This document shows, in pieces, positions 1 to 64,000 of a stretch of DNA of 64,000 nucleotides. This stretch comes from Aeromicrobium sp. Root344 (lineage in GTDB: Bacteria; Actinomycetota; Actinomycetes; Propionibacteriales; Nocardioidaceae): the NCBI RefSeq assembly GCF_001425755.1, contig NZ_LMDH01000001.1, positions 966,474-1,030,473 on the forward strand. The letters are read 5' to 3'. Positions within the stretch are counted from its first letter, which is position 1; every line of letters begins with the position of its first letter. Below the pieces are notes generated by a model that worked only from the letters and a program-made list of their open reading frames with translations, made no database searches and was not told where the DNA came from. The position numbers and the translations under genes are program-made.

Positions 1-477
1 GGCCAAGGACGTGCTGTTGGTGACCGTCAGCAGCTGCCACTGGCCGAGCGCGCGGGTCCCACCAGCCGTCGTGACCCGCAAGACGTAGGAGCGGAGCGAC
101 GAGGAGGTGCCGAACACATTGGCGGCAACTCCTGCCCATTCGCGACCGGAGGGAGTCGGGCTGACCAGCGTGACGTCCGCCGCGACCGTGAATCGGGAAC
201 CGAGCTGAACCGGGCGATAGGTGGTGACGTCGTTGCCTGGCGAGCCGCTGGAACGCGCACTCCCGCCAACGATGGACCAGGTGCCTCGGTCCGCGACCCA
301 ATCAGCCCCCAGCGGTCCGTCCGCACGTTCGAAGTCATCGGCGCCAGTGACCCGCTCGCCCGCTGCGGAGGCCGCAGGGACGCCGTTCGACACGTACAGA
401 AGTCCGGCGCAGGCAAGGGCGGCTGCCAGAACGGCGACGAACAAGCGTCGTGTTGCGGTGGCAATGGATCGATTCAT
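1..477 (-). CDS. secreted protein with LamG/concanavalin-like domain, partial
   Basis: The frame is open from an ATG at 477 to the window edge, 159 codons without a stop, so the C-terminus is missing. The first ~38 residues look like a signal peptide: a basic start (MNRSIATATRR), a hydrophobic alanine/leucine core and a small-residue region around VPAASAAGE. The mature part begins with FERADGPLGADW followed by GTWSIVGGSARS, a pattern seen in extracellular concanavalin-fold modules of glycoside-active proteins. A perfect palindrome lies 50 bp upstream and a LacI-type regulator gene beyond it, so sugar-responsive control is likely. Substrate and enzymatic activity cannot be told from this fragment. 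Confidence 0.75.
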   Translation of the reverse strand, partial: MNRSIATATRRLFVAVLAAALACAGLLYVSNGVPAASAAGERVTGADDFERADGPLGADWVADRGTWSIVGGSARSSGSPGNDVTTYRPVQLGSRFTVAADVTLVSPTPSGREWAGVAANVFGTSSSLRSYVLRVTTAGGTRALGQWQLLTVTNSTSLA

Positions 478-526
478 GTGGTGTCCCCGATGGTCGGCCT
501 GATCGACGAAAGATGTGACGCCCATT

Positions 527-550
527 ACATGATCAAACGTTTGATCATGT
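527..550. promoter_or_regulatory. 24-bp perfect palindrome, probable LacI-family operator
   Basis: Each arm of 12 bases (ACATGATCAAAC) is repeated exactly in inverted form, with a central AAACGTTT. A CG-centred symmetric site is typical of LacI/GalR-family operators. It sits between the end of the lacI-type gene (602) and the start of the secreted-protein gene (477), so it most likely represses the latter. The link to this regulator is inferred from position. Confidence 0.75.
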
Positions 551-601
551 CAAGAGAGCGCTCCATCCGTCTCGCCCACCGATCCGCGCTGAGCGCTCGA
601 T

Positions 602-1615
602 CTAGCCCTCGATGGCGCTGGTCGACGCCCGACGTATCAGCTGAGGCGACTCGTTGCTCAGGAGGCGGTCAGCGGCGGTTCCTACTTGGAGCCGTTCGAT
701 CAAGCATTCAACGGCCGCCCTCCCCAGCGAGCGCAGCGGCATCCGCACGGTGGTGAGCGGCGGCCAGGTCATCGCCGCCGGCCATGCGTCATGCACTGCG
801 ACAACGGACAGGTCCTCTGGCACAGACCACTTCATGCGGCGTGCTGCGCCAAGAGCGGCCATGCCCGCATTCATGTTGGCAACCACCAGGGCCGTGGGCC
901 GCGGCTGCGCCTCGGCGAGAACCGCCAGGGCGGAGTCCGCGTCAGAGATGCGGTAGCCGAATCGAGTCACCAGCTTCTCGTCGACCGCATGCCCGGCTTG
1001 CGCCATCGCCTCACGGAAACCCTCCTCGCGGCGCCGGGCCGAAGGCGACCCGGCCAAACCCCCTACGAAAGCGATCCGCTCATGCCCCAGGGCGAGCAGA
1101 TGGTCGGTCGCGGTCCGCGCGGCCGCGGCGTCATCGAGCATCACTGATCCCGTTCGGCGCGGGTGAGCAGCGTGCAGGAACACCACCGGAAGTGCATCGT
1201 GCACGAGAGAGTCCAAGCTCTCGGGCTCGAGCCCGTCAGGCATCTGCACGATGGCCCCGTCGACCCGCCCCTCACCCAGTAGCCGCGCCAGCGTGTCGTC
1301 AAGGTCGTGCATGCCCTCCGCTCTCGAGAGCAGCAAGGTGTATCCCCGTTCCCGAGCCGCATCCTCAGCGCCTTCCACGAGCTCGCTGAAGAGGGCATTG
1401 GTCAGATCGGGCAGGACACATGCCAAGACGGCCGTCCGCTGCAGTCGAAGTGACCGGGCCGAGTGGTTGGGCCGGTAGTCCATCTGACGGGCCGTCTCGA
1501 GAATCCGCTGCCGAGTCTCCTCGCTCACACGGGTGCCAGGCGCGTCATTCAGGACGCGAGAGACGGCGGACACGGATACTCCGACCGCGCTCGCCACATC
1601 ACTGAGGGTCGTCAC
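602..1615 (-). CDS. LacI-family transcriptional regulator
   Basis: A 337-residue protein of standard LacI length. Residues ~3-50 form the LacI helix-turn-helix with hinge (TLSDVASAVGVSVSAVSRVL, then YRPNHSARSLR). The rest is a periplasmic-binding-protein-like effector domain (GYTLLLS, VDGAIVQMPDG, ALGHERIAFVGG, DLSVVAVHD). The GTG start is preceded by an AAGGAGG ribosome site a few bases away. The gene lies between the permease gene and the secreted-protein gene, all on the same strand. The palindrome just beyond its stop is its probable operator. The ligand is unknown, likely a sugar or glycoside judging from the family. Confidence 0.93.
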   Translation of the reverse strand: MTTLSDVASAVGVSVSAVSRVLNDAPGTRVSEETRQRILETARQMDYRPNHSARSLRLQRTAVLACVLPDLTNALFSELVEGAEDAARERGYTLLLSRAEGMHDLDDTLARLLGEGRVDGAIVQMPDGLEPESLDSLVHDALPVVFLHAAHPRRTGSVMLDDAAAARTATDHLLALGHERIAFVGGLAGSPSARRREEGFREAMAQAGHAVDEKLVTRFGYRISDADSALAVLAEAQPRPTALVVANMNAGMAALGAARRMKWSVPEDLSVVAVHDAWPAAMTWPPLTTVRMPLRSLGRAAVECLIERLQVGTAADRLLSNESPQLIRRASTSAIEG

Positions 1616-1762
1616 AACCCTCCTTCTCCAGTCCGACTGTTCACTGCCCCGATCCTCCCACGCCGACGACGCGGCGCGGCCGGATGCTGACGATGACCTC
1701 GCGTCGAGGTGGTGTCGGGGAGCTGGCCGCCGCGCTCGATGCGCGCGACGGCCAACCCGTGC

Positions 1763-3154
1763 TCAGAGGTCCGACTGAGCCAGGGCTCGGCCCTTCATCT
1801 TGAGGCCGAGCGCGAAGACACAGCCGATGGCGAGCCAGATGAGGCCGACGGTCTTCGCGTTGTTGCTCGCGTTCCACAGGGCGTACACCAGCACCGCGGA
1901 CCCGATCACGGGCGAGACCAGATGCACGAAGTACTTGCGCGACTTGGTCCGGACGATGAAGTGCCTCAACACGCTCAGATGCAACAGGATGTACGCCGTC
2001 AGGGCGCCGAACGTCACCAAGCTCGTCAGGAGCGCCACATGCTCCACACCGAAGATTCCCACCAGGATCGACAGGGCGGCGATGAAGAGCATCGCGTTCG
2101 CGGGCACCTGCCGAGACGTGACCTTGGACAGGAATTTCGGGAGCTGCCCGTCACGAGCCATGCTGTAGAGCAGTCGAGCCGAGACACCGTTGGACGCGAT
2201 GGTGTTGGCGAACAGCGCGATCATGGCCGCGACCAACGTCACGACGACCTTGAACCAATGGGTCATGACATCACCGGTGATGTTGTAGAAGGCGTTGTTG
2301 ACGGCATCGCCATCAGCGAACTCCGTGCCCTTGGGCACGAACGCGGCTGCGAAGTAGACCTGCACGATGAACATGGCTGTCACGGCCCAGAGCACGATCA
2401 TCGTGGCGCGGGACGTCGTCCTGCCACCGTCGACCGCCTCCTCGTTGAGCGTGGAGATCGCGTCGAACCCGATGTAGCTGAGCGCGGCGATCGGGATCGC
2501 GCCGAACACCACGTTCCAGGAGAACTCGTCCGGGTTGAAGATCGGCGTGAACGAGAACGAGCCTTGTCCCTGTGCGATCGCGACGATCGACCAAGCGATG
2601 AATGCCGCAAGCGTCACCATCTGGATGTAGAGGAAGATCCGGTTCATCTTGGCGGTGACGTCGATGCCGCGGACGTTGATGATCACGGTCGCCACGACGA
2701 AGAACACGACCCACGCCTCACCGGGAATGCCGTCCACGAGGGAGGTCATCGCGCTCGCCGCGAACACACAGAGCAGGGCCGGCAGCAGCAGGTAGTCCAG
2801 CAGAATCGCCCAGCCGCTGATGAAACCGACGAAGTCGCCGATGCCGTTGCGGACATAGGAGTAGACGGAGCCGGCGATGGGGAACTCTGTCGCCATCTCC
2901 TTGTAGCTCACCGCGCTGAAGAACATCGCGATGGCTGCCACGACGTACACCAGCACGACGGCGCCCGACGAGAAGTTGTAGACGATGCCGAAGACTGCGA
3001 CAGGTGCGAGCGGAACCATGTAGATGAGGCCGTAGATGACGACGTCGGCCAACGACATCGACCGCTTGAGCTCTTGCTCGTATCCAAGCGCGTGAAGGGT
3101 GTCCTCGGCCTCGTGGCCCGGCCCATCAGCTGCGCGTCCTAGCTCGGTGGACAT
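1763..3154 (-). CDS. APC-family amino acid/amine permease
   Basis: A 463-residue integral membrane protein with about 12 hydrophobic segments. After a charged ~35-residue cytoplasmic N-terminus comes the APC-family start region (LADVVIYGLIYMVPLAPVAV, then AGSVYSYV and GFISGWAILLDYLLLP). These motifs resemble PuuP/putrescine-importer-type members of the amino acid-polyamine-organocation superfamily. It is transcribed divergently from the dimethylformamidase genes across a 196-bp region, so it may import an amide or amine substrate or serve that pathway. This role is inference. Family assignment is firm; substrate is unknown. Confidence 0.9.
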   Translation of the reverse strand: MSTELGRAADGPGHEAEDTLHALGYEQELKRSMSLADVVIYGLIYMVPLAPVAVFGIVYNFSSGAVVLVYVVAAIAMFFSAVSYKEMATEFPIAGSVYSYVRNGIGDFVGFISGWAILLDYLLLPALLCVFAASAMTSLVDGIPGEAWVVFFVVATVIINVRGIDVTAKMNRIFLYIQMVTLAAFIAWSIVAIAQGQGSFSFTPIFNPDEFSWNVVFGAIPIAALSYIGFDAISTLNEEAVDGGRTTSRATMIVLWAVTAMFIVQVYFAAAFVPKGTEFADGDAVNNAFYNITGDVMTHWFKVVVTLVAAMIALFANTIASNGVSARLLYSMARDGQLPKFLSKVTSRQVPANAMLFIAALSILVGIFGVEHVALLTSLVTFGALTAYILLHLSVLRHFIVRTKSRKYFVHLVSPVIGSAVLVYALWNASNNAKTVGLIWLAIGCVFALGLKMKGRALAQSDL

Positions 3155-3350
3155 AGTGTGCTCGATTCTGAGAAGCGGCCCACGAAGGAGCCGAAGTTCA
3201 GATCAACGTAGGTATCGACGCACTCGAATCCCATACGCAGATGTGCGTAATCGGGTCTTCGCCGCTCAGGAACTACGTATGTCGACCGATGGTGCACACC
3301 CCGTCGCATTCCTACTGTGACAGGAATCGGTCAAGACGAGGAGTCAGGCG
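3155..3350. promoter_or_regulatory. divergent promoter region with two inverted repeats
   Basis: This 196-bp spacer separates the permease gene from the dimethylformamidase operon and must hold both promoters. Two symmetric elements are visible: TACGCA-gatg-TGCGTA at 3234-3249, and ATTCCT-N8-AGGAAT at 3308-3327, close to the start of the alpha-subunit gene. Either could bind the LuxR-type regulator encoded at the end of the operon. Which one does cannot be told from sequence. Confidence 0.5.
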
Positions 3351-3734
3351 ATGGTGCAGCGCACAACGACGGAGCGGGTGGCCGAGCTGGACGCGGTGTT
3401 CGACCGCCGGTTCAACGCCCGGGTCAGGTCTGATCTGACAAGCGACGTCCTCGACGAGCTACTCCGCAATCCCCTTGGCCCGCACACCGACACGGCGTCG
3501 CGGGTCAGACGCGCTTTGGGCAGCATGACGATCACCGGCAAGCAGCTCATCTTGTCCCTGGGCCCCGACGGCCCGTGGGCGATCGGCGTCGTCACCGTGG
3601 GAGCCCCCGGAAACCTGGTCGTCGACACCGACGCCCATCACAGCTACGAGGACGCCATGCGCGTCATCTTCGCGAATCGCGCTGCACAGTTCGCCGGCCC
3701 GGTCGGCACGGAAGGAACGTCTCATGGGAACTGA
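3351..3734 (+). CDS. dmfA1: N,N-dimethylformamidase alpha (small) subunit
   Basis: A 127-residue protein, close to the ~132-residue small subunit of Paracoccus/Alcaligenes dimethylformamidase, and directly followed by the large subunit gene. It is a soluble basic helical protein (ERVAELDAVFDRRFNARVRS near the N-terminus, RASRVRR-type central region). The ATG is preceded by GAGGAG about 9 bases upstream. The last 11 bases overlap the next gene, suggesting coupled translation and 1:1 assembly. In characterised enzymes this subunit packs against the iron-containing beta chain in an alpha2-beta2 unit. Assignment rests on size, context and general similarity. Confidence 0.8.
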   Translation: MVQRTTTERVAELDAVFDRRFNARVRSDLTSDVLDELLRNPLGPHTDTASRVRRALGSMTITGKQLILSLGPDGPWAIGVVTVGAPGNLVVDTDAHHSYEDAMRVIFANRAAQFAGPVGTEGTSHGN

Positions 3735-6024
3735 CACCGCTGGCCTGTTCGGGTACAGCAACACACTGTCCGGCCGCCCGGGCGAGACCCTCTCGTTCCA
3801 CGTCAGCGCAGAGAACGTCGGAAGCTACCGCGCCGAGCTCGTACGACTGCGCCACGGCTTCACCGGCTCCGCGGGCCCGGGATTCCTCGAGGACTCGGTC
3901 CCGAGCTCGTTCGACGGAGAGTACGCAGGACAGGCTCAGACCTGCCAGCCCGGTTCGTACGTCGAGGTCAAGCATGACGGCAAGCTCGCCGACTGCGCGG
4001 AGACCTCGATCCGGGCGTACATCTATCCCACCCTGCCCCGCAGCGAACGATCCGGGGAGTTCGGCGCCTATCACGTCTCTCAGAACTCGATGGTCAGGGA
4101 CAGTCAGCTCCAGACCGTGCTGAGCACCACGATCGCTGGTGAGATCGGTGGCTATTCGTTGGCTCTCGACGACGGGATCCCGACATTCTCCTGGTTCGCG
4201 GATGGGGCCATCCGGACCCTCACGCTGAATCAGCATCTGCAGGATCATCAGTGGTACCTGCTCGAGGTGACGGCCTCCGCAGCAGAAGGCGCCGTCACGC
4301 TGTCCGCCTCCCCGGTCGCGAACATCATGAACCGCAACGCAGAAGCGACGGCCGGACTCGACAGCGACTTCGCGAGATGCAGCGCGACGCAATTCGAACC
4401 GCGAGTCGGCGACCTCAGGATCGGCTCCTCTGCGCGCCGTGTTGGGAGCCGCCTCCTGGCGTACGAGACGTTCAACGGCAAGATCGGCGGAGTACGGATC
4501 GATCAGTTGGGCGACGAGCCGTCCGGTCAGAGGACACTGGGCGACTGGCACTTCGGTCTCAGTCCGCGATCCGACGGCCTCCTGCTCGACGTCGTGCTGG
4601 ACAAGTCACCGCACGCCTTCCACGGGACATGCGTGAACACGCCCACACGAGGTGTGACGGGACCCCTGTTCCAAGGGTTCGTGACCGACTTCCGGCGAGT
4701 GCCGGACGAGTACGACGCGATCCATTTCCACGACGACGACATCACCGACGCAGACTGGCCGGCCTCGTTCTCCTTCGAGATCCCCGATGGCCTGCCCAGC
4801 GGTGTGTACGCAGCCAAGGTCAGCGCTCCGGGAGCGGAGCAGTACATGCCGTTCTTCGTCCTGCCGTCCGAGCGCAAGAACCGCGTGGCCGTGCTCTTCA
4901 GCACCGCCACCTACCTGGCGTACTCGAACGATCGCATTGCCTTCGAGGCCGACCAGGCCGAGATCATCGTGAGCCACACCCCGATCGTCGATGGTCTCGA
5001 TCTGGCGCTCCAGGACCACCCCGAGTTCGGTCGGTCCTGCTACGAGATCCACAACGACGGCTCCGGTGTCGTGTTCGGAAGCTCGCGCCGGCCGATCCTC
5101 ACGATGCAGCCGACCCACCGTGCGTGGTTCCAGCACGGCGGCGCGTGGGGCCTGCCTGCCGATCTCTGCATCTCGCACTGGCTGGAACACGAATCGATCC
5201 CCTTCGATGCCATCACGGATCACGACCTGGACCGCGAGGGCCACGAGCTGCTAGACGGCTATGACGTCGTCATCACCGGCGCGCACCCCGAGTACGTCAC
5301 CAGAGCCGAGATCGAGTCGATCGACACGTACCTGTCGACTGGCGGGCGACTGATGTATCTCGGAGGCAATGGCTTCTTCGCCACCGCCTCCTTCGACCCC
5401 GAGCAGCCGCACGTCATGGAGCTGAGGCGCGCAGACGGCGGAACCCGTCCCCACCAGTCCCCCTTCGGCGACGCTCGGCACACGACGTCCGGCGAGCAGG
5501 CCGGCCTGTGGCGCAACAAGGGCCTGCCCCCGCAGAAGCTCGTCGGAGTCGGGTTTGCCGCGCAGGGATTCGACCGCTCCACCCACTATGAGCGCCTCGA
5601 GGACAGTCACGACCCGATGGCGGCCTTCGTGTTCGACGGGATCGCGTCCGACGAGCTCATCGGCGGCTTCGGGATCATGGGCGGCGGAGCCGCCGGCGCG
5701 GAGATCGACTGCTACGACCCGTCCTTGGGCACAGCACCCGGAGCGCTGCTCCTGGCGACCTCCGGACCGTTCTCCGACGGGTATCTGCTCGCTGCGGAAG
5801 AGGTGTACGAGACGTTGCCCGGACTCGGAGGGACCGAGAATCCGCGTGTTCGCGCCGACATCGTGCTGTGCCCGATCGAGGGCGGAGGCGCGTACTTCTC
5901 GGTCGGATCCATCGCCTTCTCCGGGTCGCTCTCGTACAACGCCTATGACAACAACGTGGCTCGCATGACCGGGAACGTCCTCCAGCGCTTCCTCCGCAAG
6001 GAACCGATCGACAGCGTGATGTGA
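3724..6024 (+). CDS. dmfA2: N,N-dimethylformamidase beta (large) subunit
   Basis: A 766-residue protein, almost the same length as known dimethylformamidase large chains (~762). The family enzyme hydrolyses N,N-dimethylformamide to dimethylamine and formate with a mononuclear iron held by two tyrosines and a glutamate. Residues in equivalent places are visible: Tyr400 in STATYLAYSND, Tyr440 in SCYEIHNDG, and His521/Glu523 in HPEYV, matching the Tyr399, Tyr440 and Glu521 I recall for the Paracoccus enzyme. The N-terminal ~370 residues are beta-rich and lectin-like; the C-terminal half carries the active site. GGAAGGA precedes the ATG. Its true substrate could be another formamide. Confidence 0.87.
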   Translation: MGTDTAGLFGYSNTLSGRPGETLSFHVSAENVGSYRAELVRLRHGFTGSAGPGFLEDSVPSSFDGEYAGQAQTCQPGSYVEVKHDGKLADCAETSIRAYIYPTLPRSERSGEFGAYHVSQNSMVRDSQLQTVLSTTIAGEIGGYSLALDDGIPTFSWFADGAIRTLTLNQHLQDHQWYLLEVTASAAEGAVTLSASPVANIMNRNAEATAGLDSDFARCSATQFEPRVGDLRIGSSARRVGSRLLAYETFNGKIGGVRIDQLGDEPSGQRTLGDWHFGLSPRSDGLLLDVVLDKSPHAFHGTCVNTPTRGVTGPLFQGFVTDFRRVPDEYDAIHFHDDDITDADWPASFSFEIPDGLPSGVYAAKVSAPGAEQYMPFFVLPSERKNRVAVLFSTATYLAYSNDRIAFEADQAEIIVSHTPIVDGLDLALQDHPEFGRSCYEIHNDGSGVVFGSSRRPILTMQPTHRAWFQHGGAWGLPADLCISHWLEHESIPFDAITDHDLDREGHELLDGYDVVITGAHPEYVTRAEIESIDTYLSTGGRLMYLGGNGFFATASFDPEQPHVMELRRADGGTRPHQSPFGDARHTTSGEQAGLWRNKGLPPQKLVGVGFAAQGFDRSTHYERLEDSHDPMAAFVFDGIASDELIGGFGIMGGGAAGAEIDCYDPSLGTAPGALLLATSGPFSDGYLLAAEEVYETLPGLGGTENPRVRADIVLCPIEGGGAYFSVGSIAFSGSLSYNAYDNNVARMTGNVLQRFLRKEPIDSVM

Positions 6025-6099
6025 CCTTGATTTTACCTGGCAGCAGCGGGGCCGGGAGTAGAGTTGGCACTCTCCCTTCGCGACCCAGAGGTGGCTGTC

Positions 6100-7089
6100 A
6101 TGGACACTCCGAACAGTCGCGTGTTGGTGGAGGCGGCGTTTGCCGCGGGCTCTGCTGACCCGGTCGACGCGGCGGAGTCCGTGCTCTCGATCCTTCGTCC
6201 GGTCACCGGCGATGAGGCCAGCAGCTTGATGATGTGGGACGAGTCGACCCACACCCACATCGCGATCGCCGCCAGCGGCTACGACGACGAGACCCTCAAG
6301 ACGCTCGGCGACGCCTATGCCGGTTCCCTGGCCCACGCCTCCTTGCGCCGGAGTGGACGAGCCACCCGCATCAGCGACATGCCCAAGGACTACCTGGACT
6401 CCGAGATCTACTTCCGGGTCGCGGGGTCTGCCGGATTCGGAGATGGCATGTCCGTCTTCCTGTTCTCGGCTCACCACGAGTACGTGGGCATGTTGCACAT
6501 GTCGGCCGCCGCACCCAACACGTTCGGCGACGAGTCGGCCGAGCTCATCAACAACCTCCGGCCGATCGTGTCCCACCTGTGCAACGCGGTGGCACCACGC
6601 CACGTGATCCTCGCGGCACCCTCCTCCATGCGCGCGAGTCTCATGGACGACGCCGGGCGCGTGTGGCAGATCGAGGACTGTGAACCGTCACGCGTCGCCG
6701 AGTCCGACGGCTTTGCCACCGTCCTTGAACGCTTCCTTCGCTCCCGGCTCTCAAGCACGCAGGGCGTCTGGCCGATCGGCAATGACTGGGTGAGTGTCGA
6801 CCTGACCCGCGCACACCACCCGTTCGACCGGAGCAGATCTGCTGCGATGGTCCGTGAACGGCCCACGGATCAGCTTCTGGGGTTGTCGCCTCGGGAGCTG
6901 GACATCCTCCATGGGATGGCCATGGGCCACAGCAACCAGCAGATCGCCGAGGACCGTTGGATCTCGCCACGCACCGTGACCACGCACGTTGAGCACATCC
7001 TCGAAAAGATGGACCAGCGATCGCGCGCGGGGGCCGTTTCAGCAGCTTCGCGGCTGGGCCTGCTCCGGCTGGACGGCATCGAGGTGTGA
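6100..7089 (+). CDS. LuxR-family regulator with GAF-like sensor domain
   Basis: The chosen ATG gives 329 residues and has GAGGTGG 7 bases upstream; an in-frame TTG at 6064 would add 12 residues and lacks a good site. The N-terminal ~200 residues resemble a GAF-type ligand sensor (ASSLMMWDES, VGMLHMSAA). The C-terminal ~65 residues form a LuxR/FixJ helix-turn-helix (LSPRELDILHGMAMGHSNQQ, then ISPRTVTTHVEHILEKM). It follows dmfA1-dmfA2 on the same strand. A LuxR-type activator, DmfR, accompanies dimethylformamidase genes in Paracoccus, so this gene probably controls the amidase operon. The inducer is unknown. Confidence 0.88.
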   Translation: MDTPNSRVLVEAAFAAGSADPVDAAESVLSILRPVTGDEASSLMMWDESTHTHIAIAASGYDDETLKTLGDAYAGSLAHASLRRSGRATRISDMPKDYLDSEIYFRVAGSAGFGDGMSVFLFSAHHEYVGMLHMSAAAPNTFGDESAELINNLRPIVSHLCNAVAPRHVILAAPSSMRASLMDDAGRVWQIEDCEPSRVAESDGFATVLERFLRSRLSSTQGVWPIGNDWVSVDLTRAHHPFDRSRSAAMVRERPTDQLLGLSPRELDILHGMAMGHSNQQIAEDRWISPRTVTTHVEHILEKMDQRSRAGAVSAASRLGLLRLDGIEV

Positions 7090-7153
7090 TTGACGATCGG
7101 GCGTCGATCGAGTGGGGCGCCGAGGGACGCGGGCCGAACCCTGAGGTCAAATT

Positions 7154-7202
7154 TTCGTTGAGCCGCTTGTCAGAATCGAACTGACGACCTTTTCATTACG
7201 AG
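7154..7202. repeat. attachment site, distal copy (partial tRNA-Thr)
   Basis: These 49 bases are identical to 18526-18574 and run in the same direction. They reproduce the tRNA from the anticodon loop to the 3' end plus a few bases, but no 5' half follows, so this copy is not a functional tRNA. It marks the far end of the element and would have been the chromosome-element junction after insertion. Confidence 0.95.
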
Positions 7203-7271
7203 AGGTTGCTCGATGCCTTCCTACCTGGGATTGCAGGCCCATCCATGCCGTGGATTACATCGATTCTTACG

Positions 7272-7294
7272 GTGGGGGCGCGCCGGGGGCGCGC
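7272..7294. repeat. 23-bp end repeat, left copy (tandem GC decamer)
   Basis: The 23 bases are identical to 18480-18502 in the same orientation and consist of two GGGGGCGCGC units one base apart. This copy lies 70 bp inside the left attachment repeat, the other 24 bp inside the right one. The placement at both ends suggests arm-type binding sites for the recombinase or excisionase, which is inference. Confidence 0.8.
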
Positions 7295-7326
7295 ACACTT
7301 GATCTAGACGGCCGGCGCACACGTAC

Positions 7327-7338
7327 AGCCCTAGGGCT
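7327..7338. other. 12-bp palindrome downstream of the NACHT gene
   Basis: AGCCCTAGGGCT is a perfect palindrome 24 bp beyond the stop of the NACHT-nuclease gene. There is no loop and no T-run, so it is a weak terminator candidate. It could equally be a protein-binding site near the element end. Confidence 0.3.
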
Positions 7339-7361
7339 TCACGACACGGGATGCGTCGACG

Positions 7362-10300
7362 CTAGTGCTCGCCAGGCTTGGTCCCAGTCGCGCAACTGTC
7401 ACAATCGAGTGAAGCCGACGAATTGACATTCCCACAATGCTCGCACGCCCAGTATGCCGCTTGAGCGATGCTACCTTGCCCTAAATTGAGGATTGACAGG
7501 ACAGTCGCGTCATCGCTATTTGCAGCGATCGCCCACTCTTCTGGGTACAAGCTGGACCCGTTCCCGGAAATCCTTAGGAACGTGGCTGCAGCATGACGGA
7601 CATCAGAAGCCTCATTCGTGACTGAGTTCTGCAGCAGGGCGTGGGGATCTTCAACGCAGCACAGTCGTACCAGCATCACGGCCCGCCGGCCTTCGTAGCT
7701 CGAAGCCTGGATTTTCGCCAGCAGTGAAGCAACTTCGGACGACCCCGCATTGCCCAACATCCACGTAGCCGAGGTACGAAGGTTCTCACTGTCTGAGCAC
7801 AAGAACTCAATCAAGGTTGCCGCTTCATCTGGAGTGGGACGGTTCACGGTGAGGTCGTCCGCAACCAGAGGCGGCAGGTCAATTACATCTTTCGCGCTGA
7901 GGAACAAGTCGGAATCGTGGAACAGGAGGCTAGCTTGAGAGGCCACGACTTCGACGTCCAGCCCCAGAACTCGCGCCGACAAGCGTAGCCACGTCGAGAC
8001 CTGACTCAAGGGGAGTTCACGCACATCTCGAATGTCGTCCGCGTACATGGCGGTGAGACCGAGACCAACCAGCAACCGATTGAGTTCTGAAAAGCTCCAG
8101 CGGTGCCGCTGGGAGAGAGTTTCGTGGGGATCGTCAGCGAAGGCCCGGAGCATCCATCCCCATCCATCGAGGTCGTCAATAAACTCACGCAGCCAACCCA
8201 AGTTGGGGAACCATTCGTGCGGGTTTGGGTCCGTCCAGCCTGCCGCCGCGAGGAAGCCGTGCACCTTCCCGTGATCGCCCATTGAGAGCCGGGATGAAAC
8301 CTCATACAGCCTCTCGACGAAATCAGAGTCCACCTCCGCGATCAGTTGTGCCACTCCTACGCAAAGCCGTCCAAACCCCGAGGGAAGCGGAGTACCGGTG
8401 CGAATTTCCAGGTACCTCCGCGAACGACGTACAACGCCACCCTTCTCGGATACAAGCGGGGTGTAGAGAATCTCCCGCATCGCATCGATTGCGTCGGACG
8501 AAATCTGACCAGATACACCGGCGATCCTCTCGGATATCGCCATCAGGGTCCGCGCCATCTTGAGACGGTCATCATCCATGGACATTCGCTCAATCGCGAT
8601 ACGGCGCTGCTCGCAGTTCACGGCGCTAACATCGAGCGAAGCGAGTTCCATCGTGTAGTACGAGCTACCAGCTTTATCCTCCAGTTTTTCGGCGAGGGTC
8701 GCGGTGTTCGCGGACGGCGGCATCTCCTGCTCGGCCGCGCCCGCGAGAATCTCAATCAGTTGACCTTCCCAATCCAGCGATTCCGATCTCTGTTCGACTC
8801 GTATTTCGAGCAATGCATCAATCACCCGTGACCGAGCCGCGAACTGCTCGTCGACAGCAAGCGTGAGCAAACGATCCACAAACTTCGGCACTTCTAGAAC
8901 CGCGAGCAGAAGGGCGTCCTTGAGGGCCGGGTCTCCCGCCGCATTTGCGATCCAAGCGTCAACATCGCTAGCGGACTGTTTGGAAGCCCAAATCGCGTCC
9001 CCGAGTTCACTGAATTGCCTCGAGCGCGCCGACACTAGACCGCCTTCCACCGTGAATACGCTCGCCCGTTCGTCCCAGAATCGGAGCGCCTCACGCGCCA
9101 GTACTTCTGAATGACCGGGAGCCTTTCCCCATCGTGCATTGAAGAGCGAAGCCAGCGCTCCCATCGCCGTTGTTCCATCCAGATCGGAGGTCGTGTTGAG
9201 AAGGTGTCCGATCTCTGCGAACGCCTCTGACAGCATCTCCGGATGCAGGTCTGGATTCCAATTTGTCGGACCGGCCGCCTTGGCCGCCTCCCATAGACTG
9301 ATGTGCTCACGAACGACTTCTCTGAGCAGGGACAACCGACCGATTGGCGCGCCCCCGGGCGCGTTCGTCGCGATTCGTAAAGTCGCTAGAGTCGCCAGCA
9401 ACGGAATTTCCCAGAGATCGCTGTTGCCTTGTCGCATCTCGTCGATCGTCTCGACTCTCTGCGCCAGCCAAGTATCGCGGGGGTCGTCATTCGTGCCGCG
9501 ACATTGGGCTACGTGGGCCAGCAACCCACGACAAAACTCTGGCAGGTACTCCGGCGACTTGAGAGTGACCCTTGGCAGGGCGAGGCTTGAGGCATCGTTG
9601 AGGGCACTAGGGCGACCGGACAGAATCAGTCCGAGGTTCAGCGACGCTTCGCGAAGTACCCTGCCAACGGCGTCGACAATTCTCGAACGATCGCTCAGCG
9701 CTTCGTCCAAGCCGTCCAGAATCAGCGTGACGCGATCCGCAGGGATTCGCTCAAGGAGGGCATCGACGAGCAAGGATTCGTCCTCTTGACCGCGAACATT
9801 CCGAGCTAGCCGGATGAGAGAAGCGATCGTAATGTCGTCGGTTCCCTGGGTCTCGGAAGCTACGCGACGCAGGTCTATGACTATTGGAAGAGGCGCCAAG
9901 GGGTCGATGGCCCATTCCGCCGCTAGTTGAACTAGAGCTGTCGACTTCCCCATGCCCGGCAACCCTTCAATCATGAGGCGAGAGTGCCGTCGAGCCACTG
10001 CGGCGAGCGGAGCGCTATGAGGCCTACGGCCTTCGCCCCACTCGACCGTGAGCTCGGAAGTGGTGTGGGCGCTTTCGATGGGTGGAAGACCCGGACACAA
10101 CCCAGCCAAGGACATCTCCGCAGCAGCGGCGACGAGGCGTTTGCGATATGAATCGACCGCGTCTAGGCGTGCCTTTGCGCGAGCCCCGGCTGAACCGGTT
10201 CGATCTGGAAACACGTCCAACTTCGCTGCAAGCAGATACTCCACCCAATCCTCGAGGCTGCTCGTGCCGCGCCGGGCAGCTTGCACTTGCATGGCTGCCC

Positions 10301-10958
10301 GCAAGGCAGCGAACGCGGCCAGCCCACTGCCACTAGGCACAACCGAGTCTTCCAAGAGTTTGGCGGCGTATGCGGCGTGAAGATCGCCGTCATCCCTCAC
10401 GCGAACCTCGGCCACCCGTGCGTGCTTCACGATCTTCTGCTGTAGGTCGACAGAGAGTCGTGCGAGCCTCTTCTCGAAATCTGACATGGCCTTGAGCTCA
10501 CCTTTTGGCGAGCTCGAACTCTCGCGCGCTTGCGATCGCTGTAATGCTCGATCCAAGAAATTGAGCGTGCCTCTCACCGTGCCCGCAGCGAGCATCAATG
10601 AGTCGCCGTCTTCGACATCTTGGTGTGCCCACTGCGCGACGGTGTCATCTAGAGGGCCCGACATTCCGCATTCCAGCTTCGCTTGAACAAAGAGGGTCGA
10701 TCCATCCGCACATTCACATCGGATGTCGTCTGTCGCATCGCCAGTCTCGAGTCCGATTCGGACCGGCTCGCTCGTTGTCAGCGAGAGGCCAATGCCCCTG
10801 ACAGCTACGCCGGCAAGCCCGTGGCACACCAAGTACGCCGCAACGCCTGCGCGATATTGGCTGCCCGCCTCATTTGCCTGCCCCCCAGCAGAGCCTCGCG
10901 AGTTCACCACCTGAGCATTCTGTATCAAGATCGCTGGACTTAGAGCGTGTAACCGCAA
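7362..10958 (-). CDS. nuclease-NACHT NTPase with C-terminal zinc finger, putative defence protein
   Basis: The 1198-residue protein has four parts. Residues ~30-130 resemble a PD-(D/E)XK nuclease of the Cap4/DUF4297 or Mrr kind: Glu71, Asp77-Asp78-Ile and the QAK at 92-94 give the E-x-D-x-QxK pattern. Residues ~325-560 are a NACHT NTPase: Walker A GLPGMGKS at 332-339, Walker B LILDGLDEA at 412-420, then LILSGRPS. A long helical region includes HEAT-like stretches near 1050-1150. The last 29 residues form W-x-C-x2-C-x3-N-x6-C-x2-C from Trp1170, the RanBP2 zinc-finger spacing. The TTG start has GGAG 8 bases upstream and follows the partner gene by 40 bp. By analogy with bacterial NLR-like (Avs, bNACHT) proteins it probably senses an invader and cleaves DNA. 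Confidence 0.8.
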   Translation of the reverse strand: MRLHALSPAILIQNAQVVNSRGSAGGQANEAGSQYRAGVAAYLVCHGLAGVAVRGIGLSLTTSEPVRIGLETGDATDDIRCECADGSTLFVQAKLECGMSGPLDDTVAQWAHQDVEDGDSLMLAAGTVRGTLNFLDRALQRSQARESSSSPKGELKAMSDFEKRLARLSVDLQQKIVKHARVAEVRVRDDGDLHAAYAAKLLEDSVVPSGSGLAAFAALRAAMQVQAARRGTSSLEDWVEYLLAAKLDVFPDRTGSAGARAKARLDAVDSYRKRLVAAAAEMSLAGLCPGLPPIESAHTTSELTVEWGEGRRPHSAPLAAVARRHSRLMIEGLPGMGKSTALVQLAAEWAIDPLAPLPIVIDLRRVASETQGTDDITIASLIRLARNVRGQEDESLLVDALLERIPADRVTLILDGLDEALSDRSRIVDAVGRVLREASLNLGLILSGRPSALNDASSLALPRVTLKSPEYLPEFCRGLLAHVAQCRGTNDDPRDTWLAQRVETIDEMRQGNSDLWEIPLLATLATLRIATNAPGGAPIGRLSLLREVVREHISLWEAAKAAGPTNWNPDLHPEMLSEAFAEIGHLLNTTSDLDGTTAMGALASLFNARWGKAPGHSEVLAREALRFWDERASVFTVEGGLVSARSRQFSELGDAIWASKQSASDVDAWIANAAGDPALKDALLLAVLEVPKFVDRLLTLAVDEQFAARSRVIDALLEIRVEQRSESLDWEGQLIEILAGAAEQEMPPSANTATLAEKLEDKAGSSYYTMELASLDVSAVNCEQRRIAIERMSMDDDRLKMARTLMAISERIAGVSGQISSDAIDAMREILYTPLVSEKGGVVRRSRRYLEIRTGTPLPSGFGRLCVGVAQLIAEVDSDFVERLYEVSSRLSMGDHGKVHGFLAAAGWTDPNPHEWFPNLGWLREFIDDLDGWGWMLRAFADDPHETLSQRHRWSFSELNRLLVGLGLTAMYADDIRDVRELPLSQVSTWLRLSARVLGLDVEVVASQASLLFHDSDLFLSAKDVIDLPPLVADDLTVNRPTPDEAATLIEFLCSDSENLRTSATWMLGNAGSSEVASLLAKIQASSYEGRRAVMLVRLCCVEDPHALLQNSVTNEASDVRHAAATFLRISGNGSSLYPEEWAIAANSDDATVLSILNLGQGSIAQAAYWACEHCGNVNSSASLDCDSCATGTKPGEH

Positions 10959-10998
10959 TGTCGAGGCTCCGGTCTACGCCGACCGCCAGCTTTGCACC

Positions 10999-13900
10999 TC
11001 AGGAGAGCGAAGAGAGCATCAGCACATTCACGGCGTCGACAAGCCTTGCCGCAGATAGGTCGTTCTCCAGGCCCTGCAGGAAAAGCGAAGCCAGCACGAC
11101 GTCATGGGACCCCTCTATCTCCGCAGCAACCTGCCTAAGCAGGAGGTCGAATGCTGATGTGACCTGCGGCGGGAAGGCGCTCAGAGTCGCTCGACCCTCT
11201 GCCTCGATGTCGGCCAAAGTTGGGAGCGAGTCAGCGATCAGTGGCGGCCAGGTGGGTGGGCGGGACCGGCGTCGACTGGCGTCGTGTGAGAGTTCTACGA
11301 GACTCTGGACAATTCGGGAAATGCGGGTCGTGGTTGCCCCGGCAAGCCGCGTCGCGATGCCCGCTGCTGCAGCGACTTCTTCAATGTCTTCAGGGAGTAG
11401 ATCATGACTCCCCGGTTCCGACTCTGCGGACATGACCGCGGCAATCGGCAAAATGTACGTCTCGCCAGCCTCCGTTGTGGTGGCAGCACCGACCACCCGG
11501 CAACCCAGATCCTCGCGCTCCCCTTTGGACGCCGCCTCCATCGCAGCCTTTAGGACAGGCCAGTGTTCTGCGTCTGTGATGACCAGCCAACCTGCATTGT
11601 CCAGTGCCCACGAATGCGATCTAGGGTCTTCGAATCGATGGACGTGCGCTCCCGGGACCTCCCCAGTGATGCTGGCGATGATCTGAGCTTGACGCCCCTG
11701 CTTGACCTGTGAGACAGCGCTCACGATCTGGTTGCTTGACCCGAGCAGATCGCCTGCCCGAATATGCGACGCAGCAGACGGGTCGAAATGGATGGTCGCC
11801 AGCAGGGCCGCAATGTGCGCCAAGTTCTCGATCAACTCATCCGATATCGGTGCGCCAAGCGCCCCAAAGTGCGGGCTACTCTCGGCTCTAGCGTCTCCGA
11901 GCTCGACGACCGCGTCCCGGATTGACATTGCGGCGACGAGCAGTCTGGGGCCCAGCACTCCCCGCAACGCGTCCGTGGCCTTCAACAGAGCACGCGTCGT
12001 GTCGTCTTCCTTCCGGTCAAACGCGTCAGCACCGGCGTGTGTAACCCCCAATCCCACCCCAGTCGCAGCCGGCCGAGCAAGTTGGTTCGCGCATTCAACA
12101 GCCAGAGCATCCAACTTCGACTGCCAATTGGCCCGTCGATTTGCGTTGTCTCTCGGACTCAATCGCGCCACTGCGGATCCTGCCAACTCGGTCAACATTT
12201 CAGCCGTGGTGATCTGCGCCCGCACAAGCGACGTCCAAGACTGCGCCGCCGTGGACCTGCGCAGCGCCGCCTGAAATCCCACATTCCTGCGTACACCGAC
12301 TCGGTCCGGGAACGCGTCGCGGGCCATTCGTTTATATCCCGGCTCGTGGCCGGCGATTTCGACACGCCTTTGGGAAGCGTCGAGGGTGATGACCTCCACG
12401 ATCTCAGCTTCCGGGCAGGCCGCAGCGAGATTTCTTGCCGCAGCCACGGCGCTATCGTTGATGATGTCAGCAGAGCTACCTTCCATGGACGCGTCCCATG
12501 CCAACTCCAATGGGCTCGTCGGATTCGGCGGCAGAAGGCGGCGCAAACTGACCGTCGATGTCGCGGTTTCGTAGGACACGTAGATGGCATTCGGATCCAT
12601 TTTGGCGACCTGGGTGGCGCGACTTGCTGGCGTGCCGAGAATCGCCTCGACCTGTCCTGCGGCAAGCGATGCGCTGAGCTGCTCGATGAGACGCGACCAA
12701 GGTTCCACGTCCTCAGGGCCCGCCGGCTCGGGGAATCGCTGAAGTATCCAGGCAACGGTTTCAGGCGAAAGGGGGGCGAAACCGTGCGCAGCTTCCAAGA
12801 ATCGCGTGGCTTCAGCCACGTTCTCGGCAGAACCGCCCAAAGCTCGGACCGAGGTGTCGTTCAGCTTCGCGGCGACCTTCTGCGCAGTGGCTGCAGATCG
12901 GTCCGGGAGTTTCGCAGCAACCTTCTTGACCTCACGAAGGCCTTGGTCGAAAGACGGGTCACCAATGGGCTCGAAGGTGAGGCCTTGATTCCTCATGCCG
13001 TACGTGAAGTTTGCCAGGTGGTGGATCGAGAGACCGGCTGGCCGATTGGCGTCCAAGATCGGTATGCATCGTCTGGTGTAAAGCACGTTGTCCGCTCGTT
13101 CGGCACCTTCCAGCAACTCGGCTGCTTGGACAGCTGTTGTGGAGGGCTCCGACATTTTGGCTGCTGCCGCTTCCGCAAGAACTTCCAAACCTTGGGAGTC
13201 GTGCTCTGCCGCGCGCCGGAGCAGCCAACCCGCTTCGTCCGGAGCAAGAGCATCGATCGCTCTAGCGAGTGTCGCTGCCAAAGTTGGCGGCGGAGACTCG
13301 TGAAGGAGGTTCGAAAGGACACGCGAGCGGAGTTCGTGAAGCCCTCTCCAGTTTGCGCCGTCGTTGATGACGATGTGCTCGTCACGAAGTCTGCTAAGTG
13401 CATCTCCCACGGCACCGGGAGCGAATGCTTGCAGGACCATACCGAGTCGATCGGAGTTCATCGCGAGCCCGAGGCTGTGGACCGACGATAGAAGACGCGC
13501 TGCGTCCCGCTCCAATTCCCTTCCTGGCTCGCCGAGCTCTGCCACCTGTTCTGCTAGGACTTCGTTAAGACGTTGACCGGTAATAAGCATGGCTAAGAAC
13601 TCCATGAGCAAACCCTCTGATCGGCCGTGCGCTTCGTCAGGATTCATCTCATGCTCGATCCCCGCAAGGCGGACCCGCTCACCAATGGCTCGCGCAGTCT
13701 GAACATCGATGAGAAGGTCGATGATTTGAGTCGCGCCCTTCGCAAGTGACGGATGGAAGTCCTCAGCGCGGCAGGCCCCAATGAGATACGTCTCGTTGAG
13801 CTCCCGCAAGTAGGTTGCGGCTTGCGGCCATTTCGCCATGCTCGGACGGCCTAAGTTGTCAGCTGCGACCAGCAGCGGCGAGCAAGATGACGGGCGAAGA

Positions 13901-15039
13901 AGTTGAGCGTGCCGGACAAGGAGTCGCACGTCGGAGTCCGTCTCCAAACGAGTAACTCGGAGAACCCTCGCAGCTGGCATTGCATCTCGAGCCGCGCGCC
14001 ACATCATGACGGACTTTCCCGACCCGGAGGGTCCGAGCAGCAATGCCGCGCCGCGGTCATGCAAGCCTTCGACTACTTCACCGAACTCACGCGGCCGAAA
14101 CACGTCGTGACCGGCAGCAACCAAGGCAGGACTGCCATCCATGCCCAGATAGAACTGACGAGCGGGAACATCGGCGGGGTGAATATAGTCCGCCGCGCTA
14201 CAAATGCCGCTAGCGACGGCGATACTCAGGCCTTCGAGATCAACCGCCGATTGAACGCTTTGGACTAGCGCGTCAACATCCCGGACAGAATGACGAACCG
14301 CGTCTGGCAGTGAAGTCCCGCGCTGGGTCGCCGCGCTTTGATCGATGAGGTCATATAGTGCCCCGACAACGAACTGCGCAACCGTCGGATGGACGTCAAA
14401 CGCGGATCCGAGCACCTTCTCTGTCTCTGCTCGAATCTGCCACGGCAGATGGATAAGTCGCGACCGCTGCAAGAGATTGGCTGCGGCGTCGTCATCCAGT
14501 CCACGACTTTTAAGCGCCTTCATCAGATTGTTGACGACATCATCACCCTGGTCGCCGATCACAGCCTCCCAACCGGAAAAGGTCAGGCCCGAGCCGAGAC
14601 CTGCGTCGGTCACAACGGCAATGTAAGCGCTTCCCGCAACAACGTGAGCATGCGTGAGGGCCTCAGCCAGACCGGCTGCCGCAAGTGTCCCCTGTCCCCC
14701 AGCGATCTCCTTCATCTGGACAAAAGTCTTGGACCCATCGACATGCTCGCAGTCAACGTCTTCCATTCCCTCCGGCGTGATCCTCGCGAACGGTAGATCG
14801 CCAGCTCGTGCGCTTATCAGCAGATGCGCGGTTGTCGCGGCCTGCCAAGTAACACCCGCGAAGTTTCGGGCCCCTTGACGAAGGTCCGCCCAAAGTTCGT
14901 CCGGTGTCATCTCAGATCGTGGCTTGCGCTCGACGGATGGGACAGCGGCCCCATCGAGGTCGGAATGGACCGCGATCGTCGGCCTTGTTCTAACGCGGCG
15001 ACGGTCGGTCGCCTGATTGTTCTTCTTTCCACGTGCCAT
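10999..15039 (-). CDS. nuclease-STAND-like NTPase, putative defence protein
   Basis: A 1346-residue protein and the first gene of the two-gene operon. After a basic N-terminus, residues ~55-160 look like a PD-(D/E)XK nuclease: WQAATTAHLL, then PEGMEDVDCEH with acidic residues 90-96, and the QMKE at 108-111. A P-loop follows at 336-343 (GPSGSGKS), with a Walker B-like LLVAADN at 389-395. The remaining ~900 residues are alpha-helical and repetitive in character, as in sensor regions of STAND proteins, without a nameable repeat family. The Walker B lacks the usual acidic pair, so ATP hydrolysis may be slow or replaced by a switch. It shares its architecture, but no obvious close identity, with its downstream partner. 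Function as an anti-phage sensor-effector is inferred. Confidence 0.75.
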   Translation of the reverse strand: MARGKKNNQATDRRRVRTRPTIAVHSDLDGAAVPSVERKPRSEMTPDELWADLRQGARNFAGVTWQAATTAHLLISARAGDLPFARITPEGMEDVDCEHVDGSKTFVQMKEIAGGQGTLAAAGLAEALTHAHVVAGSAYIAVVTDAGLGSGLTFSGWEAVIGDQGDDVVNNLMKALKSRGLDDDAAANLLQRSRLIHLPWQIRAETEKVLGSAFDVHPTVAQFVVGALYDLIDQSAATQRGTSLPDAVRHSVRDVDALVQSVQSAVDLEGLSIAVASGICSAADYIHPADVPARQFYLGMDGSPALVAAGHDVFRPREFGEVVEGLHDRGAALLLGPSGSGKSVMMWRAARDAMPAARVLRVTRLETDSDVRLLVRHAQLLRPSSCSPLLVAADNLGRPSMAKWPQAATYLRELNETYLIGACRAEDFHPSLAKGATQIIDLLIDVQTARAIGERVRLAGIEHEMNPDEAHGRSEGLLMEFLAMLITGQRLNEVLAEQVAELGEPGRELERDAARLLSSVHSLGLAMNSDRLGMVLQAFAPGAVGDALSRLRDEHIVINDGANWRGLHELRSRVLSNLLHESPPPTLAATLARAIDALAPDEAGWLLRRAAEHDSQGLEVLAEAAAAKMSEPSTTAVQAAELLEGAERADNVLYTRRCIPILDANRPAGLSIHHLANFTYGMRNQGLTFEPIGDPSFDQGLREVKKVAAKLPDRSAATAQKVAAKLNDTSVRALGGSAENVAEATRFLEAAHGFAPLSPETVAWILQRFPEPAGPEDVEPWSRLIEQLSASLAAGQVEAILGTPASRATQVAKMDPNAIYVSYETATSTVSLRRLLPPNPTSPLELAWDASMEGSSADIINDSAVAAARNLAAACPEAEIVEVITLDASQRRVEIAGHEPGYKRMARDAFPDRVGVRRNVGFQAALRRSTAAQSWTSLVRAQITTAEMLTELAGSAVARLSPRDNANRRANWQSKLDALAVECANQLARPAATGVGLGVTHAGADAFDRKEDDTTRALLKATDALRGVLGPRLLVAAMSIRDAVVELGDARAESSPHFGALGAPISDELIENLAHIAALLATIHFDPSAASHIRAGDLLGSSNQIVSAVSQVKQGRQAQIIASITGEVPGAHVHRFEDPRSHSWALDNAGWLVITDAEHWPVLKAAMEAASKGEREDLGCRVVGAATTTEAGETYILPIAAVMSAESEPGSHDLLPEDIEEVAAAAGIATRLAGATTTRISRIVQSLVELSHDASRRRSRPPTWPPLIADSLPTLADIEAEGRATLSAFPPQVTSAFDLLLRQVAAEIEGSHDVVLASLFLQGLENDLSAARLVDAVNVLMLSSLS

Positions 15040-15245
15040 TTTGACTCTCGATCAGCGGTCCAACAGTGGGCTCTCGTCGACGCTACGGGGTCGACCGACC
15101 CCGCGCTGCGATCAAGAGTTGAATCTGACATAGCTCGGATTCTCTTCAAACTTGGCAAGCTGAAAGGCTCTCACCCGCCGCAACATCGACACACCTCTTG
15201 CATTCTCGATGTCCCCTTGCGTCCGTACGAAAGGCCTTAAGGGTC
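15040..15245. promoter_or_regulatory. divergent promoter region of the putative defence operon
   Basis: This 206-bp spacer separates the giant-gene operon from the small zinc-finger gene and should hold both promoters. At 15086-15103 there is an inverted repeat with 8-base arms (CGGGGTCG / CGACCCCG) and a 2-base spacer, a plausible operator. No convincing paired -35/-10 boxes can be assigned by eye. Confidence 0.45.
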
Positions 15246-15653
15246 ATGAGTGCAGACAAAGATCGCGAATGGCGCGAGGAGAACAGGCGAGAAGCCGCAG
15301 GAGGAACATGCCCTCGATGCGGTAAAGATGTGCAGCGGAAGGCGACCGGTAGACCGCCAATCTGGTGCTCGCAGGCATGCCGAAGAGCCGCGTACGAGGA
15401 ACGCCGCGCGGCCGCTCAAGGTGCTATCGCCATCGAAGTGGTCGACCGCATGGAGACTCGCGAGCACCCCATCGGAACCTGCGTCGACCGAACGTTGGCC
15501 TCTCCAGCTGGGTGCCGACGCGTGGTCTATGAACTGGCCAGACTAGGCCGCGAGCGCACCTTGCAGTCAGACCCGCGTTGGGAGTCGACTTACAACGCGA
15601 TACGCAACGGACTGATGGACGCCATATACAGGCCGTTTGATCGAGGTCGATAG
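15246..15653 (+). CDS. small zinc-finger protein of unknown function
   Basis: The ATG at 15246 (MSADKDREW) gives 135 residues; an upstream in-frame start at 15198 is less likely because it would run through the divergent promoter. A compact zinc-binding motif lies at residues ~21-50: CPRCGKDVQRK, then PPIWCSQACRRAAYEERR, that is CxxC...CxxxC. The WCSQACRRAAY pattern recurs in small actinobacterial proteins of unknown role. The C-terminal half is helical (GCRRVVYELARLGRE). It is divergent from the giant nuclease-NTPase operon and could be its regulator or an accessory protein. Neither is shown by the sequence. Confidence 0.65.
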   Translation: MSADKDREWREENRREAAGGTCPRCGKDVQRKATGRPPIWCSQACRRAAYEERRAAAQGAIAIEVVDRMETREHPIGTCVDRTLASPAGCRRVVYELARLGRERTLQSDPRWESTYNAIRNGLMDAIYRPFDRGR

Positions 15654-15986
15654 GTCTCCTGATCGACGCGCCGGGCATGGAGCACTTCGCCCAGGATGGG
15701 CCGCGCCAAAGATTGGGTTGGTCGCTTCAATCAGCACGACAATTGGAATTGTCATGGCGTCTGTGCAGTCTGGCGACTCTCCGCAGTTCCAAAGTTCCGA
15801 CGAAGCTTGTCCCGGAGGGTTGGTGTTCGCGGGGTCCATACAGAAAGGTCAGCCGCAGAGCTCAAGCAGTAGTCGGCCAAATTTACGAACTGAACTGTTC
15901 GGCTGATGACTACCTCGCCGGGAGTTGTTCCTCAGACGTTCAGCGAGGTAGCAGAGGCGATTCAGTACGGAACCTCTTGACTTCGT
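15654..15986. other. 333-bp gap without a convincing gene
   Basis: No reading frame here has a good start site or recognisable product; a 50-codon frame from ATG 15754 is weak. The one structural item is a symmetric site, GACAATT-gg-AATTGTC, at 15738-15753. The stretch lies between the 3' ends of the zinc-finger gene and the unknown gene pair, so a terminator would be expected, but no strong hairpin with a T-run is seen. Confidence 0.5.
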
Positions 15987-16466
15987 CTACTGAAAGGTGA
16001 GTTCGTCTTCGTCGGCGCGAGAGTGACGCGCCATCACGTCGAGATCATTCTGCATCCGCTGCAGGTCCGCTTTGAGCCGCAGGATGTAGCGTTTCATGAG
16101 CGACATATAGCCCTCGCTTCCGGCATCGAAGCGATCGAAGGTTTGCACTTTGAAGTCATCGGCGTACGCCAGAGTCACCCAGCGGTGCTTGAAGGCGGAC
16201 TGGACCTCAGCCAGAAGAGCAGTACCTGTCGCGCTGGCGAGTCGCTCGGCTTCCTCCGAGTCGATGGTCGCGTAGATCCAAAGATTCTGTTTATCCTCTT
16301 CGCCGGCGATGCAGTCAAAAAGGACAAGTAGATCGTTTCCGAGATCCCGTTGGCGGAGAATGCCAGTCCGGGGAAAGTTATATCGGTCTAGTTCAAACAC
16401 TAATTCAGAGGTCGCTGAGGGATCCCATGGCGAAGCGTCGCGGTCGATGAATACAAGATCACTCAT
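15987..16466 (-). CDS. hypothetical protein, second gene of an unknown pair
   Basis: The ATG at 16466 has an excellent AGGAGG site and overlaps the upstream gene's stop as ATGA, so I prefer it to the start 7 codons earlier. The 159-residue product is acidic and soluble. It begins MSDLVFIDRDASPW, has a likely alpha/beta N-terminal half (LLVLFDCIAGEEDKQNLWIY) and ends in a long charged helix (YMSLMKRYILRLKADLQRM), possibly a coiled coil. I do not recognise a family. The tight coupling to its partner suggests the two act together, as in toxin-antitoxin or two-gene defence modules. Confidence 0.7.
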   Translation of the reverse strand: MSDLVFIDRDASPWDPSATSELVFELDRYNFPRTGILRQRDLGNDLLVLFDCIAGEEDKQNLWIYATIDSEEAERLASATGTALLAEVQSAFKHRWVTLAYADDFKVQTFDRFDAGSEGYMSLMKRYILRLKADLQRMQNDLDVMARHSRADEDELTFQ

Positions 16467-17020
16467 GGTGCCTCCTCTCGGTGCCATTCACGTTCAGTGA
16501 AGCATGACACAAATAGTTCTTCTGCGATGTGGTCCCACTCGCCGAAGTAGGTGATCGTCACATGGTTTGGATTGAAGTTGTTGGGGGTGTGTTCCACGGT
16601 GAATCCGGATTCCCGAAGCTCGCCGGCGGTGGTCCGTCGCACGCCGTCCTCATGGGTCAGTGGGTGCTTTCCGCGGGTCACTATCAATTGTGCCTCACCT
16701 GGAGAAATCCTCCCTCGAAGCGCTGACAGTTTGTTCTGATCCTTGGGTCGAGGCGCATTGATGTCAGCTCGCCCCACTGAGATCCGTTGAGAGATGACTT
16801 CTTCGTCCGCAATTTCTTCGGGCTCAACCGCCATCTCGGTAGAGTATCGCCGGACGAGATCCGTCGCTGGAGCGTCGAGGACGAGGCCTACCGCTCCAAG
16901 ACAGATGGCCTTCAGATGTTCTGATGAACGGGCCGCACCGTCATCGAACCCACGCGTTCGATCCGTCGGCCAGCTGTCGTCCTGCGAAATCGCGCGAGGA
17001 GCATAGGCCGTCCTGGACAC
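16463..17020 (-). CDS. hypothetical protein, first gene of an unknown pair
   Basis: A 185-residue frame from a GTG at 17020 with only a weak ribosome site; the N-terminus is therefore uncertain. The first third is polar, then a helical stretch (SEHLKAICLGAVGLVLDAP) and a C-terminal part with ELRESGFTVEHTPNNF, NPNHVTITYFGEWD and ELFVSCF. The C-terminal pattern looks like a compact alpha/beta domain, but I cannot name it. Its stop overlaps the next gene's start, so the pair is co-translated. It is divergent from the excisionase-integrase genes across 249 bp. Confidence 0.68.
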   Translation of the reverse strand: MSRTAYAPRAISQDDSWPTDRTRGFDDGAARSSEHLKAICLGAVGLVLDAPATDLVRRYSTEMAVEPEEIADEEVISQRISVGRADINAPRPKDQNKLSALRGRISPGEAQLIVTRGKHPLTHEDGVRRTTAGELRESGFTVEHTPNNFNPNHVTITYFGEWDHIAEELFVSCFTEREWHREEAP

Positions 17021-17269
17021 CGGTCAAATCAATCACCGTCGAGCCAGGGGACGCTTCCTTCCAACGTTCCCCCGAAAGTTGGCCGATTCCTGGCCACTCA
17101 ACCCTGGAACGTGGCCTTGGGGTTTAGCGCCATATCCGCAGGGCGCATGCATGCACCGGGTTCTCCACAGATCGCGATCGAGCAGGTTCGTTCCCACCGC
17201 GACCGCTCGAAACTGGAGGGTCGAGCAGGCTGTCGCGCTCACCAGCGGTGGGAGGAAGGAACGATCGCC

Positions 17270-17449
17270 ATGACAGAACTCAAACTGCTGTCGCCCACCG
17301 AGGTTTCGAAGATCCTCGGCGTCGCGACGTCGACGTTGTGCCGGATGCGGCAGAACGGGACGGGACCACGATGCGTATGGGTCACCGACCACGCGCCTCG
17401 CTATCGCGAGGACGACTTGCTCGCCTACGTCGAATCACGAGCGTCCTGA
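17270..17449 (+). CDS. excisionase-like helix-turn-helix protein
   Basis: A 59-residue protein with a strong GGAGGAAGG site before its ATG. It is almost entirely an AlpA/MerR-like winged helix (LLSPTEVSKILGVATSTLCR, then PRYREDDLLAYVE), the fold used by excisionases and small DNA-binding directors of integrative elements. Its TGA overlaps the integrase ATG by one base, so the two are translated together. Expected role: bending the element ends to steer the recombinase, probably through the repeated GC decamers, which is inference. Confidence 0.85.
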   Translation: MTELKLLSPTEVSKILGVATSTLCRMRQNGTGPRCVWVTDHAPRYREDDLLAYVESRAS

Positions 17450-18525
17450 TGGGGATCCGACAGGACCGGTCTGGCCGGTGGCGTGCTGAGCTCAAGTCTG
17501 GGCGTGAGTACGTCGCCGGTCGGACGTTCGACACCAAGCGGGAGGCCGAAGCCTGGCTGTCGCGTGAGCGCGCGTCGCTGGCGGGTGGTGTCGATCCGCG
17601 GGCCGGCAAAATCTTGGTCAGGAAGGCGTTCGCGACGTGGCTGGTGGATCGCGAGGGCACCGTTGCGATCAAGACGACGAAGGCGGATCGATCAGTTCTC
17701 AAGGCGCTGCCGCCCGGCGTGGCCAATCTTCACGTCAACCGGGTGACCGACCGCGAGGTCCAGCGGTGCATCAACGACTGGTCGCGGCGTTATGCCGAAT
17801 CCACGGTCAAGCGCTACCGAGCGACGCTGATGGCGTTCTTCGCGTCCTGCATCCACGACCGGCTGATCACGGTCAACCCGGTGTCGCGGACCCGGGTGCC
17901 GGCGCAGCTGACGCCGGCTGCCGAGATGATGCCCTTCTCGCGTCAGGAGCTGGAGTCAGTTCGCGACGAGATCGCCGTTCTTAATCCAGCCCTGGCCGAT
18001 GCCGTCTGGCTCGCCGGGTGGACAGGCTTGCGGTGGTCAGAATTGCGCGAGGTGCGGGTGGCCGACTTTATCGAGGTCCCAGTCCCGCGGTTCGTGATCC
18101 GACGTGCCCAGCCAGAAGGCATCGGCACCAAGCGGCCCAAGTCCGGGCGCACCCGCCACGTACCCCTCGTCGACGCCGTCCTGCCACTCGTGAAGTCGAT
18201 GACCGCAGGCAAAGGACCGAACGATCTGTTGGTCACGACCGAGAACGGTGCGCGGCTCTACGCCACCGCGTTCAAGAACTCGACCCACTGGGCCGAGACC
18301 GGACGAGGTCGGCGACTCCACGACCTGCGGCACACCGCCGCATGTCTGTGGCTCGAGGCCGGGGTCTCCCCCACCACCGTCCAGGCTTGGATGGGACACG
18401 CGGATCTGACGACGACCCAGCGATATCTTCACTACCTCGGGACAAGTGCCGACGAGACCGGATTGAGCCGGTTGAACCAGTGGGGGCGCGCCGGGGGCGC
18501 GCGGCCTGCGGGGGAACATCAATAA
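17449..18525 (+). CDS. int: tyrosine recombinase (site-specific integrase)
   Basis: The ATG overlapping the stop of the excisionase-like gene gives 358 residues, usual for actinobacterial element integrases. Residues 1-55 are an arm-binding AP2-like region (RSGRWRAELKSGRE, FDTKREAEAWL), ~57-150 the SAM-like core-binding domain, and ~160-345 the catalytic domain. The catalytic set is complete: Arg195 in GLRWSELR, His291-x-x-Arg294 in HDLRH, His317 in MGHADL and Tyr326 in TTTQRYLHY. The gene reads into the tRNA-Thr attachment site one base away, the classic arrangement. It should catalyse integration and, with the excisionase, excision. Confidence 0.95.
   Translation: MGIRQDRSGRWRAELKSGREYVAGRTFDTKREAEAWLSRERASLAGGVDPRAGKILVRKAFATWLVDREGTVAIKTTKADRSVLKALPPGVANLHVNRVTDREVQRCINDWSRRYAESTVKRYRATLMAFFASCIHDRLITVNPVSRTRVPAQLTPAAEMMPFSRQELESVRDEIAVLNPALADAVWLAGWTGLRWSELREVRVADFIEVPVPRFVIRRAQPEGIGTKRPKSGRTRHVPLVDAVLPLVKSMTAGKGPNDLLVTTENGARLYATAFKNSTHWAETGRGRRLHDLRHTAACLWLEAGVSPTTVQAWMGHADLTTTQRYLHYLGTSADETGLSRLNQWGRAGGARPAGEHQ
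18480..18502. repeat. 23-bp end repeat, right copy (tandem GC decamer)
   Basis: Identical to 7272-7294 and in the same orientation, with two GGGGGCGCGC units one base apart. This copy sits inside the last codons of the integrase gene, 24 bp from the right attachment repeat. Its presence in coding sequence at one end and non-coding sequence at the other argues for a DNA-binding role rather than a coding one. Confidence 0.8.
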
Positions 18526-18574
18526 TTCGTTGAGCCGCTTGTCAGAATCGAACTGACGACCTTTTCATTACGAG
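18526..18574. repeat. attachment site, tRNA-proximal copy
   Basis: The 49-bp direct repeat identical to 7154-7202. It covers the tRNA-Thr gene from the anticodon loop through the 3' end and seven bases beyond, so insertion regenerated a complete tRNA on this side. Crossover probably occurs in the anticodon-loop part, as with many tyrosine recombinases. Confidence 0.95.
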
Positions 18575-18605
18575 TGAAACGCTCTACCGACTGAGCTAAA
18601 GCGGC
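18533..18605 (-). tRNA. tRNA-Thr (anticodon CGT)
   Basis: On the minus strand the sequence starts GCCGCTT and ends AAGCGGC plus a T discriminator, giving a 7-bp acceptor stem. D-arm (TAGCTCAGTCGGTAGAGC), anticodon stem TTTCA/TGAAA with loop CTCGTAA, and T-arm with GTTCGATTC are all present; length is 73. The loop reads CGT, which decodes ACG threonine. The CCA end is not encoded. Its 3' half is the integration target of the neighbouring element. Confidence 0.95.
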
Positions 18606-18688
18606 CGAGGTTCGCCGGGGATCGCCCGCCGAACCGATCACTGATACTACCGGGTGATCGCGACGACATCACATCGGCCTCTCCCCCG

Positions 18689-18694
18689 TAGAAT
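18689..18694 (+). promoter_or_regulatory. -10 box of a probable leaderless promoter
   Basis: TAGAAT ends 7 bases before the GTG of the chorismate mutase gene, and no ribosome site is present. A TANNNT box at this distance places transcription start at the start codon, as in actinobacterial leaderless mRNAs. Confidence 0.6.
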
Positions 18695-18701
18695 CGCACT
18701 C

Positions 18702-18992
18702 GTGACCGACACCACGCAGGCCGAGCTCGAGGAGATCCGCGCGAGCATCGACAACATCGATGCCGCGCTGATCCATGTCCTGGCCGAGCGCTTCAAGTAC
18801 ACCAAGCGCGTCGGCAAGCTCAAGGCCGAGCACGACCTGCCGCCGGCCGATCCCGAGCGTGAGGCGCGCCAGATCACCCGCCTGCGCGCCCTGGCGGTCG
18901 AGGCCGACCTGGACCCGGCATTCGCGGAGAAGTTCCTCAACTTCATCATCGACGAGGTCATCCACCACCACGAAGCAGTCCGGCAGCCCTAG
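18702..18992 (+). CDS. chorismate mutase, AroQ type
   Basis: The GTG at 18702 gives 96 residues of an all-helical AroQ-class chorismate mutase. Typical features are ELEEIRASIDNIDAALIHVL at the N-terminus, ERFKYTKRVGKLKAEH with the active-site Arg/Lys region, DPEREARQITRLRALA and FAEKFLNFIIDEVIHHHE. The enzyme converts chorismate to prephenate for phenylalanine and tyrosine synthesis in the cytoplasm. In actinomycetes such small mutases may be activated by DAHP synthase. An in-frame start further upstream (18654) would lie across the likely promoter and is rejected. Confidence 0.92.
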   Translation: MTDTTQAELEEIRASIDNIDAALIHVLAERFKYTKRVGKLKAEHDLPPADPEREARQITRLRALAVEADLDPAFAEKFLNFIIDEVIHHHEAVRQP

Positions 18993-19013
18993 CCTCTGGC
19001 TGAACGGCGGGTC

Positions 19014-19019
19014 TAGGGT
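19014..19019 (+). promoter_or_regulatory. -10 box of a probable leaderless promoter
   Basis: TAGGGT ends exactly 6 bases before the ATG of the DUF937 gene; there is no purine-rich ribosome site. This is the expected geometry for a transcript starting at the A of ATG. Confidence 0.5.
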
Positions 19020-19025
19020 GCGGGC

Positions 19026-19544
19026 ATGGCTCTCGCAGACGACATCCTCGCCGACATCGACTCCAGCACGCTGAACGACATCGCTCAGCAGGTCGGGGTC
19101 GAGCCCGACAAGGTCCAGAGCATCATCAGGGACAGTCTCCCGGCGCTGCTCGGCGGCATGGAGAAGAACGTCCAGAGCGGCGAAGGCGCGGCCTCGCTCG
19201 CCAACGCGCTGGGACAGCACGCCGATGCCAACCCGCTCGGCGACATGGGCGCCTTGATCACCGGGGCGCTCGGCAGCGGGATCATCGAGAAGGTGCTGGG
19301 TGGTGCCGCACCGGACGTCTCGGAGGCCATCGGCAGCAAGGCCGGCGCCTCGGGCGTGGACGTCGACAAGATCCTCAAGATCCTCGCTCCGATCGTCATG
19401 GCCTATCTCGCCAAGCGACTGACGAGCGGCGGCAAGGCCGATCCCGCCGTCGTCCAGAAGGAGGTCCAGGACGCAAGCACCGAGGCCAAGGCCCAGTCGC
19501 CGGACCTCGGCTCGATCCTGGGCTCGATCTTCGGCAGCCGCTAG
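19026..19544 (+). CDS. DUF937 family protein
   Basis: A 172-residue protein with the DUF937 pattern: an N-terminal helical repeat (LNDIAQQVGVEPDKVQSIIR, LPALLGGMEKN), a glycine-rich centre (ALITGALGSGIIEKVLGG) and a C-terminal hydrophobic helix (ILKILAPIVMAYLAKRL). No catalytic motif is seen and the family role is unknown. It follows the chorismate mutase on the same strand, probably with its own promoter, and converges on the alpha/beta-hydrolase gene with only 3 bp between the stops. Confidence 0.88.
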   Translation: MALADDILADIDSSTLNDIAQQVGVEPDKVQSIIRDSLPALLGGMEKNVQSGEGAASLANALGQHADANPLGDMGALITGALGSGIIEKVLGGAAPDVSEAIGSKAGASGVDVDKILKILAPIVMAYLAKRLTSGGKADPAVVQKEVQDASTEAKAQSPDLGSILGSIFGSR

Positions 19545-19547
19545 GAC

Positions 19548-21089
19548 CTACTTGCAGGTCAGGCCCGCCTTGGGCACGGTGCCCTTGGTGAAGAATCCGT
19601 CGACTGCGTCGGTGATGCACTCGTTGCCGGAGGTGTAGGCCGTATGGCCGTCGCCCTCGCGGGTCACCAGCACACCTGACGACAGCTGCGACGCCAGCGA
19701 CTTGGCCCACTCGTATGGCGTTGCGGGGTCGCGGGTCGTGCCGAGCACGAGGATCGGCGGCGCCCCCTTGGCCTCGATCTTGGGCAACGGGTTGGTGACC
19801 TTGATCGGCCAGTCGGCGCAGCCGAGCGCGCCCCAGCCGAGGGCGCGGCCGAAGACCGGTGAGACCTTCTCGAACCGCGGCAGCGCCGCCTCGGTCTCCT
19901 GCACGGTCAGCCGGTCGGGTGCGTCGAGGCAGTTGACGGCATAGATGACCTGGCCGAGGTTGCCGGTGTAGGAACCGTCCTGGTTGCGGTTGAAGTAGAC
20001 GTCGGAGAGCTGCACGAGGATGCTGCCGTTGCCCTTGAAAGCCGCGTCGAGTGCCTGGGTGAGGTAGGACCACGTGGTCTTGTCGTAGAGCGTGACGGCG
20101 ATGCCGTAGAACGCCTGGCCCTCAGTCAGGTCGCGGCCGGGCAAAGCCGACATCGGCTTGCCGTCGAGCTGCTTCATGAGGTCGGCGATCTTGGCCAGAC
20201 CGGTCTGGACATCGTCACCGAGCGGGCACTTCGACTGCTTGACGCAGTCCTTGGCGTACGCGTCGAGTGCACGCTGGAAGCCCGTCGTCTGGCCGAGGCT
20301 CGAGTCGATGGGACCCAGGGCGGGATCGACGGCGCCGTCGAGCACCATGCGGCCGACCTTGGTGGGGAACAGCTGGGCATAGACCGCGCCGAGCTCGGTG
20401 CCGTAGGAGGCGCCGAACCAGTCGAGCTTGGGCCTGCCGAGCAGAGCGCGTACGACGTCCATGTCCTTGGCGACCTCGACGGTCGACACGTGCGCCGCGA
20501 GCTCGCCGGAGTTCTTCTCGCACGCCTGCCCGAGATCGGTGATGCTCTGGCGCAGCGCGGTGATCTCGGCAGGGTCGTCAGGGTCGGGATCGGTCTCCGT
20601 GAACGCGTCGAACGCCTTGTCGGGCAGGCACTTCAGCGGTGAGCTCTCGGCCACGCCGCGGGGGTCGACGCCGACGATGTCGTACATCTTGCGGACGTCG
20701 TCGCCGAAGCTCGACGCCATGGTCTTGGCGAAGTCGATGGCTGACCCGCCGGGTCCCCCGGGGTTGACCAGGATGCTGCTCCTGGCCTTGCCGCCGGTGG
20801 CCGGGTGGACGGCCGCACGCAGCCGGGTCGTCGCACCGTCGGGCTTGGCGTAGTCGATCGGCACCTTGATCCACGCGCACCGCGTGGAGTCGCCGCAGTC
20901 GGACCACGAGACCTTCTGGCTGTAGAACTTCTGAAGGCCGTTCGGGGCCGCGGACGTCGAGGTCGGCTCGGGTGCGGTCCAATCGTCCCCGTCGTCACGC
21001 GTGAGGGCGACGGCGACGAGCACGGCACCGGCGATCAGAGCGATGGCAGCCACGACCGTGACCACGAAGGATGTCCTGGAGCGAGTCAC
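19548..21089 (-). CDS. membrane-anchored alpha/beta hydrolase, tripeptidyl aminopeptidase-like
   Basis: The GTG at 21089 overlaps the delta-prime stop (GTGA), giving 513 residues. Residues ~8-30 form an uncleaved membrane anchor without a lipobox, followed by an extracytoplasmic domain. The alpha/beta-hydrolase parts are clear: VNPGGPGGSAIDFA (oxyanion region), DPRGVAESS, and the nucleophile Ser in FGASYGTELG. The C-terminus resembles the TAP-like domain (GTTRDPATPYEWAK, then GDGHTAYTSGNEC with the catalytic His). Family members release N-terminal peptides outside the cell. Exact substrate unknown. Confidence 0.88.
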   Translation of the reverse strand: MTRSRTSFVVTVVAAIALIAGAVLVAVALTRDDGDDWTAPEPTSTSAAPNGLQKFYSQKVSWSDCGDSTRCAWIKVPIDYAKPDGATTRLRAAVHPATGGKARSSILVNPGGPGGSAIDFAKTMASSFGDDVRKMYDIVGVDPRGVAESSPLKCLPDKAFDAFTETDPDPDDPAEITALRQSITDLGQACEKNSGELAAHVSTVEVAKDMDVVRALLGRPKLDWFGASYGTELGAVYAQLFPTKVGRMVLDGAVDPALGPIDSSLGQTTGFQRALDAYAKDCVKQSKCPLGDDVQTGLAKIADLMKQLDGKPMSALPGRDLTEGQAFYGIAVTLYDKTTWSYLTQALDAAFKGNGSILVQLSDVYFNRNQDGSYTGNLGQVIYAVNCLDAPDRLTVQETEAALPRFEKVSPVFGRALGWGALGCADWPIKVTNPLPKIEAKGAPPILVLGTTRDPATPYEWAKSLASQLSSGVLVTREGDGHTAYTSGNECITDAVDGFFTKGTVPKAGLTCK

Positions 21090-22228
21090 CGGCGAAGTCC
21101 CATCATCATGCGTTCGAGTGCGAGCAGTGGTGCGGCGTTGGCCGTCAAGGCGGCGCGACACTCGACGATGGCATCGATCGTGTGGATCGTCGACTCGGGC
21201 GTCCACACCCGGGCCAGCTCGTTGACGTCGTCGGCCACATCGGCGTTGACGAGGTCGACACCGGTCGCGCACTGCACCGCGAGCACGTCCCGGCAGAACG
21301 ACAGCAGGTCGAGCAGGACCCCGTCGATCGAGTCACGGGCCATGCGCTTGCGGCGCCGGTCCTGGTCTTTCTGCAACGTCGAGAGCGCGCCGGCGTAGCC
21401 CGGTGGGCGGCGGCCGCGCTCCTCGACGCCCCACGTCGTCCGGAGGTCGTCGAGCTCGCGCTCGTCGGCGGGATCGCAGTAGTCCTTGGCCCGTGCCGTC
21501 GCCTCCTCGTTGACCTGGTGCGCGGCGCGGAGGCAGTCGCCGAGGTCGTGCAGCGACACCGGGATCGCCAGGATCGCCCGACGTCGTTCACGCGCCCCGG
21601 CGTCTCGCGCCAGGCCGCGGGCGCGGCCGATGTGCCCCTGCGACGCGGAGGCCACGGCGTGGGCCAGCTCCGGCTCGACGCCGTCTCGCGTGACGAGGAG
21701 GCCTGTGATGGCTTCGGTCGACGGTGTCCTCAGCAGGACGCTGCGGGCGCGCGACCGGATCGTCACCGACACGTCGTCGACAGCGGGCGCGCACAGCATC
21801 CACACGGTCTGGCGCGACGGCTCCTCGATGGCCTTGAGCAGCGCGTTGGCTGCTTCGTCGGTGAGCCGGTCGGCGTCCTCGATGATGAGGATCTGCCAGC
21901 GGCCGAGGGCCGGCCGGAGCGCGGACGAGCGGACGTATTGGCGGATGTCCTTGACGCCGATCGAGAGACCGTCTGTGGAGATGAGGGTGATGTCGGGATG
22001 GCTGCCGGCTCGCGCGGTCGTGCACGAGTGGCACTCACCGCAGCCGCCGAGCTCACACTGCAACCCCGCCGCGAACGCGCGCGCCGCGTTGGAGCGGCCC
22101 GAGCCGGGCGGGCCGGTGAAGAGCCACGCATGCGTCATGGAGCGGCCGTCGCCGCCGGCCGAGGCGACGGCCGCCTGCAGGGTCTCGACGACCGGCTCCT
22201 GCCCGACCAGGTCCGACCACACGGTCAT
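21086..22228 (-). CDS. holB: DNA polymerase III subunit delta prime
   Basis: A 380-residue protein starting at an ATG that overlaps the tmk stop (ATGA). It begins VWSDLVGQEPVVETLQ, has a P-loop-like GPPGSGRS in which Arg replaces the usual Lys, and a four-cysteine zinc module (CELGGCGECHSC). IIEDADRLTDEAANALLK and IEEP follow, as in clamp-loader AAA+ subunits. The product is part of the clamp loader that places the sliding clamp on primed DNA. It lies in a tmk-holB-hydrolase operon, an order common in actinobacteria. Confidence 0.95.
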   Translation of the reverse strand: MTVWSDLVGQEPVVETLQAAVASAGGDGRSMTHAWLFTGPPGSGRSNAARAFAAGLQCELGGCGECHSCTTARAGSHPDITLISTDGLSIGVKDIRQYVRSSALRPALGRWQILIIEDADRLTDEAANALLKAIEEPSRQTVWMLCAPAVDDVSVTIRSRARSVLLRTPSTEAITGLLVTRDGVEPELAHAVASASQGHIGRARGLARDAGARERRRAILAIPVSLHDLGDCLRAAHQVNEEATARAKDYCDPADERELDDLRTTWGVEERGRRPPGYAGALSTLQKDQDRRRKRMARDSIDGVLLDLLSFCRDVLAVQCATGVDLVNADVADDVNELARVWTPESTIHTIDAIVECRAALTANAAPLLALERMMMGLRR

Positions 22229-22866
22229 GCCGTGACCTGGCCCAGCCATGGCTCGACGGCCGCCCGGATCTCGGCGTGGATCTCGGCGGGCGTGCCACCA
22301 CCACCGACCACGAGATAGTGCTGCGGGTCGGCAGCGGCCAGGTCGAGAAAGTGCTGGCGTACGCGCTGGTGGAACTCGAGCGGCTCTGACTCGATGCGGT
22401 CGGCGCCTTCGAACCGAAGATGGCCGACCGCTGGATCGATGTCGAGCACGATCGTGAGGTGCGGCCGCAGCGACGAGGTGGCCCAGCGCGCGAGGTGCTC
22501 GACCTCGGCGGAGTCGAGGTGGCGGCCGGCGCCCTGATAGGCCAGCAGCGAGTCGACGTAGCGGTCGGTCAGCACGATCGTGCCCTCGGCGAGCGCGGGC
22601 AGGACGACCTGGTCGACGTGCTCGGCCTTGTCGGCGGCATAGAGCAGGACCTCGGTGCGCGGCGACAGCTCGCCGGTGTCGTTGTCGAGCACGATGTGGC
22701 GCAGGATCTTGCCGACCTCGGTGGCGCCCGGCTCGCGGGTGAGCAGGACTCCGTGGCCGAGGCTCTCGAGCCACTCGACGAGCATGACGGCCTGCGTCGA
22801 CTTGCCGGCGCCCTCCCCACCCTCCAAGGCGAGGAACACCCCGGTTTCGGTGAAGAGCGGATCCAT
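22225..22866 (-). CDS. tmk: thymidylate kinase
   Basis: A 213-residue protein of normal length. Walker A is EGGEGAGKST at residues 15-24, followed by LTREPGATEVG with the dTMP-binding Arg, LTDRYVDSLLAYQGAGR (the DR(Y/H) motif) and VLDIDPAVG. It phosphorylates dTMP to dTDP for DNA synthesis. It starts the overlapping tmk-holB-hydrolase operon. Confidence 0.96.
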   Translation of the reverse strand: MDPLFTETGVFLALEGGEGAGKSTQAVMLVEWLESLGHGVLLTREPGATEVGKILRHIVLDNDTGELSPRTEVLLYAADKAEHVDQVVLPALAEGTIVLTDRYVDSLLAYQGAGRHLDSAEVEHLARWATSSLRPHLTIVLDIDPAVGHLRFEGADRIESEPLEFHQRVRQHFLDLAAADPQHYLVVGGGGTPAEIHAEIRAAVEPWLGQVTA

Positions 22867-22875
22867 GGGGCGAGC

Positions 22876-23733
22876 CTACTCAGTGGGGCCGACGTCCTCC
22901 GAGGGCGCGTAGGCGTGGTCGCCGAAGTAGTCGACGATGCGACGCAGGTTGCCCCGCGACTTGGTGAAGAGGACGTAGCGCTTGCGGGGACCCGCCGACC
23001 CCGTGGCGATCTTCGGCAGCCGGAAGTCGTAGCGCATCCGACTGCGTCGGGCGATCACGCCGATGGCCTTGGGGCTGTAGTAGGAGGTGTGGCCCCGGGA
23101 GTAGAGGTAGCGGTGGTTGGCCACGTTGCGGCCGTCGTAGATGTTGGTCGAGCAGACCAGCAGACCCTTGCGGGTGAGCAGGCGGAACAGCCTCGGGAAC
23201 TCGGAGCGCGGATCCGTGAAGTGCTCGACGACCTCGCAGGCGATGATCAGGTCGAACCGCTCCGAGGTGCCCTCGGTGATGTTGATGAAGTCGGCGTCGA
23301 CGCCGAGGTCGACGACATCGCTCATGACGACCCGGTCGACCGCGGGGAGCTTGGCGATGTGCTGGTAGTCGAGGCTGCGCCCGGCGCCGAAGACCATGAC
23401 CGTGAGGCCGTCGCGCTGGAGGATGTCGGCGCCCATCGCCGCCATGTGGAACTCGCGACCCTGGTGCTCCGCGGTGCCCACGCGCGGCGAGAGCCGGAAG
23501 CTCTCGACGGACTCGAACGCCGTGTAGTCGACGGTGTTGGTGAAGTTGGAGACGTAGTGGCAGCGCTGGCAGATGCGGATCTCGTAGGACCGCTTCTTGC
23601 GGTCGACGACCTGGGTGCGTTGGCGCCGCGAGCCGCACACCAGGCACGGCGTGGCCTTGAGCCGTCGGGCGACGACGCGCGCTCCTTCCTTGGGATCGCG
23701 TACGAGCTGGGACACACGCTGGACGTCGACCAT
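22876..23733 (-). CDS. class I methyltransferase with N-terminal zinc ribbon
   Basis: A 285-residue protein. Residues ~30-65 carry CLVCG and CQRC, a CxxC...CxxC zinc ribbon found in many sugar and surface-glycan methyltransferases. The SAM domain is recognisable (VMVFGAGRSLDYQ, MSDVVDLG, FDLIIACEVVEHFTDP), with the last part typical of class I enzymes. The C-terminus is basic. It lies 9 bp upstream of tmk on the same strand and may share its transcript. The methyl acceptor cannot be deduced. Confidence 0.85.
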   Translation of the reverse strand: MVDVQRVSQLVRDPKEGARVVARRLKATPCLVCGSRRQRTQVVDRKKRSYEIRICQRCHYVSNFTNTVDYTAFESVESFRLSPRVGTAEHQGREFHMAAMGADILQRDGLTVMVFGAGRSLDYQHIAKLPAVDRVVMSDVVDLGVDADFINITEGTSERFDLIIACEVVEHFTDPRSEFPRLFRLLTRKGLLVCSTNIYDGRNVANHRYLYSRGHTSYYSPKAIGVIARRSRMRYDFRLPKIATGSAGPRKRYVLFTKSRGNLRRIVDYFGDHAYAPSEDVGPTE

Positions 23734-23769
23734 CGGTCCACCGTAACCGGACAGCCCCTCACAACCGAG

Positions 23770-24171
23770 CTAGGCGGGGGGAATGACGCGGTCGACGAGC
23801 TTTTGCGGCGCCATCACGCAGAAGCTGTCGGTGAGCATCTCGGCGAGCTCGTCCCAGTCGGTGTCGTCCCGCAGCTCGAGCCCGACGACGTCGCGGCCCC
23901 AACGGGCGACGAAGAACGGCGGACCGGCCTGGCGGAGCGCCTCGAGCTCGTCACCGGGCGCGCGGAAGGTCACCACCGTCACAGGCCCCTCGTCGGCGAT
24001 GAAGCGCGCGTAGGCCTCGGGCCGGCCGTCGTCGATCACGAGCGCGTGGGCGAACGTCTTGCGCCGGACGCACCAGCGCAGTCCGGTCCAGGCGGTCTCC
24101 TCGTAGGCGTCGGGCAACGAGAGGCAGATCGCACGGAGGCGTTCGACGACCTCGAGCGACACGTCAGGCAT
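23770..24171 (-). CDS. MmcQ/YjbR family protein
   Basis: A 133-residue protein with the YjbR fold pattern: LPDAYEETAWTGLRWCVRRK at the N-terminus, a beta-rich middle (FAHALVIDDGRPEAYARF), and RWGRDVVGLEL followed by a helical end (WDELAEMLTDSFCVMAPQKL). The family is small, often described as DNA-binding-like (CyaY/YjbR fold), with no proven enzyme activity. It lies between LtrA and the methyltransferase on the same strand, with short gaps. Confidence 0.88.
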   Translation of the reverse strand: MPDVSLEVVERLRAICLSLPDAYEETAWTGLRWCVRRKTFAHALVIDDGRPEAYARFIADEGPVTVVTFRAPGDELEALRQAGPPFFVARWGRDVVGLELRDDTDWDELAEMLTDSFCVMAPQKLVDRVIPPA

Positions 24172-24180
24172 ACCGACAAC

Positions 24181-25353
24181 CTAGGACTCGGCGCCGACAC
24201 TCTCGTCGCGGTCCGTCGTCAGCCGGATCTCGGTGACCAGCACCGCGAGGGCGATGAGGCCGGCCCAGAGCTCGGAGTAGGGCACGAACGTCACGATGAT
24301 CATGGCGATGGCGCCTGCGGCGAACGGCCCGGCGGTCCGCATCGACGCGTCGTGCAGCCGGATGCTGACGAGCCAGAGGGCCACGAGGAACGCCGCGCCG
24401 GGACCTGTGACGAACGCGCTGCTGACCAGGTCGGACACCTCGGAGTGGTGCGAGGAGTAGAAGTCGACGCGCGCCGCCAGGCCCGCGCCCAGCGCGGCCG
24501 CCGTGCCGAAGATGACGTAGTGACCGAAGCCCCAGACGTACCCGACGGAGTTGTCCGTGAGGATGTCGGCGTTGTCGCGCGCGAAGTAGAGCCACCAGCC
24601 GCTGAACGTGCTGAGCACCCCGCCGGCCACGACCAGCCAGAGCTCGGCCGGCGGGTGCGCCTTGTCGAACGCGATCTGCAGGGCGATCGTCACCGACAGG
24701 ATCGTCTCGCCGAGCACGATGATGAAGAACAGTCCGTAGCGCTCGGCGATGTGGTGCGGGTGCCACGGGGTGGTGCCGGCCAGCTCGGCGTAGAACGGGA
24801 CGGCGAAGTCGAGGCTGACCATGATGACGAACAGCCAGATCGGGATGTGGCTGTCGGTGACGAGCAACGCCACGACCCAGCCGATCTGCACGAGGATCAA
24901 CCCGTACGCGTACCGGAGCGCGGTCGTGCGCCGCTCGGGATGGCCGGCGGCGGCGCGCAGCCACATCAGCACCAGGCCGACGCGCATGATGACATAGCCC
25001 ACGACGCCCAGCGTGAAGTCCTCGTGGAACATCCGCGGCACGCCGGCGGCCAGCACCAGCGAACCGAACACCTGGAGGAGCGTCAAGATCCGGTTGACGG
25101 TGTCATCGGGGTCGTACGCGGAGTTGAACCAGACGAAGTTGAGCCAGGCCCAGAAGATCGCGAAGAACGAGACGGCGAACCACACGAGACCGTGCCCGGC
25201 GTGCCCCTCAGAGATCTCGTGGTGCAGCGACAGCGCCGCTTGCGCAATCGCGACGACGTAGCAGAGGTCCGTGAAGAGCTCCAGCGGCGACGCGACGCGG
25301 TGCGCCTCGTGCGGGTCCCGCGGTGACAACGGCCTGACGATGGGGCGCAGCAT
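24181..25353 (-). CDS. low temperature requirement protein A (LtrA) family membrane protein
   Basis: A 390-residue protein with about ten membrane segments. The N-terminal signature is VASPLELFTDLCYVVAIAQA, followed by FWAWLNFVWFNSAYDPDDTV; the middle has AERYGLFFIIVLGETILS, a segment diagnostic of the LtrA family. The biochemical function of the family is not established; Listeria mutants fail to grow in the cold. The ATG is 21 bp from the end of topA, on the same strand. Confidence 0.92.
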   Translation of the reverse strand: MLRPIVRPLSPRDPHEAHRVASPLELFTDLCYVVAIAQAALSLHHEISEGHAGHGLVWFAVSFFAIFWAWLNFVWFNSAYDPDDTVNRILTLLQVFGSLVLAAGVPRMFHEDFTLGVVGYVIMRVGLVLMWLRAAAGHPERRTTALRYAYGLILVQIGWVVALLVTDSHIPIWLFVIMVSLDFAVPFYAELAGTTPWHPHHIAERYGLFFIIVLGETILSVTIALQIAFDKAHPPAELWLVVAGGVLSTFSGWWLYFARDNADILTDNSVGYVWGFGHYVIFGTAAALGAGLAARVDFYSSHHSEVSDLVSSAFVTGPGAAFLVALWLVSIRLHDASMRTAGPFAAGAIAMIIVTFVPYSELWAGLIALAVLVTEIRLTTDRDESVGAES

Positions 25354-25374
25354 GGCCCCGATTGTGGCAGGTCG

Positions 25375-28050
25375 TCAGGCCTTCTTGGCGACCGACTTCT
25401 TGGCCGGCGACTTCTTGGTCGTCTTCTTGGCTGCCTTCTTGGCGGTCTTCTTGCCGCCCTTCTTGGCCGGCCCCTTGGCGCGACGCTCGGCGAGCAGCTC
25501 GAACGCCCGCTCCGGCGTCAAGGTCTCGAGCGAGTCGTCCTTGCGCAGTGTCGCGTTGTACTCCCCGTCGGTGACGTACATGCCGAAGCGACCGTCCTTG
25601 GCCACGACGGGCGAGCCGCTGACCGGGTCGTTGCCGAACTCCTTGAGCGGAGCCGCGGCGGCACGTCGCCCGTACGTCTTGGGCTGCGCGTAGATCGCCC
25701 GGACCTCGTCCTCGGTGATCGTGAGGAGCTGGTCCTCGCGCTCGAGCGACCGCGAGTCGGTGCCCTTCTTGAGATAGGGACCGTAGCGACCGTTCTGGGC
25801 GGTGACCTCGGTGCCGTCCTCCTCGACGTAGACGACTCGCGGGAGCTTGAGCAGCTCGACGGCCTGCTCCAGCGTGATCGTGTCGAGGTCCATGCTCGCG
25901 AACAGGCTCGCCGTGCGCGGCTTGTCGGCCTTCTTGGCGTCGTCGGGCAGCGCCTCGGTGACGTAGGGACCGAATCGGCCGCTCTTGGCGGTGATCATGA
26001 GGCCGGTCTCGGGGTGCGGGCCAAGCTCCTTCTCGACGCCGGACGGGCTCGCGAGGAGCTCCTTGGCGCGGTCGAGCGTGAGCTCATCGGGCGGCAGGTC
26101 GTCCGGCACGTTGGCGCGGGTCGGCACCCGCTTGCCCTCGGCGTCCTCGGTGAACGGCGGACCTTCGACGTACGGGCCGTAGCGGCCGACCCGCAGGTCG
26201 ATGTCCTCGCCGAGCGGGAACGTCGCGAGACCGCGCGCATCGATGTCCGGGAGGTTCTCGACGAGGCGCTTGAGGCCGGTGTCGCCCTCGCCGGTGCCGG
26301 TCCAGAAGCCCGTGAGGACGTTGAGCCGGTCCTCGCGCCCGTTGGCCACCTCGTCGAGGACGTCCTCGAGCTCGGCGGTGAAGTTGTAGTCGATGAGCCG
26401 CGGGAAGTGCTGCTCCATGAGCCGGATGACCGAGAAGGCGATCCACGCCGGCACCAGCGCGGTGCCCTTCTTGTAGACGTAGCCGCGGTTCTGGATCGTG
26501 CCGACGATCGAGGCGTACGTCGAGGGCCGGCCGATCTCGCGGGTCTCGAGCTCGCTGATCAGGCTGGCCTCGGTGTAGCGCGACGGCGGCTTGGTCTCGT
26601 GCCCCGCCTTGCCGAGCTCGGCGGCCGTGACGGTCTGCCCCTCGGACAGGTTGGGCAGCTTGGTCTGCTGGTCGTCGCCCTCGGCGTCGGAGTCGTCGTG
26701 CGACTCGACGTACGCCTTGAGGAATCCGTAGAACGTGATCGTGCGGCCCGACGCGCCGAACACGACGTCCTCACCGCTCGTGGCCGTCGCACCGATGCGG
26801 ATCGACACCGAGTCGCCCTTGGCGTCGTTCATCTGCGAGGCGATCGTGCGCTTCCAGATCAGCTCGTAGAGGCGGAGCTCGTCGCCGCCGAGGCCGGTCT
26901 GCTGCGGGGTCTTGAAGCGTTCGCCGGCGGGGCGGATCGCCTCGTGGGCCTCCTGCGCGTTCTTGACCTTGCTGGCGTAGACGCGCGGCGAGGCGGGCAG
27001 GTAGGCGGCGCCGTAGAGCTCGGTGACCTGGGCGCGGGCCGCGTTGAGCGCGGTCTGAGACAGGGTCGTCGAGTCGGTACGCATATAGGTGATGTGCCCG
27101 CCCTCGTAGAGCCGCTGGGCGACCTGCATCGTGCGGGCGGCGCCGAAGCCGAACTTGCGGGACGCCTCCTGCTGCATCGTCGTGGTGCGGAACGGTGCGT
27201 AGGGGCGGCGCGTGTAGGGCTTGGACTCGACCGAACGCACGGTGAACGGGCGATCGTCGAGCGCCGCGGCCAGGGCGCCGGCCTGCTGCTCGTCGAGGTG
27301 CGCGACCTTGTCGGAGGTCAGCTGCCCGGCGTTGTCGAAGTTGTTGCCCGACGCGATGCGCTTGCCGTCGACGCTGAAGAGCTTGGCCGGGAACTGGCGC
27401 GGGTCGAAGCCCTCGCCGGCGTCGAACGTCGCCTCGAGGTCCCAGTAGGACGCGACGTGGAACGCCATGCGCTCGCGCTCACGCTCGACCACGAGCCGCG
27501 TCGCGACGGACTGCACGCGTCCGGCCGACAGGCCGCTCATGACCTTCTTCCAGAGCACCGGGCTGACCTCGTAGCCGTACAGGCGGTCGAGGATGCGGCG
27601 AGTCTCCTGGGCGTCGACGAGGTCCATGTCGACGTCGCGCGGGTTGGCGATGGCGTACTGGATCGCGTCGCGCGTGATCTCGTTGAAGACGATGCGCTTG
27701 ACCGGCACCTTGGGCTTGAGCTCGTCGAGCAGGTGCCACGCGATGGCCTCGCCCTCGCGGTCCTCATCCGTCGCCAGGACGAGCTCGTCGGCATCCTTGA
27801 GGAGCTTCTTGAGCTTGGTCATCTGCGACTTCTTGTCGGCCGAGACGACGTAGATCGGCTCGAACTCGCTGTCGATGTTGACGCCGAGGCGGGCCCAGGT
27901 CTCGCCCTTGAACGCGGCCGGCACCTCGTCGGCGCCGCGCGGCAGGTCGCGGATGTGGCCGACCGAGGAGTCCACGACATAGCCGTCCCCCAGGTAGCCC
28001 GCGATGCTGCGGACCTTGTTGGGCGACTCGACGATGACGAGACTGGTCAC
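25375..28050 (-). CDS. topA: DNA topoisomerase I
   Basis: An 891-residue type IA topoisomerase that relaxes negative supercoils. The Toprim domain is at residues ~1-140 with Glu8 (IVESPNK) and the DxD at 95-97 (TDEDREGEA). The active-site Tyr322 lies in ITYMRTDST, and SGLSAGRVQSVA is present. Several C-terminal repeat units (GRFGPYV, GRYGPYLKKG, GRFGMYV) are followed by a Lys/Ala-rich tail over the last ~45 residues, as in other actinobacterial enzymes, which aids DNA binding. The start is GTG with GGAG 7 bases upstream. Confidence 0.97.
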   Translation of the reverse strand: MTSLVIVESPNKVRSIAGYLGDGYVVDSSVGHIRDLPRGADEVPAAFKGETWARLGVNIDSEFEPIYVVSADKKSQMTKLKKLLKDADELVLATDEDREGEAIAWHLLDELKPKVPVKRIVFNEITRDAIQYAIANPRDVDMDLVDAQETRRILDRLYGYEVSPVLWKKVMSGLSAGRVQSVATRLVVERERERMAFHVASYWDLEATFDAGEGFDPRQFPAKLFSVDGKRIASGNNFDNAGQLTSDKVAHLDEQQAGALAAALDDRPFTVRSVESKPYTRRPYAPFRTTTMQQEASRKFGFGAARTMQVAQRLYEGGHITYMRTDSTTLSQTALNAARAQVTELYGAAYLPASPRVYASKVKNAQEAHEAIRPAGERFKTPQQTGLGGDELRLYELIWKRTIASQMNDAKGDSVSIRIGATATSGEDVVFGASGRTITFYGFLKAYVESHDDSDAEGDDQQTKLPNLSEGQTVTAAELGKAGHETKPPSRYTEASLISELETREIGRPSTYASIVGTIQNRGYVYKKGTALVPAWIAFSVIRLMEQHFPRLIDYNFTAELEDVLDEVANGREDRLNVLTGFWTGTGEGDTGLKRLVENLPDIDARGLATFPLGEDIDLRVGRYGPYVEGPPFTEDAEGKRVPTRANVPDDLPPDELTLDRAKELLASPSGVEKELGPHPETGLMITAKSGRFGPYVTEALPDDAKKADKPRTASLFASMDLDTITLEQAVELLKLPRVVYVEEDGTEVTAQNGRYGPYLKKGTDSRSLEREDQLLTITEDEVRAIYAQPKTYGRRAAAAPLKEFGNDPVSGSPVVAKDGRFGMYVTDGEYNATLRKDDSLETLTPERAFELLAERRAKGPAKKGGKKTAKKAAKKTTKKSPAKKSVAKKA

Positions 28051-28177
28051 TGGTGAACTCCTGATTGGTCAGACGCAGCACACCGTAGCGTGTGTCGTCA
28101 AGACTTCATGCATCCGCATCTGTGAGCGGCTGTGGCGCGTCGATCGGTGACAGTCGGTCCTGACGTGTCTGAGGTGA

Positions 28178-29410
28178 GTGAAATACTTTCCTGTGGCCTT
28201 CTCCGGATATGCGCAGCTGTGGGCGGACAAGTCCGTCCGCACGCTGTTCATTGCGGCGTTCTTCGCCCGGATCCCGATGATGGCGGCACCGCTGGTCTTC
28301 ACGCTCTACGTCGTCGACGACCTCGACGGCACCTATGCGCAAGCTGGTGTCGTCGCGGCCGCCACGACCCTCGGTGCGGCGATCGGGTCGCCGTGGCGCG
28401 GTCGCCTGATCGACCGGCTAGGCATGCGGCGCGCGATCCTGCCCTCGATCGTCGCGGTGGGCCTGCTCTATCCCTTGGCGACGATCGCGACGTACGTGTG
28501 GCTCATCCCGATCTCGCTGCTCATGGGGCTGTTCCTCATTCCCGTCTTCTCCATCGTGCGGCTCTCGTTGAGCGTCATGGTCGAGGAGCGCCAGCGCCGC
28601 ACGGCGTTCTCCGCCGACTCGGTCATCTCCGAGGCGAGCTTCATCATCGGCCCGGCGGCCGGGGTGCTCCTGGTGACCCAGGCCGGCGGTGACGCGGCCC
28701 TCTGTGCGGTCGGCGCGTGCGAGGTCCTCGCCGGGCTGATCTTCCTGCGGCTCAACCCGCCGACCCGGTCGGCGGCGCCGGTCGATGACGCGACTCCCGA
28801 CGAGGCGACCGGCAAGGCCTCGATCCTGTCGGTGCCCGTCGTGTTCCTCTTCCTCATCTCCGGCGGCACGATGGCCACCCTGGTCGGCACCGACCTCGGC
28901 ATCATCGCGGAGCTCCGCGAGCTCGACAAGGTCGGCGCGATCGGCTTCACCTACGGACTGTGGGGCTTGTCCTCCTTGTTGGGCGGACTGATCTACGGGT
29001 CGCTCAACCGCTCGATCCGGCCGACCTACCTGCTGCTGGCCCTCGGTCTTACGACGATCCCGGTCGGTCTCGGCGGGCAGGTCTGGTCGCTGTCGCTGTG
29101 GGTCATCCCGACCGGCTTCCTGTGCGCGCCGACCATGACGGCCGCTGCCGAGTGGATCGCCAAGCTCGTGCCCGAGGAGCGGCGCGGCGAGGCGATGGGC
29201 TGGCAGGGCACGGCCTTCACGATCGGCGGCGCCGCGAGCTCGCCGGTCATCGGCGCGGCGATCGACGAGGTCGGCGCCTGGGGTGGCTTCGTGGTCGGCG
29301 GCGCGATCGCCACGGTCATCGCCCTCGTCTGCTGGGGCGGTCAGCTGATCCCGGCGTTCCGGCCGGCCAACTACGTGTCCGTGGACGACGCGAACACCGT
29401 CACGACATAG
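28178..29410 (+). CDS. MFS transporter, sugar-efflux-like
   Basis: A 410-residue protein with about 12 membrane segments. The loop-2 region reads GSPWRGRLIDRLGMRRA, the major-facilitator signature, and EERRGEAMGWQGTAFTIGGA is the matching repeat in the second half. It resembles SotB/SET-type exporters. The GTG start has GAGGTGA immediately before it, which is tight; a GTG at 28193 is an alternative. The last 40 bases overlap the convergent XRE-cupin gene. Substrate unknown. Confidence 0.87.
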   Translation: MKYFPVAFSGYAQLWADKSVRTLFIAAFFARIPMMAAPLVFTLYVVDDLDGTYAQAGVVAAATTLGAAIGSPWRGRLIDRLGMRRAILPSIVAVGLLYPLATIATYVWLIPISLLMGLFLIPVFSIVRLSLSVMVEERQRRTAFSADSVISEASFIIGPAAGVLLVTQAGGDAALCAVGACEVLAGLIFLRLNPPTRSAAPVDDATPDEATGKASILSVPVVFLFLISGGTMATLVGTDLGIIAELRELDKVGAIGFTYGLWGLSSLLGGLIYGSLNRSIRPTYLLLALGLTTIPVGLGGQVWSLSLWVIPTGFLCAPTMTAAAEWIAKLVPEERRGEAMGWQGTAFTIGGAASSPVIGAAIDEVGAWGGFVVGGAIATVIALVCWGGQLIPAFRPANYVSVDDANTVTT

Positions 29411-29943
29411 CGCACGTCGTCCGTCGACGCGTTCCGATAGACGACCGGTGCGGGGTCGCCCATCCGCAGCCGGTCCCCCGCCGCGAGCTCGTGGGTCGTC
29501 TCGCCCACGACGAACGTCAGGACTCCCTCGACGACCCACACGACGTGCATCCCGAAGTCGTACGACTCGGCGGGCACCGCGACCTCCTTGCCCGGCGGCA
29601 TGACGATCTCGGTGATGTCGCCGGCCGGTGTCGTGATGACCTGCCGGCGGCGATAGCCGGTGTCCGGATCGACCCACAGCTCCTGGTCGTCGCGAGCCAG
29701 GACCCGGGTGCCTCGAGGCTCGCCCCGGGCGATCAGCGTCGACACCGTCAGGCCGAACGCGCCCGAGAGCTTCCCGAGCAGCGTCGCGGTCGGGCTGCTC
29801 TCGCCGCGTTCGACCTTGTGGATCATGGCCCGAGACACCCCGGAGCGCTCCGCCAGCTCGCTGAGCGACCAGCCGCGCTGCTCCCGCTCGAGGGCGACCC
29901 GCTTGCCGATCCGTGCGCTGATGTCGTCTACTATGATGGACAC
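29371..29943 (-). CDS. XRE-family regulator with C-terminal cupin domain
   Basis: A 190-residue protein from a GTG start. Residues ~10-65 are a Cro/C1-type helix-turn-helix (REQRGWSLSELAERSGVSRA, then MIHKVERGESSPTATLLGKL). The C-terminal half is a cupin (AESYDFGMHVVWVVEGVLTF, HELAAGDRLRMGDP) that may bind a small effector. This layout is common in regulators next to GNAT acetyltransferases and exporters. It is divergent from the GNAT gene, and an inverted repeat covers its start codon, suggesting autoregulation and joint control. Confidence 0.9.
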   Translation of the reverse strand: MSIIVDDISARIGKRVALEREQRGWSLSELAERSGVSRAMIHKVERGESSPTATLLGKLSGAFGLTVSTLIARGEPRGTRVLARDDQELWVDPDTGYRRRQVITTPAGDITEIVMPPGKEVAVPAESYDFGMHVVWVVEGVLTFVVGETTHELAAGDRLRMGDPAPVVYRNASTDDVRYVVTVFASSTDT

Positions 29944-29956
29944 ATCGCCACTATAG
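29931..29956. promoter_or_regulatory. inverted repeat, probable operator of the XRE-cupin regulator
   Basis: CTATGATGG at 29931-29939 is mirrored by CCACTATAG at 29948-29956, giving CTATnnTGG half-sites 8 bases apart. The site spans the GTG of the regulator gene and ends 10 bp before the acetyltransferase ATG. It is therefore placed to control both genes. Confidence 0.5.
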
Positions 29957-29966
29957 GGGAGGTCCG

Positions 29967-30455
29967 ATGATCATCCGCGACGCCGGGCTCGACGACCTCC
30001 CGGCGATCCTCGAGATCCACAACGACGCGATCCGTACGACCACCGCGATCTGGGACGAGACCGAGGTCGGCCTCGACGACCGCCGCGCTTGGTTCGACGG
30101 ACGACGTGCTGCGGGGCTGCCGGTGCTGGTCGCCGAGCGCGACGGCATCGTCGCCGGCTTCGCGACGTACGGCCCGTGGCGCCCCAAGACCGGCTACCGG
30201 TTCACCGTCGAGAACTCGGTCTACGTGCATCCCGATCACCGCCGTCGCGGGGTCGCGAACGCGCTGATGCCCGAGCTGATCGATCGTGCGCGATCGGGCG
30301 ACGTGCACACGATCGTCGCCGGCATCGAGGCCACCAACACGAGCTCGATCGCCCTGCACGAGCGGTTCGGCTTCCGCCAGGTCGCGCTGCTTCCCGAGGT
30401 CGGGTTCAAGTTCGACCGATGGCTCGACCTGGCCTACCTGCAGCTGTCGCTCTAG
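29967..30455 (+). CDS. GNAT N-acetyltransferase, phosphinothricin-acetyltransferase-like
   Basis: A 162-residue protein of the Pat/MnaT type. It starts MIIRDAGLDDLPAILEIHND, carries the acetyl-CoA-binding loop in VHPDHRRRGVANALM, and has the N-TSSIALHERFGFRQVA motif of this subgroup near the C-terminus. Relatives acetylate phosphinothricin or methionine sulfoximine and related amino acids. GGGGAGG precedes the ATG. It is divergent from the XRE-cupin regulator and ends in a 4-base overlap with the convergent mycothiol-family gene. Confidence 0.92.
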   Translation: MIIRDAGLDDLPAILEIHNDAIRTTTAIWDETEVGLDDRRAWFDGRRAAGLPVLVAERDGIVAGFATYGPWRPKTGYRFTVENSVYVHPDHRRRGVANALMPELIDRARSGDVHTIVAGIEATNTSSIALHERFGFRQVALLPEVGFKFDRWLDLAYLQLSL

Positions 30456-31339
30456 CGACGGAACAGCGCGCCGATGCCGCCGAGCCCCTTGGCGGCGAGC
30501 GCCAGGCCCTTGCCGCCCGGCAGCCCCGGCACCTCGTCGAGGATCGGGGCGAGCGCCGTGAGCCCGGCCGCGTGCGAGATCTTGAGGCGCCGCGTCGCCA
30601 GCAGGCGTACGGGCTCGGCCCGCCCCGCCGCGGCCTCCAGCAGGTCCTTGGCGCGACCTGTGATGCGCGGTCCGTGCGGCTTGCCCTCGACCGGAGCCGT
30701 GGTCCAGCCGCCGTCCGCGCGCGCCGTGAAGCTCCACGCCGCCTCGTCCGCGATGATCCCGATCGTCGCGTCGGCACCCGCCCTCGCGGCGAGCGCTCCA
30801 GTGGAGTCGGTCAGCGCGGCGATGCCGTGGCGGAGGAGCACCGGCGGACAGTCCTGGTCAGCGTCGGCGGCGATGTCGAGGGCATGGATCGCCAGCTCGT
30901 AGCACTCGGCGTGCACCACGGTCAGCAACGGCAGCGGACCGGTGACGCTCGCCACTGGGTCACGGCCGCGGTCACGTGCGAGGTCCGATGCCAGCAGCGC
31001 CGCGACGTCGTCGCGCGACTGGCGGAGTGCAGCGCGTACGTCCTCATCGGTGGCTGCGGCGTGGGCCGCCACCAGCTCGGCGTTGAACCCGTCGGCGTCG
31101 AGCGGCTGCTGCGCGGCATCGGCGCCGAGAGTCTGCAGCACCTGGTTCAGCGCCGAGCGCCCGTCCCAGGTCCCGAGGTGCAGGGCGATCTCGCGGACGG
31201 TCCACCCGGGCAAGCGCGTGGGTGTCGACAGGTCCACCCGGCCGACGAGGTCGATGAAGGCGTCCCAGCTGTCCGGGACCGTCGAGGCGAGGTCGTGGCC
31301 GGACAGGTCGATGACCCCCTGCGGCGAGGCTGACGTCAT
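30452..31339 (-). CDS. maleylpyruvate isomerase family, mycothiol-dependent enzyme
   Basis: The ATG at 31339 gives 295 residues. The N-terminal MDMPI/DinB-like helical bundle is visible (SWDAFIDLVGRVDLSTPTRL, then PGWTVREIALHLGTWDG with the metal-ligand-type His, and VHAECYELAIHALDIA). The C-terminal half has an SCP2-like look (WSFTARADGGWTT, RITGRAKDLLEAAAGR). The family uses mycothiol, an actinobacterial thiol. The reaction of this member is unknown; it is not in an aromatic-degradation cluster. Confidence 0.85.
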   Translation of the reverse strand: MTSASPQGVIDLSGHDLASTVPDSWDAFIDLVGRVDLSTPTRLPGWTVREIALHLGTWDGRSALNQVLQTLGADAAQQPLDADGFNAELVAAHAAATDEDVRAALRQSRDDVAALLASDLARDRGRDPVASVTGPLPLLTVVHAECYELAIHALDIAADADQDCPPVLLRHGIAALTDSTGALAARAGADATIGIIADEAAWSFTARADGGWTTAPVEGKPHGPRITGRAKDLLEAAAGRAEPVRLLATRRLKISHAAGLTALAPILDEVPGLPGGKGLALAAKGLGGIGALFRR

Positions 31340-31382
31340 GCCTCGAGCATCTCGTGAGTGGCGACTCGACGCATGCCGAGCC

Positions 31383-32849
31383 TCACTCCAAGAAGCCCTC
31401 GGCCACGAGCTCGCGCACCGAACCGGCATACGTACGCCTGAGGTCGGCGGCGTCCCGGTCGAGCAGCGACGCGAGGGCGTCGAGGATCTGCCCGGCCGAC
31501 AGGTCACCCTCGCTCGCGCTGACCAGCCCGGCCTCGACCGTGTCGACCTGCCGCGCACGGCGTACGCCCTGTTGGAGGCGCAGCACGATCGACTCCGGGT
31601 GCTCGGCGCCGGCCGGCCCGCGGGTCTCCTCGACCAGGTCGGGGGCGTGGCGGAAGGCGCGGCCGAGCAGCGACTGGTCGTCGAGCCCGCGCAGCAGCTC
31701 GGTGCGGCGACCCCACGCCGCGACTGCCGGACCCACCGGTGGAGCAACCTCCCCGCTCCACTCCTCGAGCCGGTGCACCGGTGTCGCCGACGTCTTGCGC
31801 ATGCTGAGCCAGCCGAAGCCGACCGCCTCGATGCCGACGTCAGCGAACCAGTCGAGCCACGCGTCGTAGCGACGTACGTAGTCGGGCGCCGAGGCGAGAC
31901 CGGCATCGGCGAGCCACATCTCGACGTACTCCGAGGGGTCGACGAGCTCGCGCTGCACGACCCAGGCGTCGAGGGGCTGACCGGCGAACCACTCCTCGAG
32001 CCCGTCCTGCCACGCGGTGTCCGTGCGGTGCGCCCAGTTGGCGAGGATCTGGCACCAGCCACCGTCGTCGAGGTGGGCTGCGGCGTTCTCGACGAGGTGG
32101 CGCACGACGCTGTCGCCGGGCATGCCCGAGTCGCGGTAGACCAGGACCTCACTGCCCGGTGGGGAGATGACGAACGGCGGATTCGTCGCGATGAGGCCGA
32201 ACGTCTCCCCGGCGACCGGGTCGAACAGGCTCCCGTCGCGGACGTCGATGTCGAGCTCGTTGAGCTCGGCCGTGAGGCGGGCCATCGCCAGCGCCCGCGG
32301 GTTGACGTCGGTCGCCACGACCTCGCTGGAGTGCTGGGCAAGGTGCAGGGCCTGCACGCCGCAGCCCGTCCCGAGGTCGAGCGCCCGGCCCACCGGCTCG
32401 CGGATCGTCAGCTGTGCCAACGACGACGACGCCTCGCTGATGCCGAGGACGTACTCAGGGCTCATCGGCGTCTGGCCGACGTCGAGACCCGGCGTCGGGT
32501 CGCACACGATCCACCAGTCGTGGTCCTCGTCGCCGTACGGTCGTACGTCGACCAGCGCGCGCACCTCACCGCCGGAAGCCCGGAGCATCCCCGCGGCGAC
32601 GAGCGGCTCGACGAGTCCCGGCAGTGCGGCGTCCGCGCGCTCGCGGTCGACGGCGACCTGCAGGGCAAAGAGTCGCACCAGTGTGGCGAGGTCACCCGCG
32701 CCTGCCGTGGCTCGTCGGGCCGGCACCGTCTGGTTGCGGCCGAGGGCGCGATGGGCGTCCTCACCCAGCAAGGCGAACACCGCGTCGACCGTGAAGTCGG
32801 CCCGGGTCAGTGCCCGGCGGAGGTCCTGGACGTACGCGCCTTCGATCAT
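31383..32849 (-). CDS. HemK-like class I methyltransferase
   Basis: A 488-residue protein. Residues ~1-130 form an N-terminal domain (DUF7059-like in related actinobacterial proteins). The SAM domain starts at ALDLGTGCGVQALHLAQHS, continues ATDVNPRALAMARL, and has the catalytic NPPFVIS motif shared by HemK/PrmC and RsmC-type N-methyltransferases. The C-terminal ~150 residues are an extra, unassigned region. It may modify a ribosomal or translation component, but PrmC itself is shorter and this is not a clear orthologue. A 34-bp hairpin terminator separates it from hppA upstream. Confidence 0.85.
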   Translation of the reverse strand: MIEGAYVQDLRRALTRADFTVDAVFALLGEDAHRALGRNQTVPARRATAGAGDLATLVRLFALQVAVDRERADAALPGLVEPLVAAGMLRASGGEVRALVDVRPYGDEDHDWWIVCDPTPGLDVGQTPMSPEYVLGISEASSSLAQLTIREPVGRALDLGTGCGVQALHLAQHSSEVVATDVNPRALAMARLTAELNELDIDVRDGSLFDPVAGETFGLIATNPPFVISPPGSEVLVYRDSGMPGDSVVRHLVENAAAHLDDGGWCQILANWAHRTDTAWQDGLEEWFAGQPLDAWVVQRELVDPSEYVEMWLADAGLASAPDYVRRYDAWLDWFADVGIEAVGFGWLSMRKTSATPVHRLEEWSGEVAPPVGPAVAAWGRRTELLRGLDDQSLLGRAFRHAPDLVEETRGPAGAEHPESIVLRLQQGVRRARQVDTVEAGLVSASEGDLSAGQILDALASLLDRDAADLRRTYAGSVRELVAEGFLE

Positions 32850-32878
32850 CCGCCCAGCCTGTCAGACGCCCCGGGACG

Positions 32879-32916
32879 CACGAACGGCGCAGACCCGGAG
32901 GTCTGCGCCGTTCGTG
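32879..32916 (-). terminator. strong hairpin terminator after hppA
   Basis: A perfect 17-bp stem (CACGAACGGCGCAGACC against its complement) closes on a 4-base loop. It begins 13 bp beyond the hppA stop and precedes the methyltransferase gene on the same strand. There is no T-run, as is usual for high-GC actinobacterial terminators, so termination is inferred from the stem's strength and position. Confidence 0.8.
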
Positions 32917-32928
32917 GTGATCGTGCGA

Positions 32929-35334
32929 CTAGGCGACCGGAGCGGTCTCCGGCTCGGGCTCGTCGATGATCCCGGCCTCGAGCGCGATCGGGCGACGCTT
33001 CGAGATGTAGACCGCGACCGCGATGATCACCGCAGCAACGCCGGCGATCGAGTAGCGGATCCACTCGCTCTCGTCGTTGCCGTACGTGAACTTGATGACC
33101 AGCGGCACGATCAGCAGCGCCACGAGGTTCATGACCTTGAGGAGCGGGTTGATCGCCGGTCCGGCGGTGTCCTTGAACGGGTCGCCGACGGTGTCACCGA
33201 TGATCGTCGCCTCGTGGGCGGGCGATCCCTTGCCACCGTGGTTGCCGTCCTCGACCAGTTTCTTGGCGTTGTCCCACGCACCACCGGAGTTGGCGAGGAA
33301 CACCGCCATCAGCGTGCCGGTCGCGATCGCACCGGCGAGGTAGGCGCCGAGCGGGCCGACACCGAGGCCGAAGCCGACGGCGATCGGCGCGAAGATCGCG
33401 AGGATGCCCGGCGTCGCCAGCTCACGCAGCGAGTCACGCGTGCAGATGTCGACGACCTTGCCGTACTCGGGACGACCGGTGCCCTCCATGATGCCCGGGA
33501 TCTCCTTGAACTGGCGGCGCACTTCGTACACCACGGCGCCGGCCGCACGACCGACGGCGTTGATCGCCAGACCGGAGAACAGGAACACCACGGCGGAACC
33601 GATGAGCAGGCCCACGAGGTTCTGCGGGTTGGCGACGTTGAGCACGCCCTGCAGGACCTGCGAGTCACTGAGCGACAGGTTCTGGAGGAACTCCCCCTTG
33701 CTGGCGTTGCCCGAGATGTCGTTCAGGACCACGACGAGCTGATCCCTGATGTTGTCGGTGAAGGCACCGAACAGCGCGGTGGCAGCCAGGACGGCCGTGG
33801 CGATCGCGATGCCCTTGGTGATGGCCTTCGTGGTGTTGCCGACAGCGTCGAGCTCCGTGAGGATCTTGGCGCCTTCCTCGTCGACGTCGCCCGACATCTC
33901 GGCGATGCCCTGCGCGTTGTCGCTGACCGGACCGAACGTGTCCATCGCGACGATGACGCCGACGGTCGTGAGCAGGCCACAACCGGCGAGCGACACGGCG
34001 AACAGCGACACGATGATCGAGCCGCTGCCGAGCAGGAACGCGCCGAAGACAGCGGCACCGATGACCAGCGCGGTGTAGACCGCCGACTCGAACCCGACCG
34101 ACAGGCCGGACAGGATCACCGTGGCGGCACCGGTCAGCGACGTCTTGCCGACGTCCTTGACCGGCCGCGTCTCGGTGCCGGTGAAGTAGCCCGTGAGGGC
34201 CAGGATCAAGGCGGCGAGCACGATGCCGATGAGGACCGCGACCCAGGCAATGGTGCGCGGGCCCCAGCCGTCGTAGCCGGCGAGCGGGTTGCCGAACAGC
34301 TGGCCGGCAAGACCGGTCGCCTTGGGGATGTGCAGCTCGCCGAACGTCTTCGGCAGGTAGATGTAGGACACCGCGACGGACGCGACCGCCGAGATGACCG
34401 CCGAGATGTAGAACGAGCGGTTGATCGCCGCGAGTCCGTTCTCGCCGACGCGGGCCCGGGTGATGTAGACACCGAGGATCGCGGTGACGGCGCCGATGGC
34501 GGGGATGATGAGCGGGAAGACGAGGCCTTCCTGACCGAACGCCACCGATCCGAGGATCAGGGCGGCGACCAGCGTCACGGCGTACGACTCGAAGAGGTCG
34601 GCTGCCATGCCGGCGCAGTCGCCGACGTTGTCGCCGACGTTGTCCGCGATCGTCGCAGCGTTGCGCGGGTCGTCCTCGGGGATGTTCTGCTCGACCTTGC
34701 CGACGAGGTCGGCGCCGACGTCAGCGGCCTTGGTGAAGATGCCGCCACCGACTCGCATGAACATGGCGAGAAGGGCAGCGCCGAAGCCGAAGCCCTCGAG
34801 CACGTCGGGGGCGTCACCCTGGTAGATCAGGACGACGCTCGACGCGCCGACGAGGCCGAGGCCCACCGTCAGCATGCCGACCGTGCCGCCGGTGCGGAAC
34901 GCGATGCGCATGGCCTTCTCGCGACCCTCGTTCTGCGCGGCTGCGGCGACCCGGATGTTGGCGCGCGTCGCGAGCCACATGCCGAGGTAGCCGATCAGCG
35001 CGGAGAATCCGGCGCCGATCAGGAAGAACAGCGAGCGGCCGATCCTGATCTCGGCGTCACCGGGCAGCAGGAACAGGAGCCCGAAGGCCAGGACCGCGAA
35101 GACCGCGAGAGTCTTGAACATGCGGCCGAGGTATGCCGCGGCACCCTCCTGGACCGCGAGCCCGATCTCCTGCATCTTCTCGGTGCCTTCTGAGGCCTTG
35201 AGTACTTCGGCGCGGAATACCGCCGCCATGATCAGCGCAATGACGCCGATGGCTGCAACGATCGACACGATGATCGTGTTGTCGTTGGAGAGATCGAGGT
35301 CACTGGCTGCCGCAACGAGTGTCGCGTTCGCCAT
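32929..35334 (-). CDS. hppA: membrane proton-translocating pyrophosphatase
   Basis: An 801-residue polytopic protein of the H+-PPase family, about 16 membrane segments. It hydrolyses pyrophosphate to pump protons across the cell membrane. The substrate motifs are intact: DVGADLVGKVE, NVGDNVGDCAG, and DTVGDPFKDTAGPAINPL in the C-terminal part. The GNTTKA motif has Lys rather than Ala at the position that sets potassium dependence, so it should be K+-independent. GGAGG lies 7 bases before the ATG. A hairpin terminator follows the gene. Confidence 0.96.
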   Translation of the reverse strand: MANATLVAAASDLDLSNDNTIIVSIVAAIGVIALIMAAVFRAEVLKASEGTEKMQEIGLAVQEGAAAYLGRMFKTLAVFAVLAFGLLFLLPGDAEIRIGRSLFFLIGAGFSALIGYLGMWLATRANIRVAAAAQNEGREKAMRIAFRTGGTVGMLTVGLGLVGASSVVLIYQGDAPDVLEGFGFGAALLAMFMRVGGGIFTKAADVGADLVGKVEQNIPEDDPRNAATIADNVGDNVGDCAGMAADLFESYAVTLVAALILGSVAFGQEGLVFPLIIPAIGAVTAILGVYITRARVGENGLAAINRSFYISAVISAVASVAVSYIYLPKTFGELHIPKATGLAGQLFGNPLAGYDGWGPRTIAWVAVLIGIVLAALILALTGYFTGTETRPVKDVGKTSLTGAATVILSGLSVGFESAVYTALVIGAAVFGAFLLGSGSIIVSLFAVSLAGCGLLTTVGVIVAMDTFGPVSDNAQGIAEMSGDVDEEGAKILTELDAVGNTTKAITKGIAIATAVLAATALFGAFTDNIRDQLVVVLNDISGNASKGEFLQNLSLSDSQVLQGVLNVANPQNLVGLLIGSAVVFLFSGLAINAVGRAAGAVVYEVRRQFKEIPGIMEGTGRPEYGKVVDICTRDSLRELATPGILAIFAPIAVGFGLGVGPLGAYLAGAIATGTLMAVFLANSGGAWDNAKKLVEDGNHGGKGSPAHEATIIGDTVGDPFKDTAGPAINPLLKVMNLVALLIVPLVIKFTYGNDESEWIRYSIAGVAAVIIAVAVYISKRRPIALEAGIIDEPEPETAPVA

Positions 35335-35369
35335 GAAATTCCTCCAGATGTAAGGCAGGACGTAAAACG

Positions 35370-35388
35370 GGTCTGGTGAGACCAGACC
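35370..35388 (-). terminator. rho-independent terminator after the STAS gene
   Basis: Read on the minus strand: GGTCTGGT-ctc-ACCAGACC, a perfect 8-bp stem with a 3-base loop, followed by CGTTTTACG. It lies 47 bp beyond the STAS stop and before the hppA start. The short T-run makes this a better intrinsic terminator than most in this window. Confidence 0.75.
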
Positions 35389-35435
35389 GCGTGACGCAGG
35401 TTACATGGAGGGCCTGTGAAGCGGTGCGACCGGGA

Positions 35436-35780
35436 TCACAGTGGCTGGGTCGTGCGGGCCTCGTCGATCGAGGTGTGCAGACCGAAGACCTTGTCGAGGC
35501 CCGTGATCTCGAAGATCTTGAGGATGCGCTCCTGGGTGCACACGATGTCGAGCGAGCCACCGTCGGCGCGTACGCGCTTGAGCGCGCCCACGAGGACGCC
35601 GAGGCCCGTGGAGTCGAGGAAATCGACCTTCTGCACGTCGATGATGAGCTGCGTGTGACCGGCATCGACGGCAGCCACGATCGCCTCCCGGAGCTTGGGC
35701 GCGGTGTAGACGTCGATCTCTCCGCCGACCTCGATGATCTCGAAGTCGCCGTCAGTCCGCGACGTCAGTGACAGCTCCAT
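35436..35780 (-). CDS. STAS-domain anti-sigma factor antagonist
   Basis: The ATG at 35780 has GAGAGGG about 6 bases upstream and gives 114 residues; an ATG 7 codons earlier has no site. The protein is a single STAS domain: [36 protein letters not shown] and a C-terminal helix. Ser57 in the DSTG motif is the residue phosphorylated by an anti-sigma kinase in SpoIIAA/RsbV relatives. It would free a sigma factor in a stress response by partner switching. No kinase or sigma gene is adjacent. Confidence 0.93.
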
Positions 35781-35868
35781 GGGCACCCTCTCCGCCTGCA
35801 TTCAATCACGATCCGGGGCGGCCCGCCGATGGGCGAGACGCTGCGGACCCGTCTGGGAGAATCACGAG

Positions 35869-38181
35869 GTGGACCCCGCCGACCTCGTGCTGCGCTACGG
35901 CGACCGGGTGACCCACGTCGAGCGGGTCGCCGCACGCGAAGCGGTCGTCGAGCCGTGGCCCGACTGGGTCGACCCGGCCGTACGCGCGATGTACGAGGCC
36001 GAGGGCATCACCGCGCTCTGGGGGCATCAGGCCGAAGCGCTGCACCACGTGCACGAGGGGCGGCACGTCGTGATCGCCACCGGCACGGCGTCGGGCAAGT
36101 CGCTTGCCTTCCAGGCGCCGGCGTTGACCGGTCTCGCCGAGGGCCGGAGCGGCAGCGCCCTGCGAGGCAACCGGCTGCCGACAGTGCTCTATCTCGCGCC
36201 GACCAAGGCGCTCGCCGCCGACCAGCTGCGCCGGCTGTCCGGCGCACGGGAGTTCGCCCGGCCCGCGACGGTCGACGGTGACAACTCGCGCGAGGAGCGG
36301 GTCTGGGCCCGCGACCACGCCAACTATCTGCTGACCAACCCCGACACGCTGCACCACTCGATCCTCCCGGCGCACGCTCGTTGGGCCAGGGTCCTCGGCG
36401 GGTTGAGCCATGTCGTGGTCGACGAGTGTCACCACTACCGAGGCGTGTTCGGCGCGCACGTCGCGCACGTCCTGCGGCGCCTGCGGCGGGTCTGTGCCTA
36501 CTACGGCGCCGACCCCACGTTCGTCCTGTCGTCGGCGACCGTCGCCGAGCCCGAGGTGTTCGCAGGCCGGCTCACGGGGCTCGACGTCGTACCCGTCACC
36601 GATGACGCCTCGCCGCACGCCGCCCGCACGATCGCGCTCTGGGAGCCGCCGCTCCTGCCCGGCCGTGACCCGATCTCGGGCGATGCGACCGAAGGAGTCG
36701 TACGTCGTGCTGCCACCACCGAGGCCGGTGAGCTGCTCACGGACCTCGTGATCGGCAAGGTCCGCACGCTGGCGTTCGTACGCTCGCGGCGCGGCGCGGA
36801 GTCCGTCGCCGCGACCGCGCAGCGCCGGCTCGCAGAGGTGGACCCCGCGCTCGCCGCCCGGGTCGCGACGTACCGCGGCGGCTACCTGCCTGAGGAGCGC
36901 CGCGAGCTCGAGCAACGGCTGCGCAGCGGCGACCTGCTGGGTCTGGCCAGCACGAACGCCCTCGAGCTCGGCATCGACGTCGCCGGGCTCGACGCCGTCA
37001 TCAGCGTCGGCTTTCCCGGCACACGTGCGGCCCTGCAGCAGCAGTTCGGGCGGGCCGGGAGGTCAGGCCGCGACTCGATCGGCATCCTCGTCGCTCGAGA
37101 CGATCCGCTCGACACCTTTCTCGTCCATCATCCAGAGGCGCTGCTGGGCGCACCGGTGGAGGCATCGGTGTTCGACCCCGACAACCCGTACGTCCTGGGG
37201 CCGCACCTGGCCGCGGCGGCGCAGGAGCTCCCGCTGACCGAGGACGACTTCGCGCTGTTCGGCCCGCGTACGGCCGAGGGCGTGCAGGCGCTCGAGGCGG
37301 CCGGCTGGCTGCGCAAGCGCCCGGCCGGCTGGTTCTGGACCAAGCGCGAGCGCGCCAGCGACCTCGCCGACATCCGGTCGAGCGGCGGCGCCCCGGTGCA
37401 GATCGTCGATGCCGTGACGGGTCGCCTGATCGGCACGGTCGACGCCGGCTCGGCCGACTCCGCCGTCCACGAAGGTGCCGTGTACGTCCATCAGGGCGAC
37501 GTGCACATCGTCGACGACTACGACGTCGAGCACGGTGTGGCCGTCGTGCATCGCGACGACCCGGACTACTCGACGATGGCGCGATCGGTCACCGAGATCA
37601 CGGTGACCGAGACCGAGCGCACGACGCCGTGGGGCAAGGCGGCGATGTCGTTCGGCTCGGTCGACGTCGTCAACCAGGTCGTGTCCTACATGAAGCGCAG
37701 CACGACGGGCGGCGGCATCCTCGGCGAGGAGCTGCTCGACCTGCCCGCTCGGACGCTCCAGACCAAGGCCGTGTGGTGGACCCTCGAGCCGGACGCCGTG
37801 GCAGCAACGTTCGAGAGCGGTGACGTGCCCGGCGCGGCACATGCCGCCGAGCACGCGGCGATCGGCCTGCTGCCGCTGCTGGCGACCTGTGACCGCTGGG
37901 ACATCGGCGGCGTGTCGACGGCACTGCACGCCGACACCGGGACCATGACGGTGTTCGTCTACGACGGCTATCCCGGCGGCGCGGGCTTCGCGGAGCGCGG
38001 CTACGAGCTCGCGGCGCGCTGGCTGCGGGTCACCCGGGACGCGATCGTGGCGTGCGAGTGCTCGGCCGGCTGCCCGTCCTGCGTCTACTCGCCCAAGTGC
38101 GGCAACGGCAACGAGCCGCTCGACAAGGCCGGCGCCGTACGCCTGCTCGAGGCACTGCTGACCGACGCGCCGGAGTCCTGA
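35869..38181 (+). CDS. DEAD/DEAH helicase with DUF1998 zinc domain, MrfA/YprA type
   Basis: The GTG at 35869 gives 770 residues. Motif I is ATGTASGKS (Lys77), motif II VVVDECHH, motif III SSATV, and the second RecA domain has STNALELGIDVAGLDAVI and QQFGRAGRSGR. The C-terminal MZB/DUF1998 region ends in four cysteines (CECSAGCPSCVYSPKCGNGN). MrfA-type helicases are 3'-5' enzymes acting in repair of crosslinked DNA. The orthologous gene sits at the same place, next to the Tad cluster, in mycobacteria (Rv3649). A GAGAAT box 6 bases before the GTG may make it leaderless. Confidence 0.93.
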   Translation: MDPADLVLRYGDRVTHVERVAAREAVVEPWPDWVDPAVRAMYEAEGITALWGHQAEALHHVHEGRHVVIATGTASGKSLAFQAPALTGLAEGRSGSALRGNRLPTVLYLAPTKALAADQLRRLSGAREFARPATVDGDNSREERVWARDHANYLLTNPDTLHHSILPAHARWARVLGGLSHVVVDECHHYRGVFGAHVAHVLRRLRRVCAYYGADPTFVLSSATVAEPEVFAGRLTGLDVVPVTDDASPHAARTIALWEPPLLPGRDPISGDATEGVVRRAATTEAGELLTDLVIGKVRTLAFVRSRRGAESVAATAQRRLAEVDPALAARVATYRGGYLPEERRELEQRLRSGDLLGLASTNALELGIDVAGLDAVISVGFPGTRAALQQQFGRAGRSGRDSIGILVARDDPLDTFLVHHPEALLGAPVEASVFDPDNPYVLGPHLAAAAQELPLTEDDFALFGPRTAEGVQALEAAGWLRKRPAGWFWTKRERASDLADIRSSGGAPVQIVDAVTGRLIGTVDAGSADSAVHEGAVYVHQGDVHIVDDYDVEHGVAVVHRDDPDYSTMARSVTEITVTETERTTPWGKAAMSFGSVDVVNQVVSYMKRSTTGGGILGEELLDLPARTLQTKAVWWTLEPDAVAATFESGDVPGAAHAAEHAAIGLLPLLATCDRWDIGGVSTALHADTGTMTVFVYDGYPGGAGFAERGYELAARWLRVTRDAIVACECSAGCPSCVYSPKCGNGNEPLDKAGAVRLLEALLTDAPES

Positions 38182-38182
38182 C

Positions 38183-38371
38183 CACTTCGGCACGATGCCG
38201 GTCGCCGCTGCCAAGGCGGGCATCCTCGGCGAGCAGATCGGCCTGCGATCGACCATCGCCGTGATGGCCGCGATCCACCTGATCTCGACCCTCGCGGTGC
38301 TGCTCACTCCGCTGGCCCGCGTGCGTGACCTGCCCAGCCATGCTCACTCACCCACTGAGCCTCCCAAGTAG
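38183..38371 (+). pseudogene. C-terminal remnant of an MFS transporter
   Basis: The frame from 38183 to the TAG at 38371 encodes ~62 residues: HFGTMPVAAAKAGILGEQIG, then LRSTIAVMAAIHLISTLAVL and a polar tail. The GTMPVAA..G.LGE.IGLR pattern followed by a membrane helix is typical of the last helices of major facilitators. The rest is absent; the frame begins directly at the helicase stop. The end overlaps the convergent Rv3654c-like gene by 28 bp. Most likely a deletion relic rather than a working gene. Confidence 0.6.
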
Positions 38372-38715
38372 AAGTCGGGGGCGGCGCGCGCTTTCTGCTC
38401 GACCGCCCACCGGTGCCCCCACCACGTCCCACTGGTTGCTCTCGTCGTGATCGTCGCGACGTCGAAGTCCATGCGGCAGTGCAGCACCTCGGCGTCGTTG
38501 CGACCTGCGATGCGTCGAGCAGCCGCGCACCCGTCCTCGCCCGCGACACTGGCCTGTGTCGCGGCCAATGCCGCGAGGTCGGCCGCACCAGCGACCCGGT
38601 GACGAAGCCTGACCAGTCCGGCCATCTCCGTGATGATCAGCGCCGCCACCAGGAGCATGACGGCAACGACGGCGGCGTGGACGGTCACCGCTCCGCGCTC
38701 GGAGCCTCGGATCAC
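38344..38715 (-). CDS. TadE-like helicase/secretion-neighbourhood membrane protein (Rv3654c-like)
   Basis: The GTG at 38715 overlaps the preceding stop (GTGA) and gives 123 residues. It starts with RGSERGAVTVHAAVV, a pilin-like cleavage region, then one hydrophobic helix (MLLVAALIITEMAGLVRLRH) and AGAADLAALAATQASVAG, the pattern of minor pseudopilins. It matches the small protein found at the end of actinobacterial Tad clusters. It is likely an exported minor component of the apparatus. Confidence 0.85.
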   Translation of the reverse strand: MIRGSERGAVTVHAAVVAVMLLVAALIITEMAGLVRLRHRVAGAADLAALAATQASVAGEDGCAAARRIAGRNDAEVLHCRMDFDVATITTRATSGTWWGHRWAVEQKARAAPDFYLGGSVGE

Positions 38716-39062
38716 GGTGACTCCACGGCGGCCACCGACGCGGAGTCCATCGTCTGCGAGCCGATCTTGGAGAAGTAGGGCAACGGCATCCGGGACCTGG
38801 CCGTGACGGTCACCGTGACGACGCCCGACTCGGTGTCGACCGACACCTTGGCGCCGTCCGGGGCATGGGCGCGAGCCACCTTGCTCGCGGCCCCGACTCC
38901 CTCGCCGCGGGCGATCATGCGGGCGGCCTCCCGGGAGGCATCGGCGATCCGGATCTGGGTCAGACCCAACGAGATGACCCACAGCAGCAGGAACGCGAAC
39001 GCGACCCCGAACGGGACGATCGTCGCCAGCTCGGCGGTGACCATCCCGCGTTCACGCCTCAT
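38712..39062 (-). CDS. TadE-family minor pseudopilin
   Basis: The ATG at 39062 gives 116 residues and shares a base with the stop of the DUF4244 gene. MRRERGMVTAELATIVPFGV is the charged leader, with the Glu at the processing site, followed by a single helix (AFAFLLLWVISLGLTQIRIA) and DASREAARMIARGEG, typical of TadE. The C-terminal part is a beta-rich extracytoplasmic region. It belongs to the overlapping Tad cluster. Confidence 0.9.
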   Translation of the reverse strand: MRRERGMVTAELATIVPFGVAFAFLLLWVISLGLTQIRIADASREAARMIARGEGVGAASKVARAHAPDGAKVSVDTESGVVTVTVTARSRMPLPYFSKIGSQTMDSASVAAVESP

Positions 39063-39274
39063 CAGAACCTGACGCCGAATCGCGGGACACCGTCGAACAC
39101 GTCGCGCAACGTCCCCCAGCCCAGCGCCCGCTCGATGATGTCCCTGAAGGTCTGCATCCACGGGTTGTCGTCGAGGACGCCGAACTTGTAGAGCGTGAAG
39201 GCGAGGCAGACGGCACCCAAAGTGCCGACGGTGTATTCCGCGGTCGCCATGCCGCGGTCATCGTGGTGAGACAT
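39062..39274 (-). CDS. DUF4244 protein, Flp-pilin-like
   Basis: The ATG at 39274 gives 70 residues, with AAAGG about 8 bases upstream. DRGMATAEYTVGTLGAVCLA and FTLYKFG form the conserved DUF4244 block: a short charged leader, a glutamate-containing processing site (TAEYTVG) and one hydrophobic helix. These are the probable major pilins or shaft subunits of the actinobacterial Tad system. A second, related copy lies 59 bp upstream. Confidence 0.9.
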   Translation of the reverse strand: MSHHDDRGMATAEYTVGTLGAVCLAFTLYKFGVLDDNPWMQTFRDIIERALGWGTLRDVFDGVPRFGVRF

Positions 39275-39333
39275 GTGAAGCCTTTCGGTGGACGGGGCCC
39301 GGGGCGGAGTCACACCGCCCCGGGCCGAACGGA

Positions 39334-39507
39334 TCAGAACGGGAGCAGGTCGGGAATCTTCCCGATCAGGTCCTTGACGAGGTCGCCGAACCACGGGGAC
39401 TGCCCGATCTTGACGAGCACGCCGCCGATCGTGCAGGCACCGAGAGTGCCGACGGTGTACTCAGCGGTCGTCATGCCTCGCTCGGCACGGCGCAGGAGCT
39501 GCTTCAT
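39334..39507 (-). CDS. DUF4244 protein, second Flp-pilin-like copy
   Basis: A 57-residue protein (MKQLLRRAERGMTTAEYTVG start) with the same TAEYTVGTLGA core as its downstream neighbour but a shorter, different tail (PWFGDLVKDLIGKIPDLL). Its ATG is preceded by GAAAGGA about 5 bases away. The pair looks like a tandem duplication giving two pilin variants. It is the first of the small exported proteins after the tadC gene. Confidence 0.88.
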   Translation of the reverse strand: MKQLLRRAERGMTTAEYTVGTLGACTIGGVLVKIGQSPWFGDLVKDLIGKIPDLLPF

Positions 39508-39622
39508 GTGGAGTCCTTTCGATGAATGGATGAATCGAAAGGAAGATGTGGTCGGTGGACGCTGCGCTGCTGGGCCGGGTTGCTGGCTGGGGACAGGAGC
39601 CGTGGAGCCGGTCGGCTGTGGA

Positions 39623-40321
39623 TCACAGGGTGAACGAGCGGAAGGTGGCGATGATCGTCGGCACGATCCCGATGAGGAAGAAGGCCGGCAGGAAGCAGGC
39701 ACCCAGCGGAGCGGCCGTGCGGACGGCGACCTTGCGGCTCCGCTCTCGCCGGGCCGCACGGCGTTCACGACGCAGGTCGTCGGCCACACCCGAGATCACC
39801 TGTGCCACCGGCATGCCGGACGCCGCCGCCCGACGGAACGCCCGACCCACGGGCGCGAGCGTCGGGTCGAGGGCGAGCGAACGCCACACGGCTTCGGAGT
39901 CGCCCGCGACAGCCAACCTGCCCGCCACAAGGCTCAGGTCGGCGCCCAGCGGAGCAGCCGTCGCCGCGGCCGCCAACTCGAACGCCGTCACTGGCGGGCG
40001 CCCGACCTCGAGCGCGGCGACCATGAGGTCGAGAGCTGTGGGGAGCTGGGCGGTCAGCTGAGCGCTCCTGCGTCGGGCCGCCGCCGTCTCGAGCCGGCTC
40101 ATGGACCGGTGGACGACCGGGACGAGGGCGACGCCGAGCAGCGGCCCCAGCGGGAGACCCAGCACCACGCACGCGGCCACGGGAGTCAGCGCGGCGGCGA
40201 TGATTGCCGGATCGATCCGGCCGCCCCTGCGCGGCTGGCCGAACAGCTCCTGCGTCCGAGCCGTCGTCGAGGCCGGAACCAGGCACCAGACGGCGAGTAC
40301 GGCAAGCATCGCCGAGATCAT
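39623..40321 (-). CDS. tadC: Tad type II secretion system inner-membrane protein TadC
   Basis: The ATG at 40321 overlaps the tadB stop (ATGA) and gives 232 residues. The T2SSF-like region is present (LTAQLPTALDLMVAALEVGR, then VAQVISGVADDLRRERRAAR), with membrane helices at the N-terminus and at the C-terminus (LGACFLPAFFLIGIVPTII). Together with TadB it forms the platform for pilus assembly. Order and overlaps match the mycobacterial cluster. Confidence 0.92.
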   Translation of the reverse strand: MISAMLAVLAVWCLVPASTTARTQELFGQPRRGGRIDPAIIAAALTPVAACVVLGLPLGPLLGVALVPVVHRSMSRLETAAARRRSAQLTAQLPTALDLMVAALEVGRPPVTAFELAAAATAAPLGADLSLVAGRLAVAGDSEAVWRSLALDPTLAPVGRAFRRAAASGMPVAQVISGVADDLRRERRAARRERSRKVAVRTAAPLGACFLPAFFLIGIVPTIIATFRSFTL

Positions 40322-41118
40322 GCCTCCGCCTCGGCGCTCGACGCGATGCGCTCGACCCAGGCGACTCCGACGCAGGCGAGCGCGCATCCTGCGGCAAGAC
40401 ACAGCACGCCGGGATAGGTCCCCGTGAGGACGGCGACCGGATCGCCACCCATGCCTGAGCCCAGCGCGAGGCCGAAGACCGGCAGCACCGCCATCAGCCG
40501 ACCCGTGGCGCGAGCCGGCGCGAGCCCGGACTCGACCTCGCGCTCGATCTCGAGTTCACCGCGCGCCGTCTCCTCGAGCCGGTCGAGCACCCGCGACAAC
40601 GGAGCTCCAGCGCGTTCCGCCACGAGCCAGGCGCCAGAAAGCTCAGCCAGCAGCTCCGCGCCGGACTCGTCGGCAGCCGCTCGCAGCGCGGCCGGCACGT
40701 CACCGCCCAGGTCGGCTGCGCGGGCGGCGGCCGTCAGGAACGGGAACTCGGGAGCCAGCCCTTGGAGAGCACGTTGCGGCAGGATGCCGGCACGCAGCTC
40801 GGCCGACATCAGCCCGATTGCCTCCGCGACCTGGCGGCGTCGATCGCCGAGTCGCCTGCGCCGCACCGCACGGCGCCACTGCCGCAGCCCGAACGCCGCA
40901 ACCCCCACAGCGACGGCGACGACGACGAGGTGGGGACCGGCGACGTCGGCGCGCCCAGCACCCCAGGGCACCGCCACCAGCGCACCGGCCACGAGAGCCC
41001 AAGGACGCACCCGTCGGGCCGGTCGGTCGAGGCGCAACCGATGACGTACGACCCAGGACCCGGGCGGGCGCCACAGCCAGACCGATGACGCTGCGAGCGC
41101 CGCCGCGAGCGCCGTCAC
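40318..41118 (-). CDS. tadB: Tad type II secretion system inner-membrane protein TadB
   Basis: The GTG at 41118 overlaps the tadA stop and gives 266 residues. Membrane helices flank a central T2SSF domain (RQVAEAIGLMSAELRAGILP, then LAELSGAWLVAERAGAPLSR, VLDRLEETARGELEIEREV). It pairs with TadC as the inner-membrane platform. The N-terminal ~90 residues are rich in Ala/Arg/Trp and poorly conserved, as usual for these proteins. Confidence 0.92.
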   Translation of the reverse strand: MTALAAALAASSVWLWRPPGSWVVRHRLRLDRPARRVRPWALVAGALVAVPWGAGRADVAGPHLVVVAVAVGVAAFGLRQWRRAVRRRRLGDRRRQVAEAIGLMSAELRAGILPQRALQGLAPEFPFLTAAARAADLGGDVPAALRAAADESGAELLAELSGAWLVAERAGAPLSRVLDRLEETARGELEIEREVESGLAPARATGRLMAVLPVFGLALGSGMGGDPVAVLTGTYPGVLCLAAGCALACVGVAWVERIASSAEAEA

Positions 41119-42257
41119 TCCAGCACCTGCTCGAGCCGCGCCGCACCGGGTCCCTCCTCCACACCGTCCGGGGCGACGGAGACGGCAGGGACACACCGGA
41201 CGAGGCCGTCATCGTGACGCTCCAGCACCGCGATCTGCTGCACCCGGCGGATGCCGTCAGGTCCGCGAGCGAGGTGGATGACGAGGTCGAGGCTCGCGGC
41301 GAGCTGGCTGTGCACGGCTTCTCGTGGCAGTCCCGCCGCCACTCCGAGTGCCTCGAAGCGTGCCGGCACGTCGAGCGTCGAGTTGGCGTGCAACGTGCCG
41401 CACCCGCCCTCGTGCCCGGTGTTGAGGGCGGCGAGCAGGTCGACGACCTCGGCGCCACGCACCTCACCGACCACGAGGCGGTCGGGCCGCATCCGGAGCG
41501 CCTGGCGTACGAGGTCACGAACCGTGACGAGACCCGCGCCCTCGACGTTGGCCGGACGCGCCTCGAGACCGACGACATGCGGGTGGTCCGGCCGCAGCTC
41601 GGTCGCGTCCTCGACGACCACCAGTCGCTCATCCGGGTCCACCTCGGCAAGCAGGGCCGACAGCAGCGTGGTCTTGCCCGACCCCGTGCCACCCGTCACC
41701 ACGAAGGCGACGCGCGAGTCGACGACTCGCCTCAGGACGTCGGCGGTCTCATCGGTGAGGGAGCCCGCGGCCCTCAGCTCCGCCAGCGTGAAGCTGCGCC
41801 GGGCCGGCACCCGCATCGAGATCAACGTGCCGGGTCGCGCCAACGGCGCCAGCACCGCGTGCAGGCGGGTGCCGTCCGCGAGGCGGGCGTCGACCCACGG
41901 GCTCGCATCATCCAGGCGCCGTCCGGCCTGGGCCGCGAGCCGCTGGGCCAGCCGGCGCACGGACTCCTCGTCGGCGAACCGCACGGACGATCTCTCGAGA
42001 CCGCGGCCGCGATCGAGGTAGACCCCGTCGGGGCCGTTGACCAGGACGTCGGTGACACCGGGAGTCGCCAGCAACGGGTCGAGCAGGCCCGCGCCCCTCG
42101 TCTCGCTGCGGAGCTGGTCGACGAGCGCCAGGACCGTGGCGCTGCCGGCCACGTGGTGCTCAGCACGCAAGGCTGCCGCGACGCTCGCCGGTGTCGCTTC
42201 CGCGGTGCCGGCAGCCAACCGCCGCCGCACCCGCTCCAGGATCGGCACGTCACTCAT
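41115..42257 (-). CDS. tadA: Tad secretion ATPase TadA/CpaF
   Basis: A 380-residue hexameric-type secretion ATPase. The N-terminal domain (LLATPGVTDVLVNGPDGVYL) precedes the core: Walker A VTGGTGSGKTTLLSALL, Asp box VVVEDATELRP, Walker B RPDRLVVGEVRGAE, and the His box TGHEGGCGTLHANS. It powers assembly of Tad/Flp pili in the cytoplasm. It is 21 bp downstream of the Ssd/CpaE-like gene. Confidence 0.95.
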   Translation of the reverse strand: MSDVPILERVRRRLAAGTAEATPASVAAALRAEHHVAGSATVLALVDQLRSETRGAGLLDPLLATPGVTDVLVNGPDGVYLDRGRGLERSSVRFADEESVRRLAQRLAAQAGRRLDDASPWVDARLADGTRLHAVLAPLARPGTLISMRVPARRSFTLAELRAAGSLTDETADVLRRVVDSRVAFVVTGGTGSGKTTLLSALLAEVDPDERLVVVEDATELRPDHPHVVGLEARPANVEGAGLVTVRDLVRQALRMRPDRLVVGEVRGAEVVDLLAALNTGHEGGCGTLHANSTLDVPARFEALGVAAGLPREAVHSQLAASLDLVIHLARGPDGIRRVQQIAVLERHDDGLVRCVPAVSVAPDGVEEGPGAARLEQVLE

Positions 42258-42278
42258 GGTTCTCTCGCTGGCGCTCGG

Positions 42279-43319
42279 TCATGCCTTCTCCAGCCCCAAC
42301 GTGTCGAGCAGAGCCGTCGCAGTACGGCGGGCGGCGCGTGATCGACCCGGACCCATCCCGCGGTCGACCGCGGCACGTACGCGACGGTCGACGCGGTGAC
42401 GGGCCAGGACCGGCAGGCCCAGGGCGTCGGAGACTGCGGCTGGTCCGATGCCTCCGGCTCGACTGACCGTGACCACGACGATCGACGACGCCATCTGCTG
42501 CAGGCGGTCGAGGACATGTCTCGCAGCACCGACTCCACAGACGTCCTCGGCGACGACCAGCACCGTGAGGACCGACCGCCCGACGATGTCGGCACCCGAC
42601 TCGTCGAGGTGACGCGGCACATCGGCGACCACCAGGTCGAAACCACGCACCGCCGCGGTGAGGACAGAGGGCACCGCCGCCGGCAGGAGCGTGGTGCTCG
42701 ACCGGTCCCACGACAACGTCGAGACACCGTGGTGCACCGGCAGCACGTCGGCGAGGGAGCCGGCGCTGAGCCGGCCGTGCGTCGCGTCGAAGTCGTGCCA
42801 CCTCAGTCCCTCGGCGCGCTCGGCACCCATCAGGAGCTCGAGACCGCCCCCGAGGGGATCCGCGTCGAACAGCAGCGACCGCAGCCCGCGTCGTTGTGCC
42901 GCGAGACCGAGCACCACGGCCAAGGTCGAGGCGCCGACGCCGCCCGAGCCACCGACCATGCTGACCAGGCACGCCTCGCCGCGCCCGTCGAGGGCGGCCG
43001 CCAACGCCTCGAGGATGCGGTCCTCCTCGTCCGGGCCGCACACCGCGACGGCACCCAGGGCGACCGCATCGGGCCACCACTGGGACGGCTCCCTCGCCAG
43101 CAGGAGCACGTGCTCCCGCCGCGGCAGCGCGGCGCGGGCCAGGTCGCCCGCCAGGTCCTCGCCCACGATCACGGCCGAGGCGCGCCGCCACGACCGTCGG
43201 GTGCCCGTGAGGTCGGGCGCCACGTCGGGCACTGCGCCGACCGCGGCACACCACCGGAGCGCGTCGTCCAGCAGGAGCTCGTCAGCGGTGGCGATCAACG
43301 GGGCGGCGAGGTCAGGCAT
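42279..43319 (-). CDS. CpaE/Ssd-like P-loop localisation protein
   Basis: The ATG at 43319 gives 346 residues. Residues ~1-115 are a degenerate receiver-like region; the rest is a MinD/ParA-type ATPase with the deviant Walker A MVGGSGGVGASTLAVVLG and LLFDADPLGGGLELLMG. ADVPRHLDESGADIV follows. In Tad systems CpaE positions the apparatus; the mycobacterial counterpart Ssd has been linked to septum-site control. It is the first gene of the Tad operon and divergent from a HAD phosphatase. Confidence 0.9.
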   Translation of the reverse strand: MPDLAAPLIATADELLLDDALRWCAAVGAVPDVAPDLTGTRRSWRRASAVIVGEDLAGDLARAALPRREHVLLLAREPSQWWPDAVALGAVAVCGPDEEDRILEALAAALDGRGEACLVSMVGGSGGVGASTLAVVLGLAAQRRGLRSLLFDADPLGGGLELLMGAERAEGLRWHDFDATHGRLSAGSLADVLPVHHGVSTLSWDRSSTTLLPAAVPSVLTAAVRGFDLVVADVPRHLDESGADIVGRSVLTVLVVAEDVCGVGAARHVLDRLQQMASSIVVVTVSRAGGIGPAAVSDALGLPVLARHRVDRRVRAAVDRGMGPGRSRAARRTATALLDTLGLEKA

Positions 43320-43412
43320 AGGTACGACTGTCGCCGTCCACCAGCCCACCCGGAACCGGCGCGCGGGAGCCTGTGGACGACCAATCGCGGACCTGCGGGA
43401 TGTGGACCCGCC

Positions 43413-43418
43413 TATCCT
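43413..43418 (+). promoter_or_regulatory. -10 box of a probable leaderless promoter
   Basis: TATCCT ends exactly 6 bases before the GTG of the HAD phosphatase gene and there is no purine-rich ribosome site. This is the clearest leaderless arrangement in the window together with the one at 44545. Confidence 0.65.
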
Positions 43419-43424
43419 GAACGG

Positions 43425-44234
43425 GTGAGCCCCACGAGGTCAGCCGCATTCTTCGACCTGGACAAGACGATCATCGCCAAGTCGAGCACGCTCGCCTTCA
43501 GCAAGCCCTTCTTCCAGGGCGGACTCCTCAGCCGCCGCGCGGTGCTCCGCAGCGCGTACGCCAACTTCATGTTCGCGCTCAACGGCGCCGACCACGACAA
43601 GCTCGAGAAGATGCGCGCCTACCTGACCCAGATGGTCACCGGCTGGGACGTCGAGGTGGTCCGCCAGTCGGTCGCCGAGACGCTGCACTCGATCATCGAC
43701 CCGCTCGTCTACGAGGAGGCCGTCGACCTCATCGAGGAGCACCAGGCGGCCGGCCGCGACGTCGTGATCGTCTCGGCGTCGGGCACCGAGGTCGTCGAGC
43801 CGATCGGCGAGATGCTGGGCGTCGACCACGTCATCGCCACGACCCTCTACGTCGAGAACGGCCGCTACACCGGCGACGTCGACTTCTATGCGTACGGGCC
43901 GAACAAGGCCGTCGCGATGGAGCAGCTGGCCGCCCAGCGCGGCTACGACCTCGCCGAGTCGTACGCCTACTCAGACTCCGAGACCGACGCGCCGATGCTG
44001 CAGGCCGTCGGCCATCCGTACGCGGTCAATCCGGACAAGGCACTGCGCCGCATCGCCGAGGACAACGGCTGGCCGATCCTGGCCTTCCGCCGGCCCGTCG
44101 CCCTGCGCCGGCGCCTCGGCCTGCACACCAAGGTCGGCAAGGCGGCCGCGGTCACGGTCGTCGCCAGCGCCGTCGGCGCGATCACCGTCGCCCTGGTGTC
44201 ACGCCGCAAGCACCGCGTCCCGTCGAGATTGTGA
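43425..44234 (+). CDS. HAD-IB family phosphatase, SerB-like
   Basis: A 269-residue protein from GTG 43425. Motif I is AFFDLDKTIIAKSS with the nucleophile DxD, motif II IVSASGTEVVEP, and motif III with SDSETDAPML; these define the HAD-IB subgroup. A C-terminal hydrophobic stretch (AAAVTVVASAVGAITVALV) followed by a basic tail suggests a membrane anchor. Relatives dephosphorylate phosphoserine or lipid/sugar phosphates; this one sits where Rv3661 sits in mycobacteria. Substrate unproven. Confidence 0.9.
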   Translation: MSPTRSAAFFDLDKTIIAKSSTLAFSKPFFQGGLLSRRAVLRSAYANFMFALNGADHDKLEKMRAYLTQMVTGWDVEVVRQSVAETLHSIIDPLVYEEAVDLIEEHQAAGRDVVIVSASGTEVVEPIGEMLGVDHVIATTLYVENGRYTGDVDFYAYGPNKAVAMEQLAAQRGYDLAESYAYSDSETDAPMLQAVGHPYAVNPDKALRRIAEDNGWPILAFRRPVALRRRLGLHTKVGKAAAVTVVASAVGAITVALVSRRKHRVPSRL

Positions 44235-44556
44235 AGCAAAGCGCACAACGTTACGGCCCAGTAGGCCTCGCGTCGTCCAGCCCTTTGGCGTAGACAAGGA
44301 ACCAAGAACTTCGACAACTCCACAGCGGCAAAGCAGCTCAGTACCCACGCGGCGATCACCCGTCTCAATGGGAACGTTGCTCGTGGACTCCGTCCCACTC
44401 AGGGATTCAGACGGGGCCCCGACGACTCCGATCCAGCACGCCTGGTAGCCGAGCCAGCTTGCCAGGCGGCGCCATTCCCCCGGGGATCGGCGCCGCCGCT
44501 CTGTGTGAGGGCCAAGTCGTCGGACAGCGGCAACACGAGCGTCTTATGATCGTCCA
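44235..44556. other. 322-bp gap with a GC-rich hairpin
   Basis: No gene is seen. The main item is a hairpin with 9-base arms, GGCGGCGCC at 44465-44473 and GGCGCCGCC at 44489-44497, whose loop can itself pair partly. It could terminate the HAD gene or act as an attenuator, though no T-run follows. The last bases hold the promoter of the acyltransferase gene. Confidence 0.5.
44545..44550 (+). promoter_or_regulatory. -10 box of a probable leaderless promoter
   Basis: TATGAT ends exactly 6 bases before the ATG of the acyltransferase gene, with no ribosome site between. Transcription would start at the A of the start codon. Confidence 0.65.
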
Positions 44557-45573
44557 ATGAATTCGGCCAAGACCCGCAGCGCGGCGATCGATCTGGTCCG
44601 CGTCGTGGCGATCATCGGCGTGGTCGCGCGCCACACCTGGTACGACCCCGACGGGATCGTCGCGCAGGTCGTGTGCCCGTGGGCGATCGCCGTGTTCTTC
44701 GTGCTGAGCGGTTACCTGTGGAAGGCGGACCGAGCGCTGGCGACCGAGGTCCGCAACCGCTGGCGGGGCCTGTTGATCCCGTACGCCGTGTGGGTTCCCC
44801 TGATCGCGATCCCCTACTTCATCTGGGCCTTCCACGAGTACGACCCGGCGTTCGCCGCCACCCTGGTCGTCGGCGTGGGCTACGGGGGCAAGTTCGCCGT
44901 GGCACCGTTCAGCGCCTGCTGGTTCTTCACCACGATGTTCTTCGCGGCCGTCTACATGCGCTACCTGGAGCGTTACTCACGGCGCGTCACCTGGCTGGTC
45001 ATCGTGCTCACCCTCGTCGTCACATGCACGGCCCCGCTCGCCCTCAAGTACGGACCGCTAGGGATGACGCTGGCCCTGCCGTGCATGCTCTTCATCGTCC
45101 TGGGTCAGGAGCTGCGTCGCCGACGCGACCGCATCAACCGGCCCGGGCTCGTCGGGCTCGGACTGGTCGGCGTCGGCGCGGTCGCCGTGGCTCTCGGCGC
45201 GTCACACGACCTCAACGGCGACCTCATCGAGATCAAGAACTCGATGTACGGCTACCCGATCGCCGGTCTCGTCAGCGGCGCCCTGATCGGGCTCGGGCTG
45301 ATCCTGCTCGCCGAGTCCTGCGACCCGTTCGTGCCAAAGGCCGTCCGGCCCGGCATCACCGAGGCCGCGTCGACCGCGACCTTCGTGATGTTCCTGCACC
45401 CCTGCATCCTGTTCCTCATGCGCGGCGCCGAGGCCGAGGGGAGCTGGCCCCAGTTCCTGCTGGCACTGTTCGTGCCGTACGCCCTGGGCACGGCCCTCAT
45501 CCGGATGCGGGCGCTGCCGTGGCTCACCGGCGTGTGGGCGCCTCGCCAGCCTTCGCTCCCCGTCAGCACGTGA
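44557..45573 (+). CDS. acyltransferase family 3 membrane protein
   Basis: A 338-residue protein with about ten membrane helices. The N-terminus has AAIDLVRVVAIIGVVARHTW, with the catalytic-type Arg-His, and FFVLSGYLWK, both diagnostic of acyltransferase-3 proteins; RGLLIPYAVWVPL follows. Members move acetyl or other acyl groups from the cytoplasmic side onto surface sugars. It opens the glycan locus and converges on a second acyltransferase with a 15-bp gap. Confidence 0.9.
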   Translation: MNSAKTRSAAIDLVRVVAIIGVVARHTWYDPDGIVAQVVCPWAIAVFFVLSGYLWKADRALATEVRNRWRGLLIPYAVWVPLIAIPYFIWAFHEYDPAFAATLVVGVGYGGKFAVAPFSACWFFTTMFFAAVYMRYLERYSRRVTWLVIVLTLVVTCTAPLALKYGPLGMTLALPCMLFIVLGQELRRRRDRINRPGLVGLGLVGVGAVAVALGASHDLNGDLIEIKNSMYGYPIAGLVSGALIGLGLILLAESCDPFVPKAVRPGITEAASTATFVMFLHPCILFLMRGAEAEGSWPQFLLALFVPYALGTALIRMRALPWLTGVWAPRQPSLPVST

Positions 45574-45588
45574 CCTCGGGGGCGCGGG

Positions 45589-46773
45589 TCACGACGCGCC
45601 GATGATCGGTTTCTCGCGCCCCTTGGTCAGTCGCTTCAAGGTCATCGCCGGCTTCTCGAGGTAGTGCCAGCTGAGCCATGCCAGCGGCGCCGTCATCAGG
45701 AGACACAGGGGGAGGAACACCACGGCGGGCATGGGGTGGTCCAGCGCGATCGTGGCGGCGATCTGTGTCACGGGGAACGCGTAGATGTACATCCCGTAGG
45801 AGTAGTCGTCGGGGAAGTTCACCCCGGCGAGCCGCTTGGAGCAACCCAGGTACATCACGAGGTAGGCCCAGGGCAGCGCGCCGATGACGTGGAACCAGCC
45901 GATGCCGTCGAGGGCCAGCACGGTGCAGATCACCGCGCAGGCCGCCGCGACGACCGGCGACATCCTGATCTTGTCCTTGTGGATGTAGAGGATCGCGCCG
46001 GCCATGAAGAAGATGCCCAGGCGGGCCAGGGGTTCCACGATGGTCAGGAGCTTCTCGAACGACGACGCGTGCTCGTAGGCCCTCTCGCGCGCGGCCTTGT
46101 CGGTCGCGGCGAAGGTCTGGACCGACTGCGACAGCATCAGCTTGTCGGCGACCTTGATCGCGGTGAAGACCGCCAGTCCCAGGTACATGCCCCAATGGAG
46201 GTAGCGGCGGGCGACGACCGTCACCAGAAGGCCCATCCCGATCCACAGGGTGAACTCGTAGAACAGGGTCCACGCCGAGAAGTTCCACACCTCAGGCACG
46301 GGCACGTTGTCGAGGGTCCCGACCACGTCGAACTGCTTGAGCACGAAGAAGAAGTTGTCCGTCACGTACGACAGGCCGCTCGACCACTCGTAGCCCGGCT
46401 TGCCCTCGATGCGGCGGGACAGCGGCCCGAGCACGAACCCGACCAGCACGAGCGAGGCGATCCAGGCCGGATAGATGCGCAGGACCCGGCGCCACATGTA
46501 GTCGCCGAGGGACCTCGAGCTCAGCCGGCTCGCGGTGATCATGTAGCCGGAGATCGCGAAGAACCCGGCCAGCATGTAGGTGCCGATCGTGTCCGAGAAG
46601 ATGAACGTCGGCATGTCCATGTAGCCGCCGAGGGGCAGCGCATGCAGAAAGAGGATGGATGTCGCGAAGAAGAGCCGTATCGCGTTGACGCTGTTGTGCC
46701 TGGAGTCGAGCGACTGGCCGAGAGTTGTCACGGGGACAGATCCTAGCCCGACACCTTCGGAGAGATCCCGCAT
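45589..46773 (-). CDS. acyltransferase family 3 membrane protein
   Basis: A 394-residue protein with about ten membrane helices. VNAIRLFFATSILFLHALPL, FFAISGYMITASRL, YMWRRVLRIYPAWIASLVLV and the C-terminal WHYLEKPAMTLKRL are the family hallmarks of O-acyltransferases of the OafA type without the SGNH part. The start is uncertain: a GTG 14 codons later (46731) has an AGGA site about 9 bases upstream and gives 380 residues. It probably acylates a surface polysaccharide. It is divergent from the LTA-synthase-like gene. Confidence 0.9.
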   Translation of the reverse strand: MRDLSEGVGLGSVPVTTLGQSLDSRHNSVNAIRLFFATSILFLHALPLGGYMDMPTFIFSDTIGTYMLAGFFAISGYMITASRLSSRSLGDYMWRRVLRIYPAWIASLVLVGFVLGPLSRRIEGKPGYEWSSGLSYVTDNFFFVLKQFDVVGTLDNVPVPEVWNFSAWTLFYEFTLWIGMGLLVTVVARRYLHWGMYLGLAVFTAIKVADKLMLSQSVQTFAATDKAARERAYEHASSFEKLLTIVEPLARLGIFFMAGAILYIHKDKIRMSPVVAAACAVICTVLALDGIGWFHVIGALPWAYLVMYLGCSKRLAGVNFPDDYSYGMYIYAFPVTQIAATIALDHPMPAVVFLPLCLLMTAPLAWLSWHYLEKPAMTLKRLTKGREKPIIGAS

Positions 46774-46832
46774 TCAAAGGACTCGCGTGTGACGTTCACG
46801 TGACAACGCGTCGTACGCCCAGAATCGCTGGC

Positions 46833-46838
46833 TAGACT
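46833..46838 (+). promoter_or_regulatory. possible -10 box near a GTG start
   Basis: TAGACT ends 8 bases before the GTG of the sulfatase-like gene, slightly further than ideal for a leaderless start. No ribosome site is seen, so a leaderless or near-leaderless transcript is likely. Confidence 0.4.
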
Positions 46839-46846
46839 CTCACCCC

Positions 46847-48808
46847 GTGACCAGCATCGACGACCCTCAGACGCAGCCCTCAGGCCGCGGCAGAATCGCT
46901 TCGCTCCTCGCTCCGGGCCACTGGGCGTACATCCTGCTCCTGCTGGTTCCGCTCGGACTGGTCGACCTGGTGTGCGTCAGCACGCGGATCACCGGGAGCA
47001 CCGAGGCCAACGGGACGACGTTCGGGTCGTGGTCGTGGCTGGCACAGATGTCGTCGAGCGTCTTCTTCTACCTCGCCCTGATCACGTTCTGGATCGGCGT
47101 CTTCGCGGTCATCCGTGGGCGGCGTGCACGACGCATCGCCGTGTTCTGCTTCCACCTGACGTTCACGTTCCTCGCCTTCCTCGTGATCCTGACCGAGCTC
47201 TACTACCTGCTGCTCGACGTCATGCTCAACGCGAACTCGTTCGCGCTCGTGAAGCTCATCTTCCAGATCGAGATGTTGAAGATCATCGAGGCGGAGGTGG
47301 CCTCGTTCGTCCCGGTGCTGGCACTCATCGGCATCATCGTCGCCAACCTGTTCCCCGTCATCGTCAACCGCAGGTTCAAGCCCAGGTGGCTCCACCAGGA
47401 ACCCACCACCCCGCCGGCCTCGCGTCGGGGCACGGTCATCGCGGTCGCCCTGGGCCTGACCGCAGCCCTGCTCGCCACCTCGGCCCTCCCCAACGGGCAG
47501 GGCAACACCAACTTCACCCGCAACCGTGTCGTCAGCATCGGCATCGACGTGACCAAGAAGCAGCTGGACGGGCCACCCGAAGGCTTCGTGCAGCCGACCC
47601 GCGCCGACCTGCCGATCGACACCACGCTCGCGGCGACCCCGCGGACGAAGAAGTACAACGTCGTCCAGATCGTCCTGGAGTCCCAGAGCTGGAAGTCCAC
47701 GACACTCGGCAGCCCTCAGCTCGACACGACCCCCAACCTGTCGAAGATCGCCAAGAACAGCCTGGTCGCCGAGCGCGCCTACACCGCCATGCCGCACACC
47801 ACGAAGTCCCTCGTCGCCTCCAACTGCGGGGTCGAGCCACCTCTCGACACCGTCAACAGCGAGGCTGAGCCGGGCGGTCTCGCGGCGAAGTGCCTGCCGA
47901 CACTGCTGGGCGAGCAGGGCTACGCGACCGCGTTCTTCCAGAGCGCCACCCGCAACTTCGAGAACCGTCCCAAGGTCGTCAAGGCGTTCGGCTACCAGAA
48001 GTTCTTCGCCCTCGAGTCGTACCGCAAGAAGGGGTTCTACAAGACCAACACCCTCGGCTACGAGGACGACATCATGCTCGAACCGAGCCTCGCATGGGCG
48101 GCCGCGCACAGGAACCGCCCCTTCTCGCTCGAGTACATGACGTTGACGGCCCACTCGGAGTACGTCCTGCCCAAGGACTGGAAGATGAAGCACTACGTCG
48201 ACGACAAGACCGAGAACAACTACCTCAACGCGGTCCGCTACCAGGACCGCTTCGTCGGCAAGGTGATCGACGGCTTCAAACGACTGGGGCTGTACGACAA
48301 CACGATCTTCGTGATCATGGGCGACCACGGCGAAGGGTTCCGCGAGCACGGTCGTCGCCTGCACAACGACACCATCTGGAACGAGGGCATCCAGATCCCG
48401 TACGTGATCCACGCACCCCACGACTGGACCGACGGGGCCCGTCAGGTTGCCCCCGTCACGAACATGTCCACGCTGCAGACCCTCGCCGACCTCCTGGGCT
48501 ACAAGATCGAGGGCGGCACCTACCGCGGAGCGTCGATCCGTCATCCGGACCGGGCGCCACAGCCACTCGTCACCTCCTGCTGGGACACCGACCAGTGCGT
48601 GTCCTTGATCGACGGCAACCACAAGTACATCTACTTCTTCGGCTACAAGCGCCCCCAGTACTACGACGTGGTCGCCGATCCGCACGAGAAGCACAACCTG
48701 TTCGACAGCCTGAGCGACGCGAAGGCCCAGTCGCTGGAGGACACCGCGCTTCGGTGGCAGGCCGAGGTCAACGCCAAGCACAAGCTCGGCCGGCGACTCG
48801 CCCGCTGA
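46847..48808 (+). CDS. LTA-synthase/sulfatase-like membrane enzyme
   Basis: A 653-residue protein. Residues ~25-205 hold five membrane helices; the rest is an extracellular alkaline-phosphatase-superfamily domain. VVQIVLESQSWKSTT holds the first metal ligand, AMPHTTKSLVAS the likely threonine nucleophile, and IFVIMGDHGEGFREHGR the Asp-His metal ligands. Family members transfer phosphoglycerol or phosphoethanolamine to cell-wall polymers, or hydrolyse sulfates. The location among acyltransferases and glycan genes suggests decoration of a surface polymer. Donor and acceptor unknown. Confidence 0.88.
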   Translation: MTSIDDPQTQPSGRGRIASLLAPGHWAYILLLLVPLGLVDLVCVSTRITGSTEANGTTFGSWSWLAQMSSSVFFYLALITFWIGVFAVIRGRRARRIAVFCFHLTFTFLAFLVILTELYYLLLDVMLNANSFALVKLIFQIEMLKIIEAEVASFVPVLALIGIIVANLFPVIVNRRFKPRWLHQEPTTPPASRRGTVIAVALGLTAALLATSALPNGQGNTNFTRNRVVSIGIDVTKKQLDGPPEGFVQPTRADLPIDTTLAATPRTKKYNVVQIVLESQSWKSTTLGSPQLDTTPNLSKIAKNSLVAERAYTAMPHTTKSLVASNCGVEPPLDTVNSEAEPGGLAAKCLPTLLGEQGYATAFFQSATRNFENRPKVVKAFGYQKFFALESYRKKGFYKTNTLGYEDDIMLEPSLAWAAAHRNRPFSLEYMTLTAHSEYVLPKDWKMKHYVDDKTENNYLNAVRYQDRFVGKVIDGFKRLGLYDNTIFVIMGDHGEGFREHGRRLHNDTIWNEGIQIPYVIHAPHDWTDGARQVAPVTNMSTLQTLADLLGYKIEGGTYRGASIRHPDRAPQPLVTSCWDTDQCVSLIDGNHKYIYFFGYKRPQYYDVVADPHEKHNLFDSLSDAKAQSLEDTALRWQAEVNAKHKLGRRLAR

Positions 48809-48817
48809 CGTCGTCGG

Positions 48818-50026
48818 TCAGGACGCCAGCAGGTCGTCGACCGCCGCGATGACGACCTCCGGCTCGACCTCGATGTCGGTCTGGATCCCGAGGAGATCCT
48901 TGCCTGGCGGCGGCGGCTCGCCGCTGATCAGGTAGCGATAGGTCGAGCCGTCGATGTCATCGGTGATCGCCCAGAAGCAGTGCTTGACGTACGTCGACTG
49001 GAACAGCTCGAGGACCTTGACGCCGGCCTTGGCGAACAGCAGGTTGGTCAGGGCCGCGCCGTGGATGCCGACGATGACGTCAGCCGCCGCGAAGTGGTCG
49101 ATCTGGTCGCGTACGGACATCGCACCCGGATCGATCCGCACGAAGCCACGCTGCTCCAGCAGGGGCCATACCGCAGGCTCCTGCACCAGACGCCGCGTGT
49201 TGCGGCCGTTGCCCCGCGTGACGAAGATGCGCGAGGGCTTGTCGGCGGTGTTCTCGGGCGGGAGCTGGCGGCGCAACCAGTCGACCGCCCAGCGGGGAGC
49301 GACTTCCTCCGGATTGGGCTGGGACGGCACCAGCAGCCGGTCGGCCCGGACGGCCCGGCGCTTGCCCGACGGGATGATCGTGTGCTGGTCGAGGCCCGTC
49401 AGCGCCAGGAGCTCGCGGTGGTAACGCGCCTGCGTGGGCAGGTAGAGCGCGTCCGGCTGCGTCCCCGAGAGCACCCTCTCCACGATCCCCCAGCGCGGCA
49501 GGACGTCGAGCAGGAAGTGGTAGTAGCTGTTGCCGCCTCCCCGGGTCGCGAGCGACACCACCGTGCCGGCGACGTGCTCCGTGCGCGGCAGGGTCGGTCG
49601 CAGGAACACCGGGTGCTCCCGCCAGTCCGCGACCCCGAAGTAGGGGCTGGTCTCGAAGTCGAGCGACTGTGCCTGCGTGATGTGCGCACCGAAGTCACCG
49701 GCGACGATCCCGTCGGCGAGATCGAGCACGAAGGGCGCCGGGACGACGAACGAGGCCGCCGCTGCATAGACGGGGTGGTGCCGCGGGCTGCCGGTCGGCA
49801 ACGCCCGGTCGATGGCTTCGGCCTCTCCCGCCCGGTGCAGGACGACGGACCCGGGTTCGGCCTCGGCCGTGAGGGCCGACCGGCTCGACGCCCTGCGGGG
49901 GACGCCCCGCCGTCCGCACAGGAAGGACACCCGCCGAAAGGCCATGCCCGACAGCAGCGAGGTGAAGCGATGGAGACGCTTGGCCAGTGGCCAGACGGGC
50001 TGCAGGGGCGCTGGAAGCCTCGTCAC
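48818..50026 (-). CDS. GT61-family glycosyltransferase
   Basis: A 402-residue soluble or peripheral protein. The DUF563/GT61 pattern is clear in the C-terminal half: YYHFLLDVLPRWGIVERVLS, RIFVTRGNGRNTRRL, then AAADVIVGIHGAALTNLLFA and VKVLELFQ. Related proteins are found in capsule and EPS loci. Its GTG overlaps the stop of the polymerase-like gene (GTGA), so it is third in an operon with the tyrosine kinase and the ligase. Sugar unknown. Confidence 0.9.
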   Translation of the reverse strand: MTRLPAPLQPVWPLAKRLHRFTSLLSGMAFRRVSFLCGRRGVPRRASSRSALTAEAEPGSVVLHRAGEAEAIDRALPTGSPRHHPVYAAAASFVVPAPFVLDLADGIVAGDFGAHITQAQSLDFETSPYFGVADWREHPVFLRPTLPRTEHVAGTVVSLATRGGGNSYYHFLLDVLPRWGIVERVLSGTQPDALYLPTQARYHRELLALTGLDQHTIIPSGKRRAVRADRLLVPSQPNPEEVAPRWAVDWLRRQLPPENTADKPSRIFVTRGNGRNTRRLVQEPAVWPLLEQRGFVRIDPGAMSVRDQIDHFAAADVIVGIHGAALTNLLFAKAGVKVLELFQSTYVKHCFWAITDDIDGSTYRYLISGEPPPPGKDLLGIQTDIEVEPEVVIAAVDDLLAS

Positions 50027-51390
50027 GCCGTGGATCTCTCGCGTGCCTCGTCCGACACCACGGCGGGATCGCCCGCCTCACGCATGCTCGCCACCACGAA
50101 CGACATCGCCAGCGTCACCCCGACGTAGCGGCTGCCGACGTTGGGCGTGATGGGTCCAGCAACGACGTAGGCAAGCGCCGGGTAGCAGAGCAGGCGGTAC
50201 GGCCGCGGCGTCGTGAACAGCGGCGCGACGAACGACCAGATGATGAACAGGAACGCCGTGAGGCCCAGCACTCCCATCGCGGCCACGACCTGGGCGTAGA
50301 TGTTGTGCGCGAGGATGACGTCGAAGTCCCATCCGCCACCGATGAGCGGGTGGTGCCGGAAGACCTCGAGAGCGTTGGCCAGGCCCTCCTTGCGTTCGTT
50401 GTTGGAGTATCGCGAGCCACTGCCACCGAGCAGTCTGGAGAGGGCGTTGCTGCCGCCCTTGTCGTTGAGGATCCGATCGAGGTTGGCGACGACGAAGATG
50501 CCGCCGAACGCCAGCGCTCCGGCCACCTTGAGCGAGCGCTCGAGGGCGGGGTACATGAGGGCGAGAAAGGCGACGACCACCAAGGGACCACGGCTGCCGC
50601 TGAACCAGATGACGGCGAGGCACAGGACCCCCGACCCGAGCACCAGCCACCGGCGGGAGGGCCGTACGACCTGATAGAGGAACGGCAGGAAGCACACGGC
50701 CAGGAGGCCCGAGTAGCCGAACGCGGTCGGCTGCTCCGAGAGGCCCGTGTAGCGGTTGTTCTCCGGCAGCGGGCCGTTCAGCAGGCCGTACGCAAGGCTC
50801 AGCACCACGCCGAGCACGTAGGCGCCGGCGAGGGACACGAGCCGTCGTCCGCGAGGCGCCCACCACACGAACAGCAGCGGCAGGATGACCGTCGCCGCCA
50901 GCACGCGCAGGAGGATGTTGAGGCTGCCGAAGGCGAACACCGATGCGAGGGACGAGACGCAGCCGACCACGAAGAACGCCGCAGCGCCCAACGCAAACGT
51001 CCAGGGCACGTGCAGCGGCTGGGTCACCAGGACGGGGAAGAGCAGACCGAACCCGACCACCATCAGCAGGTCGGAGGCCGTGATGAAGCTGGCGCCGCCA
51101 GGCATCGTCAGGGCGGTCATGGGAGCGAAGAACATGCCGGCGATGACGAGGCCCGAGCCGACCTTCTCGATGCCGAAGGCGAACAGCGCCGTGAGGAAGA
51201 GCGTCACGCCCATCGCGAAGATCGCGCCGGGAATGGACTTCAACCCCAGCGGGAGAAGGCCGAGCATCAGCACTGCCGTGAGGGCGACGGGCCACACCCG
51301 CATCCCGAGGGGATGCGGGTGCGGCACGTCCCTGGGATCGACGTTCGGGTCGCGAGCCGGCGCCGCGAACGGAGCGCCGTCGAAGCTCAT
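50023..51390 (-). CDS. O-antigen ligase/polymerase-like membrane protein
   Basis: A 455-residue protein with about 12 membrane helices. The region RYTGLSEQPTAFGYSGLLA and the large loop with NALEVFRHHPLIGGGWDFDV followed by AHNIYAQVVAAMG match the Wzy_C/WaaL family loop. Such proteins polymerise or ligate polysaccharide repeat units on the outer face of the membrane. The ATG overlaps the kinase stop (ATGA). Polymerase versus ligase cannot be settled here; in a monoderm organism polymerisation is more likely. Confidence 0.88.
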   Translation of the reverse strand: MSFDGAPFAAPARDPNVDPRDVPHPHPLGMRVWPVALTAVLMLGLLPLGLKSIPGAIFAMGVTLFLTALFAFGIEKVGSGLVIAGMFFAPMTALTMPGGASFITASDLLMVVGFGLLFPVLVTQPLHVPWTFALGAAAFFVVGCVSSLASVFAFGSLNILLRVLAATVILPLLFVWWAPRGRRLVSLAGAYVLGVVLSLAYGLLNGPLPENNRYTGLSEQPTAFGYSGLLAVCFLPFLYQVVRPSRRWLVLGSGVLCLAVIWFSGSRGPLVVVAFLALMYPALERSLKVAGALAFGGIFVVANLDRILNDKGGSNALSRLLGGSGSRYSNNERKEGLANALEVFRHHPLIGGGWDFDVILAHNIYAQVVAAMGVLGLTAFLFIIWSFVAPLFTTPRPYRLLCYPALAYVVAGPITPNVGSRYVGVTLAMSFVVASMREAGDPAVVSDEARERSTA

Positions 51391-52817
51391 CGCTTCGCCC
51401 GTCGACCCGTCCGGGTCAGGGCGGTCTCGGATTCCTTGACCTTGACCTTCACCTTCCCCTTGTCGATCTCATAGGGAACGCCGTAGCCATATCCGTAGTA
51501 GCCGTAGCCGTCAGTGCTCGCCCGGCGCGGGGTGCGGTTGAGCACCGTGCCGAACAGGCGACCGCCGACGGCCTCGATGCGGGACACGGCCAGCCGGAGC
51601 TGCTCGCGACCGGTCGAGCCGTAGCGGGCCAGCAGCAGCGCCCCGTCGACCTCCGTCATGAGGATCGCGGTGTCGGCGACCGGCAGCAGCGGCGGCGCGT
51701 CGATGATGACGACGTCGTACTGCGAACGCGCATGAGCGAGCAGGTCGCGCATCGCCTGCGTGTCGAGGACCTCGGCAGGGTTGGGCGGACGCGGGCCGGT
51801 GCCCAGGAAGTGCACGCCGGTGGAATGCTCCTGGATCGCGTGCTCGAGCGTGGAGCGGCCGATCAGCACCGTGATGACGCCGACCGAGTTCTCGAGGCCG
51901 AGCAGGTCGGCGACGTTGGGGTTGCGCATGTCGGCGTCGATCAGCAGGACCGAGCGGCCGGACTTGGCCATCGAGACGGCGAGGTTGGTGGCGACGAGCG
52001 TCTTGCCCTCGTCGGGCAGAGCGCTGGAGACCACGATCATCTGCCGGCTCGCGTCGAGGTTGGCGAACTGCAGGTTGGTCCGCAGCACCTTGAACGCCTC
52101 GCTGAGGGACCCGGTGTCGTCCCTGGTGAGCGGATCCTTCTTGACCGTCGGGTCGAACGGTAGGGTCGCCATGACCGCATTGCCGGTCGCGAGCTCCACG
52201 TCCTGGCGCGTCTTGACCGTCGTGTCGAGCAGGTCACGCAGGACCGCTCCGGCCACGCCGATGAACAGGCTCAGCATGATGCCCACGATGATGTCGAGCA
52301 CGACTGTCGGTGCGATCGGATTGGGGTTGAACGATGCCTTGCCCGTGACTCTGGCGACGATCGCCGCCGAGAGGTTGGTGTCGGCCGGCTTCTCGATCTC
52401 CTTGACGAGATCGACGATCTCCTCGCTCTCGGCCCCGGCGATGTCCTGGGCCAGCTGCGGTGACGCGGCCTTGGCGGTGATCTGCAGGATCAAGGTCTGC
52501 GGGACGACGGTCGCCGAGATGTCGCCGGCGAGCTCTTCGCGGGTCACCTTGAGGCCGAGCCGGTCGATGACCTTCTGCAGCACCGTGGGATCGGTGGCGA
52601 GGTCGGCGTAGGAGGCGATGCGCTGGGCCGCGAACACCGTGGCTGCGTAGGGATCGGCCTGACCGTTGGTCGGGGTCGAGACGAACACGCGCGCTGACGA
52701 GCTGTAGACCGGCGAGAGGTTGAGGACGAGCCCGACCGAGGCAATCGTCCCGATCACCAGCGTGCTGATGATGAACTTCCAACGACCACGCAGGATGCCC
52801 AGGAATTGACGCAGGTC
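51387..52817 (-). CDS. polysaccharide co-polymerase/tyrosine autokinase (Wzc-like)
   Basis: The GTG at 52817, with AAAGGGA 7 bases upstream, gives 476 residues; a GTG 11 codons earlier lacks a site. The N-terminal Wzz-type chain-length region (LRQFLGILRGRWKFIISTLV) and second membrane helix (VVLDIIVGIMLSLFIGVAG) flank an external part. The cytoplasmic BY-kinase has Walker A SSALPDEGKTLVATN, Walker A' VLLIDADMRNPN and Walker B VVIIDAPPLLP. A tyrosine cluster near the C-terminus (DGYGYYGYGYGVPY) is the autophosphorylation site. It controls length and export of the polymer. Confidence 0.94.
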   Translation of the reverse strand, partial: DLRQFLGILRGRWKFIISTLVIGTIASVGLVLNLSPVYSSSARVFVSTPTNGQADPYAATVFAAQRIASYADLATDPTVLQKVIDRLGLKVTREELAGDISATVVPQTLILQITAKAASPQLAQDIAGAESEEIVDLVKEIEKPADTNLSAAIVARVTGKASFNPNPIAPTVVLDIIVGIMLSLFIGVAGAVLRDLLDTTVKTRQDVELATGNAVMATLPFDPTVKKDPLTRDDTGSLSEAFKVLRTNLQFANLDASRQMIVVSSALPDEGKTLVATNLAVSMAKSGRSVLLIDADMRNPNVADLLGLENSVGVITVLIGRSTLEHAIQEHSTGVHFLGTGPRPPNPAEVLDTQAMRDLLAHARSQYDVVIIDAPPLLPVADTAILMTEVDGALLLARYGSTGREQLRLAVSRIEAVGGRLFGTVLNRTPRRASTDGYGYYGYGYGVPYEIDKGKVKVKVKESETALTRTGRRAKR

Positions 52818-53043
52818 CACGCGGTGGTCCCTTTCAGTGAGTTTCTCCACGACCGATTTCGATCAGGTGTAACAGGGAGTGTATGCGAGGCTGCGGCCGA
52901 CTCGCGCATGAACTCCACCCTCGCGTCATGGGCGTAACCAACACCACCCTCCACCGTTGTGTAACCTGAGCGTTCACCGAGCGGTGGACTGCAGGCGTGC
53001 AACGGCCCGGGCACCGCGGCCACGAAAAGGGTAGGAAAATTCG

Positions 53044-54009
53044 ATGACCGTACTTGTGACCGGCGCCGGAGGATTCATCGGCGGCCACCTCGTCGCTGAT
53101 CTTCTCGGTCAGGGCAAAGCCGTCCGCGCCGTGGACGTCAAGCCCCAGGACGAGTGGTACCAGGTGCACGCGGACGCCGAGAACGTCGTGGCGGACTGTG
53201 CCGACATGCGCGAGGCGCACAAGATCGCTGTGGGCACCGAGGAGATCTACAACCTCGCGGCCGACATGGGCGGCATGGGCTTCATCGAGAACAACAAGGC
53301 CGAGTGCATGCTGTCGGTCCTCACGAGCACCAACGTGCTGGTGGCCGCCCGCGACGCCGGCACGCAGCGCTACTTCTACAGCAGCTCGGCGTGCGTCTAC
53401 GCCGGTGACAAGCAGACCGACCCCAACGTCACGGCGCTCAAGGAGTCCGACGCCTACCCGGCCGATCCCGAGGACGGCTACGGCTGGGAGAAGCTGTTCA
53501 GCGAGCGCATGGCCCGCCACTTCCGCGAGGACTTCGGCATCGAGACCCGCGTCGCCCGCTACCACAACGTCTACGGCCCCGAAGGTACGTTCGAGGGTGG
53601 CCGCGAGAAGGCACCCGCCGCGTTGTCGCGCAAGATCGCGCAGGCCAAGCTCAGCGGTGACCACACGATCGAGGTCTGGGGCGACGGCGAGCAGAGCCGC
53701 AGCTTCATGTACATCGACGACTGCGTGCGCGGCTCGCAGGAGATCCTGGCCGGCGACAACGTCGAGCCGGTCAACCTCGGCTCGTCCGAGCTCGTGACGA
53801 TCAACCAGATGATCGGCATCCTCGAGGACATCGCCGGCATCACGGTCACCAAGAACCACGACCTCTCGGCGCCCCAGGGCGTACGCGGCCGCAACTCCGA
53901 CAACACGATGTTCCACGAGATCTACGGCTGGGAGCCGTCGATCTCGCTGCGTGACGGGCTGGAGAAGACCTACAGCTGGATCTACGACCAGCTCAAGTCC
54001 CGGGGCTAG
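53044..54009 (+). CDS. NAD-dependent epimerase, GDP-mannose 3,5-epimerase-like
   Basis: A 321-residue extended short-chain dehydrogenase. The Rossmann motif is VTGAGGFIGGHLV; NLAADMGGMGFIENN, YSSSACVYAG and the catalytic YGWEK (YxxxK) closely follow plant-type GDP-mannose 3,5-epimerase, which makes GDP-L-galactose and GDP-gulose. RYHNVYGPEGTFEGGREKAP and GDGEQSRSFMYIDD complete the pattern. GGTAGG stands ~8 bases before the ATG. It is divergent from the tyrosine kinase operon and precedes a glycosyltransferase by 8 bp. Confidence 0.9.
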   Translation: MTVLVTGAGGFIGGHLVADLLGQGKAVRAVDVKPQDEWYQVHADAENVVADCADMREAHKIAVGTEEIYNLAADMGGMGFIENNKAECMLSVLTSTNVLVAARDAGTQRYFYSSSACVYAGDKQTDPNVTALKESDAYPADPEDGYGWEKLFSERMARHFREDFGIETRVARYHNVYGPEGTFEGGREKAPAALSRKIAQAKLSGDHTIEVWGDGEQSRSFMYIDDCVRGSQEILAGDNVEPVNLGSSELVTINQMIGILEDIAGITVTKNHDLSAPQGVRGRNSDNTMFHEIYGWEPSISLRDGLEKTYSWIYDQLKSRG

Positions 54010-54017
54010 ACCCCGCG

Positions 54018-55259
54018 ATGGAGGTCATCGTCCACGACTTCTCCGGCCACCCCTTCCAGGCCGAGCTGTCGCGCAAGCTCGCACGGCGCGGGCACACCGT
54101 GGAGCACGTCTCGGCCGAGCAGTACGTCAGCGGCAAGGGACACCTCGAGCACCAGGACGACGACCCCGACTCGCTGACGTTCAGCTCCATCGCGCTCGAC
54201 CTGCCGTTCAAGAAGTACGCGCCCCTGGCCCGGCTCCGGTGGGAGCGCGCGTACGCCCGCGCGTGGATCGCGCGGCTGCGCACCTCGTCGGCCGATGTCG
54301 TCATCGCGTGCAACCTGCCGTTGATCACGCTCTACCTCTTCTCCCGGCACGCCAAGCGCCACACGTTGCCGTGGGTCCTGTGGCACCAGGACATCTACAG
54401 CTTCGCGCTCGCCGACGAGCTGCGCCGCAAGCTGCCACGTCCGTTGGCCTGGCTCGGCGGCAAGGTGCTCGTGGGCCTCGAGGCACGTTGCGCCCGCCGG
54501 GCGGCGCACGTCGTCGCGATCGGCGACGCGTTCGAGGGCGTCTACCGCGACTGGAACGTCCCGGCCGGCCACGTGTCGGTGATCCCCAACTGGGCGCCGC
54601 TCGACAAGATCTATCCCGTCGAGCGCGACAACCCGCGCACGGCCGACCTGTTCGGCGCCGACGCCGCGCTCCGACTGGTCTACGCCGGCACGCTCGGCCG
54701 CAAGCACAACCCCCGGCTCCTGATCGACCTGCTGACGACCGTGCGCTCCCAGGGCGTCGACGCCGAGCTTGCGGTGATCTCCGAGGGCGAGGCGGCGGAC
54801 GACCTGGCGACGATCGCCCGCGACGACGACCTTCCGGTGCGCGTCCTCCCGTTCCAGCCCGCCGCGGACCTGCCGAACGTGCTGGGCAGCGCCGACGTCC
54901 TGGTCGCGCTGCTCGAGCCGGACGCCACCAAGTTCTCGATCCCCAGCAAGGTCCTGTCCTACATGGCGGCGGGCCGCCCGATCCTCGGTCTCATGCCCGG
55001 CGACAACCCGGCGGCGCTCGACATCCGTGACAGCGGCGGGTTCGTCGCCGAGCCGACCGACGTCGGCGCCAAGGCGGGCGCCGCGTGGCTCGCCGACCTG
55101 TCCGGCGATCGCCAGGCCCAGCTCGACATCGGGCAACGTACGCGCGCCACGGCCGAGCGGAAGTTCGACGTCGACAAGGTCGCCCACGAGTTCGAGCAGA
55201 TCCTGGACGCGGCCGTCGCGCCCCGGACCACCGACGCAGCCTCAGGTCAGGGCAGGTAG
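54018..55259 (+). CDS. glycosyltransferase family 4
   Basis: A 413-residue GT-B fold transferase. The N-terminal domain has an EVIVHDFSGHPFQAELSRKL start and the C-terminal donor domain shows RLVYAGTLGRKHNPRLLIDL, then LGSADVLVALLEPDATKFSI and PSKVLSYMAAGRPILGL, the nucleotide-sugar Glu region of WbuB-like GT4 enzymes. It is translated closely after the epimerase gene, so it may use the GDP sugar made by that enzyme. The 3' end overlaps the convergent reductase-like gene by 13 bp. Confidence 0.92.
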   Translation: MEVIVHDFSGHPFQAELSRKLARRGHTVEHVSAEQYVSGKGHLEHQDDDPDSLTFSSIALDLPFKKYAPLARLRWERAYARAWIARLRTSSADVVIACNLPLITLYLFSRHAKRHTLPWVLWHQDIYSFALADELRRKLPRPLAWLGGKVLVGLEARCARRAAHVVAIGDAFEGVYRDWNVPAGHVSVIPNWAPLDKIYPVERDNPRTADLFGADAALRLVYAGTLGRKHNPRLLIDLLTTVRSQGVDAELAVISEGEAADDLATIARDDDLPVRVLPFQPAADLPNVLGSADVLVALLEPDATKFSIPSKVLSYMAAGRPILGLMPGDNPAALDIRDSGGFVAEPTDVGAKAGAAWLADLSGDRQAQLDIGQRTRATAERKFDVDKVAHEFEQILDAAVAPRTTDAASGQGR

Positions 55260-56248
55260 TCGGCCGACTCCTCGACACCGCTGCGCAGCCGTCGCACGTC
55301 GGCAGACACCATCTGGGCGACCATCTCGTCGAACGACGTGGTCGCCCGCCAGCCGAGCGTGTCAGTCGCGTGGGTGGTGTCGCCCGCGAGGCCAGGGACG
55401 TCGGCCGAACGCATGCGGGCTGGATCCTGGCGTACGTGGACCCACGGATCCGGCAGCTCCGCAGCCGCGAACGCGGCCTCGACCAGGTCCTTGACGGTGT
55501 GGACCCGCCCGGTCGCCAGCACGTAGTCGTCAGGGGTGTCGTGGGTCATCGCCAGGTGCATCGCCCGGACATGGTCCTTGGCCGCGCCCCAGTCACGTGC
55601 CGCCGACAGATCGCCGAGCACGAGCTCGTCCGCGTGACCCTCGCTGATGGCGGCAACGGCCCGGCTCACGCGACGCGACACGAAGCCGTGCCCACGCAGC
55701 GGGCTCTCGTGGTTGAACAGGACACCGACAGAGACGAAGAGTCCGTCGCGGTCACGGGCCTCCGCGGCCGCACGATGCGCCCTGCTCTTGGCCTCCGCGT
55801 AGGGGCTCTCCGGATGGTGCGGCGTGCTCTCCGTGCACGGCCCCGTCACGACAGAGCCGTACACCGCCGAGCTGGACGCCTGGAAGAACCGCGGCGAGCT
55901 GTGGTGACGTGCCGCGTGCGTCGCCGTCGCCTGCACCATCGACTCGACGGCGTCGGCGTTGACCGCCGTGACGACGTCGCGATTCTCCCAGCTCCCCACC
56001 ATCGAGCTGAACGCCGCGAGGTTGTAGATCTCGTCAGGTCGTACGTCCTCCAGCAACGTGGCGAACCCGTCGGAGTCCCGTACGTCGCACTCGCGCACGT
56101 CCACGCCGGTCAGGTAGACCGAGCGCGGCGACCCGCGACCGCCCGGTCGGACGGTCCCGGTGACGCGGTATCCCTGACCCAGCAGGTGTTGCGCAAGCAG
56201 GATCCCGTCCTGGCCACCGACTCCCGTGATGAGGGCCGATCGCCTCAT
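55247..56248 (-). CDS. NAD(P)-dependent GDP-sugar dehydratase/reductase-like protein
   Basis: A 333-residue extended SDR. It starts ALITGVGGQDGILLAQHLLG, the GDP-mannose dehydratase-type start, with YNLAAFSSM, QASSSAVYG and the catalytic YAEAKSRAH (YxxxK), then FNHESPLRGHGFVSRR. It is clearly related to the neighbouring Gmd, but diverged. The ATG overlaps the gmd stop. A plausible role is the second step (a GDP-4-keto-6-deoxymannose reductase giving GDP-rhamnose or similar), or a second dehydratase. Confidence 0.8.
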   Translation of the reverse strand: MRRSALITGVGGQDGILLAQHLLGQGYRVTGTVRPGGRGSPRSVYLTGVDVRECDVRDSDGFATLLEDVRPDEIYNLAAFSSMVGSWENRDVVTAVNADAVESMVQATATHAARHHSSPRFFQASSSAVYGSVVTGPCTESTPHHPESPYAEAKSRAHRAAAEARDRDGLFVSVGVLFNHESPLRGHGFVSRRVSRAVAAISEGHADELVLGDLSAARDWGAAKDHVRAMHLAMTHDTPDDYVLATGRVHTVKDLVEAAFAAAELPDPWVHVRQDPARMRSADVPGLAGDTTHATDTLGWRATTSFDEMVAQMVSADVRRLRSGVEESADYLP

Positions 56249-57225
56249 CCGCGGGATGCGGCCGCGAGATCCGCATCGACCATGAGCTGGGCCAGGGCCT
56301 CAGCCGTGGTCTCGGCCTTCCACCCGAGCAGGTCCAACGCCTTGCCGGGGGCAGCGATCAGCGCATCGACGTCGGTGGGACGCTCGTAGCGCTCGTCATG
56401 CCGGACGTACTGCTCCCAGTCGAGGCCGACGTGCTCGAACGCCGTCTGGCAGAACTGCCGGACGGAGATCCCCACACCGGTGCCGATCACGAACGTCGTC
56501 GGCTCGTCGTGCTGGAGCGTGCGCCACATCGCCTCGACGTACTCCTTGGCGTAGCCCCAGTCCCTGATCGTGTCGATGTTGCCCAGGTGGAGCTCGTCGG
56601 CCAGGCCCAGCTTGATGCGCGCGACGGCCTGGGTGATCTTGCGCGTCACGAACGACTCGCCCCGTCGCGGGGACTCGTGGTTGAACGCGATGCCGGAGAC
56701 CGCGAACAGGTCGTAGGCCTCGCGGTAGTTGATCGTCACCCAGTGTGCGTAGAGCTTCGCGGCGCCGTAGGGCGACCGGGGATAGAACGGCGAGCTCTCG
56801 GACTGCGGCGGCGGCGTTGCGCCGAACATCTCGGAGGTCGACGCCTGGTAGAACCGCGCTTCGGGCACGAACTGCCGGATCGCCTCGAGGAGCCGGATCG
56901 TGCCCAGGCTGTCGGCCGAGGCGGTGTACTCGGGCATCTCGAAGGAGACCTTGACGTGGCTCTGCGCTGCCAGGTTGTAGACCTCGTCGGGGCAGATCTC
57001 GCGCAGCAGGTTGACCAGGCTGCCGCCGTCGGTCATGTCGCCGTAGTGCAGGTGCAGGTTCTTCGCGGCTTCGGCGTGCGACTCCCAGATCGGGTCGATG
57101 CGTGCTCGGTTGAACGACGAGGAGCGGCGTACGAGCCCGTGGACCTCATAGCCCTTCTCGAGCAGGAGCTCGGCGAGATAGGAGCCGTCCTGACCGGTGA
57201 TCCCCGTGATGAACGCGCTCTTCAT
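56245..57225 (-). CDS. gmd: GDP-mannose 4,6-dehydratase
   Basis: The ATG at 57225, with AGGGG about 6 bases upstream, gives 326 residues. The sequence has every family mark: AFITGITGQDGSYLAELLLE, YEVHGLVRRSSSFN, YNLAAQSHVKVSFEMPEYT, the catalytic STSEMFG and YGAAKLYAHW, NHESPRRGESFVTRK and GNIDTIRDWGYAKEYVEAMW. It converts GDP-mannose to GDP-4-keto-6-deoxymannose, the precursor of GDP-fucose, GDP-rhamnose and others. It is the first gene of a two-gene overlapping unit. Confidence 0.96.
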   Translation of the reverse strand: MKSAFITGITGQDGSYLAELLLEKGYEVHGLVRRSSSFNRARIDPIWESHAEAAKNLHLHYGDMTDGGSLVNLLREICPDEVYNLAAQSHVKVSFEMPEYTASADSLGTIRLLEAIRQFVPEARFYQASTSEMFGATPPPQSESSPFYPRSPYGAAKLYAHWVTINYREAYDLFAVSGIAFNHESPRRGESFVTRKITQAVARIKLGLADELHLGNIDTIRDWGYAKEYVEAMWRTLQHDEPTTFVIGTGVGISVRQFCQTAFEHVGLDWEQYVRHDERYERPTDVDALIAAPGKALDLLGWKAETTAEALAQLMVDADLAAASRG

Positions 57226-57405
57226 GGTCACCCCTGCAGCATTGGGTCGGATGTCGTCGCCGCGATGACTGCCGACCAGGCGAGTCTGGAGCCGCGGTTC
57301 GCGCTGATAGCATACTCAACGCTCGGCGCCCCGCTGACGTCATGGTGGCTGGTCGGCCCGTGGTCGGCGAGTCGATCCACCACCCGAGATCAAGGCAGGA
57401 CATGC

Positions 57406-58326
57406 ATGGATTCCCGTGACACCAGGTTGCCTTCCCCGGTCGAGGCGAATCCTCGTTGTCCCTCGTGCCTGTCCACGGACATCCGGGTTCACGCCGCGTC
57501 CCGCAAGACCGGTCGGATCATCAACGAGTGCCGCGTGTGCGGCTCGCACAACCTGGCCAACCCGCCGACGTCGGAGGACCTCAACGAGTCGCTCGACATC
57601 GACCGCGACGAGTTCGCGGCCTGGACCGAACGCACTCGGACCCACGTCATCGAGCGGAGCCACACGGCCACGCTGCAGCGGCTCGCCGGGATGCTCGACA
57701 GCTCGTCCGACCTCAGCCTGTTCGACATCGGCGCGGGCGCCGGCAACTTCCTCTCGCTGGCACGTGACGCCGGGTTCCAGCCCGCGGGCAACGACGTCTC
57801 TCCTGGCGCCGTGGTGCTGGCCAAGGAGCGCTACGACATCGACATGCATCTGGGCGACCTGTCCGTGATCGACGATGCCGGGAAGCACGACGCCGTCACG
57901 ATGTGGTGCGTCCTCGCGCACGTCACGGACGGCGACCAGCTGCTCAGCGGTGCCCTGGAGATCCTCAAGCCCGGTGGCGTCCTCTTCCTCCAGACCCCGC
58001 GCTGGTCAGCGATGGACACCATCGGCATGCGCCTGTCCGACCTGACCCGCGGGCGGGCGACCCGGATCACCGACCGCCGGATCGCCGAGCACCACATGAC
58101 CCTCCACAGCACGGCGAGCATGCGGCGCAAGCTCGAACGTGCCGGGTTCGAGATCGTGGCGATCGAGCCCCGCGCCCGCTACTCGCTCACCACGAGCGAC
58201 TACCTCGAGTCGCTCGGCGTCCCCGCAGCTCTGCGCAACCGGCTGTCGCGCATGATCGACACGTTCGTCGAGCGTGACTGGTTCTTCCGCAACGTGCTCG
58301 ACGTGTACGCTCGCAAACCGTCCTGA
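57406..58326 (+). CDS. class I methyltransferase with N-terminal zinc ribbon
   Basis: The ATG at 57406 gives 306 residues. Residues ~18-50 form a zinc ribbon (CPSC then CRVC). The SAM fold follows: LSLFDIGAGAGNFLSLARDA, AVVLAKERYDIDMHLGDLSV, HDAVTMWCVLAHVTDG and LKPGGVLFLQTP. The C-terminus is typical of methyltransferases in polysaccharide loci acting on nucleotide or glycan-bound sugars. It has an AAGGCAGG stretch upstream of the start. It is divergent from gmd. Confidence 0.88.
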   Translation: MDSRDTRLPSPVEANPRCPSCLSTDIRVHAASRKTGRIINECRVCGSHNLANPPTSEDLNESLDIDRDEFAAWTERTRTHVIERSHTATLQRLAGMLDSSSDLSLFDIGAGAGNFLSLARDAGFQPAGNDVSPGAVVLAKERYDIDMHLGDLSVIDDAGKHDAVTMWCVLAHVTDGDQLLSGALEILKPGGVLFLQTPRWSAMDTIGMRLSDLTRGRATRITDRRIAEHHMTLHSTASMRRKLERAGFEIVAIEPRARYSLTTSDYLESLGVPAALRNRLSRMIDTFVERDWFFRNVLDVYARKPS

Positions 58327-58430
58327 ACCACCACCTGCAGTCGGAGCATCGGCTAGTCTCCCGTCTTGTCGCCGACGGCAACACGTCCAGCCGATTCACC
58401 ATCGGGATGTCACGCACAAAGGGTTGAAGC

Positions 58431-60527
58431 ATGACGCTGTTTGCTCGTGACCGACCAGATCGCGCCGCAGCGTCCGGCCAGTCCGTCGGGACCGAACGAG
58501 GCGGGCGGCTCGACGAGATCCAGGGCCTCCGCGCCGTCGCCGTCCTGCTCGTCGTGATCTATCACGCGGGTCTCCCCCTTCCCGGCGGGTTCGTCGGGGT
58601 CGACACGTTCTTCGTCATCTCCGGCTTCGTGATCACCCGGATGTTGCTCAACGAGTTCGACACGACCGGACGCATCCGGTTCGGACAGTTCTACCGGCGC
58701 CGGGTCCGTCGCCTGCTGCCGGCTGCGGCGCTCGTCGTGACCACCACGCTGGTGGGTTCGGCGTTGCTGCAGTCCCCCGTCGGCGCGCAGCCGTCCACGG
58801 CTCTGACCGCGATCGGCGCGTCCACCTGGACGGGCAACGGCGTGCTGTTCGTCGTGACGCGCGGCTACTTCGCGCTCAACCTGCACACCGTCCCCCTGCT
58901 GCACACGTGGTCGCTCGCGGTCGAGGAGCAGTTCTACCTGGTGTTCCCCGCGCTCCTGGCTCTTGCCTTCGCGATCTCCCGGCGGCGGGCCGCTCGCACC
59001 GGGCGGCAGGCCGCGGCGCGCACCACGGCGGCGGTCGTGATCGCGGTCGCGTTCGTCCTCTCCTTGGTCGTGTCGGTCGTGCTCACGTTCGGGCACCTGA
59101 TCGTGGCGTCTGCCGGACTGGCGTACTTCTCCCCGATGAGCCGGGCATGGGAGTTCGCCGCCGGATCACTCGTGTGCCTGCTGCCGGCCGGTTGGGCGCG
59201 GGGCAAGAAGTCCGTCCTCGAGCTGTGCGCAGCGGCCGGGCTGGTCACGCTCCTGGCTTCCGCGGTGCTGATCGACGGCACAGACCCGTTCCCGGGATAC
59301 CTCGCCCTCGTGCCCGTCCTGGGCACGGCACTCGTCATCGCGTCGATCGGGACGACGCCGACCTCCGTGTCCCGGGTGCTGCGGGTCCCCCTCATGCAGC
59401 GGTTGGGCGACTGGTCCTACAGCTGGTACCTCTGGCACTGGCCCTTGATCGTGTTCATCCAGGTGTACTGGCCCGACCACGTCGTCCTGATGACGGCGGC
59501 CGCCCTCGTCTCGATCCCGCTGGCGCGCCTGACGTACAACCACGTCGAGCAGCCGTTCCGCCAACGCCGCCCCGTGGCCCGGTTCGCCACCGTGCGGCTC
59601 GCGGCGGTGTGCATCGGAGTCCCGATCGCACTCAGCGTCGCTCTGATGACCGCCAGCCAGCACCACTGGGGCAGCGACAAGGTCGCCGCCTTCGCAGCGC
59701 AGGTCGAGCCCAAGCCGGCCCTGAGCGACCAGTGCCTCACCGCGGTCCCGCTGCCGGACCGCAACATCCGCGAGTGCACGGTCGGCCGTACCTACCCGGG
59801 CAAGCCCATCATCCTGATCGGCGACAGCAACGCCGCCCAGTACGCCGACGGCCTCATCAAGGTCAGCAAGGCACTGGGGCGGCCGCTGACGATCGCCACG
59901 GTGCAGGGTTGCCCGTTCACCGACATCCAGGGGGCCGAGGCCGGGTCGGAGATCGACAACTGCCACTCCCTCTACGAGTCCTCGCTCCGCTGGTTGCGCA
60001 AGCAGCCGCCCGCCACGGTCGTGATGGCGGCTGCCGGGGTGTGGGTCGACACCGACGGCATCAACGTGGCCACCCCGGACAAGTCCGTGGTGGGGACGTC
60101 GCCCAAGGTGAAGGGCGAGATCTGGCGCAAGGGCCTGATCCGCACGATCCGCGACGTCAAGGCCGCTGGGCACACCCCGGTCCAGGTCACGGCGATCCCC
60201 TTCTTCGCCACGGCGCTCGATCGTGCGTGGGGCCCGGAGACCTGCGACTTCTTCGGGACGTTGAAGGATCCCTCCAGCTGCGGCGAGTCCCGGTCGCGGG
60301 CGGCCTCCGATCGCATGCAGCGCTACGGCGTGGCGGCGCAGCACGACGCGGCAGTCGCCGAGGGAATCAACGAGATCGACGTACGGTCGGCCGTATGCGC
60401 ACACGATGTGTGTGCCACGAACGACGGGGCCTTTCGGCTCTACCGGGACGGCCTGCACCTGACGATCGGCGAGAGCGTACGTCTGGCACCGCTGCTCGAA
60501 CGAGGCGTGCTCGACGCCGGCAAGTGA
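58431..60527 (+). CDS. OafA-type acyltransferase with C-terminal SGNH domain
   Basis: A 698-residue protein. Residues ~25-380 are the acyltransferase-3 domain (LDEIQGLRAVAVLLVVIYHA, FVGVDTFFVISGFVI, FYRRRVRRLLPAAALV, SLAVEEQFYLVFP). A membrane helix leads to an extracellular SGNH esterase-like domain at ~420-690 with ILIGDSNAAQYADGL (GDS nucleophile) and the catalytic YRDGLHLTIGES (DxxH). Such fused enzymes take the acyl group across the membrane and place it on surface sugars. It is part of the glycan locus. Confidence 0.94.
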   Translation: MTLFARDRPDRAAASGQSVGTERGGRLDEIQGLRAVAVLLVVIYHAGLPLPGGFVGVDTFFVISGFVITRMLLNEFDTTGRIRFGQFYRRRVRRLLPAAALVVTTTLVGSALLQSPVGAQPSTALTAIGASTWTGNGVLFVVTRGYFALNLHTVPLLHTWSLAVEEQFYLVFPALLALAFAISRRRAARTGRQAAARTTAAVVIAVAFVLSLVVSVVLTFGHLIVASAGLAYFSPMSRAWEFAAGSLVCLLPAGWARGKKSVLELCAAAGLVTLLASAVLIDGTDPFPGYLALVPVLGTALVIASIGTTPTSVSRVLRVPLMQRLGDWSYSWYLWHWPLIVFIQVYWPDHVVLMTAAALVSIPLARLTYNHVEQPFRQRRPVARFATVRLAAVCIGVPIALSVALMTASQHHWGSDKVAAFAAQVEPKPALSDQCLTAVPLPDRNIRECTVGRTYPGKPIILIGDSNAAQYADGLIKVSKALGRPLTIATVQGCPFTDIQGAEAGSEIDNCHSLYESSLRWLRKQPPATVVMAAAGVWVDTDGINVATPDKSVVGTSPKVKGEIWRKGLIRTIRDVKAAGHTPVQVTAIPFFATALDRAWGPETCDFFGTLKDPSSCGESRSRAASDRMQRYGVAAQHDAAVAEGINEIDVRSAVCAHDVCATNDGAFRLYRDGLHLTIGESVRLAPLLERGVLDAGK

Positions 60528-60531
60528 CGGT

Positions 60532-61350
60532 TCAGGGACGCTTCTGCACGAACACCATCAACGTCGCCGCCAACGGTGGCGGCGTGAGGTGGCCGAGCGT
60601 CGCCGCGGCACGCCACGCGGTGACGGAGTTGCCGAAGTAGGTCGGCTCGCTCGTGTGGCCGTACACCACGACGTTGTTGCGGGACGCCGGGAAGAGCCGG
60701 CGGAGCGCCCGCCGCGTGTTCATCGCGTACTGCGTCGGGAACACGTCCTCAGCGAGCCGTCCGGGCTGCAGGCGACGCAGGACTCGCGTGTGGAACGAGT
60801 TGGGCACCGCGCGGGCGCCCAGGCCGATGATGCCCCACTTGTTGGGCGTACGGGCGGCGAGCCAGCCCCCGGGCCGCAGCACGCGCATGATCTCGTCGGC
60901 CACGGCAGGTGCATCGGCCTTGGTGACGTGCTCGAACACGTAGTCGGCGATGACGACGTCGAACGACGCATCGGGGAAGGGCAGCTTCTCGCCCTGAGGG
61001 ACGACGAGGGCCTCGTCCAGCGACGGGTTGTCGAGCACGGCCGGATCGATGTCGGTGCCGACGACGCGCGCCACCTTGCCCTTGAGGAGCCGCACCTCGC
61101 GGTGCGTGCGCGGCACCGGCTCGACCATCCAGTACGCCCGTCCGGCACCGAAGTCGAGCACCTGGCTGTCGTGATCGACCAAGGAGTTGACCCGCAGGTA
61201 GAACTCGATCCAGCCGTCATGCCGGGAGTAGCCTCCCGCCTGCGCCTCCGGGTAGAGCCGCTTCAACATCCCGCCCGGCTCGAAGGAATCGGCGGTGGCC
61301 TGGGTGTCGAGGTCCGAGATGCCTGGGTTCACGTCATTTTGGGCGTCCAC
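60532..61350 (-). CDS. class I SAM-dependent methyltransferase
   Basis: A 272-residue protein from a GTG start. The SAM domain is evident: SQVLDFGAGRAYWMVEP, RVVGTDIDPAVLDNPSLDEA, FDVVIADYVFEHVTKADAPA and VLRPGGWLAARTP. The N-terminal ~60 residues are a helical cap. It lies convergent to the OafA-like gene and divergent from the SGNH hydrolase gene. Acceptor unknown; a glycan or lipid-linked sugar is likely from context. Confidence 0.88.
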   Translation of the reverse strand: MDAQNDVNPGISDLDTQATADSFEPGGMLKRLYPEAQAGGYSRHDGWIEFYLRVNSLVDHDSQVLDFGAGRAYWMVEPVPRTHREVRLLKGKVARVVGTDIDPAVLDNPSLDEALVVPQGEKLPFPDASFDVVIADYVFEHVTKADAPAVADEIMRVLRPGGWLAARTPNKWGIIGLGARAVPNSFHTRVLRRLQPGRLAEDVFPTQYAMNTRRALRRLFPASRNNVVVYGHTSEPTYFGNSVTAWRAAATLGHLTPPPLAATLMVFVQKRP

Positions 61351-61443
61351 GCGGCGATACTAGTGCCTTGCTGCCGACTGCGCGGCCGTTGCATACTGAC
61401 TCGGGCCGATCCCAGGCCTCCGACTGCCAGGAGTACTTTGCTC

Positions 61444-62268
61444 GTGCCTTCCCCGCTCCCCCTGCCTGCTCGGGTCCTGGTCAAAGGCGCCTCCACGGTC
61501 AACTGGGTCTCCTGGATGGGTGGACCGCGTACCGACCTCGGATTCCCCCGCGCCATCGAGGCCGAGCTGCACGCCGCCGGACGCCCGGCGACCGTCCGCA
61601 ACGGAGCGGTGCTGGGCCAGCCCACGCGGCATCTCGTCAAGGAGTGGCAGCCGGAGATCCTCCAGTGGTCCCCCGACGCCGTGGTGATCCTGGCCGGGCA
61701 CTACGAGGCGATCCACCTGTTCATCCCGCACTGGTTCGAGCGCCACGCCAACCGGGTCGACCGGCCGACGACCGGCCTGCAGCACCTCTACTTCCGCAAG
61801 ATCATCCGAGCGGTCTGGAAGCCCCTCGTCACGGTCCAGTCCAAGATCGACGGCCCCCTCGGAACGCGACTGCTCCGGCGCCGCATCCGCCGGATGAATC
61901 GCGACCTCGAGGGCTACATCGCCAAGGTCAGGACCGTCGCGAGCCCGCTGATCTTCGTCCTGGAGCTGTTGCCGCCCGCCGGCGCGCACAACAACTGGTT
62001 CCCCGGCATGAGCGATCGCATCGCGATGGTCAACCAGGTCAACCGCGAGCTGATCGAGCGCCTCGACGAGCCCGACATCCGGTTCTTCCCGGTGCGCGAC
62101 ATCGTCGAGGAGGTCGCCGGAGGTGATCCGCTCGCGGCGACGCCGGACGGGTTCCACTACACCCCGGCCCTGCACGGCGCGATCGGTCGCCGACTGGGGC
62201 AGGAGATCGAGTCCTGGGCCAAGAGCCAGCCGCACCTGTCCTCCGTCGACCTGATCGAGGAGAGGTGA
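61444..62268 (+). CDS. SGNH/GDSL-type hydrolase
   Basis: The GTG at 61444, with AGGAG 10 bases upstream, gives 274 residues. The block VLVKGASTVNWVSWMGG contains a GxS nucleophile-type motif, VRNGAVLGQPTRHL the glycine region, VVILAGHYEA the third block, and PDGFHYTPALHG the catalytic DxxH. No signal peptide is evident, so it probably acts inside the cell or at the membrane. It may deacylate or transfer acyl groups on a glycan. GTGA overlap with the next gene. Confidence 0.82.
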   Translation: MPSPLPLPARVLVKGASTVNWVSWMGGPRTDLGFPRAIEAELHAAGRPATVRNGAVLGQPTRHLVKEWQPEILQWSPDAVVILAGHYEAIHLFIPHWFERHANRVDRPTTGLQHLYFRKIIRAVWKPLVTVQSKIDGPLGTRLLRRRIRRMNRDLEGYIAKVRTVASPLIFVLELLPPAGAHNNWFPGMSDRIAMVNQVNRELIERLDEPDIRFFPVRDIVEEVAGGDPLAATPDGFHYTPALHGAIGRRLGQEIESWAKSQPHLSSVDLIEER

Positions 62269-63437
62269 GCTCGGCCACACTGCGGGTCGCGGTCGTCCAC
62301 GCCTACTACTCCAGCCGGCAGCCCAGCGGCGAGAACATCGTCGTCGACATGCAGGTGGACGCGCTCAGGCGCGCCGGGCACGAGGTCGAGGTCTTCGCCC
62401 GGCGGACCGACGAGCTGGAGAGCGCACGCCTGTTCCCGGTCGCGTCCGGGATCCGTGCTGCCACCAATCGCGGCGCCAGCCCCCGCAAGGCGATCGAACA
62501 GTTCCAGGCCGACATCGTCCACGTGCACAACCTGTTTCCCACGTACGGTCGCACGTGGACGCAGCACTTCTCCTCGCGGCTCGTGACGACACTGCACAAC
62601 TACCGGCCCATCTGCCCGGCGGCGACGCTGCACCGTGACGGGCGGTCGTGCACGCTGTGCCCGGACTCCGGCAGTGCCCTCTCGGCCGTACGTCACAGCT
62701 GTTTCAAGGGGAGCCGCACGCAGTCGATCCCGGTCGCGCTCGGAACGCGTTTCCAGAACGACCCGTTGCTGACCAACGCGGCTCGCGTCATCACCCTCAA
62801 CGACGACATGCTGGAGCGCTACGCCGTGACCGGAGTGCCTCGTGAACGCCTCGTGACGGTGCCCAACTTCGTGGACGCACCGCAGGCCCCCGGCCGGCAT
62901 GACGGCGGGTTCTGGCTCTACGTCGGCAGGCTCACGGAGGACAAGGGCGTCGCCGAGCTGGTCGACGCCTGGCCCGACGGTCCGGTGCTCAAGGTCGTGG
63001 GCAGCGGCCCCCTCGAGGAGCTGCTCGCGCGTACGGCCGGCCCCACGGTCGAGCTCGTGGGCCAGCTGTCGCACGACGAGGTGCGTGCCCTGCTCGGTGC
63101 CGCCCAGGGGCTGTTCTTCCCGAGCCTGTGGCCGGAGGGGCTCCCGACGGTCTACCTCGAGGCGCTGGCGGCAGGGCTGCCGGTCGTCGCGTGGCCGCAG
63201 TCGATCGTGGGCACCCTGGTGGCCGGCCAGGGCACCGGATTCGTGACCAGCGGCGTCGTCGCCGACGACATCGCCCGAGCCGGCACCGCGTTCCCCGCAC
63301 TGTCCGATCACTGCCGCACGGTCTTCGACACGACCTACACGGAGGCAGCCTGGGTCGCCGCGATCGAGAGGGTCTACGCCGACGTATTGAGGGATCCGTC
63401 CCCCGGCGCAGCCGGTGCTCATAGGATGCCGCTATGA
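62265..63437 (+). CDS. glycosyltransferase family 4
   Basis: A 390-residue GT-B fold transferase from a GTG that overlaps the hydrolase stop. The N-terminal domain has VAVVHAYYSSRQPSGENIVV and TLHNYRPICPAATLHRDGRS, C-rich as in related Actinobacteria enzymes; the C-terminal domain has FWLYVGRLTEDKGVAELVDA, LVGQLSHDEVRALLGAAQGL and FPSLWPEGLPTVYLEALAAG, the E-x7-E donor motif. It is tied by overlaps to its neighbours on both sides. Acceptor and sugar unknown. Confidence 0.93.
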   Translation: MSSATLRVAVVHAYYSSRQPSGENIVVDMQVDALRRAGHEVEVFARRTDELESARLFPVASGIRAATNRGASPRKAIEQFQADIVHVHNLFPTYGRTWTQHFSSRLVTTLHNYRPICPAATLHRDGRSCTLCPDSGSALSAVRHSCFKGSRTQSIPVALGTRFQNDPLLTNAARVITLNDDMLERYAVTGVPRERLVTVPNFVDAPQAPGRHDGGFWLYVGRLTEDKGVAELVDAWPDGPVLKVVGSGPLEELLARTAGPTVELVGQLSHDEVRALLGAAQGLFFPSLWPEGLPTVYLEALAAGLPVVAWPQSIVGTLVAGQGTGFVTSGVVADDIARAGTAFPALSDHCRTVFDTTYTEAAWVAAIERVYADVLRDPSPGAAGAHRMPL

Positions 63438-64000
63438 GTCAGCGAAATAGCCGCAACCACGCCGAGGCCGTCGTAGCGGCGCAGGAGATCAACTACACCG
63501 ACGAGTTCGACTACGACAACAGCTCACCGCACCTGACTCACGACAACCTGCGGACCATGGTCGAGACGCGGATGGTCAAGCTGGTCGAGCAGACCTTGGC
63601 GCGCCAAGGCAGCTGCCGGGTCCTCGAGGTGGGTGCCGGCCACGGCACCTTCACGCGCAGCGTCCTCGACGCCGGCGCCCAGATCACGGTGACCGAGACG
63701 AGCACGGCCAGCGCCGACTACCTGCGCCGCACGTTCGGTGATGCCATCGAGGTCCGCTTCGACGAGACGGGGGAGGAGATCCTCAAGACCGAGGAGCGGT
63801 GGGACATCGCCGTCATGACCAGCGTCCTGCACCACATCCCCGACTACCTCGCCTTCCTCACGGGCCTCACCGGCCTGGTCGCACCCGGAGGCTCCATCTT
63901 CACCGTCCAGGACCCGCTGTACTACCCGCGCATGTCCAAGGTCGCGCACGCCGCCGACCGGGCGACCTACTTCGCCTGGCGCCTGGTGCAGGGCAACTAC
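63434..64000 (+). CDS. class I SAM-dependent methyltransferase, partial
   Basis: The ATG overlaps the glycosyltransferase stop (ATGA); the frame stays open to the window edge, 189 codons. SCRVLEVGAGHGTFTRSVLD and ITVTETSTASADYLRR form the SAM-binding part, WDIAVMTSVLHHIPDY the acidic block, and TGLVAPGGSIFTVQDPL the post-core strand. It begins MSQRNSRNHAEAVVAAQEIN. The C-terminus lies outside the window. It is the third gene of a coupled hydrolase-GT4-methyltransferase set. Confidence 0.9.
   Translation, partial: MSQRNSRNHAEAVVAAQEINYTDEFDYDNSSPHLTHDNLRTMVETRMVKLVEQTLARQGSCRVLEVGAGHGTFTRSVLDAGAQITVTETSTASADYLRRTFGDAIEVRFDETGEEILKTEERWDIAVMTSVLHHIPDYLAFLTGLTGLVAPGGSIFTVQDPLYYPRMSKVAHAADRATYFAWRLVQGNY

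Follow-up and report, generated by a model that had tools for sequence, protein, structure and literature searches.

Two adjacent genes of Aeromicrobium sp. Root344, here called A and B, probably encode two self-sufficient, single-gene nuclease-STAND defence modules that lie side by side as cargo of one integrative element. We analysed a window of 64,000 nt (assembly GCF_001425755.1, contig NZ_LMDH01000001.1, positions 966,474-1,030,473 of the forward strand), in which an earlier note had proposed the two genes to be an undescribed two-gene defence system. Since each gene usually occurs without the other in the further bacteria inspected, two separate defences are likelier than a matched pair.

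The ORF coordinates agree with the arrangement described in that note: the genes, encoding proteins of 1346 and 1198 residues, are adjacent and co-directional, with 40 bp between the stop of A and the start of B. A promoter/terminator scan, which returned fewer sites than its shuffle mean, found no terminator-like site between them. The start of B may be lower, near 10910 (GTG), because the aligned B relatives open with MSS-GGQANEAGS; the gap would then be about 88 bp.

Table 1 Features of the integrative element and of the two predicted nuclease-STAND proteins (window positions; residues for protein parts)
Feature	Position	Strand	Description
Gene B	7362..10958	-	1198 aa, TTG start; intact
Gene B nuclease	D77, D78, K94		predicted, divergent PD-(D/E)XK
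Gene B NTPase	residues 328-455		NACHT, DGLDE
Gene B C-terminal part	residues 1040-1093; 1169-1190		HEAT-like stretch; terminal RanBP-like zinc ribbon, weak match
Gene A	10999..15039	-	1346 aa, ATG start; intact
Gene A nuclease	residues about 50-160; D94, Q108, K110		predicted, Cap4/LmuA-type PD-(D/E)XK
Gene A NTPase	Pfam match at residues 321-431		nSTAND5 type; Walker A 336-343, Walker B D394
Gene A remainder			long C-terminal region
att copy, far element end	7154..7202		49-bp exact repeat; single copy at empty site in G195
Small Cys-rich ORF, divergent from A	15198..15653	+	no Pfam match
Small ORF upstream of A	15987..16487	-	no Pfam match
Small ORF overlapping the preceding ORF	16463..17020	-	no Pfam match; true start probably internal
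Tyrosine integrase	17248..18525	+	Phage_integrase 2.1e-18
att copy within 3' half of tRNA-Thr	18526..18574		49-bp exact repeat
tRNA-Thr (CGT), integration target	18532..18605	-	

The element that carries A and B is 11.37 kb long and sits in tRNA-Thr. The features expected of an integrative element are all present (an integrase, direct att repeats and, in the congener G195, the exact empty site), so the mobile island of the earlier note is real. It is a compact, cleanly delimited vehicle for nuclease-STAND genes whose empty site is known. Its remaining long ORFs lie within A or B, on the opposite strand or in another frame. Closely related integrases occupy the same tRNA in the congeners G185 and G244, where the DNA of 17063-20308 is 90.9% (G185) and that of 17063-18983 is 93.5% (G244) identical to the window. 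Beside these integrases, the DNA of 15201-15648 is 83% and 81% identical, respectively, and the small Cys-rich ORF is thus apparently part of the element backbone. The integrases of G185 and G244 adjoin other genes, one of them a candidate defence gene; related integrases at one and the same tRNA point to cargo exchange.

We assign A to a family of predicted Cap4/LmuA-type nuclease-nSTAND5 proteins on the basis of 13 aligned rows, window A among them. The N-terminal motif of A reads E-G-x-E-D94...Q108-x-K110, i.e. the D..(E/Q)-x-K of a Cap4-type nuclease domain, and D94, Q108 and K110 are invariant in all 13 rows. Compared with solved nucleases, the nuclease profile of the A family matched LmuA (5.4e-5) and AbpA (0.012), with the D, Q and K residues aligned. 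Window A itself matched neither PF14130, which three of the 13 aligned relatives match (best 4e-6), nor any PADLOC 2.0.0 model at E<=1; in a distant A relative, the nuclease is matched by models of LmuA and DUF4297. The corresponding motif of B is D77-D78...Q92-x-K94. Its nuclease profile matched that of A with an E of 1.8e-8, against 0.38-0.64 for three column-shuffled controls, and together with the conserved residues this match indicates an N-terminal nuclease effector of the kind found in bNACHT proteins. Among solved structures, no nuclease matched the B profile and nothing meaningful was retrieved. Single-sequence structure models of the two proteins (pLDDT 41.9 and 37.2) were too poor for a fold call, and the nuclease domains are therefore predicted from profile matches and conserved residues. 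The acidic/QxK motifs read in both proteins by the earlier note thus hold fully for A; in B, D77, D78 and K94 are kept in 6/6 aligned rows but Q92 in three only.

Walker A is intact in both proteins, as had been stated. Pfam NACHT (PF05729) matches B at 7.2e-7, above the curated cut-off, all six aligned B members have a NACHT match at E<=0.01, and the Walker B of B is the canonical NACHT DGLDE. A is matched by Pfam nSTAND_NTPase5 at 1.2e-5, below the curated cut-off of that model. The Walker B of A was correctly read as AADN, but the statement that it lacks the acidic pair went too far: D394 is invariant in 13/13 aligned rows, which rules out a loss of Walker B, and the residue after it varies within the family (D in nine rows, N in two, G and S in one each). 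The catalytic argument that one partner is a switch and the other the main ATPase therefore fails. According to profile comparison, the nuclease-NTPase halves of A and B are homologous; their C-termini fail to align (E 0.42). Neither SAVED (at E<=1) nor a DNA-binding output domain was among the Pfam matches of A and B, and the names NCH1, SNaCT and NCAB were absent among those of B at E<=1 (NCAB2 was confirmed to be in the model library). The Pfam and profile matches and the conserved residues thus bear out the proposed plan of nuclease, STAND/NACHT NTPase and long C-terminal region in both proteins.

Evidence on the pairing comes from the distribution of the two genes. Among 342 genomes of the order, with two to three candidates scored per genome, A was found in seven and B in six (two of the latter matches being one fragment and one NTPase-only match), and the only genome with both was that of Root344 itself. 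The co-occurrence suggested as a check thus speaks against a two-gene system, and the result that the earlier note had named as refuting it, each gene occurring mostly by itself, is the one obtained. In the phylum-wide search the A profile was found in 2/396 genomes, one of them again its own. Homologues of A over most of its length (37-44% identity) are present in five other genomes or plasmids. The family comprises members from the window's order, an Arthrobacter plasmid and alphaproteobacterial plasmids, with distant relatives on a Pseudanabaena and a Hymenobacter plasmid, and its uninterrupted members have about 1280-1460 aa. Pattern scans of genome contigs for A and B gave pattern matches and no confirmed relatives. 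A phage origin of the two genes was rejected: they had no match in phage records and no confirmed relative in viral contigs.

Inspection of the loci led to the same picture. For this comparison, three of four near-identical Agrobacterium plasmid matches were left out of the locus set, and two short B matches, L035 (a 208-aa ORF) and L036 (an NTPase match only), were left out of the neighbour counts. Searches with A found no relative in any B locus and searches with B none in any A locus; an A relative adjoined a B-like gene in 0/6 other B-like loci. With these results, a conserved A-B operon can be rejected. A STAND gene lay within 500 bp in one of the 15 other A-like loci, and 14 of the 15 had no P-loop ORF ([AG]xxxxGK[ST]) of at least 700 aa within this distance. 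In two of them (L002 and L006) an IS21 element adjoins a truncated A-like gene, and the original neighbour may therefore be lost. When large ORFs were considered irrespective of the motif, A-like genes had convergent helicases in L028 (103 bp) and L041 (114 bp), and the B-like gene of L008 had a 999-aa ORF on the same strand at 486 bp. Large P-loop neighbours of B-like genes were a NACHT gene in L010 and an AAA_22 gene in L008. We also compared all neighbouring ORFs across loci (excluding A, B and ORFs inside them), omitting pairs in which both exceeded 1000 aa; a separate check of ORFs of at least 900 aa yielded a single shared pair: L005 and L010 each encode a NACHT protein, and the two are alike in their NACHT part. 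The other neighbours shared between loci were one helicase pair (2/16 A loci), one pair each of IS21 helpers and of conjugation proteins, a Ruegeria/Marinovum HNH ORF, integrases and, in B loci, one pair of non-adjacent ORFs. On this comparison, we reject the idea that A or B belongs with its neighbours to a larger multi-gene system.

In the reading we favour, that of two self-sufficient modules, A and B would each respond to a separate trigger, which probably derives from a phage or plasmid and would be recognised by the protein's own C-terminal region. The STAND domain would then bind ATP and oligomerise, and the oligomer would cluster the N-terminal Cap4/AbpA-type nucleases and switch on degradation of double-stranded DNA, so that the invader is stopped or the cell killed. 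This reading is favoured by the occurrence of A without B and of B without A, by the LmuA/AbpA match, by the non-aligning C-termini and by defence genes nearby: BREX BrxC/PglX lie 1.5 kb from one A homologue and Avs2 3 kb from another, the Caulobacter neighbour being matched by Avs2 models, and PDC-S06 adjoins a related integrase. The available text of two papers is consistent with it: Q58A or K60A in AbpA abolishes defence (PMC10732053), and bNACHT25, a lone PD-(D/E)XK-NACHT protein, defends and degrades DNA in a nuclease-dependent manner (PMC12169576). The tight spacing, the shared strand and the lack of a terminator-like site, with which co-transcription of A and B would be expected, count against it, as they fit a cooperating operon too; so do the overlapping genes on Marinovum pMaD1 and the STAND-like/AAA neighbours in L010 and L008.

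These are the observations on which the alternative of the earlier note would build, namely that A and B form one sensor-helper immune system like paired plant NLRs. Their homologous halves could mix in one oligomer, and different C-termini are what different roles would predict. On pMaD1 an A-like gene overlaps an HNH-NACHT gene, a second tandem of this sort that speaks for a functional pair, and in Gemmobacter a nuclease-STAND gene faces a NACHT gene whose protein has an LmuA-like N-terminus. However, A and B co-occur nowhere else among the genomes searched, and the Walker B of A is not degenerate as claimed. As for relatives of the Marinovum partner (247 matching records, mostly partial; nine with at least 80% cover, Marinovum among them), no large P-loop gene lay within 500 bp in 5/5 other loci, opened from the 245 records other than Marinovum and Ruegeria. 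We therefore regard this pairing as unlikely. If A and B did work as a pair, NLR pairing could be tested on a bacterial example. It is rather improbable, too, that mobile elements bring nuclease-STAND proteins with homologous halves and unrelated sensors together in tandem so that mixed immune complexes form, which would parallel, in bacteria, NLR pairs with exchangeable partners; this idea would draw on the combinations Cap4-nSTAND5 with nuclease-NACHT (window), Cap4-nSTAND5 with HNH-NACHT (Marinovum) and nuclease-STAND facing NACHT (Gemmobacter).

Alternatively, rather than acting against phages, A and B might chiefly protect the element from rival plasmids or integrative elements, or be addiction-like cargo. 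Relatives lie beside integrases (L005, XerD-like; L007; L032) and conjugation genes (type IV secretion genes in L002, TraG-type in L034), and plasmids are restricted by Lamassu, a system able to employ a Cap4 nuclease domain, according to the available part of PMC10586767. The plasmid carriage of relatives lends no support here, because the collection searched was plasmid-only, and the BREX and Avs2 neighbours point to phage defence. Anti-phage genes, moreover, travel on mobile elements just as commonly. We consider this role quite improbable. A non-defence function of these large ATPases, e.g. as regulators, is highly improbable: STAND proteins do include transcription regulators, but the conserved nuclease residues, the Pfam matches free of a DNA-binding output domain and the sporadic distribution argue against it.

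Among known systems, the likeness to Cap4/LmuA/AbpA nucleases and to bNACHT/Avs-type plans was confirmed by the profile matches and the domain plan. The nuclease half of A aligns to LmuA and AbpA including D..Q-x-K, but it is fused to a STAND NTPase, and no SAVED, CD-NTase, LmuB or AbpB-like helicase was found alongside. Of the components of CBASS Cap4, the SAVED sensor was absent from the matches of A and B, and the CD-NTase partner from those of the larger element ORFs scanned (E<=0.01), as was the SMC-like LmuB partner of Lamassu from the element ORFs scanned. Avs (AVAST) proteins share the N-terminal effector, the STAND NTPase and the long repeat sensor, but the PADLOC Avs models matched neither A nor B at E<=1, which does not place them in Avs. 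PDC-M54A, a PADLOC candidate whose name assigns it to a multi-gene system, matches B at 19-401 (E 9.4e-10) and leaves the remainder unmatched; the PDC-M54B model had no match in the same genome, but neither did any of the 14 controls of that search, which makes this negative uninformative. Paired plant NLRs are adjacent NLR-like genes. A and B resemble them in being two such neighbours, but no conserved pairing was found for A and B. Among the matches listed for paired or tandem bacterial NLR/STAND proteins, the portions of the literature available held no two-STAND system. In the available text of PMC12169576, bNACHT25 and bNACHT32 (clade 6 of bacterial NACHT proteins) combine PD-(D/E)XK, NACHT and a C-terminal sensor in one protein, which is the predicted plan of B; B differs in ending with a RanBP-like zinc ribbon. 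LypABC (CARD-NLR-like), as described in the accessible part of PMC13236601, is a bacterial multi-gene system based on an NLR-like ATPase, but it joins one such ATPase (LypB) to a peptidase-type partner and an endonuclease, whereas A and B are two nuclease-STAND proteins.

The earlier note had reported two long, adjacent, co-directional ORFs, and these were present as claimed, both on the minus strand with a 40-bp gap; that observation was correct, and the component parts are well identified. Gene A encodes a predicted Cap4/LmuA-type PD-(D/E)XK nuclease, an nSTAND5-like NTPase and a long C-terminal region, and gene B a predicted divergent PD-(D/E)XK nuclease, a NACHT NTPase and a long C-terminal region. 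In Pfam searches, NACHT in B scored above the cut-off (7.2e-7), HEAT_2 in B slightly under it (4.6e-6), and nSTAND_NTPase5 in A under the curated cut-off (1.2e-5). Relatives of A in five other genomes or plasmids were 37-44% identical across 1089-1455 aligned positions, and relatives of B showed 24-29% overall identity.

Features of the integrative element and its cargo
Feature	Coordinates	Strand	Description
A	15039..10999	-	ORF, 1346 aa, ATG start
B	10958..7362	-	ORF, 1198 aa, TTG start
tRNA-Thr	18532..18605		
Integrase gene	end at 18525		adjoining the tRNA-Thr side
att repeats	18526-18574 and 7154-7202		49-bp exact repeat

The structure models of A and B from single sequences were of too low quality, and the nucleases were assigned by profiles and conserved residues. 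The motif P-E-G-x-(E/D)-D94 ... Q108-x-K110 was retained among A relatives, with D94, Q108 and K110 invariant in 13/13 aligned rows. Across these residues the A family profile matched the solved nucleases Lamassu LmuA (5.4e-5) and AbpA (0.012); Pfam Cap4_nuclease was matched by three of the 13 family members, A itself not among them. The AbpA counterparts are D45, Q58 and K60, and substitution Q58A or K60A is reported to abolish defence (PMC10732053). In B, D77-D78 ... K94 was invariant in 6/6 family members and Q92 in 3/6. The nuclease profiles of A and B aligned with E 1.8e-8 (a single pairwise comparison); three column-shuffled controls gave 0.38-0.64, and two unrelated domains gave 0.16 and 0.74. 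The B nuclease profile found no match among solved nucleases, which counts against the assignment for B.

Walker A was intact in both proteins, and Walker B of B reads DGLDE. The Walker B motif of A (AADN) had been taken to lack the acidic pair, so that one partner might be a switch. This catalytic argument fails, since D394 is invariant (13/13 rows) and only the next position varies (D in 9, N in 2, G in 1 and S in 1 of 13), so that the supposed loss is a one-position variation and not a dead motif. The N, shared by A and an Arthrobacter relative, may alter ATP hydrolysis in A. A and B aligned over their NTPase halves (8.1e-6), and no alignment of their C-terminal parts was obtained by profile comparison (0.42). 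Because the nuclease and NTPase halves align and the C-termini do not, A and B are, on sequence comparison, remotely related in the effector and switch parts, and their C-termini show no visible relation. The extreme C-terminus of B is a RanBP-type zinc ribbon (7389-7454; weak Pfam match under the cut-off, 0.004), whose C-x2-C ... C-x2-C pattern was retained in 4/6 family members and weakly matched TAB2, NPL4 and ZRANB2 finger profiles (E 0.02-0.3); it is a possible ligand reader.

Both genes are cargo of an 11,372-bp insertion in tRNA-Thr. The empty site was found in a congener (G195), where both flanks are joined exactly at a single 49-bp copy (identity 92% to 1735-7202 and 89% to 18526-20500). 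GC content in 2-kb windows was 59-62% from 8001 to 18000, and 63-67% at 1-6000 and 65-74% at 18001-64000. In two further congeners, G185 and G244, DNA at the same tRNA matched the integrase region (90.9% and 93.5% identity, respectively) and a small Cys-rich ORF (83% and 81%), and diverged between and beyond them. G185 has another att copy at a distance of ~67 kb. The integrase and small ORF of G244 are separated by a PADLOC PDC-S06 gene (E 5.9e-268), and the contig stops shortly afterwards, leaving the far end of that element outside it. Since related integrases share the tRNA and the neighbouring DNA differs, these data suggest that cargo, part of it candidate defence, is swapped at one tRNA. 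One of these related integrases (loci L078/L079 and L080) is beside the PDC-S06 candidate and a DEDDh exonuclease-like gene. Between integrase and A lie two overlapping small ORFs (15987-17020); neither has a Pfam match, and they may form a separate small cargo module. Just outside the element, a DMFA2_C-type (dimethylformamidase-like) gene (3724-6024) stands beside a GAF-LuxR regulator (6064-7089).

The proposal that A and B form a two-gene sensor-helper defence system was not borne out, as co-occurrence and neighbour counts point against it. With two to three candidates scored per genome and genomes drawn evenly from larger groups, A was found in 7 and B in 6 of 342 genomes of the order, and only their own genome had both. 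Under the same scoring and sampling, the A family profile recovered the same 7 genomes in the order and 2/396 in the phylum, and the B profile 4/197 in the family (own genome included in both latter counts). A P-loop ORF of at least 700 aa within 500 bp was absent at 14/15 other A-like loci and present at 2/6 other B-like loci, both divergent and neither an A relative. When the P-loop filter was removed, two A-like loci also showed a nearby convergent helicase gene, and one B-like gene had a 999-aa ORF at a distance of 486 bp; comparison of neighbouring ORFs revealed no accessory gene common to three or more A-like loci. At L002 and L006 the A-like gene is truncated next to an IS21 element, so that genes once adjacent to it may be gone. 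Related DEAD/Helicase_C_2 helicases, 38% identical (L027 2031-4574 and L028 6442-9042), occur near two A homologues, at 4 kb in one locus and at 103 bp, convergent, in the other.

The exception is Marinovum algicola pMaD1 (L005 7926-16227), the sole further same-strand tandem of the nuclease-STAND and NACHT kind found, where the end of an A-like gene overlaps an HNH-NACHT-NCAB2 gene. In an 87% identical Ruegeria relative only the HNH part remains, and none of five loci of HNH-NACHT relatives opened on other plasmids had a large P-loop gene within 500 bp. As A-like, B-like and HNH-NACHT relatives mostly lack a partner, each of the two tandems looks like a combination of modules that mostly occur singly, and we consider a paired system of A and B unlikely. 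Two nuclease-STAND genes also stand head to head on Gemmobacter fulvus plasmid p3 (L010 1921-10908): one is a PADLOC PDC-M54A gene of full length, and the NACHT gene opposite it has an N-terminus with weak matches to LmuA and PDC-M54A.

To summarize, A and B exemplify two new members of known protein kinds on a single well-defined mobile element. Each is best read, by analogy, as a predicted DNA-degrading STAND sensor, because two A relatives have defence neighbours (BREX BrxC and PglX; Avs2) and because bNACHT25, a lone PD-(D/E)XK-NACHT protein, is reported to defend E. coli and to degrade DNA nuclease-dependently (PMC12169576).
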